NCBI GenBank assembly: GCA_039720395.1 | Contig: CM077831.1 | Coordinates: forward strand, 10,466,333 to 10,530,332 | Length of the DNA stretch: 64,000 nt | Direction: 5' to 3' | Source: Liquidambar formosana | Lineage: Eukaryota > Streptophyta > Magnoliopsida > Saxifragales > Altingiaceae | In this document: piece after piece, positions 1 through 64,000 of the stretch | Layout: each line of letters begins with the position of its first letter | How positions within the stretch are numbered: the first letter of the stretch is position 1 | Translations under genes and position numbers: made by a program | Notes under the pieces: generated by a model | What the model saw: only the letters and a program-made list of their open reading frames with translations | The model's database searches: none | Told to the model about the DNA's origin: nothing

Positions 1-9
1 TTCCTTACA

Positions 10-23
10 GTGGTATCAGAGCC
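10..23 (+). other. Primer binding site (initiator-Met tRNA) of the Copia element
   Basis: TGGTATCAGAGCC at 11-23 directly follows the LTR terminus ..TTACA. This is the standard plant PBS complementary to the 3' end of initiator methionine tRNA. Confidence 0.92.
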
Positions 24-2009
24 ATGATTGTGAATAACACAAACAGCATGTGGGCTGTATATTATGGTAAAATTAATTGGATTAATTTACTAGAACTAGG
101 TTTTAGTAAACTAGGGTTTTATAAAACTGTTATGAACAGTTTTCATGGTAGCCATGAAAAACCATCATCTTGTTTTGCCTGCCAAAATCTGAGTTCTTTT
201 CCAAATTTTTTGAGCCATATATGGTTAGAAAGCTCTTCGAATTAGCTTTCAAACCCAAACGGTTCGTCGATCTGAGTTCTGTAGAGAAAATTATGAATTT
301 TTTACTACAGACTGTCTAGAAAGACAGTTTTACGCGAGAATGGAACTCTAGGTTGATTTCTACTTGTTTTTGTTTAAAATTTGATTTATATTAATCATAT
401 GATGATTATATATAATTATATATACTATATATATATATATTTACTATATGTATTTGATACAATAAAAATCGAATTTAAAAGAAAATCAAGCTTGAAGTTC
501 TTTGAAGAGGCAGAATCTAGGTTCTTGAAAAGCCCAGGTTAGTTTTCTGTTTTTTATTTAATTTCTCTCATCTAAAATCATTATGAATGATCATAGATAT
601 ATTATATATATTGTATATATGATTATCTTTGATGTTAGTATGAGTTTTGAATTAAAAACAATCAAAAAGTTTGAGTTTTAAAATTTTCCAGCAAAGCAGT
701 TTTCTGGACAGCATGATACAGCCATGGTTATTGGCTTGTATCTCTTCATGGGAGCAAGGCAGGGCATGAAACCACCTCTATTAGAATCGTGGGACACTAG
801 GGAATGAAACCCAAGAGGTTTCGAGACCTCATGGCAGCAGCAAACTGGGTTTTAGAACCCATTCTGTTCTTAGTTCTTTTTCTGCAGATTTTTGGATAAT
901 CTTCGTAGATTAATTTACAGCGGCTGTTTGGGCTTGATTTGATCAATGAAATCTCACCTACGGAGGTCAAAAATCATATAGGGATATGAGTTTAGGGCTG
1001 CCAAAGCATGAGCAGCCATGGAGGAGGCGTGGCAGCCATGAAAGCTTCATAGAAGCTTCATCTTCTTCAGCAGGCAGCAGCTAGGGTTTATGGAAACCCC
1101 TCCCAATTTCGACCCAGGGCTCTTGGCTCTTAATCGCCACCTCTGTGGTGTTTGACCTTGATGTAGGAGAGTGCCCTAAGGCTAGCAGCAGCCATGGTGG
1201 AGTCGTGGCAGCCATGGAAACCCCATGACAGCCTCCTTCCTATTTCAGTAATTAGGGTTTTGATTAGGGTTTTAATTAATGTGTCCTATTAGGATTCTAA
1301 TTATGACATTAATGACCAGCCCTGGTCATTAATGAACCCGGTTTAGTATTAAATGCATTAGGGTTTAGTTTATGAAACCCTAACCCTAATATATTTAATA
1401 TTTGATTTTCACCAATTAAATTAATTCCGAAATTAATTATATATTTGAATATTGATTAAATTTATGATGTTTTAAATTGTTTAAAAAAATTTCTTGAATA
1501 AATTTATTTTCTGGAATTTTTTTTATTTAAATAAAATTGTTTTATTTATTTAAGTTAATTCCTAATACTATAGTATTGGATAGTATTTAGAATTATTTAA
1601 TTGTTTTAATTATTCTAATTACTTTGATTGATATGATTGATCAAAATTAAATGTTTTAAAGTGTTAAAACATATTAGGATATATTAAAATAATTTTGGGA
1701 AATTAAATGATTAAAAGGAGTTTTAATTCATTAAATAGTTTCTAAATTAGAGTTAATGTAATTCTAAATTTAGAAATTGATAAAATTGATTATTTTCATT
1801 ATTTTAATTCTGGAAATTATTATTTTATATTCCCTAATGAGATTAGGAAGCATTAATGAGATTAATAGAGTCCAATTAATAGAGTTACCATAATGGCCAT
1901 ATGTTTTATTGCTTACAGTACTTTTATTTATACATGTGATTGTATAATTGTTAATGGATGATGATTATGGACTAAAACCTAATAAACCAATTGTGATTGA
2001 ACGTCTTAT
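24..2009 (+). other. Untranslated leader of the Copia element, first part
   Basis: No credible ORF here. The stretch is AT-rich apart from 720-1260, which repeats short blocks around GCAGCCATGG. (TA)n tracts occur near 410-440 and 600-625. It was originally contiguous with 5304 onward, before the solo LTR inserted. Confidence 0.6.
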
Positions 2010-2220
2010 TGTGGACCCCGAAAAACGAGTTAAGGCCCACGAGGGGTTTTAAGTTTGAAAAAGGAAAAGGAGTCGCCACCTTATTTTTTAAAGGAAACAA
2101 GGAAAACCCTAAAAAAACAGTTTTGTTTTAGGAAAACAAAAGATTGACTCCATATTTAAAAATGGAAAGGCAAATGATCTTTTGGAAACCAGAGAAATCG
2201 GGGATTCGGAGGCTAAGTTA

Positions 2221-2265
2221 CGATATGGGAAGGTTCTAGGCAAAGCCTATAGGCACCCATATCGC
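2221..2265 (-). promoter_or_regulatory. Covarying U5 hairpin of the Tat-A solo LTR
   Basis: CGATATGGG (2221-2229) pairs perfectly with CCCATATCG (2257-2265), with an inner stem TAGGC/GCCTA. It is homologous to the hairpin at 21362-21406, but with paired substitutions. Confidence 0.7.
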
Positions 2266-3495
2266 CCTAAACGGTCTCTTAATTTAATTGGGCTAAATCA
2301 AAGTCTTAATCACACACAAATCAACAGTTATCATCACAGGACAGCATGCATATCATTCATCCATTCATCCATATAATCAAGTGAATCAAAGAAAAACAGA
2401 AAAAGAAAGAGGGGGGGGAAGAAAACCTAGGATACTTAGTATCCTAGGGCGGACTTGAACATCACGAAGAGCGCCTATGTACCATGTATGGAAATACATG
2501 GATCAAAGTCCACGTAGTTCGAAAGGGAATAGGGTTATAACCTAATCAAGGCCTATGGTAAACCCTAAGTTTCCTTTCAAGTAAAACATGGTAAGTTTCC
2601 AAAATAAATGATTCTCAAAAGATTTTTGGTAAAATATGGAATTTTGATAAAAGATGGAAACTTTGATTTAAAAGGTATTTTTTATTGAAAGGAAACTATA
2701 GAATCTACCATACCCCTCTATTAGGAAACAACCCTAGGGGGGGAGAAAGGGAAAGTTTCAAAGGAAGGAAAGAAGGGTGAATTGGGGCACCCTCACACCC
2801 TACTTACCTTAAGCAAAAGCAACCTGTCAAAGTAACCACCCTATTGCATAGGGTAATTACCTTATTTGTAAGATTTCATCTCACAATAGCCAAAATAACC
2901 ACCCCACATTGGTGGGGTAGTTGCACCTGTTGTACCTGTCAAAGCACCTGCAATTTCCATGCAAAACATACCAAAAATACCAACCAAACAAGCTAGATTC
3001 CAAATCAAGCCATTATCATGCCCAAACATAGGCTAACACATGCTCAAAATATCATATCAAGGACAAATAACAGATCTGGACAGAATTGAAATAAGGTTTA
3101 AAATCAACCACAAGTCATGCAACAACATGAATCATAAGCTAACTAAAACCCTAATTCAACCCTACATGCAATGACATGCAAAAAAACACTAAAATCCACT
3201 ACTATGAATGCAGAAGAATGTCATAGTTATCAAATATGTAGCACATATATATCAACTATGAAGAAAACACAAAGAAAAACCCTAAGCTATCATGCTATAT
3301 GCTACTTTCCTAATACAAGGATGAATGAAACCCTAGAATCACAATTGTGCTCAAAATCACATAAAATAACTCTAAATCATGCAAAGCCCATCATAGACAT
3401 CATGCTAATCATGCATATTAATCAATAGAAGCATCCCCACATGAGAAAAATACAAGCTTGCACATGAAATATAGCTATTCTAAACATAAACTCAA

Positions 3496-3858
3496 TTTCA
3501 GCACTAAGGAAACCCTAGAATCCCAAACATGCAGTAAATCACATGGGACATCATCCTAGCATACTAAACAGCCCACAAACATTATCCTAATCATGCATAC
3601 TAACTAATAGAAATAGCAAAACACAACAAAAACACAAACTTTAATATGCAAAAGAGTTATTTCATGCAGAAAACCATTTCAGCACTAAGGAAACCCTAAA
3701 GTCCCAAACATGCAGTAAATCACATGGAATAACATCCTAGCATACTAAACAGCCCACAACTATGATCCTCATCATGCATACTAGCTAATAGAAGCAGCAA
3801 AACACAATAAAAACACAAACTTTAACATGAAATAATGACTATTCCATGTAAAACCCTA
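3496..3858 (-). repeat. Tandem duplication of about 181 bp inside the solo LTR
   Basis: The block starting TTTCAGCACTAAGGAAACCC near 3496 recurs near 3677 with scattered differences, giving two adjacent copies of about 181 bp. The LTRs of the full-length Tat-A element lack it, which accounts for part of the extra length here. Confidence 0.75.
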
Positions 3859-4509
3859 GAAAAGACTCTAAAAAACCCTAAAAACACAAAGACTCATAAA
3901 ACCACATAGAATGACATTATATCATGCAAAACCAGCCATAGACAATATCCTAATCATGCATTCTAAGCATTAGAAGCATCAACACATGATAAAACAATAA
4001 GCTTTAAACATGAAATAATGCAAAGCTATGTAAAAAAAACCCTAGTTTGAATGAAAGAGAGAAAGGGGGAGGGGCATACCTATGGTGGCTGCTGTAGAGA
4101 GTCCTCCTCCTCTTATGTGCTGCTGGAAATTCCTTCCTTCAAGCCTTCAAGCAATGCTCTAGCCTTCCTTCAAGCCTTCTCTCACACTCTCTCACTCAAA
4201 GTTTAGGTTAAACTACCCTAAGGATGGCTGCCATAGCCTCCAATGTCCCTCTCACTTCAGAAATTCCCTCCAAGTGGCCTCCAAGTGCCTCCCCTATTGC
4301 TGAAGTATAAGGGGGTATTTATAGGGATTGAGGGAAAACCCTCAATGGTTGGGATTAAAACCCTAGGGATTGATCCAAGGGCTCTTAGAGGTTCCCTTGG
4401 GGCTCAAGTAGGTCAAATAGGGCTGAAATTAGGGTTAAATAGCGGCTAAAGGCGAGCAAATCCGAGAAAATAGGGTGGGAGCCGCGTCAAGGCTCAAAAA
4501 AGGAAAGTG

Positions 4510-4593
4510 GCTCGGGTGACCACCTGGGGCTGGGCGGCTAGCAGCCTGGGCCCAGGCGGCTAGCCGCCCAGGCCTGGGTGGTCACCCGAGGCC
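4510..4593. repeat. GC-rich long inverted repeat in the solo LTR
   Basis: GGCTCGGGTGACCACC near the left end is the near-perfect reverse complement of GGTGGTCACCCGAGGCC near the right end. GGCTAGC/GCTAGCC-type arms lie inside. It stands out from the AT-rich surroundings. Related blocks occur at 31146-31208 and 58755-58820. Confidence 0.75.
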
Positions 4594-5303
4594 ATGTCAG
4601 CTTCAGCCCAAATTTGACCCCTTCGACTTCCAAATGTGTTTCAGAGCCCAAATCAACTCCGATTTTGACGAAACGAAAGCCAAAACGACCGTGTTTCAAA
4701 GGGGAATGTAATTTGAGTCACTTGAGGGCGAGAAACCCTAGCCATGGCTGCATGGTTAGGTCCTACAAAGGTGGTTAACCGCTATGCCTCACCATCGCTT
4801 AGCTTAGGTATGCACATAGGGTCGCACCGAATGCTTTCCAATTCGAAATTCAACCTCCCTAAACACATTTGGGGATGAAATTAAGACCAATCAAGGTCAA
4901 ATGAGTAGTCATAGAGTGAAAATCATGAACCAATTCAAGCTAACCCGAAGTAGGTCTCTTAGCCAACCTGAGCCTTGCTGAGCCATTCTAATCCCGAACC
5001 TTCAATTCATCGAATTGATCCCACAAATACCTCAAATACAACCATATGAACTCCAATTGGCAACTTGGAGATCATTTCAAGGTCAAATGGAAAGTTTGTG
5101 ATCAAAAAGACGATTATGCCCCTCAAGTCACAAAAGTTCTTATTAACCCTCAAGATCAACTCCAAATCGAACCAAAATTCATACACACCATCCTTAGGAC
5201 CCTAGAAACTCAATGCAAAAGACTAGACTCAAAAAGGAAACAAAAAGACACATGCAATGATGAACCCTAGCTAAGGTGGCAAAAATGGGGGTGTGACACT
5301 TAT

Positions 5304-6540
5304 GATTATGGGATGTATTATTTTTCAAATGGTTGTAATTTAATTATTGGTGATGTAAATTTTTATTGGGGCTTGCATGCCACTTTCTCCTTCTTTCTCT
5401 ATCATTCTCTTATGTACCCCTCATTCCCCTTATGTATCCCCTTCTTCAAGTTATATAAATGTTATGTAATCAAGAGTGCACTAAGGAGCATGGTGGATCC
5501 CAATGAGGCATGGAGGAGCCCAACAAGAAGTTGTTGGACATTGAAGGAATTGAAGAGCTTAAAGAAGAAATTCAAGCGAGCATGCATAGGTTTAATTTAT
5601 TGTTTTACGATCACCTATACCTTCCTATACTCATTGGATTCAATTTATTAGCTTAAATTGAATCACCTTAAAGCCCATAATCATCATAGTGGGAGCTTTT
5701 AATTTACGAGATAATTATAGTAGCTCCAATATCATAGATTGATATATGTCACCTATTCACTTAGGGACTAATATCAATATATGGTACTTTATATATATAT
5801 TGATATATTATTGCATGAGATGTATGTTTATAATAGCATGAGATGTATGATTATAACAACATGATTTGCATGTTTATACTTTGATGTATGAGGTGTATAT
5901 TATACATTGATGAGACCTTGAAACCCCTCTTGTTTTAAGATATTAAGTTGACAATGGAGAGAACATTAGGGAATGCTCTCTTCATAGCCTTCCACCATTA
6001 TAGGCTCAACTAGGGTTCTTGGTGTGGGTGCTTGGCTGCAGATATGTAGGAAGTGTCCACATTGGGGATTTTACTTGATACTATTATATATATGATATCA
6101 TGGGGGTATAAGTGGCATATTCCAAAATTCTATTATGTGAGGAGTATGTCATGATGACCAAACCTGTGTGAATGGTGGGATTGACTTAACTAAAGATTAT
6201 ATTCCAAAATGCTATTATGTGAGGTTTATGTTTCTCTAGAGGCTAAATTGATTGGAACTTGCTTATGGAAGCATTAAACAAAGAGTTGTCTACTCATTGG
6301 AAGTTAGTGACCAAAATTCTATTATGTAAGGTCGCTAGTTTTCAATGGACCCCAATCCCTACTAAGGAATCCATTGATTCCCGAATTCCATTAGAGGATG
6401 TATGGGATTTGATAAAATAGTGGGAGGTACCATATGATTAAAGACCCAATCATTATAGATAAAAATGAAATCTTATCTCCTGTTTAATTAAAGTTGTTAA
6501 TGTAGATTACCTTATTACTCACCTCAAAACCCCTATTTCC
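5304..6540 (+). other. Leader of the Copia element, second part
   Basis: No gene is seen. The stretch resumes the Copia leader after the solo LTR. Four loosely spaced copies of a motif like CCAAAATTCTATTATGTGAGG occur at about 6121, 6202, 6312 and 6393. Confidence 0.5.
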
Positions 6541-7000
6541 TACAATATAGGATATTGATAATTTGACTGAACCTAATTTCTTTGATTGGCTTAAGAAATT
6601 GAGAATTGTTCTCAATTCCAAAAAGATTGTTTATATGCTAGTAAGCCTTTTATTAAAGGCCCTCCATAAAATATCCTAAGAAGAAAAAGATACTTTGCAC
6701 AATTGGCATCTTATTGTCATACTATATGATAGTGTTAATGACTAATAAGCTTCAGAAGCAGAGTTAGTCAATGCAAAATACCTCTGATGTCCCTTGTCAC
6801 ATACAAAGGTTGTGTAGCGAGCAAAGTAATACTATAAAGTATAGTATTTAAAAGGACCTCTTCTATTTTAGGATACAACAAAGGTTGTTCATTAATAATC
6901 ATTCTTTTGAAGATGATTAATCACATAGAATAGCTTAGGAAGTTAGATGTGAAATGGAAGCATAGAGGGAAGCAAGTCTTGAAAAGTCAAAGACAAAGAA
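6541..7000 (+). pseudogene. Copia gag remnant
   Basis: A short open stretch from about 6550 reads like the Copia gag N-terminus (a 'tePNFfDWlkkLRIVLn' type segment), the region that precedes the zinc knuckle. Stops and shifts follow quickly and no CCHC knuckle was found. Its position between leader and pol remnants fits gag. Too decayed to produce protein. Confidence 0.55.
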
Positions 7001-7689
7001 ATATAATTCTTTTGTAGCAAACATAAGGTATTGTAAAAGGAACTTGATAAAGTATCAGTTTTCCTAGAAGAACAAAACTTGTGAAGTCTTGGTTCATGCT
7101 CTAACCAACTTATTGGTTAGTTTTGCGTCTTGGTTTTTGGATTATGGTATAATCTAAAAGAAAGCAGAAAGTTAAGTAGATAATAAGTTACCTTTAAAAA
7201 TTTTAATAGAGCAAGAGTTGCTAGATTAATTTGGGAACTTATTTCTTAACTAGGTCATTTAAGACATTCTAGAAATTTGATTTCTGAATTTAAATGACAA
7301 ATTAGAGTGAATGCAACGTATTCCAATAATACAAGAGATGTAAAGACTTTCATTTAAATGTAGCAAATGTAACTTGGTTATGAGATGACCAAGCTTATCA
7401 TTTACTTGATGAAGTGAAAGAGTTACATTTATACTTTGACTAATACATTAAGATGCATATAGTCATGTAGAACAAGCATTCAATTACAGTAAACTCCTCT
7501 TAGAATACTATTGCTCAATGGTGAATCTAAGAGAAAGAATTAAACTATATTATGATATGGTTTGATTCATGATGAGTTTTACTAATTTAAATGTATCCAT
7601 TTTGGATATGCCTTAAAATTGCTACATATTGATAAATTAGGGTTCATTCCAGTTTTTCCAAAAATATTATATTAGATATAATATGGGAA

Positions 7690-9420
7690 GAAACCCAACT
7701 TAAAGAAGTTAAGGCTTGGGATTGTGCTACGTATGTCTAGAGACATTAGGTAGACAATCTTGAAATTAGGTCAAGTAATTGTTGAATTGTGGTATATTCC
7801 AAAAGTGGTTGAGATAGAATTTCTATTATCCTAATGAACAAAAGTTGTCAAATAGTATGTTTGCTGAATTTTCTTAAGAAAGAGTTCATTCAAGAAAGAT
7901 GCAAAGGTAGATTGATAGAATTCACAGAATTTTCTATAAAGCCACAAACCAACAAAGATCCAACCCTTGTCCCTGTTGAGGCAAAACCTTTAATTACATC
8001 ACAACCTTTTCATAGATCAAATTGGATATTTCTTTAACATAAGAGAGATATTGTATCTTTGTAAATATGTGATAGAATAGTTCTATGGTGATAAAGATCA
8101 CCAAAATAATCCTATTGATTATGATCAGGCGATGTTTGTCATCAACTCGAGAAATGACTACGAGTCATTGAATCCAATATGGTTAGATAGAGACCTAGAT
8201 GGCTAGGCTATTTGAGAATGTTTCAACATAGGCAAAAAGTTGTCTATAAAAGAAACTTATTTGGTAATAGTTATGCTAAAAACCATTTGGATCTTGTAAT
8301 CTATAAACACACATTTTGAATATAAGATATGTCAAAAGGATATAAAGATGTTATATCCAATGCTGAAAAACCATAGAGGTGTGTAATTTATAGAAGTCCA
8401 TTAATGGACTACAAGATTCTCGTAATTGGAACATCTATAAAGTTGAAGTAATCAAATTGTTTGATTTTTCTCATTGAATAGATAGACCAAAAGTGTATAA
8501 AAGGTTAGTGGGAGTCGATCATTTTTCTTTATCCTATCAAAAAGATGACATCCTAATCATTATGAATGATATATGAATGTTATCTAAAGTGAAGTTTTAG
8601 TTTTTGAGAAAAACTTCTTCATGAAAGATTTGGTAGAAGCATCCAACAAGATCTATAGAGATAGATCATGTAGACTGCTAAGTATCTCCAAATTATTAAA
8701 CATAGTTGAAATGTTGAAGGAGTTCAACATAGAGAATTCTAAGAGAAGTCTGATTTACTTCAGACATAGAATTCATTATTCAAGGGCATTTGCTCTAGGA
8801 TAACACAAGTAAGGTTTTTATAATGTTAAGAAACCCTATTTTACACTATGTACTGAACCTGATATCTATTATATTGTAATTGTTACAATTAGGTATCAGT
8901 CAATCCAAATTTGGAATATTGGATTGTATATGGAAATTTTAACTCATAGTAGATGGGTATATGGATTTGGATATAATCCATATGGGGAACATTTTATATT
9001 CACCTTAGTTGGTGAAATACTTAATGGAAGAACTGTATATAGGATATAGTGGATTCCATTATTGAGGGTGAATTACTTGTCGAATTTGTAATTGTCTAGG
9101 AGACTGTTTGGATCTATAAGAACTTGGAATTGTTCCTTCCATTGAGTTGCCCATACCTTGTTTTGTGACAACAATGGAGCTAGAGCTCAAGCATAGGAAC
9201 CTCGATCTCATCATAAGTCCAAACATATAAAACGATGATTCCAAGTGATTAGAGAAATCATTGGAAGAGGTAAAACATATACATTACAGAAGATATTAAC
9301 TACATGAGTTATTGTAGACCTACTAATCAAAGCTTTGAGACATAATGGGTTATGTGTCAGACCAACATCTTGAGAAGATGCGTATGAGATACTTGGTCGA
9401 TTGGCTTTAGTGCAAGTGGG
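7690..9420 (+). pseudogene. Copia pol remnant (integrase C-term, RT, RNase H)
   Basis: At 7834-8037 the frame reads like the integrase-RT linker (KKEFIQERCKGRLIEF). RT fragments follow, with the best at 8621-8803: MKDLVEAS, then YRDRSCRLLSISK, corresponding to the 'mKDLGEAs..IhRDRsr.lLglSQ' block of Copia RT. RNase H traces near 9160-9260 include LFCDNNGARAQA and EPRSHHKSKHIKR, interrupted by a stop. The polypurine GCAAGTGGGAGA (9413-9423) ends the coding part. Numerous stops and frameshifts show great age. Confidence 0.85.
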
Positions 9421-9424
9421 AGAT

Positions 9425-11086
9425 TGTTAGTTGTATGCCATATAGCCAATCATAGAGATGATGCTTTAGGGATAAAGAACAATTATAAGATTTCATTTAT
9501 TGTATGTCACATTTATTATTAATTAATAAAGGGCTTTATTCTATCATGTTTATTCTATTCTTTATATTTACATGATATGTCCATGAAGTTAAAGTTGAGA
9601 ATATCAAATCACAAAGAGTTGTGATTATGAGATTGTATATATATCTCTGTAATTAACTCTTAAATCATTCCTATTTGAAGGTTCACTATGATGGACAATA
9701 ATGAACTATAGGACTAGCACATGTTAGGTTTGCTCTATAGGAGGATAGCTAGTCTCAAGCTATTTGTATAGAAGACACTAAAACCAACATGTGGGTGCCT
9801 ATTTAATATAAACAGGTACACTGAATGTAACCAAAGTATTTTGAGATAAACTGAATGGAGTTTTACTTGCCTGTCAATCAGTTTCTCACAATTGCAGTGG
9901 TACAAGTAATCCTTAGACCTGAGACACCATGGTTGTCTTATGCATGGAGCCTTAGGAGTTTGATAGCACTGACTGTATATTCCAATGGGGTCTACAAAGG
10001 TGTTCATTGGCCCTATTGCTTCATGTATGAAGGCATATGAGTGATTAATAAGGAATCCATCACTTCCAGTTAAAGGGAGAGAATGTCTCACATAGCATTT
10101 ACTAATATAATTCATGAAAATCCATGGCCATGGTAGGATGACTATGGAAAGCAGTTTTCATAGTGCATCAATGAGTTGATATTTGTAAATGCTTATAAAA
10201 GAATTGAACTAGGGAATTGATAGACTTCCATGTCTTATTAGCTCAATCAAAGACATTGTGTATGATAGAAGGATGTAATTGTAACCTTAACTGTAACTGA
10301 AGGGTTTTTTATATGATTTTTTTTCACCTCATTTAGGACCATACCACAAGCCATGCTAGGTGTTACTCATGGTTAGTAGAAGCCCTAATTGATATAAGTG
10401 AGTTATAATCAATTAGGAAATTGGAAGGTGTTCCAATTAGACCCTTAATGGAAAGTGTTCCATTGGGCACTCTTTGTGCCATTTCCTACTACTAAATGTT
10501 GTGAACCTAATGGGTCACATACCAGTAAGTGAAAAGGGACTTTAAGTTGTGAGAGAAAGGGTATAAGTGCATTGAGAAAAGTTCGAAAGGGCCATACTTG
10601 CATTTGATGTAAAAGGAGGGGTTAAAGTGCAATTTGAGAACGTTGCAAATCCCATTTAGAGTGGGATTCCCCTAGGGCCGACCCTTGTTGTGTGTCTATA
10701 TAAAGCACACTAGCAAGTGCTTTAACACACAATTATTCACTCCACTCTCTCTTTAGCCCAAGTTTGAGTAGGCCTCTCTCTCTCTTCTTCTTCTTCTCCA
10801 TTCTAGCAAACCCTAACCCTAAGGAGAACTAGAAGACAACTTGAAGACTTTTGCTTGGTCTGGATACCGTGGAGGCAGGACATTTGTGCTGCTAGATTTT
10901 TGTTCGTTTGAAGATCAATCAATCGTCTTAAGGACCTACTATAAGTTCTAAACCCTCTCTTTGTAATTAGGGTTTTATCGTTTTGTATTATATCACAATC
11001 AGATTCATGGGTTCAAGGAATTGAATGAAAATTTTTGTTATTTACTTTCTTCTGCATTCTTGTTTTCTATGATTTAATTCCTTACA
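9425..11086 (+). repeat. 3' LTR of the Copia element
   Basis: Starts TGTTAG right after the polypurine tract AAGTGGGAGAT and ends TTCCTTACA, matching bases 1-9. Length is 1662 bp. A TATA box (TCTATATAAAG, about 10695-10705) and a CT-rich tract at 10750-10800 mark the likely promoter and transcription start. The small ORFs inside are not believable genes. Confidence 0.88.
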
Positions 11087-11090
11087 CAAA

Positions 11091-11108
11091 TTCCCAGTGG
11101 AGTCGCCA
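11091..11108 (-). other. tRNA-Arg-type primer binding site of Tat-B element
   Basis: On the - strand, TGGCGACTCCACTGGGAA directly follows the LTR end. This is the Ogre/Tat-type PBS, reported to pair with tRNA-Arg and nearly identical to the one at 21639. The Copia insertion begins within about 5 bases of it, so the rest of Tat-B lies left of the window. Confidence 0.85.
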
Positions 11109-11265
11109 TGCTATCGCTACCCCAAAAAATAAGGGAAAAGGGATTTTCCCTCGATTTTGGGATGACCCCAGGTGGTCCATTCTGTGCTAGGTGTGTGTTT
11201 AGTTCATTTCAAGGGCGCCTTGACCGGCCTAGACGTGCAAGCATATCTAGAATAATCAAAGCTAT

Positions 11266-11276
11266 GGAGTCGCCAC
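11266..11276 (-). repeat. PBS-core repeat inside the Tat-B LTR
   Basis: GTGGCGACTCC on the - strand duplicates the core of the primer binding site about 160 nt upstream of the true PBS. Confidence 0.7.
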
Positions 11277-12959
11277 TAATCAGGGGTTTGAGGACGCGAT
11301 TGGATATCTTATAGTTGGTTGGAGAGTGGGGTCATCTGAGATCCCAAAATAAGTCCATCTGAGGGCTTATTAACAAATGGGTCCATTTGAAATCCATTTG
11401 AAAATTGATTGACTCCTAGTGGTATGCGAGACTAAAGATTGAGGGTAAGGGGGTTTGGTTATGAGTGGGGAAGGTGTGAAGAACCCCACATCGCCCATTG
11501 AAATCCAACGGTTCTCGATTTCAACGATGTTTCTGATTAAAATCCCATTTGGTATTGTTGATTTCCTATAAGAATGATTTAACATAGAATACCCTTTTGA
11601 AGGGGGTGAATTCTGTCATTTTGAAAGAGAGATCTTTAAAGGCATTGGAATAAAGTTTTTTGAAAGGGTTGACGTTTGAAAAAGTCTACCTTAAGGTTGT
11701 GAATGAAAATTATTTGAAAGGACCACAAATTTGCTTTCCTTCTCTTGGGTATCTTAGGTCAGATTGATTAACTCTAAGGTATCCTTATCTTGTAGTGGTA
11801 AAATCAATCCTTTATGAAAGGATGGAAATGGAAATGATGTGAATCCATTTTTAAGGAATTAATATCAAGTGCAAACCCTTTTAGGATCTGGAGAAAGCTC
11901 GAGACTTTTGAAGTCAATAGAATGGGTCAAGAAAAGGATGCTTTTTGAAAGCTGTTGAAATGAAAGGGATGTCCTCTTTTAAAGAGTAAAGATCGCCTTT
12001 TGAAGGCAGGGGTTCCTTTTGAAGGAAGAAAATGTATTTGATTGAGGAAAGAACACTTTTGAAGTGTAAAGGAGTTTTGTTTAAACAAAATGAAAGTGAA
12101 ACTTTATGATTCTCAATCCATACTAGAAAGGAAATCCTGCATGGAATGATGGTTTTGGAAAATTAACTTCATGGAGACAATGTTTTTGGAAAGAGGGCGC
12201 ATGCCTTTTTAATGAAAAGAATTATCCGAGTCATTATTTTGGAATGAACTCGTCAATTAAAAAATGAGGTGCAGGTTAACAGTTTGCTTAATGGCAAGAG
12301 GTTCTTTTTTAATTAGAAATCTTTATTTGATAAAGATGGTAATGTTGTAAAAAATGATTGGTGGGAAAAAGGTCCCATGCAAGTATGGATCTTTCAGCAA
12401 GGATTTGAGATGTAAAGAATCACTTTCAATTTTAAAAGACTCTTTGAAAAGGTTTTTGGAGCTTTGGGAGCTTAAAGATGGTTTAAGGGGGATTTGAATC
12501 CAATCCTGGTACGCACTTGAATTACTGAATAAAAATGCAATCCATTGAATCTCCTAAGGATTGAGATTTTACTACGTGACATGGGGACACTCAAGAGTTC
12601 CTAGATTCGGGGTAAGGTGATTCATTAGAATTGAGCGGGTTAATTGATTAAATCCATTTGATGGTGATAAGTTATTATGCTATGGATGAGTTTTTAAGCA
12701 TTTGATGTTGTAAACTTTTATCCATAGCATGATAGATTATCTCAAGTCTTTAGTTGAACCTTATTCACATGGGAATAGAATCAAAATATCAACATAGCAT
12801 GAAATTTCAAGATGAACATATCAAAATGTCAAAAGATATATAAACATAATCAACCTTGGCAAGGTTTGGAATTCATGAATGCGATGTTTATTGCTTTAAA
12901 AAGCACAGGTATATGTACATAAAATGAAAGGGTCAAGTGACCACAAAATGAAAAGTGCT

Positions 12960-13136
12960 CAAACATTGGGGCAAAAGGTCGCAACGACCACAACCTGGAG
13001 GGTAGCAAAAAGCCATAGCCTCTAAATAAAGCGGTAAATAAATAAAAAGAAAATGTACAAGCAAAGGGGCAAAGAGTCGCAACGACCACAACCTGGAGGG
13101 TAGCGAAAAGCCATAGCCTCTAAATAAAGAAAATGA
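12960..13136 (-). repeat. Tandem duplication in Tat-B LTR
   Basis: A block containing GTCGCAACGACCACAACCTG and CCATAGCCTCTAAATAAAG occurs twice, about 105 bp apart, with minor differences. Overlapping ORFs on the - strand here are by-products of the duplication. Confidence 0.85.
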
Positions 13137-14924
13137 AAAATGAGAACAATCATTTTGAATGAATTTGTCCAAGTCCTTGTATTTGTCCATTTATCCAAGC
13201 ATGGGGATATTCGATTAAGTCCGATAAGCTCCGTAGCAAAGGGGATTATTTCATGTTCATGTTGATTATGATTACCAACAAGGAAACAAGAAAAAGTTAG
13301 TATAAACAATATGCATACATGCATGAACCTAACCTTGCCAAATTTGATTTTGTTTAAACATCATCTCAACCTTTTGATATGCTTAAATTTCCATTTCACA
13401 CATCATATATGCAAACTCACATGCAATAAAGGAAATGAAAAATGGGTGCTAGCAGCATATTGGAATGGTTTGCATGCATCGGGTGGTTTAGGGTCTCCCA
13501 GCCTCTTACCCACCATACAGGACTTTGATCCCTCCACGACACATGTTAGGAGGCCTATATACGTACTCAAGCAAAGGCAAAAAGGGTGACAATCACATGT
13601 TGAGGTTGCAGTTAATAATGATAAGCTTAATGGGAAATTAAACTAAAAAGCTTAAGAATAAAATTTAAAAGGGAAGCTCACCTTGTGTAGGTGATTTCAC
13701 CTTAGCTTTGACCAAGTTAGGCTTGAGTGCTCCCTTCCTAGGCTTGAAAATCTCTCTTTGAGATGCTCCTTTGAAGGTTCCAAGTATGCTTGGAAGGTGG
13801 TGGAGTGAATTAAGGAAGGAAAGTGTGGTAACAGTGAAGTTACCAGTCAGAAGACGTGAAGTTGTCAACCAGAAGACATGAAATTGACAGTCGTTCTGTA
13901 GTAAAACTGCAGCAGAATTTGTATCCCTTTTATGCTACCCAAATGCAATTTGGGTGGTTCAACCCTTGGAATTTCCTTCAAAAACAGCCCCTAAATATGT
14001 GTGAAAGGGTTTTTGAGAGGATGTGTGGTAGGTTTCTCCTTGTGGTGGATGGAATTGGATTGGTGTTTAGGATGGTTTTCTTTGGATGGAATGGTTTGTG
14101 TATGAGTTGGGAGTTTTTGGTGTAAAGATGAGATGGGTTAAGGCTTCCTTATTGAGTGTGGGAGAGATGGAATTGGGTTAGGGATTAGGGGATTTGAGGA
14201 TTGGCTTGGTTAAGATCTCTTTAATGGATAAAATGTGGGCTATTTACAAGAAAACATGGACTTTTAGGGGTAAAATGGTCATTTGGAAGGGCATTTTGGT
14301 CACATGGGACATGGAGGGCATTTGAGCTTTGTTTGATGAAGGAATTACCTCATTTGATGAGGGCAAGGTGGTCAAAAGGTGGTAAAAGGGCAAACTGCCT
14401 ATCCACGCTGGCATAGTAGGCGTGGCCCACGTTGGCCTGGCTAGCATGGTCCACGCTAGCCTGGCTAGTGTGGCAGGCAATCCCATCAGGGTAGTTGGAT
14501 TGTGGCCATAGGCTACTGCAGAGCCGAAAGCAAGACCTCCCTATGCTGGTTTGGCCAGCGTGGGCACACTTATCCCACATTTGTGATGATTTCTGATCAT
14601 CACACATGGAACTTGTGTATTTTGGGCAGTGTGCCCTTCTAAAAGGTGTGGGGCCGCAGAGGTGGGCCTAAAGTGGTGGTCCGCCCTACTGTGGGGCAGT
14701 ACGATCGCGCGATCATGTTGGATGGACGATCGGGTGAAATTCGACCGTTAATCTTGAATGGGGATTGAAACTTTGGGTCCCTAAACTTGGTTTGGGACCA
14801 GAAAGTGGAGTGTGCACTCTCTAGAGTGGGATTGAATGGCTCGGATGCGAGCATGATGTTCATAGGGCTCTGCAATTAGGATTTTGTTGACTGTGGGCCG
14901 AACAAGGCCCAATTTTCTATCCAA

Positions 14925-15385
14925 TGGTCCTGTATTGATCTTGAGGGGTTGAATTGAAGATCCAACTGGTCGGTTTGACCATTGGATGAGAAAATTGTGA
15001 GGAATTGAACCACCTAAAGTTGCATCAAGAGTTTAGTTTTGGGTGATTTGGGGATCGAAGGGCTCGTGCCTTCTGATTCCCAATCAAATGGTCCTAGACT
15101 GCTCTAGGGATGTTGAATTGAATATCCTACGGTTGAATTGACCGTGGGATCAAAGATTGTTGGAGATCGAACCACCTAGTGCCGATTTAGGGGTTTGATT
15201 TGGGGTAAATTGGGGATCAGAGGGCTCGTGCCTTCTGATTCTCAATTAAATGATCCTAGACCGCTCTAGGGATGTTGAATTGAAGATCCTACGATTGAAT
15301 TGACCGTCGGATCAAAGATTGTTGGAGATCAAACCACCTAGTGTCGATTTAAGGGTTTGATTTGGGGTTTTCGGGCATCGTGCCC
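14925..15385 (-). repeat. Three tandem copies of a 162-163 bp unit in Tat-B LTR
   Basis: The block (T)GGTCCTagacTGCTCTAGGG.. TTGAATTG begins at about 14926, 15090 and 15252. The second and third copies are more similar to each other than to the first. It lies near the 5' end (U3) of the LTR, where such repeats may act as enhancers; that role is inference. Confidence 0.85.
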
Positions 15386-15557
15386 ATTCTTGGCTCTTGG
15401 GCCTCAGATGCCGAGGGTTGAATTGGGGAGAGGCTTTGTCCTAGTGGGTAGGACAAGGTGAATAAAGTTAGGTACAGAGCGTGTTTAACCTAATTGTACT
15501 GTTGACAAGTTAATCGATTTTGTTTGGAGGCGGCCCAACAAAATTTGGGTGTCTACA

Positions 15558-16355
15558 TATTCAACATCAAATCAACCTTGTGCCAAGATCCAATTTGCCT
15601 AATTGACGTCACTATTGTATAAGTCCAAAGGAGCATGAAGAGTTGAGGCATTAGGTAGAGAAGTTGTTAGTTAAAAGACACATTAGGGGGAACTTAAGTC
15701 CCTCTGTTGTACCTGCGGTGCTTACACCTAAGAAGGATAGGTCTTGACATATGTGTGTTAATAGTTGAGTAATAAATAAAACAACTGTGCATTACAGATT
15801 TCCTATTCCTCAGTTAGATGATTTGTTAGATCAATTGGGTAGAGCTAGTGTATTCAGTAAATTGGATTTAAAAAGTGGAAATCATCAGATTCGTATCCGA
15901 GAGGGTGATGAATGAAAGACTACTTTCAAGACTCGTGAGGGGTTATACGAGTGGTTAGTGATGCCATTTGAACTTTCTAATGCTCTGAATACTTTCATGC
16001 ATGTGATGAATCAGATATTTCGTCCATTCATTGGAAAGTTTGTGTTAGTTTATTTTAATGATATTCTTATTTATAGTGCTAATCATATTTTGCATCTTAA
16101 GCACTTAAGACAAGTTTTGTTAGTCTTGAGGAAGGAGAATTTCCTTGCTACATTACAAAAGTGTTGCTTCATGACCAACAAAGTTCTATTCCTTAGGTAT
16201 GTTGTTTCAAATGATGGAATTTTCGTTGATGAATCCAAGGTGGAAGTTTTCATAGGTTGGTGTCATTGTGACTGAAGTGCATAGTTTTCATAGGTTGGTG
16301 TCATTCTATAAATGTTATATTCTAAATTTCAGCACTATTATGGCGCCTGGATGAA
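15558..16355 (+). pseudogene. Chromovirus (Ty3/Gypsy) reverse transcriptase fragment
   Basis: Fragments in order read: a pre-RT block (SPKEHEEL), the RT palm ([21 protein letters not shown]), [11 protein letters not shown], the catalytic box changed to YFNDILIYS (the usual YxDD first Asp is Asn), then [13 protein letters not shown]. After a frameshift near 16265 it continues to about 16355 (FHRLVSFYK.. STIMAP). Several in-frame stops are present. The left end is cut by the Tat-B LTR and there is no integrase, so this is an old truncated fragment, Reina/CRM-like at best. Confidence 0.88.
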
Positions 16356-17810
16356 TTTCATGGGAACAGTTGCTGCCTGGACATATAAAAGCTGAAAGAC
16401 AACCATTTGAAAAGGGCCTTCAATCAAATCAACAAATCAGTTCCCAGTGAACTTTATCTTTTTCCTTTCTTTTTAGAACTCTAGGATTTTTAAACCTAGA
16501 AACGTGTGCTCCTTTCTAGTTAAAGGCATGTGCACCACTTTGTTCATCATTGAAATTTCAGAAATTGTTAATGAAATAGCTTCCTTCGTGGTAAGCTTTT
16601 GTTTTTAATTTCTGTTGTTATTTCGTTTATCTCCTTAACTGTTACAAGAAAGTCCTTGAGCCCATTCAAGGCAAGGTAGAACCTACAATTCACCAGAAGG
16701 TTATGGCTGGCACGCACGCGCGACCAAATCCCCAAAAGTCAATTTTTAGAGGAAACAAGCATAGAATGATTCTTATGAATTATAATGGTGTTCATGAAAT
16801 AACCTCATGTGAGTTGCACTTTAACCACAGTATAGGTGAAGTGGTCGAATTGAGTGTTGGGTAATATATTGAGGTTGCCCAACTCCGAATGGAGTTAACG
16901 ACCAAACTAAAAAAACCAATAGTTGAGTTAAATAAAGATTTCACTTACTGCTCAAGTTTGTGAAACGTGAGGCCAACGTGGAATCATGGAAATAAATTCC
17001 AATATGCTAGAGTTTAGGAAAACATTTCCTATAGAGTCTTTAAAAAGACAATAATTGTCAAAAGTTTAATGTGATAATAGTGTAGTTAACTTAGTGTGGT
17101 GTGGCACCCTTGTTGAGTGTCAAGCTCTTCAGGACAATTACAGAATTCCATTTTTTTTTTTTTTTTTTTTTTGGTGTTGCAACTATGCAACATCTAAGGC
17201 TTGCCATATACATTCATTACTAAAGATTGTGTAGAAAATAGCTATTAATAGCATAAGGACTTGTTGGTAACCAGAGGCTTTTAATAAAGCAATTTATGTA
17301 CAAGCCCATCATAATTTAAATGCACAATATGACACAAAAGGTATGTGCCGTTATAAATTAACGTCATATGGGGCATAAAAAATGACACTACATAAAATTA
17401 GAGCCTGGACAATGTGTACAAAAATAATCGAGTGGATTATCCTGGACTCATGAGTTCACTACTTCGCTAGGTAACCAATATGATGGTGGGATGTGGTGGT
17501 CCCACAACTTGGTAGTATGCTAGGTGGTCCTCAACAAGTTTATTTTTAAAACTTATAGTGTACCATTAGGCTTGAGCATTTCAACACTTGGCCTAGTTCT
17601 GCATCCCATATTGAGTTGCTAATAATAATAAAACAAAAATTGACAAATGAAATATTTGAAGATAGTAAATATCCCAATCAGTTCATGCATGGATTTTCAC
17701 ATAAATTATGCAATGATATATATTATGAGTCAATAGGAAAGGAACAAGTGTAGCCGGATTTATGTGATATGTAGTTGTGTACGAAGGTGACATTTGTTGG
17801 AGACGCATTT
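16356..17810. other. Stretch without recognisable gene
   Basis: No ORF, domain or RNA gene could be supported. A long T-tract at about 17151-17172 may be a reversed poly(A) tail of an old retroposon, but no partner was seen. Confidence 0.5.
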
Positions 17811-18439
17811 TGTAATACCTGTGTCATTTAATTAGGATAATCTCACCTTTAATGCATAATTTGCATGTACTTTAGTTGATTTGTCGGGTATTGTCACGCG
17901 TGGGTATTGCATGTGTGTGATGCTGTTGTGTTTACGACTTCACATTTTTAGACTGCTGAAATTTGGCTAAGTATTAGAAAAAAATGGATTATCATAAAAC
18001 TTCGTTTTTAAAGATAATTTTTGGCGGTAATGGAAGTTTATAATATTATAAGACATCTGTGATTTTATGGGATTTTATTACCACGATTCGATCGGGTTCC
18101 TCGTACGTTTGTTTTTGAAAAATCTGTCGGGAATCGGATTTTATACTAAAACTTGAAAATGAGATTTTGATATACTTGGAATTTGATTTTTCTGATATTT
18201 TATTTGGATTCAAATGGGGGGTTATTTGCTTATTTTCATTAAATAACTTAAAGTAAAAGGAAGAATAAAAGAATGGAAAAGATTACTTATTTTAATGAAA
18301 ATAAGGTAGTGGTATGTACTGTGGGAGTTAATGCACATTTGCCTGAGTTATTGGGCATTTTCAGTAGGGGATGATCGATCGTGCCTTGAGGATGATCGAT
18401 CCTAGGTGCCCTAGAAACATTATTTTGCTTCTACTAACT

Positions 18440-18474
18440 ACGATCAATCGTGCCCTCAACCCACGATTGATCGT
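18440..18474. repeat. Perfect hairpin in the split solo LTR
   Basis: ACGATCAATCGTG (18440-18452) is the exact reverse complement of CACGATTGATCGT (18462-18474), with a 9-nt spacer. Related GATGATCGATC blocks occur at about 18370-18395. Confidence 0.85.
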
Positions 18475-21104
18475 GCATCACAGAATTTAGAAATTTTTTT
18501 TTTATGCATCAAAAGATGCATGTGCCCTTCACTCCTATGTTTTATAAACCCTTTTTAGATGATTTCATAGCTGGGGAGACCTCGCCTTGAGGTGTTATGC
18601 TTTGATGGGAACAATTTTAATATTATGGTTATGTATTAACTAAACACTTTTGTATTTGGCCAATGGGCGCTAGACATGTAATAACTTATGGTTTGTAATA
18701 CTTTAATTTCATAGGTCTCTTTATATGGTTTATTTGGCATGTGATGATACCAATGATAGATGACAGGAACTTTTATAACTATTTTATACAGGATTTTGTT
18801 ATGGTATGTGTCACACCCCATTTTTGCACCACCTTACTAGGGCTCATCATTTCATGCATGTTTTTGTTTTGTTTTTGAGTCTAGTCACTTGCATTAGTTT
18901 TCTAGAGTCACAAGGACAATGGATATGAATTTTGGTTCAAATTGGAGTTGATCTTGAGGGATAATAAGAGCTTTTGTGACTTGAGGGGCATAATCGTCTT
19001 TTAAGTCCCAAACTTTTCATTTGACCTTGAAATGATCTCCAAATTGTCAATTGGAGTTCATATGGATGCATAAGAGGTATTTCTAGGTTCAATTTGGTAA
19101 GTCAATGGCTCGGGATTAAAATGGCTCGATGTAGTTCAAGTTGGTTAATTGATCCCTCCTTGGGTTAGCTCTAATTGACTCACAATTACCAACCAAATCT
19201 TTTCAAATTGACTTTCATTAGTCATCATTTTACCCTCAAAAGTGTTTCATGAAGTTCAATTTTGATATGGCCTGATGATGAGTTTAGTGTGGTTATTTAC
19301 GGATTATCCTTGAAGAATTAGTGCGAATCACAGCATGAGATTTTTGGTTAAAATGAAAAGAAAATTATTTTATTAAATTAGCCATTTTTATCATGACACT
19401 AACACGTGTACGTATGTGATGAGTGTATGTACGCACATACGATACATGTGCATGCGTGTTAGCGGTCAGTCTCCCAATTTTTATAAAAGACAATTTCCTT
19501 TTCCTATTCAGATTAGAAGTCTTTTATCATTATAAAATACCTTTTGATTATTCTCCAAGGAAACCTAGTCCAGGAAGGAAAGGGAAACTCCAGATTTCAG
19601 CTATAAATACTCTCTTAATGTCTTTAAACAAGGGAGAGGAGAAGAGGGTTTGGAGGGAGTGAAATTCGTCATAATTCAGCAGCAGATTTTCTGAAAACCA
19701 GTAGTCGTATTTTAATCATAACTTTTTCATCCGAAGTCAGAATTTAATGCAATTGGTCTTGTTAGAAAGATAATTCAATTCTCTACAACTTTGTATTTCA
19801 CAAGCTTTGTCCAAATCCAACGTTTTCATACCCAAAAACGCAATTGAAGTTGCTGCTGCTGCAAAGTGACGAAAATCACTTTTCTTTTCTCTTGTTCTCT
19901 TTTTGTTTTCTATTTCTTTTCAAAGTTGAGTTGAGTTTTGATCTCTTTGCTGTGATACCACTTTGACAAAGAGGAGGATTCGTGTTGGTTTGATTCACTC
20001 TAAAGACCTGAGGAGCCACGAACAATTACAAACACAAGGGGAGCCACTTTATGCATTAATACTTGAGTGTTTGAGAGAGAATAAGGTATTCTCCTTCTCT
20101 ATTCAAGCTTAAACTAGGTTTTCATATGGGTTAGGCTTATTGCATGTTAAAGGTAGCCTTTTTATCATGTATTAACACTCTAGCTAGTTAATATACATGG
20201 AATATCTATTTTTTATCTACTGTTTAGCATGCTTTAGGGCTGTCCTTTAGGTTTTCAATGCATAGTTATGATTCTTGTGCTCCTATTTGTCCTTGTGCTA
20301 GGATTAGTGTCATTGCATGTTAGAGTTAGGATTTTCATCATGTTATATTGCTTTAGTTAGTTAATATGCATGATTTAATTTCTGTTTAGTTTGGTTTTAG
20401 CATGATTAAAGTATGTTTTGTATGTTTTTAAGCATATTTGTGAGTTTAGGGTTTTAGAGTCATTGTTTCGTGTTTGTTTTCATATAGCATGATAAAGTAG
20501 ACTTTTTTATTGGTTTTTCTTCGTGTTTGCTGTATATGTTTTTCATATGGAGTAAACATGATAGTTTTGCATGCATGTTAGTATGTTTTAGGGTTTTTAT
20601 GCATGATATGGTTCTAGGAATATGTTAGGACTTATTATTGTTCGCTGTTTTTGCTATTGGCATGCTTAGTGGATGATTTTAGGCCCATAATACTATTCTG
20701 TCCAGATTTGCATGTTAGTGTTTTCGCATGGTTTTGAGCACTTGTAAGGGTGCAAATAGGTGTGGTATTTGTCCTATGGCAAATAGGGCTGCTTATGTCT
20801 GAAATAGCTAATGTTTGGAGTAATTGCGCTCAGGTAAGTGGGTGTGAAGGTGCCCCAATTCACCTTTCTTCTTAACTCATTCTCTTCTCCCTATCTAGGG
20901 TTAATTTTTAATATGATCCTATGGTTTAATCAAAGGTTTCCTTCGTAAATAAAATTCTGGTTTTTATTAAAGTTTCCATTTTGTGGATTTCTTTCCTAAA
21001 ATCAAACTTTCTATCAAATTCAACTCTTTTGATCAAATAAGGAAACCTAGGGTTTTAACCATAGGTTTATATTAGGTCTTAACCCTAATTCTAATCGAAC
21101 TACG

Positions 21105-21200
21105 TGGACTTTGATCCATGTATTTCGTTGCATGGTACGTAGGCGCTCTTCGTGAGGCTCAAGTCCGTTCTAGGATCCAAGCATCCTAGGTTTATTTTTG
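21105..21200 (+). promoter_or_regulatory. Two U5 hairpins upstream of the covarying stem
   Basis: The first is CCATGTAT-TTCG-TTGCATGG, a stem capped by a TTCG loop. In solo LTR 2010-5298 the equivalent is an 8-bp perfect stem, CCATGTAT/ATACATGG. The second is CTAGGATcc..ATCCTAGG; the solo LTR has the perfect arms CCTAGGATAC/GTATCCTAGG. Both are retained in all Tat-A LTR copies. Confidence 0.6.
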
Positions 21201-21361
21201 TTCTCTTTTCTTCTTTTTCTTTTTCTGTTTTTATGTGCTTATTATGCATGGATGGATGAATGAAATATATGATATGCATGCAATTCTTGTGATGATATAC
21301 TTGCTGATTTTTGTATGGAAAGATCTTAATTTAGCCCAAATGAACTGAGAGACCGAAAGGG

Positions 21362-21406
21362 TGACATGGGTGCCTATAGGCTTTGCCTAGAACCTTCCCA
21401 TGTCAT
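21362..21406 (+). promoter_or_regulatory. Covarying U5 hairpin (Tat-A)
   Basis: TGACATGGG (21362-21370) pairs with CCCATGTCA (21398-21406), with an inner stem TAGGC/GCCTA. The homologous stems in the two solo LTRs (2221-2265 and 57101-57144) carry different bases but stay perfectly paired. It lies about 230 nt before the PBS, so it would be part of the genomic RNA leader. Confidence 0.75.
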
Positions 21407-21545
21407 AACTTAGCCTCCGAATCCCCGATTTCTTTGGTTTTCAAAAGATTGGTTTTTGCCTTTCCTTTTTTTATGGAGTCATTCAAATTGTTTTCCTAAA
21501 ACAACCTGATTTTTAGGGTTTTCCTTGTTTCCTTTAAAAAATAAG

Positions 21546-21556
21546 GTGGCGACTCC
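21546..21556 (+). repeat. PBS-core repeat inside Tat-A U5
   Basis: GTGGCGACTCC copies the core of the true PBS (21639-21656), about 93 nt upstream. It is conserved at 35730-35740, at 2069-2079 (- strand) and with one mismatch at 56969-56979 (- strand). Confidence 0.75.
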
Positions 21557-21638
21557 TTTCCTTTTTCTCTTTCAAACCCCCCAACTAATCTCTCCTTTCG
21601 CCAATCCCTCGTGGGCCCAATTTCCGGGGTTCACAGTT

Positions 21639-21656
21639 TGGCGACTCCACTGGGGA
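21639..21656 (+). other. Primer binding site (tRNA-Arg type) of Tat-A
   Basis: TGGCGACTCCACTGGGGA starts 4 bases after the 5' LTR end. This PBS type is reported for Ogre/Tat elements (tRNA-Arg). Confidence 0.85.
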
Positions 21657-22513
21657 TGTTGTGGGCTAGACTCTATAAAGTTTAATTAGGCTAAGTTAAT
21701 TTCTTATGTTTAATTAAAATCAATCACATTGCATCCGCTTGATTGTGTGCTTTCATTTATTGCATTGTGTGCGCAAACTCTTGCATGCTAGGATCGATGT
21801 CCCTCGATGTATCCTTGCCAACGATCGGCCTAGTCTCAACCTTGGTTTTCCTGATTCCATGTGTTGGGGCGAAAGCTATCAACCTCTCTTGCCTAGTACC
21901 CTTGGGCTTGCCCTTGGGTATATTAAATGAGTTAATCACGTACTGCTGGACCCACGCAGGCGTTCCTGATGCCACATGTGGTTAGGTATAAGGATTGCTC
22001 AAGCAAGTGAAGGACCCTAGCCTACCCTTATCATTAGTCCATATAGACAGACTTGTAGGACACTACGGTCTCACCTTTATGCACCCACAATTGTTTGTAA
22101 TGATGCTATGCCGTGTTTGTGGTGTGAGGCTTTATATCTTATGCCCTTAACATAGACCTTTAAACCCTAGCCTTCGTTAAGGCCATGGGTTAGGAGGAAT
22201 AAATTAAGGAAATAGGATGTAAAGCTATGTTTGTGATGTGCTAGTCCTAGGGGATTAATTAAACCTAGTTGAAGGACTCTATGCCCTATTCTTTAAAACA
22301 TACCCTTAATCCATGATCCCTGTAAAGGTAATTGGATAAAAGGAATGAATTAATTGAACATGGTGTAGAGACCGAGTTCATTAAGGAAAATATGGAGGTT
22401 TAGGACAAGTCCTTAGGCTAAAGGTTAAAACTTTTCTATCCATAGACGTGCTGGCTTGGATCCGCAATCCACAAGGGCGTCTAGTGAGTGTTGAGTCTAC
22501 CCATCAGACAGAC
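21657..22513 (+). other. Internal leader of Tat-A
   Basis: About 860 nt between PBS and gag with no convincing ORF. The overlapping 60-80-codon frames at 21739-21985 lack domain features and a good start. Confidence 0.6.
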
Positions 22514-25500
22514 ATGGCCGACGAAAGAACTAGTGAGGGGCACTTTGACCTTGAGGCTTGCCTGAAAGTCATCATGGCCAAGCTTGACCATACCGCCGAG
22601 ACATCCGATACCGCATTGAAAATGGCTCAAGAGAACCAACAGAAGATGGCGGATCTTGAACAAACTGGCTCTAAGGCCCATTCCTCGGGTATACCTCATA
22701 GGGCTGGCACCGAAGAGGGACCTCAATCCAATGAGAACACCAAGACAAGGGGGGAAAGTAGCTCGAAACCTGAGGTCACCAACCTAGAAGGGGAAGCCAA
22801 GGGGAAAGGTACTAGCAGTGATTCCGTGTTAGCTAGCAAGGTAGAAGCTTTGGAGAGAACCATAAAAGGGATTCGCAGGGCTGATGACATGGTCGATGTG
22901 CGGACTCTATCCCTGTTTCCAACGGCTCGTATTCCACTACAATTCAAGATGCCGGAGTTAGAAAAGTTCGATGGGACGGGTTGCCCTAAGACTCATTTGA
23001 AGATGTACGTGCGAGCTATGCACCCTCGAGAGGCTACTGACGAGCTTTTAGCTCAAATGTTCCATGAAACCTTGGCCACTTCTGCTTTGAAATGGTTCTT
23101 ATCCTTGGATGAGAATAGAACCCGGACTTGGGAAGACATATGCAATGAGTTTTCAGAGCACTACAAGTATAACACAGAGGTGGACGTTACTCGAAGGGAC
23201 CTAGAAACTACCAAGCAAGGGGCTTATGAAACTTTCTCCGCTTACATTACAAGGTGGAGACAAAAGGCGTCGAGAATGACGGATAGGCCGAATGAGGAGG
23301 ACCAAATTCAATTAGTGGTTAAGAACCTGTTGCCCGTGTATCACAAGCACCTATTTGCCCACTATTTCCCAAATTTCAAAGCTCTCATTGGGGCTGGCAC
23401 GCAGGTTGAAGATGCTATCAATGATGGGACAATCAAGACTGAGGAAGTGAGGAGTCGCAAGACAAACTTTACTGGGAAGAACAATGCCGAGGTCAACACC
23501 ATAACTCAACCAATCCAACCCTTTTCTCTCAATGATGTCAACCCACCTCGCCAATTCACTGACCTATTCATGCCACTCGAAAGAGTCCTTGAAAAGCTCA
23601 TAAGTCATGACCTATTGAAGCCACTCGACCCAAGACCTCCACCAAATCCCTTACCCAAGAGCTACAATGAGAATGAGTACTGCAAGTACCACCAATCCAA
23701 AGGCCATGCCACCAATCGCTGTATTCGCCTTCGCCACCAAGTCCAAGACCTCATTGACAAGCAAGTCATTTCACCACCAACCCGTCCAAATGTCACCCGT
23801 AATCCTCTCCCATCACACAACAACACACCCCCACCTAACACCATAAATGCCATTGGGGTTGAATCCTCTCGCCCTCGCCATCCCATAAGACAATACACTC
23901 CGCTCCCCATGACCTTAACCCGTCTCTTCACCATTTGCCGCAATAACAGCCTTATCATGCCACTTCCACCAAAGCCAAGACCATCAATCCCTCACCAATA
24001 TTGCCAATACCATCGTGCACTCGGCCATGACACCGAGGCTTGTTCTATACTAAAGAAGATCATCCAAGACCTCATTGACCAAAAGGTTTTGTTGTTGCCA
24101 AAGAAATCTATCCAACAAGAGCTGAAAGAAAGATATGAAGCAGGGGATCCTCAGGTTGGCCTATTAGGTGAAGCGTCGGGGAAATATGATTACTATGTGC
24201 TGTACTCAAGCCCAAGTCCGATATCAGATGAGCCGATAGTCCCTTCAGGTTGGGATGACTTGCCGACAGAGATGGAGAGCATCGACATGATAGAATGGGA
24301 TGACTTGATGAATGACTCCGAGGAAGTCCATGACATATGGGCTAGCGATGATGAGTTGGACCATATAACCAGAGGGGGTCGTCATTTCAAGCCCACCCAC
24401 CTAGAATCTGAAAATCCGTTGGAAGATTTGGAAGGGCAGAGGCGTCCTAGCTTGCAAGAAGAAGAGGATGAAGTGCTTAGGCAGCTGAAGAAGACCAATG
24501 CCAACATTACTACTTGGGGCTTGCTCATGGCCTCGCATAAGCACAGACAGACCGTGTTGAAACTGTTGAATCAGATACAAGTGCCTGTTGACACATCCCC
24601 CGAGGGATTGGTACATTTGGTGAATCCAACTCCCAAGAACTCAACCATCGTGTTCACCGATGTAGACCTACCTAAAAGCGGGCCGAGCCATTCTCAAGCT
24701 CTCTATGTGACCGTTGACACTATGGGGAAGAGGGTTCCCACCGTTCTTATCGACAATGGGTCTGCACTGAATGTATGTCCTCTCCGAACTGCCACTGTTT
24801 TGGGTTTGGGACCCACTGATTTCACACCATCTGGGCAGACCGTAAGAGCTTATGACAACACCCGCCGAGAAGTAATACGGGTAGTTACTTTGCCTCTTAT
24901 CATGGGACCCACTGAATTTAGGGTAGAATTCCAAGTGTTGGATGTGCCGTCATGTTTCAACTTGTTGTTGGGCCGACCTTGGATCCATCCTGCTGGGGCT
25001 GTGCCATCTTCACTCCATCAAAAGGTGAAGTTTCCTTATGAAGGAGCCATAGTAACACTTCAAGGGGACTATGAATTGAAACTCGCGGGTGTGCCTATAT
25101 GTGAGATACAACCTGAATCAGCAACGATACCGCTATCTGGGTTTGACTATGTCCAATGCATTGAAAAAGAGCTCGAAAAGGGTGAATTAATACCCTTGGA
25201 CTTTTGCCCCCATGGCAACTTGCACGTCGGTGAAATAATGAGAAAGATGAGTTTCTTTCCAGGCATAGGGCTAGGGCGTCGCCAACAAGGGATCCCTACG
25301 TCTATTCAAAGCCGTGTCACCTCATACACCTTCGGGCTAGGATATGAGCCCTCTAGAAATGATCATGCGGAAATGCTGAAGAGGAACAAAGAGAAAGTAA
25401 GAGCCAAAGCCGAGGGAAGGGTGCCAGACTTGAAGATCTCGCCATATCGACCTACTTTAAATGGTTACTTCGTCAAAGAAGGGGATGATTTTCTATATTG

Positions 25501-25852
25501 CGGGTTTCCAGAGCCCACCTTTGACCAAGCTACCAAGATCCGAGTTCCGGGTTTTGAAATCTTCTTCACCGAATGGTATCCAATCACAGCTGAAATGGTG
25601 GATGATGATGCCATCAATGATGAGTTCTGGGAAAAGAAAGAGGAGGACTGGGCAGAGAACCTTGATGCAGGGGCTATGACTGAAATGTTCCAAGACATGA
25701 TCCTCATCATGGAAGACTCGACCATTGAAGAACTCCAGGGTTCGTCCATTAGCCATGCTACCGTGCCATTCCTGAATTGGTACCTTGAATGTGGTGTCAT
25801 TGCGGAGATCCATGAAGAAGAAGACCTTGGCCTACCTGATAGCAGCTTGTAG
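22514..25852 (+). CDS. gag-pro polyprotein of Tat-A
   Basis: The frame is open from 22448, but the first ATG is 22514 (MADERTSEGHFDLEACL), which I take as the start, giving about 1112 residues. It encodes capsid and protease for the Tat-A particle. Seen: a coiled or charged N-terminus; the retrotransposon gag core at about 22960-23440 (LHLKMYVRAM-like start, then WEDICNEFSEHY); two Zn-binding-like motifs CKYHQSKGHATNRC (23683) and CQYHRALGHDTEAC (24003); the aspartic protease site LIDNGSALNVCP (about 24748) with the LLLGRPWIH flap/C-term box (24967); then a glycine-rich G-patch-like segment (FPGIGLGRRQQGIP, about 25255). It ends at TAG 25850-25852, just after a candidate splice donor that would join it in frame to pol. 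The small ORFs on the other strand here are shadows. Confidence 0.93.
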   Translation: MADERTSEGHFDLEACLKVIMAKLDHTAETSDTALKMAQENQQKMADLEQTGSKAHSSGIPHRAGTEEGPQSNENTKTRGESSSKPEVTNLEGEAKGKGTSSDSVLASKVEALERTIKGIRRADDMVDVRTLSLFPTARIPLQFKMPELEKFDGTGCPKTHLKMYVRAMHPREATDELLAQMFHETLATSALKWFLSLDENRTRTWEDICNEFSEHYKYNTEVDVTRRDLETTKQGAYETFSAYITRWRQKASRMTDRPNEEDQIQLVVKNLLPVYHKHLFAHYFPNFKALIGAGTQVEDAINDGTIKTEEVRSRKTNFTGKNNAEVNTITQPIQPFSLNDVNPPRQFTDLFMPLERVLEKLISHDLLKPLDPRPPPNPLPKSYNENEYCKYHQSKGHATNRCIRLRHQVQDLIDKQVISPPTRPNVTRNPLPSHNNTPPPNTINAIGVESSRPRHPIRQYTPLPMTLTRLFTICRNNSLIMPLPPKPRPSIPHQYCQYHRALGHDTEACSILKKIIQDLIDQKVLLLPKKSIQQELKERYEAGDPQVGLLGEASGKYDYYVLYSSPSPISDEPIVPSGWDDLPTEMESIDMIEWDDLMNDSEEVHDIWASDDELDHITRGGRHFKPTHLESENPLEDLEGQRRPSLQEEEDEVLRQLKKTNANITTWGLLMASHKHRQTVLKLLNQIQVPVDTSPEGLVHLVNPTPKNSTIVFTDVDLPKSGPSHSQALYVTVDTMGKRVPTVLIDNGSALNVCPLRTATVLGLGPTDFTPSGQTVRAYDNTRREVIRVVTLPLIMGPTEFRVEFQVLDVPSCFNLLLGRPWIHPAGAVPSSLHQKVKFPYEGAIVTLQGDYELKLAGVPICEIQPESATIPLSGFDYVQCIEKELEKGELIPLDFCPHGNLHVGEIMRKMSFFPGIGLGRRQQGIPTSIQSRVTSYTFGLGYEPSRNDHAEMLKRNKEKVRAKAEGRVPDLKISPYRPTLNGYFVKEGDDFLYCGFPEPTFDQATKIRVPGFEIFFTEWYPITAEMVDDDAINDEFWEKKEEDWAENLDAGAMTEMFQDMILIMEDSTIEELQGSSISHATVPFLNWYLECGVIAEIHEEEDLGLPDSSL

Positions 25853-26018
25853 GTGTCTTAGTTTAGTAATATTTCCCTAATTCAATAAGATGTATCTACT
25901 TTACTCACTTTGTGGAGTCATAGTATTGATACAGATTTGTTTGTTTTCCTTCTTTCTTTTGTGTGTCATTCCCATTATTCCTAGTCAATAAAGTGTGCTT
26001 TCTTTCTTATATATGCAG
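25849..26018 (+). other. Candidate intron joining gag-pro to pol (Ogre hallmark)
   Basis: Donor |GTAGGT at 25849, two bases into the final Leu codon. The acceptor is a pyrimidine-rich tract followed by TATATGCAG| ending at 26018. Removing the 170 nt deletes the gag-pro stop codon and joins frame 2 to frame 1 exactly, with TT + T forming a Phe codon. Possible branch sites are the CTAAT and CTAGTCAAT motifs within. A spliced intron between PRO and RT is known for Ogre. The -1 donor base is T rather than G, which weakens the site. Splicing itself is inference. Confidence 0.6.
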
Positions 26019-29000
26019 TGTCTCTTTTCTCTCCTCTATGGATATTTATGGCATGGATATAGATCCTAGGAACGATGTCCCCCCAGAGCTCGTTGAGCAA
26101 AGGAAAAGGGGCGTCACCGAACCTAATATGGATGAATTGGAATCAATCAACTTAGGAACGAATGAATTGCCAAGAATAGTTAAAATTGGGAAAACCCTCT
26201 CCCCCGTTGAAAAAGAAAAGATGATCTCCCTCTTGAAAGCCAACATTATGGCTTTTGCATGGTCTTATGAAGACATGCCTGGCATCGACCCTGATATTGT
26301 GCAACACTATATCCCCACTAATTCCCTAAAGAAGCCGGTAAAGCAGAAACTCAGAAGATTAAAACCAAAATGGGCTCTAAAAGTAAAAGAAGAGGTAACT
26401 AAACAACTAGACGCGGGTTTCCTCCAAGTTGTGGAGTACCCCGAATGGTTGTCGAATATAGTGCCTGTGCCTAAAAAAGATGGGAAAGTGAGGATGTGTG
26501 TCGATTTCCGAGATCTCAACGCCACGAGCCCTAAGGATGACTTTCCTTTACCCCATATCGACGTGTTGGTGGATAGTACAGTGGGACATGCACTCCTCTC
26601 CTTCATGGACGGATTCTCCGGGTATAACCAGATAAAGATGGCGCCTCAAGACATGGAGAAAACAGCCTTTATCACGCAATGGGGAACGTACTGTTACAAG
26701 GTAATGCCTTTTGGCTTAAGAAACGCTGGGGCTACTTACCAAAGAGCAGCTACGACCTTATTGCATGATATGATCCATAAGGAAGTAGAGGTTTATGTCG
26801 ATGATATGATCGTGAAGTCCGTGGATAGAGAAGGGCATTTCAAGGCACTAGAGAAATTCCTAGAGCGAGCAAAAAAGTACAACCTCCGTCTCAACCCACA
26901 GAAGTGCGCTTTTGGTGTCACTGCAGGCAAGTTATTGGGGTTTATGATCACTCAGAGAGGTATCGAAGTGGACCCAGGGAAGATAAAAGCTATTGTGGAG
27001 ATGGAGCCGCCTAGCACTGAGAAGCAGATCCGGGGTTTTCTGGGAAGAGTTCAATACATAAGCCGATTCATTGCCAACTTGACCATGGTTTGCGAACCAA
27101 TCTTCAAATTGCTTAAGAAAGGTGTGCCAAAAGTATGGAACGAAGAATGCCAAGAGGCCTTTGAGACCATTAAGAGATACTTGAGCAATCCTCCAATCTT
27201 AGTTCTCCCATGGCAAGGTGCGCCGCTTTTGTTATACTTAACGGTCACCGAAACCGCGACGGGAGCTTTGTTAGCTCAATATCTTGAAGGGTCTACAAAG
27301 GAGAATGCCATCTACTACCTAAGCAAGAAAATGACAGACTATGAAGTGAAGTACAATGCAATTGAAAAGGCTTGTGTGGCACTAGTATGGGCGACGCAGA
27401 AACTCCGGCACTACATGATGTCCTTCGAAGTGTTCTTGATAAGTCGCATGGACCCGTTGAAGTACCTGGTAGAAAGGCCAGTATTGTCATTCAGAACTGC
27501 TCGATGGTCAATTCTCCTCAATGAATTCGACATCAAGTACGTGAATCAGAAGTCTATCAAGGGAAGCGTCATCGCAGACTACCTAGCCAGCTGTCCGGTG
27601 TCATCATCCACTCCGTTCAACGATCAATTCCCAGATGAGGACGTGCTACAGATTGGTAGAAAAACTTGGAGAGTATACTTCGATGGGGCAGCCAATAAGA
27701 AAGGTTATGGGATAGGAGTCCTGCTGGTCTCACCCGAAGAGGCATTTACACCGTTGGCGGTCAAGTTGGGGTTCGAAGCCACCAACAACATTGCTGAGTA
27801 TGAGGCCTGTATCCTAGCACTGGAAGCGGCACTTGAATTGGGGATCAAAGAATTAGAAGTGTTCGGGGACTCGGCGCTAATCATTTGTCAGATAAAAGGG
27901 GAATGGAAAACTCGAGATGAGAAGCTGCTACCCTACCATGCCTACCTGGAAGCTCTAACCAAGGAGTTCTCAGAGATAGAATTTAACTACCTTTCAAGGA
28001 ACAAGAACCAGTTCGCCGATGCCTTGGCGACCCTAGCATCCATGGTGGAGATACCTGAAGAGGGAAATGTGAAGCCGTTGGTGATAGAATGCCGAGACAA
28101 GCCTGTGTACTGTTGTGCAATCCGAGGAGGAGAGGTAAATGATGGCCGTCCGTGGTTCCATGACATAAAGAAGTTCATTGAAGAAAGGGAATACCCAGAA
28201 GGAGCATCTCGTATCGATAGAAAAACCCTAAGGCGGTTGGCGAGTCACTATGTACTTTGTGGAGGAAAGCTATATCGGAGATCATACGACGGGATCCACC
28301 TGCTGTGTGTCACCGAGGAGGAAGCCGAGCATCTGATTAAAGAAATCCATGAAGGGACAGGGGCTCCGCATATGAATGGCTATATGTTAGCTAAGAAAAT
28401 CATGAGGTTAGGCTATTACTGGTCTACCATGGAAAGGGACTGCCACACACATGTCAAGAAGTGCCACAAATGCCAACTGTTCGCCAGTGGACAACATTTG
28501 CCTCCTATGCCTTTAACAAGTATGTCGTCACCTTGGCCATTCGCAGTATGGGGGATAGATATCATCGGACAGATCAAGCCAAAGGCGTCAAATGGGCATG
28601 AATACATCCTGGTTGCCATCGACTACTTCACTAAATGGGTGGAAGCAGCATCCTTCAAGACCTTGAATTCCAAGAAAGTAGCACAGTTCATACAGCACAG
28701 CATCATCTATCGATATGGGGTACCGCATGAAGTTATCTCAGACAATGGCCAGCACTTTCAGAAAGAAACCCATGAGCTCTTGCAAAAGTACGGCATAGCC
28801 CACCATCTATCGTCACCATACCGTCCTCAGACTAATGGAGCGGTGGAAGCAGCTAACAAGAACATCAAGAAGATACTACAGAAGACTGCGGACTCACACA
28901 CAGACTGGCATGAGAAGTTGCCATTGGCTCTATGGGGTTACAGAACATCAATAAGGTCGTCAACAGGGGCTACCCCTTATTCTCTAGTTTATGGAATGGA

Positions 29001-29397
29001 GGCCGTGTTGCCAGTTGAATTGGAAGTTCCTTCACTAAGAGTTGCCGTGGAGAGCCAGATAACAGAAGTGGACTGGGTTAAGAGCCGCTATGATAAGTTA
29101 GCTTTGCTGGATGAAAGGCGTTTAAGGGCGCTGTATCATGTTCAGGGGTATCAACGGAGAGTTGCCAGAGCATTCAACAAGCATGTCAAAGATCGAGGTC
29201 TAAAGAAAGGGGATGTAGTGCTGAAAGAAATCAGAGCTCCAGTGTTCGATCCGCGGGGAAAATTCAAGCCAAGTTGGGGTGGGCCATACATTATCAAAGA
29301 GATATTGCCAGCAGGGGCTGTTCGCCTCATGGATTTAGATGGAATTGAGTTCGCTCGTCTAACTAATTTGGATCAATTGAAGAAATATCATGTTTGA
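26019..29397 (+). CDS. pol polyprotein of Tat-A (RT, RNase H, archaeal-type RNase H, integrase)
   Basis: Open from 25963; after the proposed splice it would start at 26019. RT at about 26440-27000, with VPVPKKDGKVRMCVDFRDLN and the catalytic YVDDMIVKS (26793). A first RNase H at about 27225-27590 begins LYLTVTETATGALL; the usual first catalytic Asp is missing. A second, archaeal-type RNase H at about 27670-28060 has VYFDGAANKKG, AEYEACILALEAAL, VFGDSALI and FADALATLAS, with all acidic residues present. Integrase follows: an H..H..C..C zinc finger (28365-28480), catalytic Asp in WGIDIIG (28549), Asp in ISDNGQHF (28736) and Glu in AVEAANKNIKK, giving D-D-35-E. Stop at 29395-29397. It is uninterrupted and so probably active. 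The dual RNase H is diagnostic of the Tat lineage. Confidence 0.95.
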
Positions 29398-29721
29398 AGC
29401 CTGCTAGGTTGAAAACCCGTAAGGGCGGCCTAGGCAAAAGTTAAGGCATAAGAACTACGTAAGACCTGATTCTCCATTCAAAAACAAAAAAAAAAACAAC
29501 AAAAAAAAAAAACAAAAAAAAAAAAGAAGAAAAAAAAACCATGGAGATACGTAGGCAACCCATAAAGTTACCTTGGGTGCGGTCTAAATCAAACAAGAAA
29601 ATCCCAAATTTGATTTATTATTGGCAATTTATTCAAAACTAAAATTGATTGACATAGCAATTCATTGGTATTAAGTAAAAGAACTATAAATATGCCATAA
29701 ATATCCTATTCTATTGAGTCT
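29398..29721 (+). other. A-rich spacer after pol
   Basis: Begins with an 'A/C/G-only' run (29484-29539), followed by ATGGAGATACGTAGGCAACC and TTGGGTGCGG. The TACGTAGGC part also occurs inside the Tat-A LTR (TACGTAGGCGCTC near 21139). No ORF. Confidence 0.6.
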
Positions 29722-31008
29722 TCAGTTTTTCTTGGGCTTCTTTGCAGCTCGCTCCTCAGCTTTCTTCTTCTCTCTTTCATGTCTTCTTTTCTTCCTCAAG
29801 TCATGTTCATAAGCTGCTGTCACTGCTTCCATAATATCTTCTCTGCAAGATCCAAGTTCATTGTTCTTGATAAGTCCAAAAATCCTTTCTCTTCGAGTAG
29901 TCTCTCTCTCACCTAAATTGCTTTTCAACCATTCCTTATACTCGGGGCTCATCATATATGGACCATCAGTATTCGTCACTTGAGTTAGTGTCAGCTTTCT
30001 AGGCCATCGGTCCTTCGCCCAAGTCACTACAGAAAGACCCGCGGGCACCACAGGATAGTCACCTTTCAAGGAAGTGGGTATGGTTTGCATGGCGCCCATC
30101 TGACGCAGAACCCTTGAAGGCCAATAGAAGGAAGTAGACCTCAGTCCTATGAGTCTCACCATGGCGCATCCAGAAGTCCGCAGAAGCACCTGGTCACTGC
30201 AGCCCCATATGAATACAAACCACTTGACACTCCTCCAAGAAAGGGTTTGGAAGTAACCTAGCCAATCTCTCAATGAAAATTGCCCAGGTAGTTCAATGCG
30301 GCGAAGGCAGTAATGCTGGGGCTTGTATGGTGTAATGGCAACTGGTGACAAGAAATTCAGTCTTTCAAGCAACCACATTTGCAGCAGAATGGGGCTACCT
30401 CCTAAAGGAACCTTTGGGTCCTCATGGACTTTATCCAAACTATTCAGGGTTTCAGCTAGCACCATGGGAATCAAGTTATAGCCCTTGGCAAGGAGAGGAA
30501 TCAAGTCACAAATTTGTATGGGAACATGTGGAGTACCAGTTGAAATAAGGAAACGACCAATGAGGCAAAAGGCAAGAGCATGCTTAATAGGAAAGGTAAA
30601 ATTTAGAATACCTTTACTATCACAAGCTAAAAAAGAGGTTGCCAATTTCATCAAGTCTACCATATGGTCCTTTACAAACGTAGAGGCATATTGTGAGTGA
30701 ATCCCAAGTAGATTGGAGAAAGAAGTAAGAAAGCTTGGGCGAGGAGTAGGGAGAATGAAAGGACCTACCGTTGAAACTCCATACAATGCACAGAATTCCT
30801 CCATGGTTGGGCACAGTTCTTCATAGTTGAAGCGGAACACATGAACTTGAGGATCCCAAAAATATGTAGCAGCAGTCAAGAGGTTCGTTTCAAGCCTCAC
30901 ATGCCTCAAGGAGAGCAATGGATCCAAGCCAAAGCACTTGAACTCAGATTTTGCTTCAGCACTTATAACTCTCAAAAACCCTCCTAAAAATTTGTCTAGA
31001 GCCTCCAT
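29722..31008 (-). CDS. Antisense ORF of Tat-A: plant-mobile-domain / DUF7745-like protein
   Basis: 428 codons, opposite in direction to gag-pol, from ATG at 31008 to TGA at 29722. The N-terminal half has the pattern of plant mobile-domain or DUF7745 proteins (FWDPQVHVFRFNYEELCPTM..EEFCALYG). A tryptophan-rich middle (WLLERLNFL, WRSVKWFVFIWG) follows. The C-terminus is strongly basic (KKRRHEREKKKAEERAAKKP), which looks like a nuclear localisation or nucleic-acid-binding tail. Antisense extra ORFs between INT and the 3' LTR are known in other Tat-lineage elements; their role is not established. It is intact and has a TATA box 49-56 nt upstream of the ATG. The ORFs on the + strand within it are shadows. 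Confidence 0.85.
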   Translation of the reverse strand: MEALDKFLGGFLRVISAEAKSEFKCFGLDPLLSLRHVRLETNLLTAATYFWDPQVHVFRFNYEELCPTMEEFCALYGVSTVGPFILPTPRPSFLTSFSNLLGIHSQYASTFVKDHMVDLMKLATSFLACDSKGILNFTFPIKHALAFCLIGRFLISTGTPHVPIQICDLIPLLAKGYNLIPMVLAETLNSLDKVHEDPKVPLGGSPILLQMWLLERLNFLSPVAITPYKPQHYCLRRIELPGQFSLRDWLGYFQTLSWRSVKWFVFIWGCSDQVLLRTSGCAMVRLIGLRSTSFYWPSRVLRQMGAMQTIPTSLKGDYPVVPAGLSVVTWAKDRWPRKLTLTQVTNTDGPYMMSPEYKEWLKSNLGERETTRRERIFGLIKNNELGSCREDIMEAVTAAYEHDLRKKRRHEREKKKAEERAAKKPKKN

Positions 31009-31056
31009 AACTTCTAATGAATGAATACAAGTAGGTTTAGGAACCTCTTGGATGTG

Positions 31057-31064
31057 TTTTTATA
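31057..31064 (-). promoter_or_regulatory. TATA box of the antisense ORF
   Basis: TATAAAAA on the - strand, 49-56 nt before the ATG at 31008, which implies a 5' UTR of roughly 20 nt. The GC-rich inverted repeat at 31146-31208 lies just upstream. Confidence 0.6.
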
Positions 31065-31145
31065 GGGAAAAGGTCACAAATCCAAGTTCTAATAGGAAAA
31101 AACCCATCAGAATAGGAAGTTTCCTATTCAAAGTGGGATTTCCGC

Positions 31146-31208
31146 TTCGGGCTCGGGTAACCACCCAGGCCTGGGCGGCTAGCCTCCTGAGGCCTGGTGG
31201 TCACCCAA
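31146..31208. repeat. GC-rich inverted repeat upstream of the antisense ORF
   Basis: CTCGGGTAACCACC.. and ..GGTGGTCACCC form the arms, with GGCTAGCC and AGGCCT blocks between. It is homologous to the repeat in solo LTR 4510-4593 and, more weakly, to 58755-58820. I did not find it in the LTRs of this element itself. Confidence 0.7.
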
Positions 31209-31499
31209 GCCACCTTGTTTTGGCTTTCTCCCTCGCTTTGTCTCGCCTTGACGCGTGATCAAACCTCCTTCCAAATGAGATATTCAACACTTTTTGAGCT
31301 TAAAATCAATCAAATTCCATCTTGAAATCAATTCCTTGAATTGATTTTATGTTCAAAAGGGTTGAATATATTTCCCCTGTGTCATGCCAACTCAAGTGAC
31401 AATGTGTTAAGTCACTCTCCTCTTGCACCATGCCTGTTCAATCTTGATAAATTAATCATATATCCTCATTTCAAATCTTGATTTTTCATCCTACTTGGT

Positions 31500-32870
31500 T
31501 GAATATATTCATCGCTTGAATGTGTTCTTCCAGTTCAAAAGTGTTTTCACTCTTTGAATATGCTTCTCAGCTTCAAATTCTCATTCTCTATCATACTTGG
31601 TTGAATATATTCATCACTTGAATATATTCTTCCATTTCAAAAGCATGTTCACCCATTGAATATGCTTCCTAGTTTCAGATCCTCATTATCACTTACTTGG
31701 TAAAATATATTCATCGCTTGGGTATATTTCTCCATTTCAATGGTATACTCATCACTCGAGTATACTTCTCAGATCATTTGTCACTTACTTAGTTAAGTAT
31801 ATCCATCACTTGGGTATATTTTTCCATTTCAATGGTATACTCATCACTTGAGTATACTTCTCAGATATTTTGCCACTTACTTGGTTAAGTATATCCATCG
31901 CTTGGGTATATTTCTCCATTTCAATGGTATGTTCATCACTTGAACATACTTCTCAGATTATTTGTCACTTACTTGGTTAAATATATTCATGACTAGAATA
32001 TATTTCTCCATTTCAATGGTGTACTCATCAGTTGAGTACACTTCTCAGATTATTCTCTATCTTACTTGCTTAAGTATATCCATCGCTTGGATATATTTCT
32101 CTATTTCAATGGTATGTTTATCACTTAAACATACTTGTCACTTACTTGGTTAAGTATATCCATCACTTGGATATATTTCTCTATTTCAATGGTATGTTTA
32201 TCACTTAAACATACTTGCCACTTACTTGGTTAAGTATATTCGTGACTAGAATATATTTCTCCATTTCAATGGTGTACTCATCACTTGAGTACACTTCTCA
32301 GATTATTCTTATCTTACTTGGTTAAATATATCCGTCGTTTGGATATATTTCTCCATTTCAATGGTATGCTCATCACTTGAGTGTACTTCTCAGCTTACTT
32401 GGTTAAATATATCCATCACTTGGATACATTTCTCCATTTCAAAAGTATGTTCATCACTTGAACGTACTTCTCAGTCTTTTTCAATCATTAAGTATACTCA
32501 TCACTTGAGTATATTTCTCAGCATCTTTTTCATCACTTGGGTAAATATGTTCGTGACCTGAATATATTTCTCCATTTCAATGGTATACTCATCACTTGAG
32601 TATACTTCTCAGATATTTTGTCACTTACTTGGTTAAGTATATCCATCGCTTGGATATATTTCTCCATTTCAAAGGTATGTTCATCACTTGAACGTACTTC
32701 TCAGATTTCATTCTCATCACTTGGTCAAATATATTCGTGACTAGAATATATCTTTCCATTTCAAAAGTATGTTCATTCGTAGTGGCTTGAATATGCTTCT
32801 CTTATCAATTCTCAACCCTCAGTGGTTTAAGTATACTCATGACTTGAGTACACTTCCTTATTTCAGTCTC
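31500..32870 (+). repeat. Tandem array of about 91-bp hairpin-bearing repeats in the Tat-A 3' region
   Basis: The spacer CACTTACTTGGTTAA recurs near 31691, 31783, 31874, 31966, 32060, 32139, 32219, 32312, 32393, 32531, 32622 and 32717, mostly 91-95 bp apart with some units of about 80. Each unit holds two palindromes. One has AAATATATCCA/TGGATATATTT-type arms; the other has GTATACTCA/TGAGTATAC-type arms. Arm sequences vary between units while pairing is mostly kept. No ORF is supported. Tandem repeats in the 3' untranslated region of Tat/Ogre elements are known and can seed satellite DNA. Confidence 0.9.
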
Positions 32871-32978
32871 AGGTTTTCAACCTCCCATCATTGTTGGTAT
32901 CAGTGTGTGATTTCTCCGGGCTTTTTGGCCAAAAATGGGTTGTTCTTTATCATTGGTTCACAAGTGTAACTTGTTCGC

Positions 32979-32992
32979 CAATGAGGGGCTTC
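32979..32992 (+). other. Polypurine tract of Tat-A
   Basis: AATGAGGGGCTTC directly precedes TGTCACAC of the 3' LTR. It is short and imperfect but in the expected place. Confidence 0.55.
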
Positions 32993-35806
32993 TGTCACAC
33001 CCCATTTTTGCACCACCTTACTAGGGCTCATCATTTCATGCATGTTTTTGTTTTGTTTTTGAGTCTAGTCACTTGCATTAGTTTTCTAGAGTCACAAGGA
33101 CAATGGATATGAATTTTGGTTCAAATTGGAGTTGATCTTGAGGGATAATAAGAGCTTTTGTGACTTGAGGGGCATAATCGTCTTTTAAGTCCCAAACTTT
33201 TCATTTGACCTTGCAATGATCTCCAAATTGTCAATTGGAGTTCATATGGATGCATAAGAGGTATTTCTAGGTTCAATTTGGTAAGTCAATGGCTCGGGAT
33301 TAAAATGGCTCGATGTAGTTCAAGTTGGTTAATTGATCCTTCCTTGGGTTAGCTCTAATTGACTCACAATTACCAACCAAATCTTTTCAAATTGACTTTC
33401 ATTAGTCATTATTTTACCCTCAAAAGTGTTTCATGAAGTTCAATTTTGATATGGCCTGATGATGAGTTTAGTGTGGTTATTTACGGATTATCCTTGAAGA
33501 ATTAGTGCGAATCACAGCATGAGATTTTTGGTTAAAATGAAAAGAAAATTATTTTATTAAATTAGCCATTTTTATCATGACACTAACACGTGTACGTATG
33601 TGATGAGTGTGTGTATGCACATACGATACATGTGCATGCGTGTTAGCGGTCAGTCTCCCAATTTTTATAAAAAACAATTTCCTTTTCCTATTCAGATTAG
33701 AAGTCTTTTATCATTATAAAATACCTTTTGATTATTCTCCAAGGAAACCTAGTCCAGGAAGGAAAGGGAAACTCCAGATTTCAGCTATAAATACTCTCTT
33801 AATGTCTTTAAACAAGGGAGAGGAGAAGAGGGTTTGAAGGGAGTGAAATTCGTCATAATTCAGCAGCAGATTTTCTGAAAACCAGCAATCGTATTTTAAT
33901 CATAACTTTTTCATCCGAAGTCAGAATTTGATGCAATTAGTCTTGTTAGAAAGATAATTCAATTCTCTACAACTTTGTATTTCACAAGCTTTGTCCAAAT
34001 CCAACGTTTTCATACCCAAAAACGCGATTGAAGTTGCTGCTGCTGCAAAGTGACGAAAATCACTTTTCTTTTCTCTTGTTCTCTTTTTGTTTTCTATTTC
34101 TTTTCAAAGTTGAGTTGAGTTTTGATCTCTTTGCTGTGATACCACTTTGACAAAGAGGAGGATTCGTGTTGGTTTGATTCACTCTAAAGACCTGAAGGAG
34201 CCACGAACAATTACAAACACAAGGGGAGCCACTTTATGCATTAATACTTGAGTGTTTGAGAGAGAATAAGGTATTCTCCTTCTCTATTCAAGCTTAAACT
34301 AGGTTTTCATATGGGTTAGGCTTATTGCATGTTAAAGGTAGCCTTTTTATCATGTATTAACACTCTAGCTAGTTAATATACATGGAATATCTATTTTTTA
34401 TCTACTGTTTAGCATGCTTTAGGGCTGTCCTTTAGGTTTTCAATGCATAGTTATGATTCTTGTGCTCCTGTTTGTCCTTGTGCTAGGATTAGTGTCATTG
34501 CATGTTAGAGTTAGGATTTTCATCATGTTATATTGCTTTAGTTAGTTAATATGCATGATTTAATTTCTGTTTAGTTTGGTTTTAGCATGATTAAAGTATG
34601 TTTTGTATGTTTTTAAGCATATTTGTGAGTTTAGGGTTTTAGAGTCATTGTTTCGTGTTTGTTTTCATATAGCATGATAAAGTAGACTTTTTTATTGGTT
34701 TTTCTTCGTGTTTGCTGTATATGTTTTTCATATGGAGTAAACATGATAGTTTTGCATGCATGTTAGTATGTTTTAGGGTTTTTATGCATGATATGGTTCT
34801 AGGAATATGTTAGGACTTATTATTGTTCGCTGTTTTTGCTATTGGCATGCTTAGTGGATGATTTTAGGCCATAATACTATTCTGTCCAGATTTGCATGTT
34901 AGTGTTTTCGCATGGTTTTGAGCACTTGTAAGGGTGCAAATAGGTGTGGTATTTGTCCTATGGCAAATAGGGCTGCTTATGTCTGAAATAGCTAATGTTT
35001 GGAGTAATTGCGCTCAGGTAAGTGGGTGTGAAGGTGCCCCAATTCACCTTTCTTCTTAACTCATTCTCTTCTCCCTATCTAAGGTTAATTTTTAATATGA
35101 TCCTATGGTTTAATCAAAGGTTTCCTTCGTAAATAAAATTCTGGTTTTTATTAAAGTTTCCATTTTGTGGATTTCTTTCCTAAAATCAAACTTTCTATCA
35201 AATTCAACTCTTTTGATCAAATAAGGAAACCTAGGGTTTTAACCATAGGTTTATATTAGGTCTTAACCCTAATTCTAATCGAACTACGTGGACTTTGATC
35301 CATGTATTTCGTTGCATGGTACGTAGGCGCTCTTCGTGAGGCTCAAGTCCGTTCTAGGATCCAAGCATCCTAGGTTTATTTTTGTTTTCTTTTCTTCTTT
35401 TTCTTTTTCTGTTTTTATGTGCTTATTATGCATGGATGGATGAATGAAATATATGATATGCATGCAATTCTTGTGATGATATACTTGCTGATTTTTGTAT
35501 GGAAAGATCTTAATTTAGCCCAAATGAACTGAGAGACCGAAAGGGTGACATGGGTGCCTATAGGCTTTGCCTAGAACCTTCCCATGTCATAACTTAGCCT
35601 CCGAATCCCCGATTTCTTTGGTTTTCAAAAGATTGGTTTTTGCCTTTCCTTTTTTTATGGAGTCATTCAAATTGTTTTCCTAAAACAACCTGATTTTTAG
35701 GGTTTTCCTTGTTTCCTTTAAAAAATAAGGTGGCGACTCCTTTCCTTTTTCTTTTTCAAACCCATTTTCTTTCAATCCCTTGTGGGCCCAATTTCCGGGG
35801 TTCACA
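32993..35806 (+). repeat. 3' LTR of Tat-A
   Basis: 2814 bp, TGTCACACC..GGGGTTCACA. By eye it differs from the 5' LTR at about 16 substitutions, two 1-bp indels and a short replaced block near 35757-35775. TATA box at about 33785-33792. Confidence 0.96.
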
Positions 35807-35951
35807 GTATGTTCCATTTACGAATGGGTCATACTGAAATTTTTATTGAAATTACCGGTTTTCTAACACGTGCGTCTTAAATGATTTTCTTAATTAACTG
35901 TATTTATTAATATTAATCACGGCTTAATTAATTTTGGGTCGTGACACATTT

Positions 35952-36610
35952 CGTATGGATGCTGTTTTTTATTGAGTATTGCTTTTGGTGATAAATTTTG
36001 CCATTGTGGCAACCCATACAGTAGCTTAATATAGAATGGGTAATTCTTTTGATAATGGCACGCATGGATTGGTTTAGGAGTTGACATTGGGGGAGTGTTC
36101 CTTAGCCCATAAGCACGATGACTTCATGATTGCTGAATCGATGTTCTTGCGGTGGCCATGCCATAGCATTTATGGCAAGTTTGGTGCTAGGTTATGCATA
36201 AATGTAAGTCAAGCCATAGCAAGAGTGGAATTTGCAAATAGATTTTATGCTATTTCCATGGATAAAAAGCAGGTTTGCTTTTTTTATGGCTCCTCTAATA
36301 GGTAGACAGCAAAAAATTAAGAAATATGAATAACTTGTAGAGTGAGCACTGAATCAAATTTCTTAATAGTCAAATAGCTAAAAGAAATTAAAAAGCTGGA
36401 AGAATACTTCCCAAAAGTTTTATTACTTTCATAGGGGTTGCAATTATGTAGCTAGAACATTGATGGCATGCCCCCTTGATAGGTATAATGTAGAGTCCCA
36501 AACTCTGACAATTTGACAAATGGTCTTCAACTTAATTTAAAAGACCTTAGTTATCTATTTTGGTTGTGCCCCCACCTGTTATGCTTTGGAAATTAAAGTG
36601 ACAGACACAA
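35952..36610. other. Stretch without recognisable gene
   Basis: An open frame at 36081-36305 shows no similarity I recognise and no start context. It is probably chance, or a remnant of an older element. Confidence 0.45.
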
Positions 36611-36615
36611 TAGAA

Positions 36616-36892
36616 AGCTTATACTCCCAATATTATTTTATTTCTTCGTAAAAATCCAGCAGTCTGTAAGACCACAGTCCAAACAGACTCAAGCAGTGAA
36701 TTTTTAGTTGTCAAATCCAAACAACAGGCGAAGACAGCATCTGCCAGATCCAAAGTAGAATACAAACAACATTTGTGTGAAGCCCTGTCACAAGTTGATT
36801 CTGATGAAGAACATTCAGACGAAGCCACTTCTAACCCATTTTATCAAAATGAAGATGATTGCTACGGCATAGAGTTCTTTTCACAGATGTAA
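36616..36892 (+). pseudogene. 3' end of caulimovirid ORF2 (displaced by permutation)
   Basis: An open frame without an ATG runs to TAA at 36890-36892. It is rich in Ser, Gln and acidic residues, and its first codons repeat the frame that reaches 44567 at the other end of the integrant. Inference: this is the C-terminus of the ORF2 product, separated by the circular permutation. Confidence 0.6.
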
Positions 36893-37337
36893 AGCATTGG
36901 ACATTCTAGTTTTTAATCTGCGCAGTACAAGTTTCAAGCCAGCCAGCTTCCATGGCTTAAGCACCGACAATCCATTAGTCCAATTTCTGGATTCCATTTT
37001 CCATTTTCTGACAGCATCTTTCTACAAGGACAGCTTCTTGCACTATCAAACAATTTTAGTACATCTTATTGTAAAAAAAATAAAAATAAAAAATAAAAAA
37101 AAAAAAGTATAGATTGTCATTATTGCTCCAAGTGCTCCAGGACATGATTACTGTAGTCATTATTGTTCCAAGACCTTATTCCCCTCCACAACATTATTGC
37201 TCACTTTTCAAGATTCCAGCATGCCATTATCTGCCAACAAATCTCCACTATTGATTCACAAGCACAAAGAGACAATCAAGAAAAAAAAGACAAGACTGCA
37301 CATTCCCGGGTGTATTTGATATCCGTCCAAACTTAGG

Positions 37338-37530
37338 TTTTATATATTTAGGAACCAAACTAGTTGGTTCGGCATCCTATCTTCTGTACTCTCTCTCTTC
37401 TATCTTGTAACCCTTCTCCAGCTCTGTCTTTACAATCCCCTTTTCTTACTATAAGCCTTCTATCTCCTTCTCCTACTTTTGTAAGTACTTTAGTATTACT
37501 ACTTTTGTATTTTAAAGCTTGTATAATAAA
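37338..37530 (+). promoter_or_regulatory. Caulimovirid pregenomic promoter and poly(A) signal
   Basis: TATA-like TTTTATATATTTAGG at 37338-37350 and AATAAA at 37525-37530, about 185 bp apart, lie upstream of the primer site. The layout resembles that of the 35S-type promoter in this virus family. Confidence 0.6.
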
Positions 37531-37635
37531 GTTTGTAAATTATATATTCTGTCTCCAGATATGATTATATGCTTTAATGTGTTTTGATATATATATATTT
37601 CTCTTATATTTATCTCTTCCTGGGTTCACTTACTT

Positions 37636-37648
37636 TGGTATCAAAGCC
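37636..37648 (+). other. Caulimovirid tRNA-Met primer site
   Basis: TGGTATCAAAGCC, complementary to initiator tRNA-Met with one change from the usual TGGTATCAGAGCC. By convention this is position 1 of the viral genome. Confidence 0.85.
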
Positions 37649-37831
37649 AAGTTGATTTACTTTGTAGATGGGTTTATTCATAAAGTATTTTTTATTGATC
37701 TAGTTCTAGATTGATCTTTCTATTTTTACTGATACTGCAGTTTTGGTGGGTTAAGGCAGGATTAGCCGCAGTGTCACCTTAGCAGTGTAAAAATAGTCAG
37801 TCTCTAGAATTTCAGTCTCCTAAATACAAAT

Positions 37832-38446
37832 ATGAATAAATTTTTCCGAAGTAATTCTACTAGGTCTAATGCCTCCACAAGTGAACAAAGTACTAGTAGT
37901 TCTGTTTCTGATTTTTCTCCAGATACCACCATAGTTAATAGTAAACAAGAAGTATATGAAGATATGGAAAAAGATTTTGATAATTGGGAAATACCCAAGG
38001 TACATCCCACAACAATATATAAAAGAGGAACATTTAATTTTAAAACTGATTATGCCATAAAAACCGTTGAACAAACTGTTCCATTTTCTTCTGATCATGA
38101 AACAATTCCATTATTATCAAAACAAACTATTTTAAAACATTTAACAAAAAATTATAAGTATATACATTTTGGATGTATACAAATAGCCCTTAAACCATTA
38201 ACAAGAGATGGCCTAAAAGTCTCATCATTAATATGTCTAAGAGATGCTAGACATAGACAATTTACCGATTCCATTTTAGGATTAATAGAATCTAGTTTAT
38301 GTAATGGCCCGGTATATTTTGATTGTTATCCTAACTTCACAGTATGGTTGCATGATCCAACCATTTTAAAATCTTTAACATTAAACATTAAAACACATGG
38401 ATATGATATGGACAAAGGAGCTGCAGCCGTAGCTCTAGTATATTGA
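37832..38446 (+). pseudogene. Caulimovirid ORF1, movement-protein region
   Basis: 204 open codons from ATG 37832 to an in-frame TGA at 38444. The Ser-rich N-terminus is followed by a region of 30K-superfamily movement-protein type, which in living relatives guides cell-to-cell transport through plasmodesmata. It is in the same frame as the downstream coat, protease and RT segments, so it is the first part of a polyprotein. A further in-frame TAG (near 38507) and a 14-bp direct duplication (38606-38617 repeated at 38620-38631) break the frame soon after. Confidence 0.75.
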
Positions 38447-41326
38447 TTATATTATAAGGTAATGCCAAGTATTATACCAAAAGCATTAAAAACAAGTCCG
38501 AAAGGATAGACAACATTGATACAGACACAATCCACTCATTCAAACATTGTGGTACCCCAGAGAATTTCTTGGGATGAGGTGGTATTACCAGAAGACTGGT
38601 CCTTACCCGAAATAGTTCACCCGAAATAGTTCCCCCTCAAAACCAAGAGAACAAGAAAATAGAACAGATAACACAACACCCAGATGGTTCAGTAGGAATT
38701 AGATTTACACCAACCAGACAAGTTACATTGAACATCACAGACTTTACTTCAAACCCTTCTAGGCCATATACCCTAGGCTAGATTTTCGTATTCAGCCCCA
38801 AAACCAACAGCACCATATAAAGTACACGTACCTTCTAGGACACCTTCAAAGAGAATAACAGGAGTAAGAACAAATCCCCCAAATATTTCTCAACCATATT
38901 ATACTGTTGATACCCCTAGCTCTGAAAATCCTGAAAATATGTCACCAACAAGATCAGATATGGAAGGAACAAGATATGATCCACAAATAAATATGTTGTC
39001 AAAAGAATCAACGTTTAGACTTAATCCAAATTTGTTAAACAATTCTGTCCAAACCATCCAAGAAAATATTAATAATTATAGATCCCAAAAGAAACTTCCC
39101 TTAAAAAATATACATCCAATTGAGTTAGAAATTCTACAAGATTTACATATTGAATATTGTAATTATCATAAAATAAATCTAGAATTCTTGTTATGGTATC
39201 AAATATTTGTTAAAGGAAATTATAAAGTCAATAATCCTCCATTTTCATCTAAATCTATTAGTGTACAAACCAAAGAAACAACCAAGTGGAAAACTTCAGA
39301 TAATAAAATTATACAAGCAGTGCATCCTCCTTTAGAAAACATTCAAATAAAAGTAAAAGAAAATATACTTACTGCTTCTCCATTCAAAGATTGTAATGCT
39401 TCTGTTATGACTTCTGAGGGTAAAAAGCTTATTGAACAAAATAATTATACAAATCAACATTTACATCCCATAGGAACACAATTAGATAGAATTGAATTAA
39501 TCCAAGACCAAATACATCAAAATACTAAACCTAAAAACGAAAACCATTCAACACCTAGCACATCATATTTTCAAAATCCAAAAATTCAACCTATAAAATC
39601 TCCTCTCCTCTTCAAACCACATCAAATACTTAAAGAACATGAACTGTGATTTAAAGATACTTCTGATGAATTAGTGGATGAAATTACTAAAAGATTGGCC
39701 CAATTACCTCTCAACTCCACCACTAAAAATATTACCCCATTAATACATCTTAAATCTACTTCACAAGAAGAACCATTAGAATTACACTCTAAAACATTTT
39801 CCCATCCAAGACCAACAACAAGAAATTATTATTCCTGACCTACACCTATTGATGTTCAATTTGAAGAACACCCACAATATGTACAAGGTGAATATAGTGG
39901 ATCTTCTATCTATGAATGGAATATCGATGGTATGTCTGAATACCAAATTTTAGGATTAATGAATGAAATCCTTATGGTGGTTACTGCCTATAAACATAGA
40001 CAAAATGCCATGGACAGCCAAGCTTTTCATTTAATTATTACTGGATTTACTGGCCAACTCAAAGGCTGGTGGGATCACTTTTTACATGACCAAGATCATT
40101 ATAATATTGAACATGCAACAAAAGTTGATAATAATAATAATCCCATTCGAGATGCAAGAGGACAACCTGTTTCAGACAATATAAATACTCTAATATACAC
40201 AATTGTTAAACATTTTCTTGGAGATCCTTTAACCATTACTGACCGAGCCAATGAAGTACTCTCACATTTAAGATGTCCAATATTAGATGATTTCAGATGG
40301 TATAAAGATGTTTTCTTAAGTAAGGTGTTATTAAGAGAAAATTGTCAAAAGGATTATTGGAAAGAAAGATTTATTACTGGATTACCTAAATTATTTAGTG
40401 AAAAGGTTAAACAAAAATTAAGAGAAATACATGGTGGCATAATTAATTATTATATTTTATCTTATGGTGATATTATTTCCTTAATTCAAACAGAAGGATT
40501 AACTTTATGCACAGATCTCAGATAAAAAGCACAAATGAAGAAACAACAAAAATTAGGAAGAAAAGAATTAGGACAATTTTGTGAACAATTTGGATATCCT
40601 AAGATTGAAGCCCCATCTTCAAGGATGAGAAAAACTCAAAAGAAATCATACAAAAAACCAAAACAAACTCATTCTTCTAAATATCGTTATAAAAATAGAA
40701 AATATAGTTGGTTACAATATCCAGTACGACATCAAGCCAAACAATCACAAACCAACACCAAAAATAAATCTAATAAATCTCACAAGCCTCAATCTTTCAG
40801 AAAAACCCCTAAGTGTTGGAAATGTGGAAAATTAGGTTATTATAAAAACAATTGCAAACTAAAAGATAACATTAACTCTTTAGAAATTCCTGATGAACTT
40901 AAATTACAATTGTATAACTTATTAAAAGAACATTCTGATACAGAATATGAAATACAATCTACTGAAAACATTAATGAAATCGAACAAGATGATATTCCAG
41001 AAACATCTTCATCCTCTTCTTCCTCTGATTCTGAATCTGAACAAGAAGATGGTTCTCCCATAAAAAATTGTACATCTTCAATATGTTGCAATAAACCTCC
41101 AGAAAAATCCTTAATGCCCTTAACAAAAGAAGAAAGACAATTATTAGACTTTACTGATACAATTATGGATCCAGACCTTAAAAGAACATATTTACAAAAT
41201 CTTTCTAATACAATTAGCCAATCCATGAAAACAAGCCATGATGTACCTTATGATCATAATTTAAAATCCATTCTAAATAGATTTAATAAAACAAAAACTA
41301 GACCTACAACTATTCAAGATTTATAA
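38447..41326 (+). pseudogene. Caulimovirid ORF1, coat-protein region with zinc knuckle
   Basis: The main open pieces are 38939-39649, 39932-40525 and 40535-41326, all in frame 2 and separated by single stop codons (near 39647, 39836, 40523). The region is Asn/Gln/Lys-rich with a GWWDH-type segment near 40060 and a basic tract (40620-40790). The knuckle CWKCGKLGYYKNNC at 40817-40858 has Tyr where the ligand His should be. An acidic Ser-rich stretch follows (41005-41050). In relatives this part forms the capsid. The small opposite-strand ORF at 40840-41226 is a shadow of the acidic tract. Confidence 0.75.
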
Positions 41327-42256
41327 TATGAAATAAATCAGGGAAAAATAGAAATTAGACATTTAAAAGAACAAGTAAATTCTTTAGAACAACTCAGAAC
41401 ACAAGTAGAAGATTTACAAAGAAAACAAAACTATTTGGCACAACAACTGCTTTCTTCAACATCAACCTCCTTTCCAGAGAAAATTCCTGAAGAAGACATT
41501 ACATCTGAGCAAAACCAAGACTTAGATGCAATACAAATAGCAACATTAATTGATTATCAAAAATGGCATGTAGATATTAATCTTGTTATTAATAAAACAT
41601 TGACAATAAATACATTTGCCTTAGTGGACATAGGAGCAGATATGAATTGTATAGCCCAAGGGCTAGTCCCAACATAATATTGCCAGCAAACTACAGAAGA
41701 ACCATTAACTACTGCTGATGGCACTAAGATGTATATTGATTATAAACTTGAAAAGGTACAAGTGTGTAATCAAGGAATTTGTGTTGAAACCCCATTTATA
41801 CTTTTAAAAGATTTAACCAAGCCAGTAATTTTGGGAACTCCTTTTCTAAGACTCATCACCCCATTTAGTGTTAAAAATGATGAGATCCATACAAAATTAG
41901 CTGGACAAAAGATAATTTATAAATTCCTCAAACCCCCTCAACAAAGAGAACTTCATACTTTTGATTTACTAAAAGCTAAATTAATTACAACATTGAATCT
42001 TATCTCCAAAAAAGAACAACATCATAAATACTTACATTATGAAATCCAATCCTTAAAAATCGAACAAGCCTTACAAACTCAAGAATTAAAAACAAAAATT
42101 AAACAATTTCATACTCTATTAAAAAATACGGTTTGCTCTGATTTACCTAATGCCTTCTGGAACAGGAAAAAACATACAGTAAGTTTACCTTATGAACCAG
42201 ATTTTAATGAATCTCAAATTCCCACAAAAGCTAGACCAATTCAGATGAATCAATAA
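41327..42256 (+). pseudogene. Caulimovirid ORF1, protease region
   Basis: Open pieces 41435-41677 and 41729-42256 in frame 2. The aspartic protease active site reads ALVDIGADMNCI, so the usual D-T/S-G-A triad has Ile in place of Thr/Ser. The LGTPFL flap-like box follows at about 41835. Stops at 41675 and 42254. Confidence 0.75.
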
Positions 42257-43509
42257 CTTTTAGAATATTGTGACAAAGAAATTTAGGGATTATTAAAGAA
42301 AAACCTAATCAGGAAAAGCAAATCTCCATGGAGTTGCTCAGCTTTCTATGTTAATAAACCTGCTGAAATAGAAAGAGGAGCTCCAAGATTAGTCATTAAT
42401 TACAAACCTTTGAACAAAGTTTTACAATGGATTAGATATCCCATTCCTAATAAACAAGGCCTATTAAACAGATTATACAATGCAAAAATATTTTCTAAAT
42501 TTGACATGAAATCTGGCTTTTGGCAGATTCAGCTCAAAGAGGAAGATAGGTACAAAACTGCATTTAATGTACCATTTGGTCAATATGAATGGAATATTAT
42601 GCCATTTGGACTAAAAAATGCTCCATCAGAATTTCAAAATATTATGAATGACATTTTTAATCCATATTCAGCATGGTTTATAGTTTATATAGATGATGTT
42701 CTAATATATTCTAAAAATATTGAACAACATTGGAAACATTTGTATACATTTTTAAACATTATTAAAAAGAATGGTTTAGTTCTTTCATAATCAAAAATAA
42801 AATTATTCCAAACAAAAGTTAGAGTCTTAGGCCACAATATTTATAATGGAACAATAATCCCCATTGAAAGAAGCCTTGAATTCTCAAGTAAATTTCCAGA
42901 TGAAATTAAGGATAAACATCAACTACAAAGATTTTTAGGAAGTCTTAATTATACTAGAAATTTTTATCCAGATCTCCACAGATTGTGTAAACCATTATAT
43001 GACAGACTTAAGAAAAATCCTCCAGCATGGTCTCAACACCATACTGACACTGTCAAATTAATAAATTAAGAATAACCCATTTACCATTATTACACATTGT
43101 TAATCCTCAAGCTTTTAAAATAGTTGAAACAGATGCTTTAGATATAGGATATGGTGGTATTCTTAAGCAAAGATTAGAAAAAGAACAATTAGTATGTTTT
43201 ACTTCAGGCGTCTGGAATTCTTCTCAAAAGAATTACAGTACTATTAAAAAAGAGATTTTAAGTATTGTTTTATGTGTTTCCAAATTTCAATCTGATCTTT
43301 TAAATCAACCATTTCTTATTCGTGTTGATTGTAAAAGTGCTAAAACAGTTTTAGAAAAAGATGTTAAAAATATTGCTTCAAAACAAATATTTGCTAGATG
43401 GCAAACCATTTTAAGTGTTTTTGATTTTGAAATTGAATTCATCAAAGGAGAAAACAATAGCCTTCCTGATTTTCTCTCACGGGAATTCTTGCAGGGTTCC
43501 CATAGGTAA
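42257..43509 (+). pseudogene. Caulimovirid ORF1, reverse transcriptase and RNase H
   Basis: RT: FSKFDMKSGFWQIQL, PFGLKNAPSEFQ and the catalytic YIDDVLIYS box near 42686. In-frame stops near 42254, 42283 and 42788. A frameshift near 43065 moves RNase H (ETDALDIGYGGIL, then FTSGVWNSSQKNY) into frame 1, ending at TAA 43507-43509. Catalytic residues are still recognisable, but the reading frame is broken at several points. Confidence 0.88.
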
Positions 43510-44578
43510 CAAACCCAAACCAACCAATAAAACAGATTATGCGATGCATAAGAAGGAATCCTCTTCTTCCAAAACCTCTAGTTCTCTAGTACATTATGCA
43601 CAACAACATGGTGTCCAAGGCCTTCGGCCCCCAGGCATTTGGCCTCCATTGTCTCCTTCTGGGAAACAATCTTCTTCAATCCCAACTACACCTAACCCAT
43701 TTGCACCATTAGATTTTCCAGAACTTCCTCCATCAAAACCTCAAACCTATGCCAAGATGGCAGCCAGTCCTTCTTCTTCTTCATCCCAAATAGTTTCTAA
43801 TCCAGCACAATTTGATGAACCAGAAAATGTTAACCCTTCTTCATACATTTATAATAAAAGCCTTTTACCCATTCTTGCCATTGAACCCAAATTTAAGTCC
43901 GTAACTATTCTACAAATCACCCAATAAATATTCCTTCCTGAAAGACGTTGGCTCTCTCCTATCAGAGACAAATCCCAAAATTATTATGAATTTATCCTCG
44001 TGGATACTGACTCTGTTGTTATCACTCATGTTCTAAATAAAGTGGTTGCAAACCATTCCAAGTGTAGGATCCTTAAGGTCCTCTCTTATTCTGACTGGAA
44101 CCAAGCTCTTCATACTCCAAAAAGATTTTCACAAGAACATTATCCCCCAGCCTATACTTATTTTGATTACATTGATGCTTAGTATAAGACCTTTTCTTTT
44201 CAAAATTCCAACAGGAACCATTCTTGGTTCTTTCATTTTTGCCATAGCACAATACCAAAATATCCAGCCTAGTTTAACCAATGGTTTTCTTGGTATGGTC
44301 CAAATAACAAAATGCTTCCTCCTCCCGTCCTTGAAGGATTTGAACATTTCTTCAACCATTACTTATTTCCAGAACAAGAGCATAGTCCTCCATTACTCAT
44401 TTTCCTTACTCTTTTCCAACTCCCATGGATTTCTAAATGGGATTATGTTATCTCTCCAATTGACAGTTATCCTCCAACTCCACATTTATGCTGAAGATTC
44501 TGCTTCAAATGGTGAGATAAAGCTGTTGCTCAGAGAGCTTATATTCCCAATATTATTTTATTTCTTCATTAAAAAATT
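43510..44578 (+). pseudogene. Caulimovirid ORF2 (5' and middle parts), function unknown
   Basis: Open from an ATG near 43541 to TAA 43925, then continuing in frame 2 with stops at 43925, 44180, about 44273 and 44492. The first part is Ser/Pro-rich (NPFAPLDFPELPP); the later part is aromatic-rich (YTYFDYID, LPWISKWDYV). Position and composition resemble the second ORF of florendoviruses, whose role is not known. Its C-terminal end lies at 36616-36892. Confidence 0.6.
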
Positions 44579-45484
44579 CTAAAAAATAAACAGGGCCACA
44601 TAGTCTTTCACTTTTATGAATTGAGAGTCAATTCAAATCAAAGAGTTTGTAGGAAAATAGTGAGAATAAGAGGCTGGACAGAGCATATGGACATGGGAAT
44701 ATTGAGTCCAACAAACATGTTTTCATGAAGACATTTCATAGTATTATCCCATTGGATGCATAAATACATAAAGTAAAATTAATGCATATAGGAAGGGTAG
44801 GTGGAAGGTCCCATACGGTTTCTTTTAGTAGTTTTAATTCTTATAGGACAAACAGTTCAAGGATTTTGCCAAATAGGTGGTACACTATTTGGCTACAAGT
44901 ATGTTAGAGCTTAAATAAATGGAGTATGCTATGGCTACTTTTAACAAAAAAAAGTATAGATGACTATGTAGCATGGGAAACTTATAACCTGAAAGATGAA
45001 TAAGATTTATAATATTTAGATTCAAAAGTTGTAATAAAACTCCCCTGTTAGAACTTTCATGATTGAATGCCCATTAAGGATCAAAGGCCTTTTATGTTGA
45101 ACTCAGCCAGGATAACCGCTGATATAGCAAACTACTACTGATGGCATGAGATCTAAATGCTAATACATGTTTTGTAACAAACCGTATCATTGTGAGAGCA
45201 AGATTTGAACACCGACTTCTTCCATAGTTGACATGTTTCTTGTGTGTTAATAGAAAATGAGTGTAACCCATCTTTATTTGCCATTACCATATATGGAACT
45301 TCACCCATGGAATATTGGGTAGCCTACAATCTGTATGTAAGTGATAGCTTGGAGAAGGATCAAAATTGGCTAATTCAGATTTAAGCCAGATTTTCACACT
45401 CAACCTCTTGGACCACGCTCCACCTTGTTTTGTCAAGGTGGTGAACTTTACAATTTACAATGATATTATAGAAGCTATCATGGA
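44579..45484. other. Stretch without recognisable gene
   Basis: AT-rich, with no ORF, RNA gene or repeat terminus that I can support. Confidence 0.5.
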
Positions 45485-45489
45485 AAAGG

Positions 45490-46039
45490 TGTGATGACCT
45501 AAATTTTATAAATATCTATATTATATTTATTTTGATCCTATGTGTGCAACTTCACCATAAGTTGTGCATGTATATCATAAAATCATGCACCCAACTACAC
45601 CATAGCATAACCCTTATGGATAATATGCAGACTTACCCCATTTTCCTCCCTTAGTCTGCCAGCCTAAAACCCCTCTCACTCATTTTTCTTCCCTGACAAC
45701 TACAACTCTGCAACCACAACCACCTCGGCTCCATTTTTCTTCAGCAATTAAAATCCTATACTAATAGGATTCTAACAATCCATTCTTCAGCCGCACCTAC
45801 CCAGTTTGACTCCATCTCTTTTCCCATTTGTTTTCTGGTTCGGGTGTGTGTTTATATATATAGAAGGACTCGAGACAGAGAGTTAGAGAAAGAGCAGCAG
45901 AGAGATAGAGAAACTAAGAAAGAAAAGAGGAGAAAGAAAGTGGTCTTGTGGAGATTTCTACCTAAGCTCGTGGAGCTCTCTCAGTGAGGTAAGAACCTTA
46001 CCTTCTCTACTATTAATCTATATATACATATATATATAG

Positions 46040-46104
<65 letters not shown>

Positions 46105-48320
46105 ATACTATATATATACATATGCATATGCAATTTTATTTTCTTTAGTTATTTTTAGAAAGGATGACCCTACCTTATGTTTTTGGTGCCAAAGAACACC
46201 ATGGTAGTGTCAAATTTAAGAGAAAATGACCGTAGGTTAAAGTTTTAGAAATTTCAAAATTTTGGATCATGAAAACCCGAAACTTTAGGCTTAAAAACAA
46301 ATAGGATTTTATAGGATTTTGAATGAACAATTTATATACGCATGTAGTATTCCACGTGAGCTTCGATTCGACACTTGAATCACTGAAAATGGTTAAGAAA
46401 CGAGGGAGATATTAATCGTCGAAGTTGGTCCGTTGAACACACGGTGTAATCGAGTTACATAATGCAACCTGCGAGAGGTTGAAGATGACCCATAGGACTA
46501 TGATCCTGTATGGGTGCATCCGTATACCTTACTGTGTTCTCATGCATTTAAAAACCATACGATAATCATATGAACCCCAAATTTCACCATTAGGACTCAT
46601 CTTAGTGGGCCCTACTATATGGGACCCTTGGTTGACCATTTTGAATAAGTTTGACTATAGTTTGACTTTTTGGCTAAATTAAATTTTGTTAAAAATTCCA
46701 GAAAATACCAGAAAATTCCAAAAAATTACAGAAAATTCTCAAAAATTATGAAAAATTCCCAGAAATTATAGAGAGTGTATTAAAAATTATTTTAATCATT
46801 TTGGGACCATAGTTCACTGTCAGAAGGCCAATAGTAATTTTTTAGTACATTATATTTATTTTGAAATTTACCTAAATATTACATATGCATAATTATCAGA
46901 TTTTATCGATCCTCGGGAGGACCCTAGGGAGCATGAACGCTGCATTCGCATTGTCAATATCTATCACGTGGTTTTGGGTTGATATTGCTCGCGATTCAGG
47001 TAGGAAATGTGACTTCTTTACATTTAATATGGTGTTATTTTATAAATGTGATTTTAAATACCTTAATGATATTGTTGGATTTTCACACTGATTTATAACA
47101 AAATATTTTTATTACTTGTTCAAAATTTAGGGAATCCTTCAATATATCATTTGATACTACTGTTTTATGTTGTTGCTTAAAGATACATGGTTATATATTT
47201 GTTTAAATGTTATAGTGAAATATCTGTTAAATGTGTAGAATTTTTATGATACTTGGATTATGGAAAAATACTTTATAAATGTTGTCTACTTGGAAATGTT
47301 TAAGAAATGGTTATTGAAACTCTGGAAATTTATCAAACATGTTTATGAAAATATTTGGATACCATGAATGTTTATATGATTGATGGAAATGTTTTGAATA
47401 TATGGACTGGATTTGTGGACATTGGGTCTTGGTATGCATCAAACGGGTGGGGGCATCACAAGGGCGTGGTGTCTAGCGTTGAGAATACTCCATAAATAGC
47501 AAGCAGGGTAAAGTGCCCTTAGGTGAAAGACCTTAAAGCCCTCGAGGAAGAACGCTGCGTAGGTGTTGGTTATTTTCGTGCTTGGCTAAGCCGGGGGTTG
47601 ATTTGACGACGTAACCTGTAATCAACGACGGTTGATGCATGGTTTGATCCCATAGTCTTGGGAATTGGAGATACTAAGAGAATTTTGGGAAATTAACTAA
47701 AAACCCACACAAAGTACTGATTTATAACTGTTATTTGATTTTGAGTTATTAAATGATTTTAATTCATATACCATGTATCGGCACACATATTAACTGTATA
47801 GAATCCACACATATTTCCTATTGGGCTTCGCAGCTTATCCTATTATTATTTCAAATCATCAGGTGATGAATGAGGGTTCGCCAATGGCAGATGCCTAGTT
47901 GCATGAACTGAGGTTGGAAATTGAAGGTCACATACTTGCATAGTCATGGATAAGGATAGACGCATGTGCATTTCATAGAGATTATGCTATTTTGATGCGT
48001 AGGCATTACTATTATCCTTGTTATTACAGTTAATACTTACTGAACTTCGAATAGTTTGAATTTAGCCTATATGTGCCAGGGATGTTGGCAATATTTTGGG
48101 ATCATATCTTATTATGGGCATGATGTGTGAGCATAACATTTCATGTTAATTTATTGGGTGTTATTGATGAGCTGGTACAATTATTATTTCAAAAAAAAAA
48201 AAAATTTACACGTGGACTTGACTAAGTCTTCTACAACTTTTATACTCTGACTTATCCATGTGTACACCTTTCTACTTTGACTTTTATCCACGTGTTGACT
48301 CTCCGAGTCGGGGTGTAACA
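45490..48320 (+). mobile_element. Solo LTR, Tekay/Del-like Gypsy (TSD AAAGG)
   Basis: Begins TGTGATGACC and ends ..GGGGTGTAACA, with the perfect duplication AAAGG at 45485-45489 and 48321-48325. Length is 2831 bp with no coding domains. A TATA box (GTTTATATATATAG near 45850) is followed by a GA-rich start region, and a long (TA)n microsatellite lies at about 46021-46100. The TGTGATxACC start and GGGGTGTAACA end suggest a Tekay/Del chromovirus, which is inference. Confidence 0.88.
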
Positions 48321-48325
48321 AAAGG

Positions 48326-48467
48326 GGACCATGTCGAAGTAATGAGTAGAGACAATATGTATTGCTATGTATGTATTCAGCTTTGCATGGACTAATCATG
48401 GACAAATACATCATCGATCTGTGTAGATAGAATAGTAAAGGATCCAAACTTTCTTTTGCTAAAGAGG

Positions 48468-48502
<35 letters not shown>

Positions 48503-48616
48503 CGATCCACATGAGTAGAATTAAACCAAGCCAGTGAACAATTTTCGCTATAGTTTCCAAATAGCTGTGATCTTAAGGGATGCACAGGTATTGGGAATCT
48601 GCAACAATTAGTGACC
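48326..48616. other. Spacer with T-tract
   Basis: No gene. A T-run of about 30 bases at 48470-48500 may be a reversed poly(A) tail. It breaks up the overlapping - strand ORF, which is not a gene. Confidence 0.5.
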
Positions 48617-48621
48617 GTAAG

Positions 48622-49116
48622 TGTTAGAATATTATTTGCAAAATAGCAAAATAATATGAGTTACCTTGCACAAAATAGAGTTAACCCAATCCGGCTAAGA
48701 GGTGCGATAATGCTTCTTGAAGATAGTTGGAGCCTCCCACTCGTGCGAGGGATTATGGCAACTCTATCTCCGGGATTTAACTTAGCTCGGACTCGAGCCT
48801 GTTCCTCTACGATCTTGTACTAATCGGTAGGAACTAAGTACCTTCAATCTCTTGTCAAGATGCCCAATAAAACTTAAAGTAAAACAACATATGTATACTA
48901 TGTAGTAAGGAAGTCAAAAAATAAAAACTTCAAATTAGTTCTCTAACACTTTCACATAGCTACCCTTTATATAAGAGGATAGGTGGCTTGTAGTAGAAGC
49001 GAAGAATCTTCGTCATAATTATAAAGATTCTATTCTATCCAAAAAGATTTTATCTTATCCAAAAGAATTTGATCTTATCCACAAGATAAAATAATAATAT
49101 AAATCATTTTCCAACA
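48622..49116 (-). repeat. 3' LTR of the - strand Copia
   Basis: 495 bp, ends TGTTAGAATATT (left) and ..TTTTCCAACA (right), matching 56347-56857 with many substitutions and a few indels. Confidence 0.92.
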
Positions 49117-49956
49117 GTCCCCCACTTGATTTAAATTAATAAAATCAATACGAAAATAATAATAATAGGCATCTAGGAAAGTCATGTGCATAAATGAAGG
49201 TGTCTTCAGGACTTGAACCTCCACTTAGTATAAATATATCAAAATTTATCAAAGAACTTAAATGGATGTACCTTGAACTTAAGGACCTATGTTGATAAAC
49301 TAGATATTTCATACACACATTCCTTTCGAAAGTTATTGTACTCCTAAAGTCGGTACCTTTTGAGTCTGTGCTGAATCCTATTTTACTAAATGACCCAGAG
49401 ACAGCCTATTATCTCCACTTAATATAAACACATCAAAGTTTATCAGAAAACTTAAGTGGACATGCCTTGAACTTAAGGACCCATGTTAATAAACTAGACA
49501 TATCATACACACACATTCCTTTCAGAAGTTATTGTACTTTTGAAGCTGGCACCTTTTGAGTCTGTGTTGTATCCCATTTTACTGAGTGATTCAGAGATAG
49601 CCTGTTATCTCCTGTGAAGTACCTAGCTAGCTTTAACACTCAGAAAGATAAATCCATCAAGAGTGCATCCTATAACACTCCTATCAATATAATATGTAGA
49701 CTTATTAAGAGAAATTAAATTCTCAACCTCTCACAAAACACAAGACTCATCTGTAAGGAAATCAACTGCAGGAATTGCACTAACTCATCATAGGAATGGA
49801 CTTAATTTCATTAAAATTTAGGGCATACACAATGGTTGTTTCTTAGCTTGTTTTTCCCATTGAACTTGAGAAGTCTCATCAGGTTGGGTTCCTACTAAGT
49901 ACAACTCAATTACAGGCTTTCAGTCCCATTTCCCTTGATGAAATTGAGATCAAATA
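49117..49956 (-). pseudogene. Copia polyprotein C-terminal tail and 3' untranslated region
   Basis: On the - strand, just left of the nested element, the frame continues past RNase H (LKPVIELYLVGTQPDETSQV, about 49920-49860). The polypurine tract (CAAGTGGGGGAC, 49117-49128) adjoins the 3' LTR. Between them is noncoding sequence with two related blocks of about 245 bp (around 49190-49370 and 49410-49600), both containing CACACATTCCTTTC and GTACCTTTTGAGTCTGTG-type segments. Confidence 0.7.
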
Positions 49957-50122
49957 TGTGATACCCCGAATATTTATTGGTTTAAATTTTACATGTATAT
50001 TCAGTGGAATCGTAAGCAGGATGATAATTTAAATATTTTATATAGAGAATGAAGATGAGGTCAGTTGGATGTTGGGAGACATTGTATTAAATTGCTTTGG
50101 GTAGAGAAGATGATTAAATTGT

Positions 50123-50158
<36 letters not shown>

Positions 50159-52746
50159 ACCAATGGAGGAAAGAAAAGTCAATAGAAGAAAAGAAACAGA
50201 ATAAAATAAAAGGAAACGAAATTAAATTAAATTAAAAAAGAAAGAAGATTGCGTTCGGTAGAAAGAAGAAAAGGAGGAGGAAAGAAGAAGCAGGGATTAG
50301 GTGTAGAAAAAAACAGAAAGAAAAGAAAGGAGATAAGGATGAGAGGATGAAGAAAGAAGAAATGAAGGAAGAGAGAGAAGGAGAGAAGAAATAAAAAGAG
50401 AAGGAAAGAGAAGAAGAGAGGAGAGAAAGAAAGAAAGGAGTAGGGAGGAAGTCGAAAGAGTGGCAAACGGTGGATGATCTTTGGTCGAAGCATAGGAGCT
50501 CCAATCCATTATGTATCACTATGAATTTTGTATTTCTTGAGCTGATCTACACGTCTATGGTTGTGGTTTTCATTTTGTTCACTCATTTTTTGGAAGTAGG
50601 AGGTTTAATTCTTGTATAGTGAATGATGAGTTTTGATCCGTATATTTGATGGTGATATTATTTGATGTCATGGATTATGATGGTTGATTTCATTGACAAT
50701 TGGATTATATTTGAGGTTTATGATTTGGAGTTCGTATTATTTGATTTATTTATTATTTTGAATATATAAATGCTTGCATGACTGGGCTGTTGTTTGCTCA
50801 CCCCAATATATTTTCAGGTGATCATTGTTGGAGGCACGTAGTAGAATTGGGGTCGAGATTTGGAGAGACTATTGTGTATATTTATTTTTATTTAAAGCTG
50901 ATGTAAATTTTATTTAATTAGTTGGTCAATGGATATTGATGATGATTTTTGGGTTAACCATCGCTACCCGCAGCTGCGCAATATTCTGTATTTTCAAAGG
51001 GAATTTATTTTTGAAAGGGTGTTATTTGTACAGAGCTCATAAAAATTAAACGTGTTATCGTTTATAAATTTTGGGGTGTAACAATTTGGTATCAGAGTTA
51101 AGGATGACTCTTGACTTTTGGATGAGAGATGATATGGCAATAGTCCTAATAGGACCAACAGTCCTAATAGGCCCAAGATGGGTGTGGGTGAGGGTGAGGT
51201 TGAGAGAACCAATAGTCCCAACAGTCCCAATAGGCTCAAAGGTGAGGCTGAGGCTGAGGAATGAGTCACATATTTCACATCAGAAGCAGACAAGTCCAAA
51301 ATCTAGGAAAGATGAAGGTATTGTTTTATATAAGATGGTATGGTTGAGTTAGTACCGCGTGAGGTACTGTAATTTATTTTAAATTATTGATGAGAAAATA
51401 CAATACCTTACTGTTTTAGAAAATTGTTTTTCTTAAGAATGGAAAAATTTTATTTTGTTTATGAGCTCTTTTAAAAATAAGAGTTTTGCAGCGAAAGCGT
51501 AGTGGTATAACAGTATAAGGTATTTGATTTCAGGCTATTCAAATTTCAAGGACGAAATTTATTTTAAGGGTCGTAGAATGTGATACCCCGAATAGTTATT
51601 GGTTTAAATTTTACATGTATATTCGATGAAATCGTAAACAGGGTGACAATTTAAATATTTTGTATAGAGAATAAAGATGAGGTCAGTTGGATATCGGGAG
51701 ACATTGCATTAAATTGCTTTGGGTGGAGAAGATTATTAAATTGTGATATATATATATAAACCACTGGTGGTGGAAAGAAAAGTCAATAGAAGAAAAGAAA
51801 CAGAATAAAAAATAAAAGGAAAAGAAATAAAATAAAATAAAAAAAGAAAGAATGCTTTTGGTGAAAAGAAGAAAAGGAGGAGGAAAGAAGAAGCAGGGAT
51901 TAGGTGTAGAAAAGAAAAAAAGAAAAGAAAAGAAAGGAGATAGGGACGAGAGGATAAAGAAAGAAGAAATAAAGTAAGAGAGAGAAGGAGAGAAGAAATA
52001 AAAAAGAGAAGGAAAGAAAAGAATAGAGGAGATAAAGAAAGAAAGGAGTATGGAGGAAGCCAAGAATGGTAGAGGGTGGATGATATCTGGTCGGAGCATA
52101 GGAGCTTCAATTCGTCACGTATCACTATAAATTTTGTATTTCTTGAACCGATCTACATGTCTGCAGTTGTGGTTTTTCGTTTTATTCTCTCATTTTTTTA
52201 TTTTTGTTTTTTTAGGTAGGGGGTTTAATTCTTATACAGTGAATGATGAGTATTTTGATCCATATATTTGATGGTGATATTATTTGATGTCATGGATTAT
52301 GATGGTTGATTTCATTGACAATTGTATTATATTTGAGGTTTATGATTTGGAGTTCGTATTATTTGATTTATATATTATTTTGAATATATAAATGCTTGCA
52401 TATGATATTTGAAACATTATTTATTGCATAGGAATTGGATTTCCTACTAGACTGTTGTTTGCTCACCCCAATATATTTTCAGGTGATCATTATTGGAGGT
52501 ACATAGTAGAATTAGGGTCGAGATTTGGAGAGACTATTATGTACATTTATTTTTATTTAAAGTTGATGTAATTTTATTCATTTAGTTAGCCAATGTATAT
52601 TAATGATGATTTTTGGGTTCACCATCACTACTCACAGCTGCGAAATATTTTGTATTTTCAAAGGGAATTTATTTTTGAAAGGGCTTTATTTGTATGGAGC
52701 TTATAAAATTAAACATGTTATCATTTATAAATTTTGGGGCGTTACA
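49957..52746 (+). mobile_element. Non-autonomous LTR retrotransposon nested in the Copia (LARD/derivative type)
   Basis: Two LTRs, TGTGATACCCCG..GTAACA (49957-51083) and TGTGATACCCCG..GTTACA (51579-52746), surround only 495 bp. A PBS (TTGGTATCAGAGTTA, 51087) follows the left LTR, and a purine-rich GACGAAATTTATTTTAAGGG tract precedes the right one. The duplications are AAATA and AAATC, which match at four of five bases. No gag or pol is present, so it depended on a partner, probably a Tekay/Del-type Gypsy judging by the LTR ends. Confidence 0.85.
50160..50470 (+). repeat. Long purine-rich strand in the left LTR of the nested element
   Basis: About 300 nt made almost entirely of A and G on the + strand, just downstream of a (TA)n TATA region (50128-50154). 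The other LTR has the same feature at 51770-52070. The apparent Ser/Phe/Leu-rich ORFs on the opposite strand are artefacts of it. Confidence 0.85.
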
Positions 52747-53770
52747 AAATCTCTTCCAAGGCCCTTGGTTAAGGGATCAGGCAAATTCTCCCTGAACTTC
52801 ACATATTGTATGGCTATAATTCTAGCAGAGATTAGTCCTCTTACATAATTATGCCTAAGACGAATAGGTTCGAATTTCCCATTATAGATCTCACTACACG
52901 CTTTAAGCATAGTAGCTTGATTATCACAACATATGGCAACTACTGGCACTGGCTTATTCCATATTGGTACGTCTACCACTAAATTCCTCAGCTATTCAGC
53001 TTCCTCTCTCACAGATGAGAGTGTCATAAACTCATATTCCATAGTAGAATGCGCTATACACGTTTGTTTCTTAGATTTCCATGAAATAGCTCCTCCTACC
53101 AAAGTGAAAATTCATCTAATTACAGATGTCCCATCATCTAAAAATGAATTCCATGTTGCATCACTATACCCTTCAAGTACAGCAGGAACCTCCCATAATG
53201 CAACCCATAATGCATTGTGCCTTTCAAATATCTCAAAACTCTATTTAATGCAATCCAGTGCTCTTTACAAGGATTGCTCATGTATCTACTCAGTTTTCCT
53301 ACTGCGTAGGCTATATCTGGCCTTGTGTAGTGCATTGCATACATAAGACTACCAATCATCTGAGAATGCTTGAGCTGAGATACACACTTGCCTTCATTCT
53401 TTTTTAACTTGATGCTAGAATCATAAGGAGTTGGTGTTGGAGAACAATAAAAATAATTAAATCTCCTTAAGATTTTCTTAACATAATTTGATTGTTAGAA
53501 CACAATCCCACCATCAGTTCTAAGTATTTTGATTTCAAGAATGACAGCAGCTTTTCCAAGATCTTTTATATCAAATTTTGATGAGAAGAACTTCTTTGTT
53601 TCATTGACACACTCAAGATCTATGCCAAAAATTAACATGTCATCCACATAGAGACATATAATTACTCCAAAATTGCCATCAAATTTTCTATAGCTGCATA
53701 CATCTATCCTATTTATCTAATAACCATTCTCAAGAAGTGTTCTCTTGTATTTCTCATGCCACTGCTTGGG
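52747..53770 (-). pseudogene. Copia RT C-terminal part and RNase H
   Basis: RT YVDD box on the - strand near 53645-53665 (VIICLYVDDML). RNase H blocks RPDIAYAVGKLSRYMSNP (53320-53265) and, nearer the left end, CDNQATMLKACSEIYNG and NLPDPLTKGLGRD (about 52910-52750). The nested element cuts the frame right after that. In-frame stops occur. Confidence 0.88.
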
Positions 53771-53773
53771 TGC

Positions 53774-54484
53774 CTATTTCAGCTTATATAAAGACTTGAC
53801 TAATTTGCAAACTTTCTTCTCATTCACAGGCAGAATAAGACCTTCTAGGTGCTCTATGTAAATTTCTTCTTCTAGTTCTCCACTTAGGAATGCAGTCTTC
53901 ACATCCATTTGATGAATAATCAGATTATTTAAAATAATTAAAGCTATCATCAGCCTGATGGTTGTGATTTTTGCAAGAGGAGCATAAGTGTCAAAATAGT
54001 CAAATCCTTGACGTTGTTTGAACCCTTTTGCTACTAACCTTGATTTATACTTGTCAATCGATCCATCTGGTCTCAGTTTATTCTTAAAAATCCACTTGCA
54101 GCCAATAGGTTTGCAACCAGGTGGTAAATCAACTAAAATCCATGTATTATGGGACATTATTGAATTAATTTCATCATCGATTGCTTCTTTCCAAAAAGTA
54201 GAATCATGAGATGACATAGCTTCTTCATAAGTAGATGGATCATTTTCAATTAACCAAGTAATTCGTTCAAGATAAAAGTCCGGACCAAAATCTTTAAAAA
54301 TTTTACCTCTTTTGTTGCATCGCAATTCAGTCGATTTTGTAGTATCAGATTCCTTCCTTTTCAGTGTCGATTGAGTTTCCACCCCCACTAATTTGGAGTC
54401 ATCTCTGAACAGAAAGATATGTTCAAAGAAATTTTCATTGATTGATTCTACAACTGAATGAGGTGCTGGTGTTTCCAAGTTCAA
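53774..54484 (-). pseudogene. Copia RT N-terminal part
   Basis: 236 open codons with the Copia RT series KEAIDDEINSIMSHNTW, KPIGCKWIFKNKLRPDGS, KSRLVAKGFKQRQGFDY, then MDVKTAFLSGELEEEIY, ending at an in-frame stop just before the APKQWHEKYK-type segment. Confidence 0.9.
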
Positions 54485-55558
54485 AAACTTGTAAACCTTT
54501 ACTGGTCATTGAATAACCAATAAGAACATAATTTGTTCCTTGAGGTCCTACCTTTGAGCTATGGAAATTTGATAATTTGATATAAGCTAAGCAACCCCAT
54601 ACTTTTAAGATATGCAAGATTCGGCTTTCTACCTTTCCATATCTCATATAGTGTCACGTTAATCTTTCTTTGTGGAACATGATTCAAAATATGACAAGCT
54701 ACAAACAATGCTTCTCCCCAAAGATTAAAAGGAGGTTCTAAAACTTACAAGCATAGTTTTGACCATTTTTCTGGCAGTTCAATTCTTTTTTTCAGCAACT
54801 CCATTTTGCTTAAGATTAAAAGGAGGTGCAGAAGTTTCACGATGAATTCCATTGACTTCACATAATTTAATCAAATCACAATCAAAGTATTCTCCACCCC
54901 GATCTAATCGGAAGGCTTTGATTTTAGTACCGTGAAGATTCTTAACCTCAACTTTATTATAGTTCTTTAGACAACTGAAAGCTTCATCTTTGGTTCAGAG
55001 TAAGAAAATATATGCATATCGAGAAGCATCATTAATGAATGTTATAAAATAACGCTTTCCTCCTCTAGCTTGAACACCGGTCATCTTGTAAATGTCGCAA
55101 TGCACCAAATCTAGAACATTTAAGGACCTTTCAACTCCTTTGAACAATGTCTTGGTGATTTTGCAATTACTACATGCAACACATTTTTCAACAAGATCAT
55201 CTTTGGGATTAAGAATGAGACCCAATTTGGTCATTGACTTGATTGCATTAAAGTTGATATGCCCAAGCCTTCCATGCCAAACATCAAAAGAATCAACAGT
55301 ATAAATAGAAATGGATTTATTATTATCGATATTAAGTTTGAACATTCTAGATACAGCAAATCCTTTCCCAACAAAGACACCATTTTTAGTTAAGACAAAT
55401 TTGTCTGATTCAAAAGTCATCTTAAAGCCGTGCTTGCTAAGCAAAGTACCAGAGACGAGATTCATCTTGATGTCAAGGATATGCAAGACTTCCCTAAGAA
55501 GAACTCTTCCCAGAAGTGAAATTGAGCTCAATAGAGCCCATTTCCGCAACTGTAGCAC
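54435..55558 (-). pseudogene. Copia integrase with GAG-pre-integrase domain
   Basis: 55558-54995 carries VLHILDIKMNLVSG, the pre-integrase block WHGRLGHINFNAIKSM, C..C (KCVACSNCKITK) and the integrase start LDLVHCDIYKM. The core around 54990-54650 is broken by stops and shifts. 54647-54435 has the C-terminal block VWGCLAYIKL..GPQGTNYVLIGYS. Confidence 0.88.
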
Positions 55559-56346
55559 ACTCTTTTGATGTTCTTGTCCTTCTTAAACTCCTTTTTGTTG
55601 TCAGGCTTGCCTCGCTTCTTGAATTCTTGTTTTGATGGGCTATTTCTCGGCTTGTGCTTTACCTCAAGAACATGAGCTTTAGCAACAAGTTCATTTTTCT
55701 TGTTGCGATTATAAGACTCTTTTTCAATTCTTAGGTGATGCATGAGCATGTCTAGAGTCAAGTCTTCCTTTTTGTGCATCAGCTTAATTTGATAATCCTT
55801 CTAAGTTGGAAGCAACTTTGAGATTATGACACTAACATGAAAGTTCTTATCTAGTGTCATCCCAGCAGCAGTGATTGAGTCTGCTAGCTTATGCAATTCT
55901 TGGACTTGTTCGATGATTAGTTTTTCATCACTCATTTTAAACTCAACATAATTGCTCACCTGAAACTTCTTAATTCTAAATTTTTCAACAGTATAAACAA
56001 TTTTTAAACATTCCCAGAGATCGTTGGAATTTTTTGTTTTATTTGAATACTGGTCATATAATTGATCAGTAAGAGAGTTCAAAATATTATGACGACAATG
56101 ATAATCATTATCAATCCATTTTTGAATGTCAGATGTTGCTTGAGCAATATTTACATCAGTTGCACCTGAGCTCAATGGTATGGTTGGACAAGGTTTACTT
56201 AAAACATATGCAATCTTAAGTTATTTAAGGAAGAATTCCATCTTTTGTTCCCAATAATGGAAATTCTTCCCATCAAACTGAATATTTCATGTGATACGAG
56301 TCCAAGTGGAGTAAAAGAAGCAATAGGAGTAGGCATATGTTCAAAT
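55528..56346 (-). pseudogene. Copia gag; protease region deleted
   Basis: Starts right at the 5' LTR border (LGLVSHEIFS, about 56320), then 56175-55801 (QKWIDNDYHCRHNILNSL, YSNKTKNSNDLWECL) and 55779-55528 (zinc-knuckle start VCYSCGN). The knuckle is cut after its second Cys and runs directly into sequence normally found downstream of the protease active site, so most of the protease is gone. Stops lie between the pieces. Confidence 0.85.
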
Positions 56347-56857
56347 TGTTGGGATATTATTTGCAAAATAGCAAAATAATACAAGTTACCTTGCACAAAA
56401 TAGAGTTAACCCAATCTGGCTAAGAAGTGCGACAATGCTTCTTGAAGATAGTTGGAGCCTCCCATTTGTGCAAGGGATTATGACAACTCTATTTCTGGGA
56501 TTCAACTTAGCTCGGACTCGATCCCATTCCTCTACGATCTTGCACTAATCGGTAGGAACTATGTACCTTCAACTTCTTGTTAAGATGCCCAATAAAATTT
56601 AAAGTAAAACAACATATGTATACTATGTAGTAAGGAAGTTAGAAAATGAAAACTTCATGTTAATTCTCTAACACTTCCACACAGCTACCTTTTATATAGG
56701 AGGATAAGTGGCTTGTATTAGAAGCCAAGAATCTTCGTCATAATTACAAAGATTCTATTTTATCAAAAAAGATTTGATCTTATCCACAACTTGATCTTAT
56801 CCAAAAGGATTTGATCTTATCCACAAGATAAAATAATAATTTAAATAATTTCCAACA
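56347..56857 (-). repeat. 5' LTR of the - strand Copia
   Basis: 511 bp, TGTTGGGATATT (left) to ..TTTCCAACA (right), followed by GTAAG. A TATA-like TTTATATAGGAGG lies near 56690 (on the + strand reading). No tRNA-Met PBS is present next to its inner end at 56346. Confidence 0.92.
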
Positions 56858-57100
56858 GTAAGGGTGTTAACCATGGCTGTTTTTTGGGAGGAAAGTGTGA
56901 ACCCACGAAAAAGCACGGCCCACAAAGGTTTGGCAAAAAATACAGAGGTGAAAGACAACAAACAAAAAGGAGTCACCACCTCATTTTTTAAGGAAAAGAG
57001 GAAAACCGTAAAATGTTTTATTTCCAAAACCTCATGACTCCATTTTAAAAGGAAAGGCAAAGTCTTTAAAACCAGAAAATTGGATTCGGGGGCTAAGTTA

Positions 57101-57144
57101 CGATGTGGGAAGGTTCTGGGCTAAGCCCATAGGCACCCACATCG
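57101..57144 (-). promoter_or_regulatory. Covarying U5 hairpin of the second Tat-A solo LTR
   Basis: CGATGTGGG (57101-57109) pairs with CCCACATCG (57136-57144). The inner stem TGGGC/GCCCA (57117-57129) replaces TAGGC/GCCTA of the other copies with both sides changed. Confidence 0.7.
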
Positions 57145-58754
57145 CTCGAGTTGGTCTCTTAATTTGATTGGGCTAATTTAATAACTTAATCACATGCAAA
57201 ACAGTATCAATCAATAAAACACAGCATGCATAACATATATCCCATCCATCCATTTCATCCATGCATAATCAAACAAAGAAAATAAAATAAAACAGAAAAA
57301 AGAAAAGAGAAGAAAAACCTAGGATACTTGGATCCTAGAACGGACTTGAGCCTCAAAAAGAGCGCCTACTTACCATGCAACGAAATACATGGATCAAAGT
57401 CCACGTAGTTCGAATAGAATAGGGTTAAACCCTAATAGAGACTCATGGTAAACCTTAGGTTTCCTTCCATAGTAATTTTCGAAGACAAATGATTCTCAAT
57501 AAGATTTCAATGAAAGGTATAGACTTTTGAAAAGGGGTGGAAAGAAACCCTAGAATTTACCATATCCCTCTATTAGAAAATAACCCTAGGAGGGAGAAGA
57601 GAGAAGAAAGGTTAGGAAAAGTGAATTGGGGCACTTCATACCCTACTTACCTTATGCAATTTTCTCCAAGCAATAGCAAGCTCAAGCGATAACGACCTTA
57701 TTTGCAATAAGGCCATTATTGTACCTGTTTGCACCATTACAAGTGCTCAATGCATATCAAAAAGGATAACATAACAATCTGGACAGATAGTATTAAGGCT
57801 CAAAGTCATCCACTAATCATGTTATCAACAAAAACAGTGAATAAATAGAGACCTTAATGCAACCCTAATCTCATGTCATGCATAAAACCCTAAAAATCCA
57901 CTACATGCATGCAAAAACTATCATAGTTATTCTATATATATCATATATATAATAACCATGAAGAAAAACAGAAAAGAGAACCTATTCTATCATGCTATAG
58001 GAAACTTGTGTGAATTTAGGGTTATCGAAACCCTAATTTCACAACTATGCATTAAAGCATATGAAACGATTCTAACACATGCTCAAATCATCATGAATAT
58101 CATTCATATCATATGTATTAAATAACAGGAGCGTCAACTCATGACAACAATCACAGCGAATAGACTATATGAACTATGCATGATTTAAGAAGACAAAAAG
58201 AGTAACGCTTTCAAATCCTTAGTAAACTAAAGATTATCAAGCACATAGAACCATGAATCATCTTAAAATCATGCATATCATATCACAAAAGCATGGAATT
58301 AACCTAACATGTGGAGTTACAACATGCACTAGAACTATCATAGAAGAAGGAGAAGGAGAAGGAGAAAACCTATATTCAGCATTCAAAAAGAGTGCTTACC
58401 TCTTGTAGAACCTCCCTTGCCTTCAAAGTCCTTGTTCTCTTGCTTGCTTAGGGTTGAAAAGCCTTCTCTTGATGTCCTTCTAGCTCTCCAAACTCGTAGC
58501 TCCCTTTCTCTCTAAGTGTAAAGTGCACTTGTGGCCCCCTATGTGCTGAATATCATGTTCTTTATATAGAGAACTGACCCCATGAACCAATGGTTAAGAT
58601 TAATTCATTAAACAATGATCCTAGGGCTATTAGAGACTCTCTTGGTGCTCAAACAACTCAAACTTACACACTCCTAAGAGAAAACAAGTTGTAATGGCGG
58701 AGGAAACCGTCAAAAGAGGGAGAGAAGAGTCAGAATTTCACTTGAAGACGGATT

Positions 58755-58820
58755 CCCTCGGGTAACCGTCTGGGCTTGGACGGCTGATCGTCTGGCCCCA
58801 GATGGTCACCCGAGGGCTCC
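58755..58820. repeat. GC-rich inverted repeat in the second solo LTR
   Basis: CCTCGGGTAACC.. and ..GGTCACCCGAGG form the outer arms, with GGACGGC and GATCGTC inside. It is homologous to 4510-4593 but more diverged. Confidence 0.65.
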
Positions 58821-59526
58821 CATCAGCATTCCTCGGTTAGACTTCTTCGTCTTCTGGAAGTCTTTCAGGGGGTCAAATTAAGTCCGATTTTGACGAAATA
58901 AAAGCCAAAACGACCGTGTTTCGAAGGGGAACACATTTTTAAGCATTTTAGGACAAAAATACTTAACCATGGGTGCATGGTTAGGTTTTACAAAGGTGGT
59001 TAACCATGGTGCCTCACCGTCGCTAAGCTGGGTTTGTACACAAGGTCGAACCGAATGCTTTCCCAATCGAAATTCAATCTTTTTAAACACACCTAGGATG
59101 TAAATAAAGCCCAATTGAAGTTAAATGAGAGAAAATTGGTTGGGTCTTATGAGTCAATTTGAGCAAACCAAGAAATGGTCTTTTAGCCAACCCGAACCAT
59201 TATGAGCCGAATTGATCTTAAACCATTAATTCATGAAATTGAACCTATATATAGATTCTACATACTCATATGAACTCGAGGGAATGACTCGGGATTCATT
59301 TCAAGGTCAAATGGAAAGTATACGACTTAAAAGACAACTATGCCCTTAAAGTCGCAAAAGTTCTTATTGACTATCGAGATGAACTCCAAATCACTTCAAA
59401 ATTCATACACATGATATTCAATGCCATAGAAACTCAATGCAAAAGACTAGACTCGAAAAGGATTCAAAATCCTACATGAAATGATATGTCCTAGCTAAGG
59501 TGACAAAAATGGGGTGTGACAGAAAG

Positions 59527-60732
59527 AGATAGTTTTTTTATCTTTTCCTGCAGACGGTGCCAAACTGTTGATGACAAAAAATGACCAACAAACAAATCTT
59601 CAGGTAATTTTCATGTAGTCCTCATATGCTCCTCGATATACCTACTAGACAAGGCTCAGGCGATCAGTTGGTGGCTGGTGAGAGCCTTTCCAATGCTCAA
59701 GTTAGATTATATTAAATAAGCATGGAATGTAAGAGGTGAATTGCATAGACCTTGTGTGGTATGGAACTCTTTATTTGTAGTAGGTATCCCAATCTTCATC
59801 AAATTAGGAGGCTAGAGTCCTGGTAGGACTTGTTTAGTTAGTGATAACATCAATCCTTTTACTTTCGGGATCATATTCCTGTATTGTGAGGGTTCTTTAG
59901 TTAACTCTCTTGAGTCCACATGTCGCCCTTGTAATGGGTGATATTTTTCTCCTACATCAATACGTGTTTGTAAATCCCCATCATTAGAGCCCATTAAGAG
60001 GGTTTCTATGTTTCGTATGAGATGCTTGGGGAAGATGTTTGAGGGCAAAATGTTCATGGAAATCAATGTAAAGATGCCACTAGGGATGCCTAAGGAATGC
60101 GTGGAAGAAACTGTTGGTTGGATGGATTATGATGTTCAACAAGGAACTCATAACTCATAAGGACTTGAAAGCTCTGATAAATAACTATCAGAAAACTAGG
60201 GATGTTGCCACATGCCAGTGTAAAATATTGCCACTTGGCTGACTTTTTGAACATTGTTTTTAGATACTAGCAATGAGCCCGTGGATTGCATGGGACAAAG
60301 AGAAGAATATGATATTTAAGAGGAAAAAACCTAAAAAGAAAATAAAAGAAAAAAACGTAAAAGTAAGATCTTACTTGTGCCAATACATTAGGCTCATCAA
60401 ATTTTTATCCATCTTCTGAATCAAAATTGTAATTCTAATATATAGATATAAGTTGGAAATATTGTGTCTTTTAAATTAAAACAAATGATTACAACATTTG
60501 AAAAAAAAATTGTATTTTTTAAGAATAATTGAAAAGTTATTAATTTTGATAATTAGATATATAATTTTAAAAAACAACTTCCAGAACATCTAAAAGCTTA
60601 AGAGGATGCTACGTTGCGTAGAAAGTAGCATTTACTCTCTCCTTAGGTCTTGTCAAGTACAAAATTGCCCAAACAAAGGCACAGGCTCTCAGTCCATGAT
60701 CGTATCAAAATTTTCTCGGTTAGACACAGGGG
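59527..60732. other. Upstream region of the host gene; no other gene seen
   Basis: No ORF of note. At 60267-60296 the - strand reads a hairpin-like CCCATGCAATCCACGGG followed about 9 nt later by CTAG and T, which looks like a Helitron 3' terminus; its 5' end was not found. No clear TATA box was picked out before the ATG at 60733. Confidence 0.4.
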
Positions 60733-63346
60733 ATGAGTGAGACAGTGAGAACAAAGAAGAAGCATTGCTGCATAAGTCACGCCTTCTTCAGAGCAGCTTC
60801 TGAAAACCCCAACAAAGTCGCAGTCATACATGCATCAGGCGGCGCCCGAATTATCAGGGAACTACGCAATAACAATGAACACGGAGAGTGTCCGTCACCG
60901 TCTGTGTCTCCTCCGGTGTTCCAAGGAGACCACTGTTTCACTTTCTCTCATCTGTTGGCATCCGTTGGTTCTCTCTCCTCTCGTCTCCACTGCATCCTCG
61001 ATGGCGGAGATGACCCCTACTTGATCAAACCGAGAGGTTAGGGCATTTCTAATCTGTATTTTGATTCCTCTTTTGTGTTTTTGTGTGATCATTATTCCTT
61101 CTGGTAGCATTTATTTTGCTTTTGGAAGAAAAAAGGTTAACAAGGCAAAAATTTATGTTTAGTTAGGAAAAATTGCACAACCTCACCTTTATTTTTCCCC
61201 TAAGAAAATGTTACTATTTAACTTGGTTGTTGCTCAAGTTCACTGGGTCTAGTTTATCATTTATCATTTTTTTTTTTGGTTGCAGGCAATATCCGTCATG
61301 AGCAGTTGGTGGATGCTCAAATTTCTAACTCTGCAATTTCTTTGAAACCCAGTGTAGAGCAGTTCTCTGAGGCTAAGAATATGTATCCACCAAAAATATT
61401 GGGAATATATATGTTCCCTTCTGCGGAATACCTTATTGCTGTTCTTTCCATTCTGAGGTCTGGAGAGGCTTTCGTGCCTTTAGATCCTTCATGGCCAAAA
61501 GAAAGAATATTATCTATTGTTTCTTCTTCAAATGTCGATCTTATTATTGGGTGCAGATCTTCATTCGATAGAAGCAGTTATCACCAGCTTGATAAATCAC
61601 ATTGGCTTGTAGATTGTAGCAGGTGTCCTATTTTGTGCATATCCATGAAAGACAACCTTCAAGAGCATATTGGTCCATCAGATTTACTTTGGCCATGTGA
61701 AAATGAAAAACTAAGATTGTTCTGTTATTTGATGTACACATCGGGATCAACTGGAAAGCCTAAAGGCGTATGTGGCTCTGAACAAGGTAAGTCATTATTG
61801 TATTTTTGTATTAACATATAATTAAGACTTCAATGTATGCTCTGGTTTGAATTTGTTTGCAATATTTTATTATTTCTTCACCTGGGAAATATTATAATTT
61901 CTTTATCATTATTGTTTGTAACTTTCTTATCATGCAACTACGTGCTTTTGGATACCTAGCATCACTACTGTTCATCAGTGGTAGTTTGAACTTGGATGCT
62001 AGGATCTTCACCCTTTTGTTCCTGTGTCATGGCTAACGATGATTCCATTTATAGTTGATACTAAGGTTGGGTACTTTTACTTATGGAACCAAGAAAGTGC
62101 ATCTTTAAATAGAAACAGAAGTTTATAATTTTTATCATTATTGTTATTATAACCAACATGTCTTGATACTGGTAATCTTCTTCTTGTTGAAAGCATAGAG
62201 ACATGTCTAGTAACCAAGAAAGTATAATACCCCGGATAACAAGAAGAAAGAGTTAGGGAGAATATTTATCTTATATTATTATATAATATATATGTGTATA
62301 TATATATACACACACACACATATATGTACATGTTTTTTTTTGATGAAGCACATATATGTACATGTATCCCCTTGCACACGTACCTAATTTTTGGATCGAG
62401 TCCTTGTATCCTAATATTTAATGGTTTGACGAATTTGACTTCTAGACACATACCCACACCCGAACCCTTGTAACGTAGCTGTGCCCCTCTTGGGAAGAGA
62501 GGGGGGGGGGGTGTTTGGTTCTTAGTCATTTTCGATTAAGGGAATTTTTCTTTAGGGTAAGGCAATCATTTGGAGGTAAGAGGTAGTAATATGTACACCA
62601 TAGAGTGGTCGTTGCAAATGACTAATTGACTTGACCTATTAAATCGACTCCTTTTTATTACATTTGAAATTCCTCATTTTCAAGTTTATTTATAGCCGCA
62701 CACATAGTGAAAATTCAACAAAAAGTTACTTGATTAAAAAAAATTCAATAAAAAGTATTTTCTGCCAATAGTGACATAAAAAACAATATGAATTTCAATA
62801 CCTAAAGTAAAACATGTCTTTAGGTTGAATGAATTTTAGTAAAAAACATTAAAAACATATTCTGTTTGAGATTGGGGTCAAATCATGTGTATCTGCAAGT
62901 TTTGAGAAACTTTTTAGCCAACAAAAAATGAAAAAAATTATGACTACAATTTTTTATTCTTGAGTGATCAGTAACCCTAATCTAAAACCCTGTATTACTT
63001 GACCCATATTGCAGGATATAATGCAATCAATACTAATATTCAAAGATGTGGCTGCATAGCCTCATACCTTGTTATTTATTCATCCTGCAATTATCATTTT
63101 TCTTTTCCCTTTGAATGAGCACTTTAATGTAATCATCTTCCTCTCTTAGGTCTTTTGAATCGCTTTTTATGGATGCAAGAATTGTATCCTCTGGTCGGAG
63201 AGGAACTTCTATTATTCAAGACATCAATAAGCTTTATTGATCACCTGCAAGAATTTCTTGGAGCTATTCTTACTGCTTGTACGTTGATTATACCACCTTT
63301 CACTGAGCTACAGGAAAATTTGTTTTATGTCATCGATTTTCTACAG
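60733..63346 (+). CDS. AAE19: Acyl-activating enzyme 19 / AASDH-like protein, first three exons (partial)
   Basis: Exons 60733-61036, 61286-61786 and 63150-63346 splice in phase to 334 codons, and the gene runs off the right edge. The ATG at 60733 follows an in-frame TAG at 60721. All donors are GT and all acceptors AG (GAG|GTTAGG, TTGCAG|GC, CAAG|GTAAG, CTTAG|GT, CAG|GTATAC). Seen: an adenylate-forming domain with [11 protein letters not shown] (A2-like), the AMP-binding core [12 protein letters not shown] (about 61735), then [14 protein letters not shown] and [14 protein letters not shown] (exon 3). This pattern matches plant acyl-activating enzyme 19, whose relatives in animals are AASDH proteins with a carrier domain and a beta-propeller further on; those parts are not in the window. 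Substrate is not established here. It is the only intact host gene found. Confidence 0.88.
61037..61285 (+). other. Intron 1 of AAE19
   Basis: 249 nt, GT..AG, phase 1, with a T-rich tract before the acceptor TTGCAG. Confidence 0.85.
61787..63149 (+). other. Intron 2 of AAE19
   Basis: 1363 nt, phase 1. Contains TA/CA microsatellites (about 62270-62345) and a run of G (62501-62511). The segment near 62380-62500 (GACACATACCCACACCCG..) looks like an old repeat, but I could not place it in a family. Confidence 0.8.
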
Positions 63347-64000
63347 GTATACATGCATGTTGGACTTTATTATTCCTGGCTCGTCATGGTTATTCCTATT
63401 GTGCTTTTTGAGGTTATTGAGTTCAAACTACACTCCTGATCTATGGACATCCTTTCTTGATTTACGAACATTCTTGAGCAAGTTGAAGTTTTAAAAATTA
63501 AGTTTGGTTTGCAACTTGCCAAGATATGATTATTTTAAATGATTGTTTGCAGATAATGTAGAGTGTTGATTTTTCATAAGATGTAGTACACTCAATGTCT
63601 AATGAATCTTGTAACTTTAAAAATAAATTTATTCCTTAGTTTTTGAAGATCAATAGTTATTCTCCATTATATTTTAGTGGCTTAATTTCGTGCTTTATTT
63701 TCTGGTTTTAGCAAATGCAATGTATTTTCATTTATTTTTATATATCAAAAGCTTGGAAAAATTGAAATGTTGAGAGGGGAATTTTGTTCCTTTAAATTCA
63801 ATGTAAGCTATAAATTATGGATGATCTATAGGATACTAGGATCAGTTTTTTGGTCATATTTTATGGAAACGGTGTATACTTTTTTATTTTATTATTTTTA
63901 AATTATGTTGAGAAAAATTAAGAAATAGAAAATTGATGTCAAAACAGCGGGCTTTTGCTTCAATTTGATATGCATGATCAATCTAATAGTGATGTACTTA
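63347..64000 (+). other. Start of intron 3 of AAE19
   Basis: Begins with the donor GTATAC after a phase-0 exon end. No further exon with adenylation-domain similarity is seen before the window ends. The in-frame read-through to 63439 is intronic. Confidence 0.75.

Follow-up and report, generated by a model that had tools for sequence, protein, structure and literature searches.

The 3' tandem repeats of a Tat-type retrotransposon in Liquidambar formosana are probably a train of RNA hairpins kept by selection, which would serve the genomic RNA as a multivalent cis-acting element. There is good support for selection on base pairing, and the hairpins likely act in the sense RNA. Tandem repeats of this kind were already known from Tat elements; the new part is the covarying hairpins that selection keeps in them.

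The retrotransposon and its hairpin train

The window, the whole stretch of 64,000 nucleotides that was analysed, contains a complete Tat-type LTR retrotransposon at 18809-35806, with the target duplication GTATG on both sides (18804-18808 and 35807-35811). The 5' LTR (18809..21635, plus strand, TG...CA) and the 3' LTR (32993..35806, plus strand) are about 2.8 kb long each and show 98.8% identity in a BLAST self-match. The gag-pro ORF (22448..25852, plus strand, 1134 aa) matches PF03732, and its Gag translation, read by eye, contains two knuckle-like CX2HX4HX4C motifs. Domain matches place RT, RNase H, a second RNase H-like domain (RVT_3) and integrase in the pol ORF (25963..29397, plus strand), with RT_RNaseH and RVT_3 both ahead of rve. 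A second RNase H-like domain ahead of the integrase is presumably a mark of the Tat lineage. Downstream, on the minus strand, an antisense ORF of 428 aa (29722..31008, start codon at 31008) carries a plant mobile domain (PF10536 / DUF7745); its protein has five relatives in the database. The LTR ends with their target duplication, the second RNase H-like domain, the 3' tandem repeats and the antisense ORF were all found, and by these sequence features the element is an LTR retrotransposon of the Tat lineage, probably Ogre-like. A scan of viral contigs returned no relatives in other hosts.

The domain list of Ogre includes RH, aRH and INT (excerpts of PMC7004042), and an antisense ORF together with a tandem array between pol and the 3' LTR is known for the Tat lineage (excerpts of PMC11963269 and PMC7004042). 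Retand elements likewise have antisense ORFs in this region, but the LTRs of those surveyed in the consulted part of PMC11963269 measure 315-1194 bp, a range that does not include the 2.8 kb of the window element.

Between the antisense ORF and the 3' LTR, and hence upstream of the former, lies a train of 28-29 RNA hairpins (31470..32870, plus strand) with an 11-bp stem and a 5-nt loop, ordered in H1-H2 modules of about 91 bp. Twenty-eight hairpins are clear (31501-32855) and a 29th, at 31539, is weak, in agreement with the initial annotation, which had described a tandem array of paired hairpins with a unit of this length. All share a frame of an 11-nt arm, a 5-nt loop and an 11-nt arm, and H1 and H2 alternate along the array with a few gaps. 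The spacing from H1 to H2 is usually 38, while that from H2 to the next H1 is variable, which gives the unit of about 91 bp. H2 occurs, always on the plus strand, in the versions GTATGTTCA/TGAACATAC (for example at 31925..31951), GTATGTTTA/TAAACATAC (32110..32136), GTGTACTCA/TGAGTACAC (32270..32296) and GTATACTCA/TGAGTATAC (32581..32607). These four arm versions and the two reported for the first hairpin are all present in the array. The first palindrome exists as annotated but is longer than had been stated: in H1, of which 31887..31913 (plus strand) is an example, three extra pairs (TGG/CCA) extend the stem across a 2x2 internal loop. H1 and H2 have the 27-nt frame in common and a similar loop and 3' flank, and thus look like one hairpin that was duplicated and then diverged. 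A stem of 11 bp is about one turn of an RNA helix, which may or may not matter for function. With 11-14 pairs, the stems are rather short for processing by dicer, a point that bears on the hairpin-derived small RNAs envisaged by the initial annotation.

The 308 arm cells of the window array comprise 261 Watson-Crick pairs, 31 G.T, 4 A.C and 12 other combinations, 9 of the last being the outermost T-T of H2. A pairing-aware finder detected 26 hairpins in the array; 30 shuffles yielded 0.77 on average and never more than 4. A weight matrix built from the 28 hairpins found nothing above a cut-off score of 6 on either strand of 46 kb taken from the remainder of the window. Rfam, searched at a permissive threshold over 29000-36000, gave three matches below their gathering scores, none of them within the train. 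The loops, described earlier as near constant, turned out to vary as much as the stems: among 64 units from four loci, the mean distance is 0.28 in loops and 0.26 in stems, with 0.37 and 0.47 in the near flanks. This degree of loop variation weakens the idea of loop-specific recognition. A coding array was rejected for the window element on three grounds: its period is not divisible by three, the spacers are variable and no ORF of at least 150 aa covers the array.

The wider sample consists of 82 loci of the same genome, with 2435 hairpins and 446 distinct 27-mers, assigned to family A, that of the window element, and to B, a more diverged sister group that was searched with locus L015. It combines 8 loci of the first search (window copy included), 20 of 32 other full-length matches, 38 of the 39 other B places listed and 16 stretches, namely those covering the first 100 listed places of a 23-nt hairpin pattern; loci L045-L048 were dropped as duplicates. 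The pattern has 5918 forward and 6040 reverse matches genome-wide, 11958 in total, and none when read backwards; the first 100 matches listed, which bear on whether long satellite arrays exist outside elements, sit in short clusters. As the copies of A and B were ascertained by the hairpins themselves, the counts cover train-bearing copies, and the weight matrix that located their hairpins is blind to pairing and can miss badly decayed units. Each locus holds 9 to 52 hairpins. The distance from H1 to H2 is 38 in 1043 of 1189 cases, whereas the gap after H2 is mainly 42-64 (1163 cases); distances above 130 were excluded, and those around 90-102 probably span a hairpin that was missed. With the first distance nearly constant and the second variable, the H1-H2 pair appears as a fixed module. 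At L016 1388, the array is interrupted by another LTR of the same type that begins inside it, which suggests insertion or recombination within the hairpin train.

Covariation and selection on base pairing

The initial annotation had proposed that the arms covary, and comparison with shuffled pairings bears this out. Among the 25 distinct rows of the window array, 94.9% of cells pair against 87.9% after shuffling, and 31 cells have changed on both sides against 7.7 (each 0 of 500 shuffles). Two-sided changes occur in 8 of 11 pairs against 3.9, a count reached by 1 of 500 shuffles, and sliding the partners against each other abolishes the covariation. The number of further pair types in these rows is not above the shuffles (276 of 500). 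In the table of 2435 hairpins, left and right arm cores match.

Shuffles ignore relatedness, and neutral change was therefore simulated along a tree. The first simulation used a tree of 64 units from four loci, with tree windows that include the stems. Here, 8 of 9 pairs covary against 2.5-2.7 under neutrality (0 of 1000), and the fraction of Watson-Crick cells is 0.875 against 0.65-0.66 (1 and 0 of 1000). The second placed the 86 types shared by at least three loci on a minimum spanning tree and applied the observed number of changes, drawn from the spectrum seen in private ones. Two-sided changes were found in 9 of 11 pairs against 3.1-3.5 and Watson-Crick pairing in 86% of cells against 69-70% (each 0 of 1000). 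The fraction of other mismatches is 0.023, where neutrality gives 0.136 (0 of 1000 runs as low), and that of A.C is 0.024, where it gives 0.07 (14 and 6 of 1000 runs as low). Since the observed covariation lies far above both neutral simulations, duplication from few ancestors does not explain the arm versions, and copying alone is insufficient, as had been suspected from the window array.

A second line of evidence comes from the age of the changes. A change confined to one locus would mostly reflect decay after insertion, and one found in at least three loci would have passed through replication. Private changes that hit a Watson-Crick pair produced 84 G.T, 64 A.C and 75 other combinations, a count from which 18 of 296 private hairpins were excluded as too distant from any shared type. 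The steps among shared types comprise 48 G.T, 18 A.C and 5 other, plus 5 two-sided steps. Ties in the minimum spanning tree that links the shared variants shift the counts slightly (48:18:5 versus 50:18:6). The difference between private and shared changes, G.T against broken pairs, has P=1.7e-5, and 1e-5 to 3e-3 over ten settings, with tree steps treated as independent. A slot-by-slot count of family A singletons gave 15:13:8. Transitions and transversions among shared changes number 76:9 in stems and 50:21 in flanks (P=0.004); among private changes, stems (130:80) and flanks (136:95) are alike (P=0.56). Unpaired changes, which the initial annotation thought might prove equally numerous across more elements, are thus abundant among one-copy variants and few among variants in at least three copies. 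The simulations and the private/shared contrast together support its suggestion that the hairpins of this Tat/Ogre 3' tandem array are under constraint.

The alternative that survives best, although it is unlikely, dispenses with selection: one arm would be rewritten from the other during reverse transcription, by hairpin-templated template switching or quasipalindrome correction. Palindromes would then mend themselves, and matched changes would spread with the units. Template switching is favoured in tandem arrays, and this one is copied by reverse transcriptase. Some shared variants do differ by two-sided changes in one step (5; 4-7 across settings), and private changes, being mostly post-insertion, are incapable of showing arm rewriting. 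However, such a process is expected to leave mostly two-sided steps, whereas 4-5 of these stand against 45-50 one-sided steps between Watson-Crick and G.T pairs in the loosest setting, and 5-7 against 24-34 in stricter ones. It should also erase G.T, A.C and other mismatches alike and not spare G.T, yet the ratio of G.T to other mismatches is 48 to 5 among shared changes and 84 to 75 among private ones.

Related families and the probable strand of action

The window also holds LTR-like stretches of two related families on the minus strand (2057-5302 and 56896-59521), which are 67-78% identical to those of the window element over aligned pieces. A GC-rich structured stretch of the window element at 31105-31240 (RNA-folding z -4.3) contains CCAGGCNNGGGCGGCTAGCC, which recurs exactly at 4558-4577 on the opposite strand, within a related LTR-like stretch. 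No hairpin array of this kind lies beside the stretches at 2057-5302 and 56896-59521 within the window, so the genome was searched for elements of their families, C and D. Parts of the LTR-like stretches were used, with 40 scored genome matches each, and same-orientation pairs 8-18 kb apart were sought; three presumed elements of each family were then analysed at their 3' ends, separately from the A/B counts.

Family C has a 78-bp array, the unit of which folds into two hairpins. The finder recovered 5, 3 and 6 hairpins in the tracts of C and 7, 10 and 10 in those of D; shuffles averaged 0.4-0.7 and did not exceed 3. One stem of D occurs with T-A, T.G and C-G versions at one pair; in C, with the final, longer unit of each locus left out, only one pair shows a two-sided change. 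C and D have two hairpins in common, which differ by G.T versus A-T at one pair each, and the three families sampled (A/B, C and D) therefore represent two unrelated hairpin sets. The resemblance of C and D to the window element is limited to the final stretch before and into the LTR (131-191 bases, 81-86%) and does not include the array, and the weight matrix found no copy of the window-type hairpin in their tracts. At two C loci (L087 and L088), the 78-bp array is spanned by an ORF on the sense strand (137 or 146 aa), which the third (L089) lacks. A coding array, possibly for a repeat protein, is less clearly rejected in C, but the ORF was taken as probable chance because single-base length changes between units put its repeats in more than one frame.

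A separate stem-loop (32950..32984, plus strand) stands right before the purine-rich stretch and the 3' LTR, and families B, C and D have it too. The three D loci (L090 1963, L091 1977 and L092 1993) all show a two-sided change in it from A-T to G-C, with GCAAGT/ACTTGC in place of ACAAGT/ACTTGT.

On its sense strand, the window array has a local folding energy of -29.6 kcal/mol per 120 nt, compared with -14.2 for shuffles (z -19); on the antisense strand, the energy is -23.1 compared with -14.9 (z -10). The z values of the sense strand are -18.1 in A, -21.6 in B (one locus), -5.8 and -5.2 in C, and -7.5, -9.2 and -7.2 in D. Control regions gave +4.0 (gag), +1.8 (pol), -2.2 (LTR) and, upstream of the tract, +1.5 in C and -0.8 in D. 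The sense energy is below the antisense energy in all seven tracts, by a slight margin in B. In C and D, the shuffles of the sense strand are lower in energy as well, so composition explains part of the gap between the strands; at two of the three D loci, z is in fact larger on the antisense strand.

The wobble pairs also bear on the strand. A G.T on the sense strand is an A.C on the antisense strand, and an excess of G.T therefore favours the sense, that is genomic, RNA. The private/shared test of G.T versus A.C gave P 0.02-0.14, below 0.05 in 4 of 10 settings. Among the 86 shared types, 26 and 50 of 1000 simulated runs attained the observed G.T share of 0.79; in the smaller test of 64 units, the share was not significant (89 and 178 of 1000). 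Strand bias was not judged from finder hairpins of C and D, because the finder used there favours G.T over A.C.

A function as structured DNA, in which the palindromes bind a dimeric protein or form cruciforms, for example as an enhancer of the antisense gene, is improbable. The array does lie upstream of the antisense start codon at 31008, a possible promoter site. The letters of its arms, however, differ widely with complementarity intact, which is not the pattern of a fixed binding site, and the wobble excess, which is moderate evidence, is confined to one strand. In addition, the 2-3 kb before the 3' LTR of C and D (L087-L092) contain no antisense ATG ORF of more than 93 aa, ORFs overrunning the ends being uncounted, so the train does not need a plant-mobile-domain ORF close by. 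Somewhat more doubtful still is a role as leader hairpins in an antisense transcript that control the plant-mobile-domain protein. This would suit a train upstream of the antisense start codon and an antisense strand that folds more strongly than its shuffled versions, with z -11.1 for the window array and -3 to -16 for the other tracts, but each sense G.T would be an A.C mismatch there, and it is G.T that is commoner among shared variants. Least credible is a passive array, grown by recent duplication of one palindromic monomer whose pairing has not yet decayed: family-specific tandem repeats are known at the same place in the lineage (PMC11963269 and PMC7004042, consulted in part), but neutral change yields 69-70% Watson-Crick cells and 3.1-3.5 covarying pairs, against the observed 86% and 9 (0 of 1000 each).

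Proposed function and its meaning for Tat elements

On balance, we lean towards reading the array as a cis-acting element in the 3' untranslated portion of the genomic RNA, in which one small hairpin is repeated many times. The trait under selection would be base pairing in the sense RNA, with the letters secondary. The train may form a multivalent landing platform near the 3' end of the genomic RNA that is read by shape and number, and by its action the full-length RNA would be exported and packaged. The preservation of pairing while letters, loops and copy number change suits a feature read in this way. If only shape matters, units can be freely duplicated, lost and changed, which would account for the hypervariable arrays of the lineage; hypervariable 3' regions were reportedly described in 2009. 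Among putative binding partners, the element's own Gag, for packaging, would be the most likely candidate, and the two CX2HX4HX4C motifs count in favour of this proposal; a host double-strand-binding or export factor may serve instead.

Constitutive transport elements also lie near a 3' LTR, have repeated loops and drive export via a host receptor. Those of simple retroviruses (M-PMV type) are RNA elements of the unspliced genomic RNA (excerpts of PMC4829213). The train resembles them by description, but it consists of tens of short stems, and its loops are as variable as the stems themselves. LINE RNA is recognised by the element's own reverse transcriptase via a stem-loop near its 3' end (PMC5135761, consulted in part); in contrast, the window element is an LTR element with another priming route, and it carries many hairpins instead of one. 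The closest relatives are the 3' repeats of Ogre and Retand, which occupy the same place between pol and the 3' LTR and have family-specific units and variable array lengths (excerpts of PMC11963269 and PMC7004042). The window train differs from these described repeats in that its units are paired hairpins with covarying arms. According to the consulted part of the 2025 survey (PMC11963269), the origin and function of Tat 3' tandem repeats are still unknown. The word hairpin has no occurrence in the main text of PMC11963269, PMC7004042 or the soybean paper PMC3305785. Covarying or constrained hairpins in Tat 3' repeats are likewise absent from titles and abstract openings in the literature searched, subscription papers and supplements aside, and such a class of cis-acting RNA elements is not described there.

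Whether Tat retrotransposons as a rule carry a 3' RNA hairpin train, the shape of which is kept while sequence and copy number change fast, is a more tentative generalisation, drawn from copies and families A-D of one genome, but it is a real possibility. It raises a testable question, namely whether hairpins also occur in other Tat families whose arrays share no sequence, as they do here in A/B, C and D. The trains also provide hundreds of natural hairpin variants with which the evolution of RNA structure by way of G-U intermediates can be studied. Repeats whose units are hairpins under selection would have a role in the RNA of the element. Tat tandem repeats before the 3' LTR have been reported as seeds of plant satellites (excerpts of PMC7004042), and these satellite-seeding arrays would, if the proposal is true, be by-products of selection for many hairpins.
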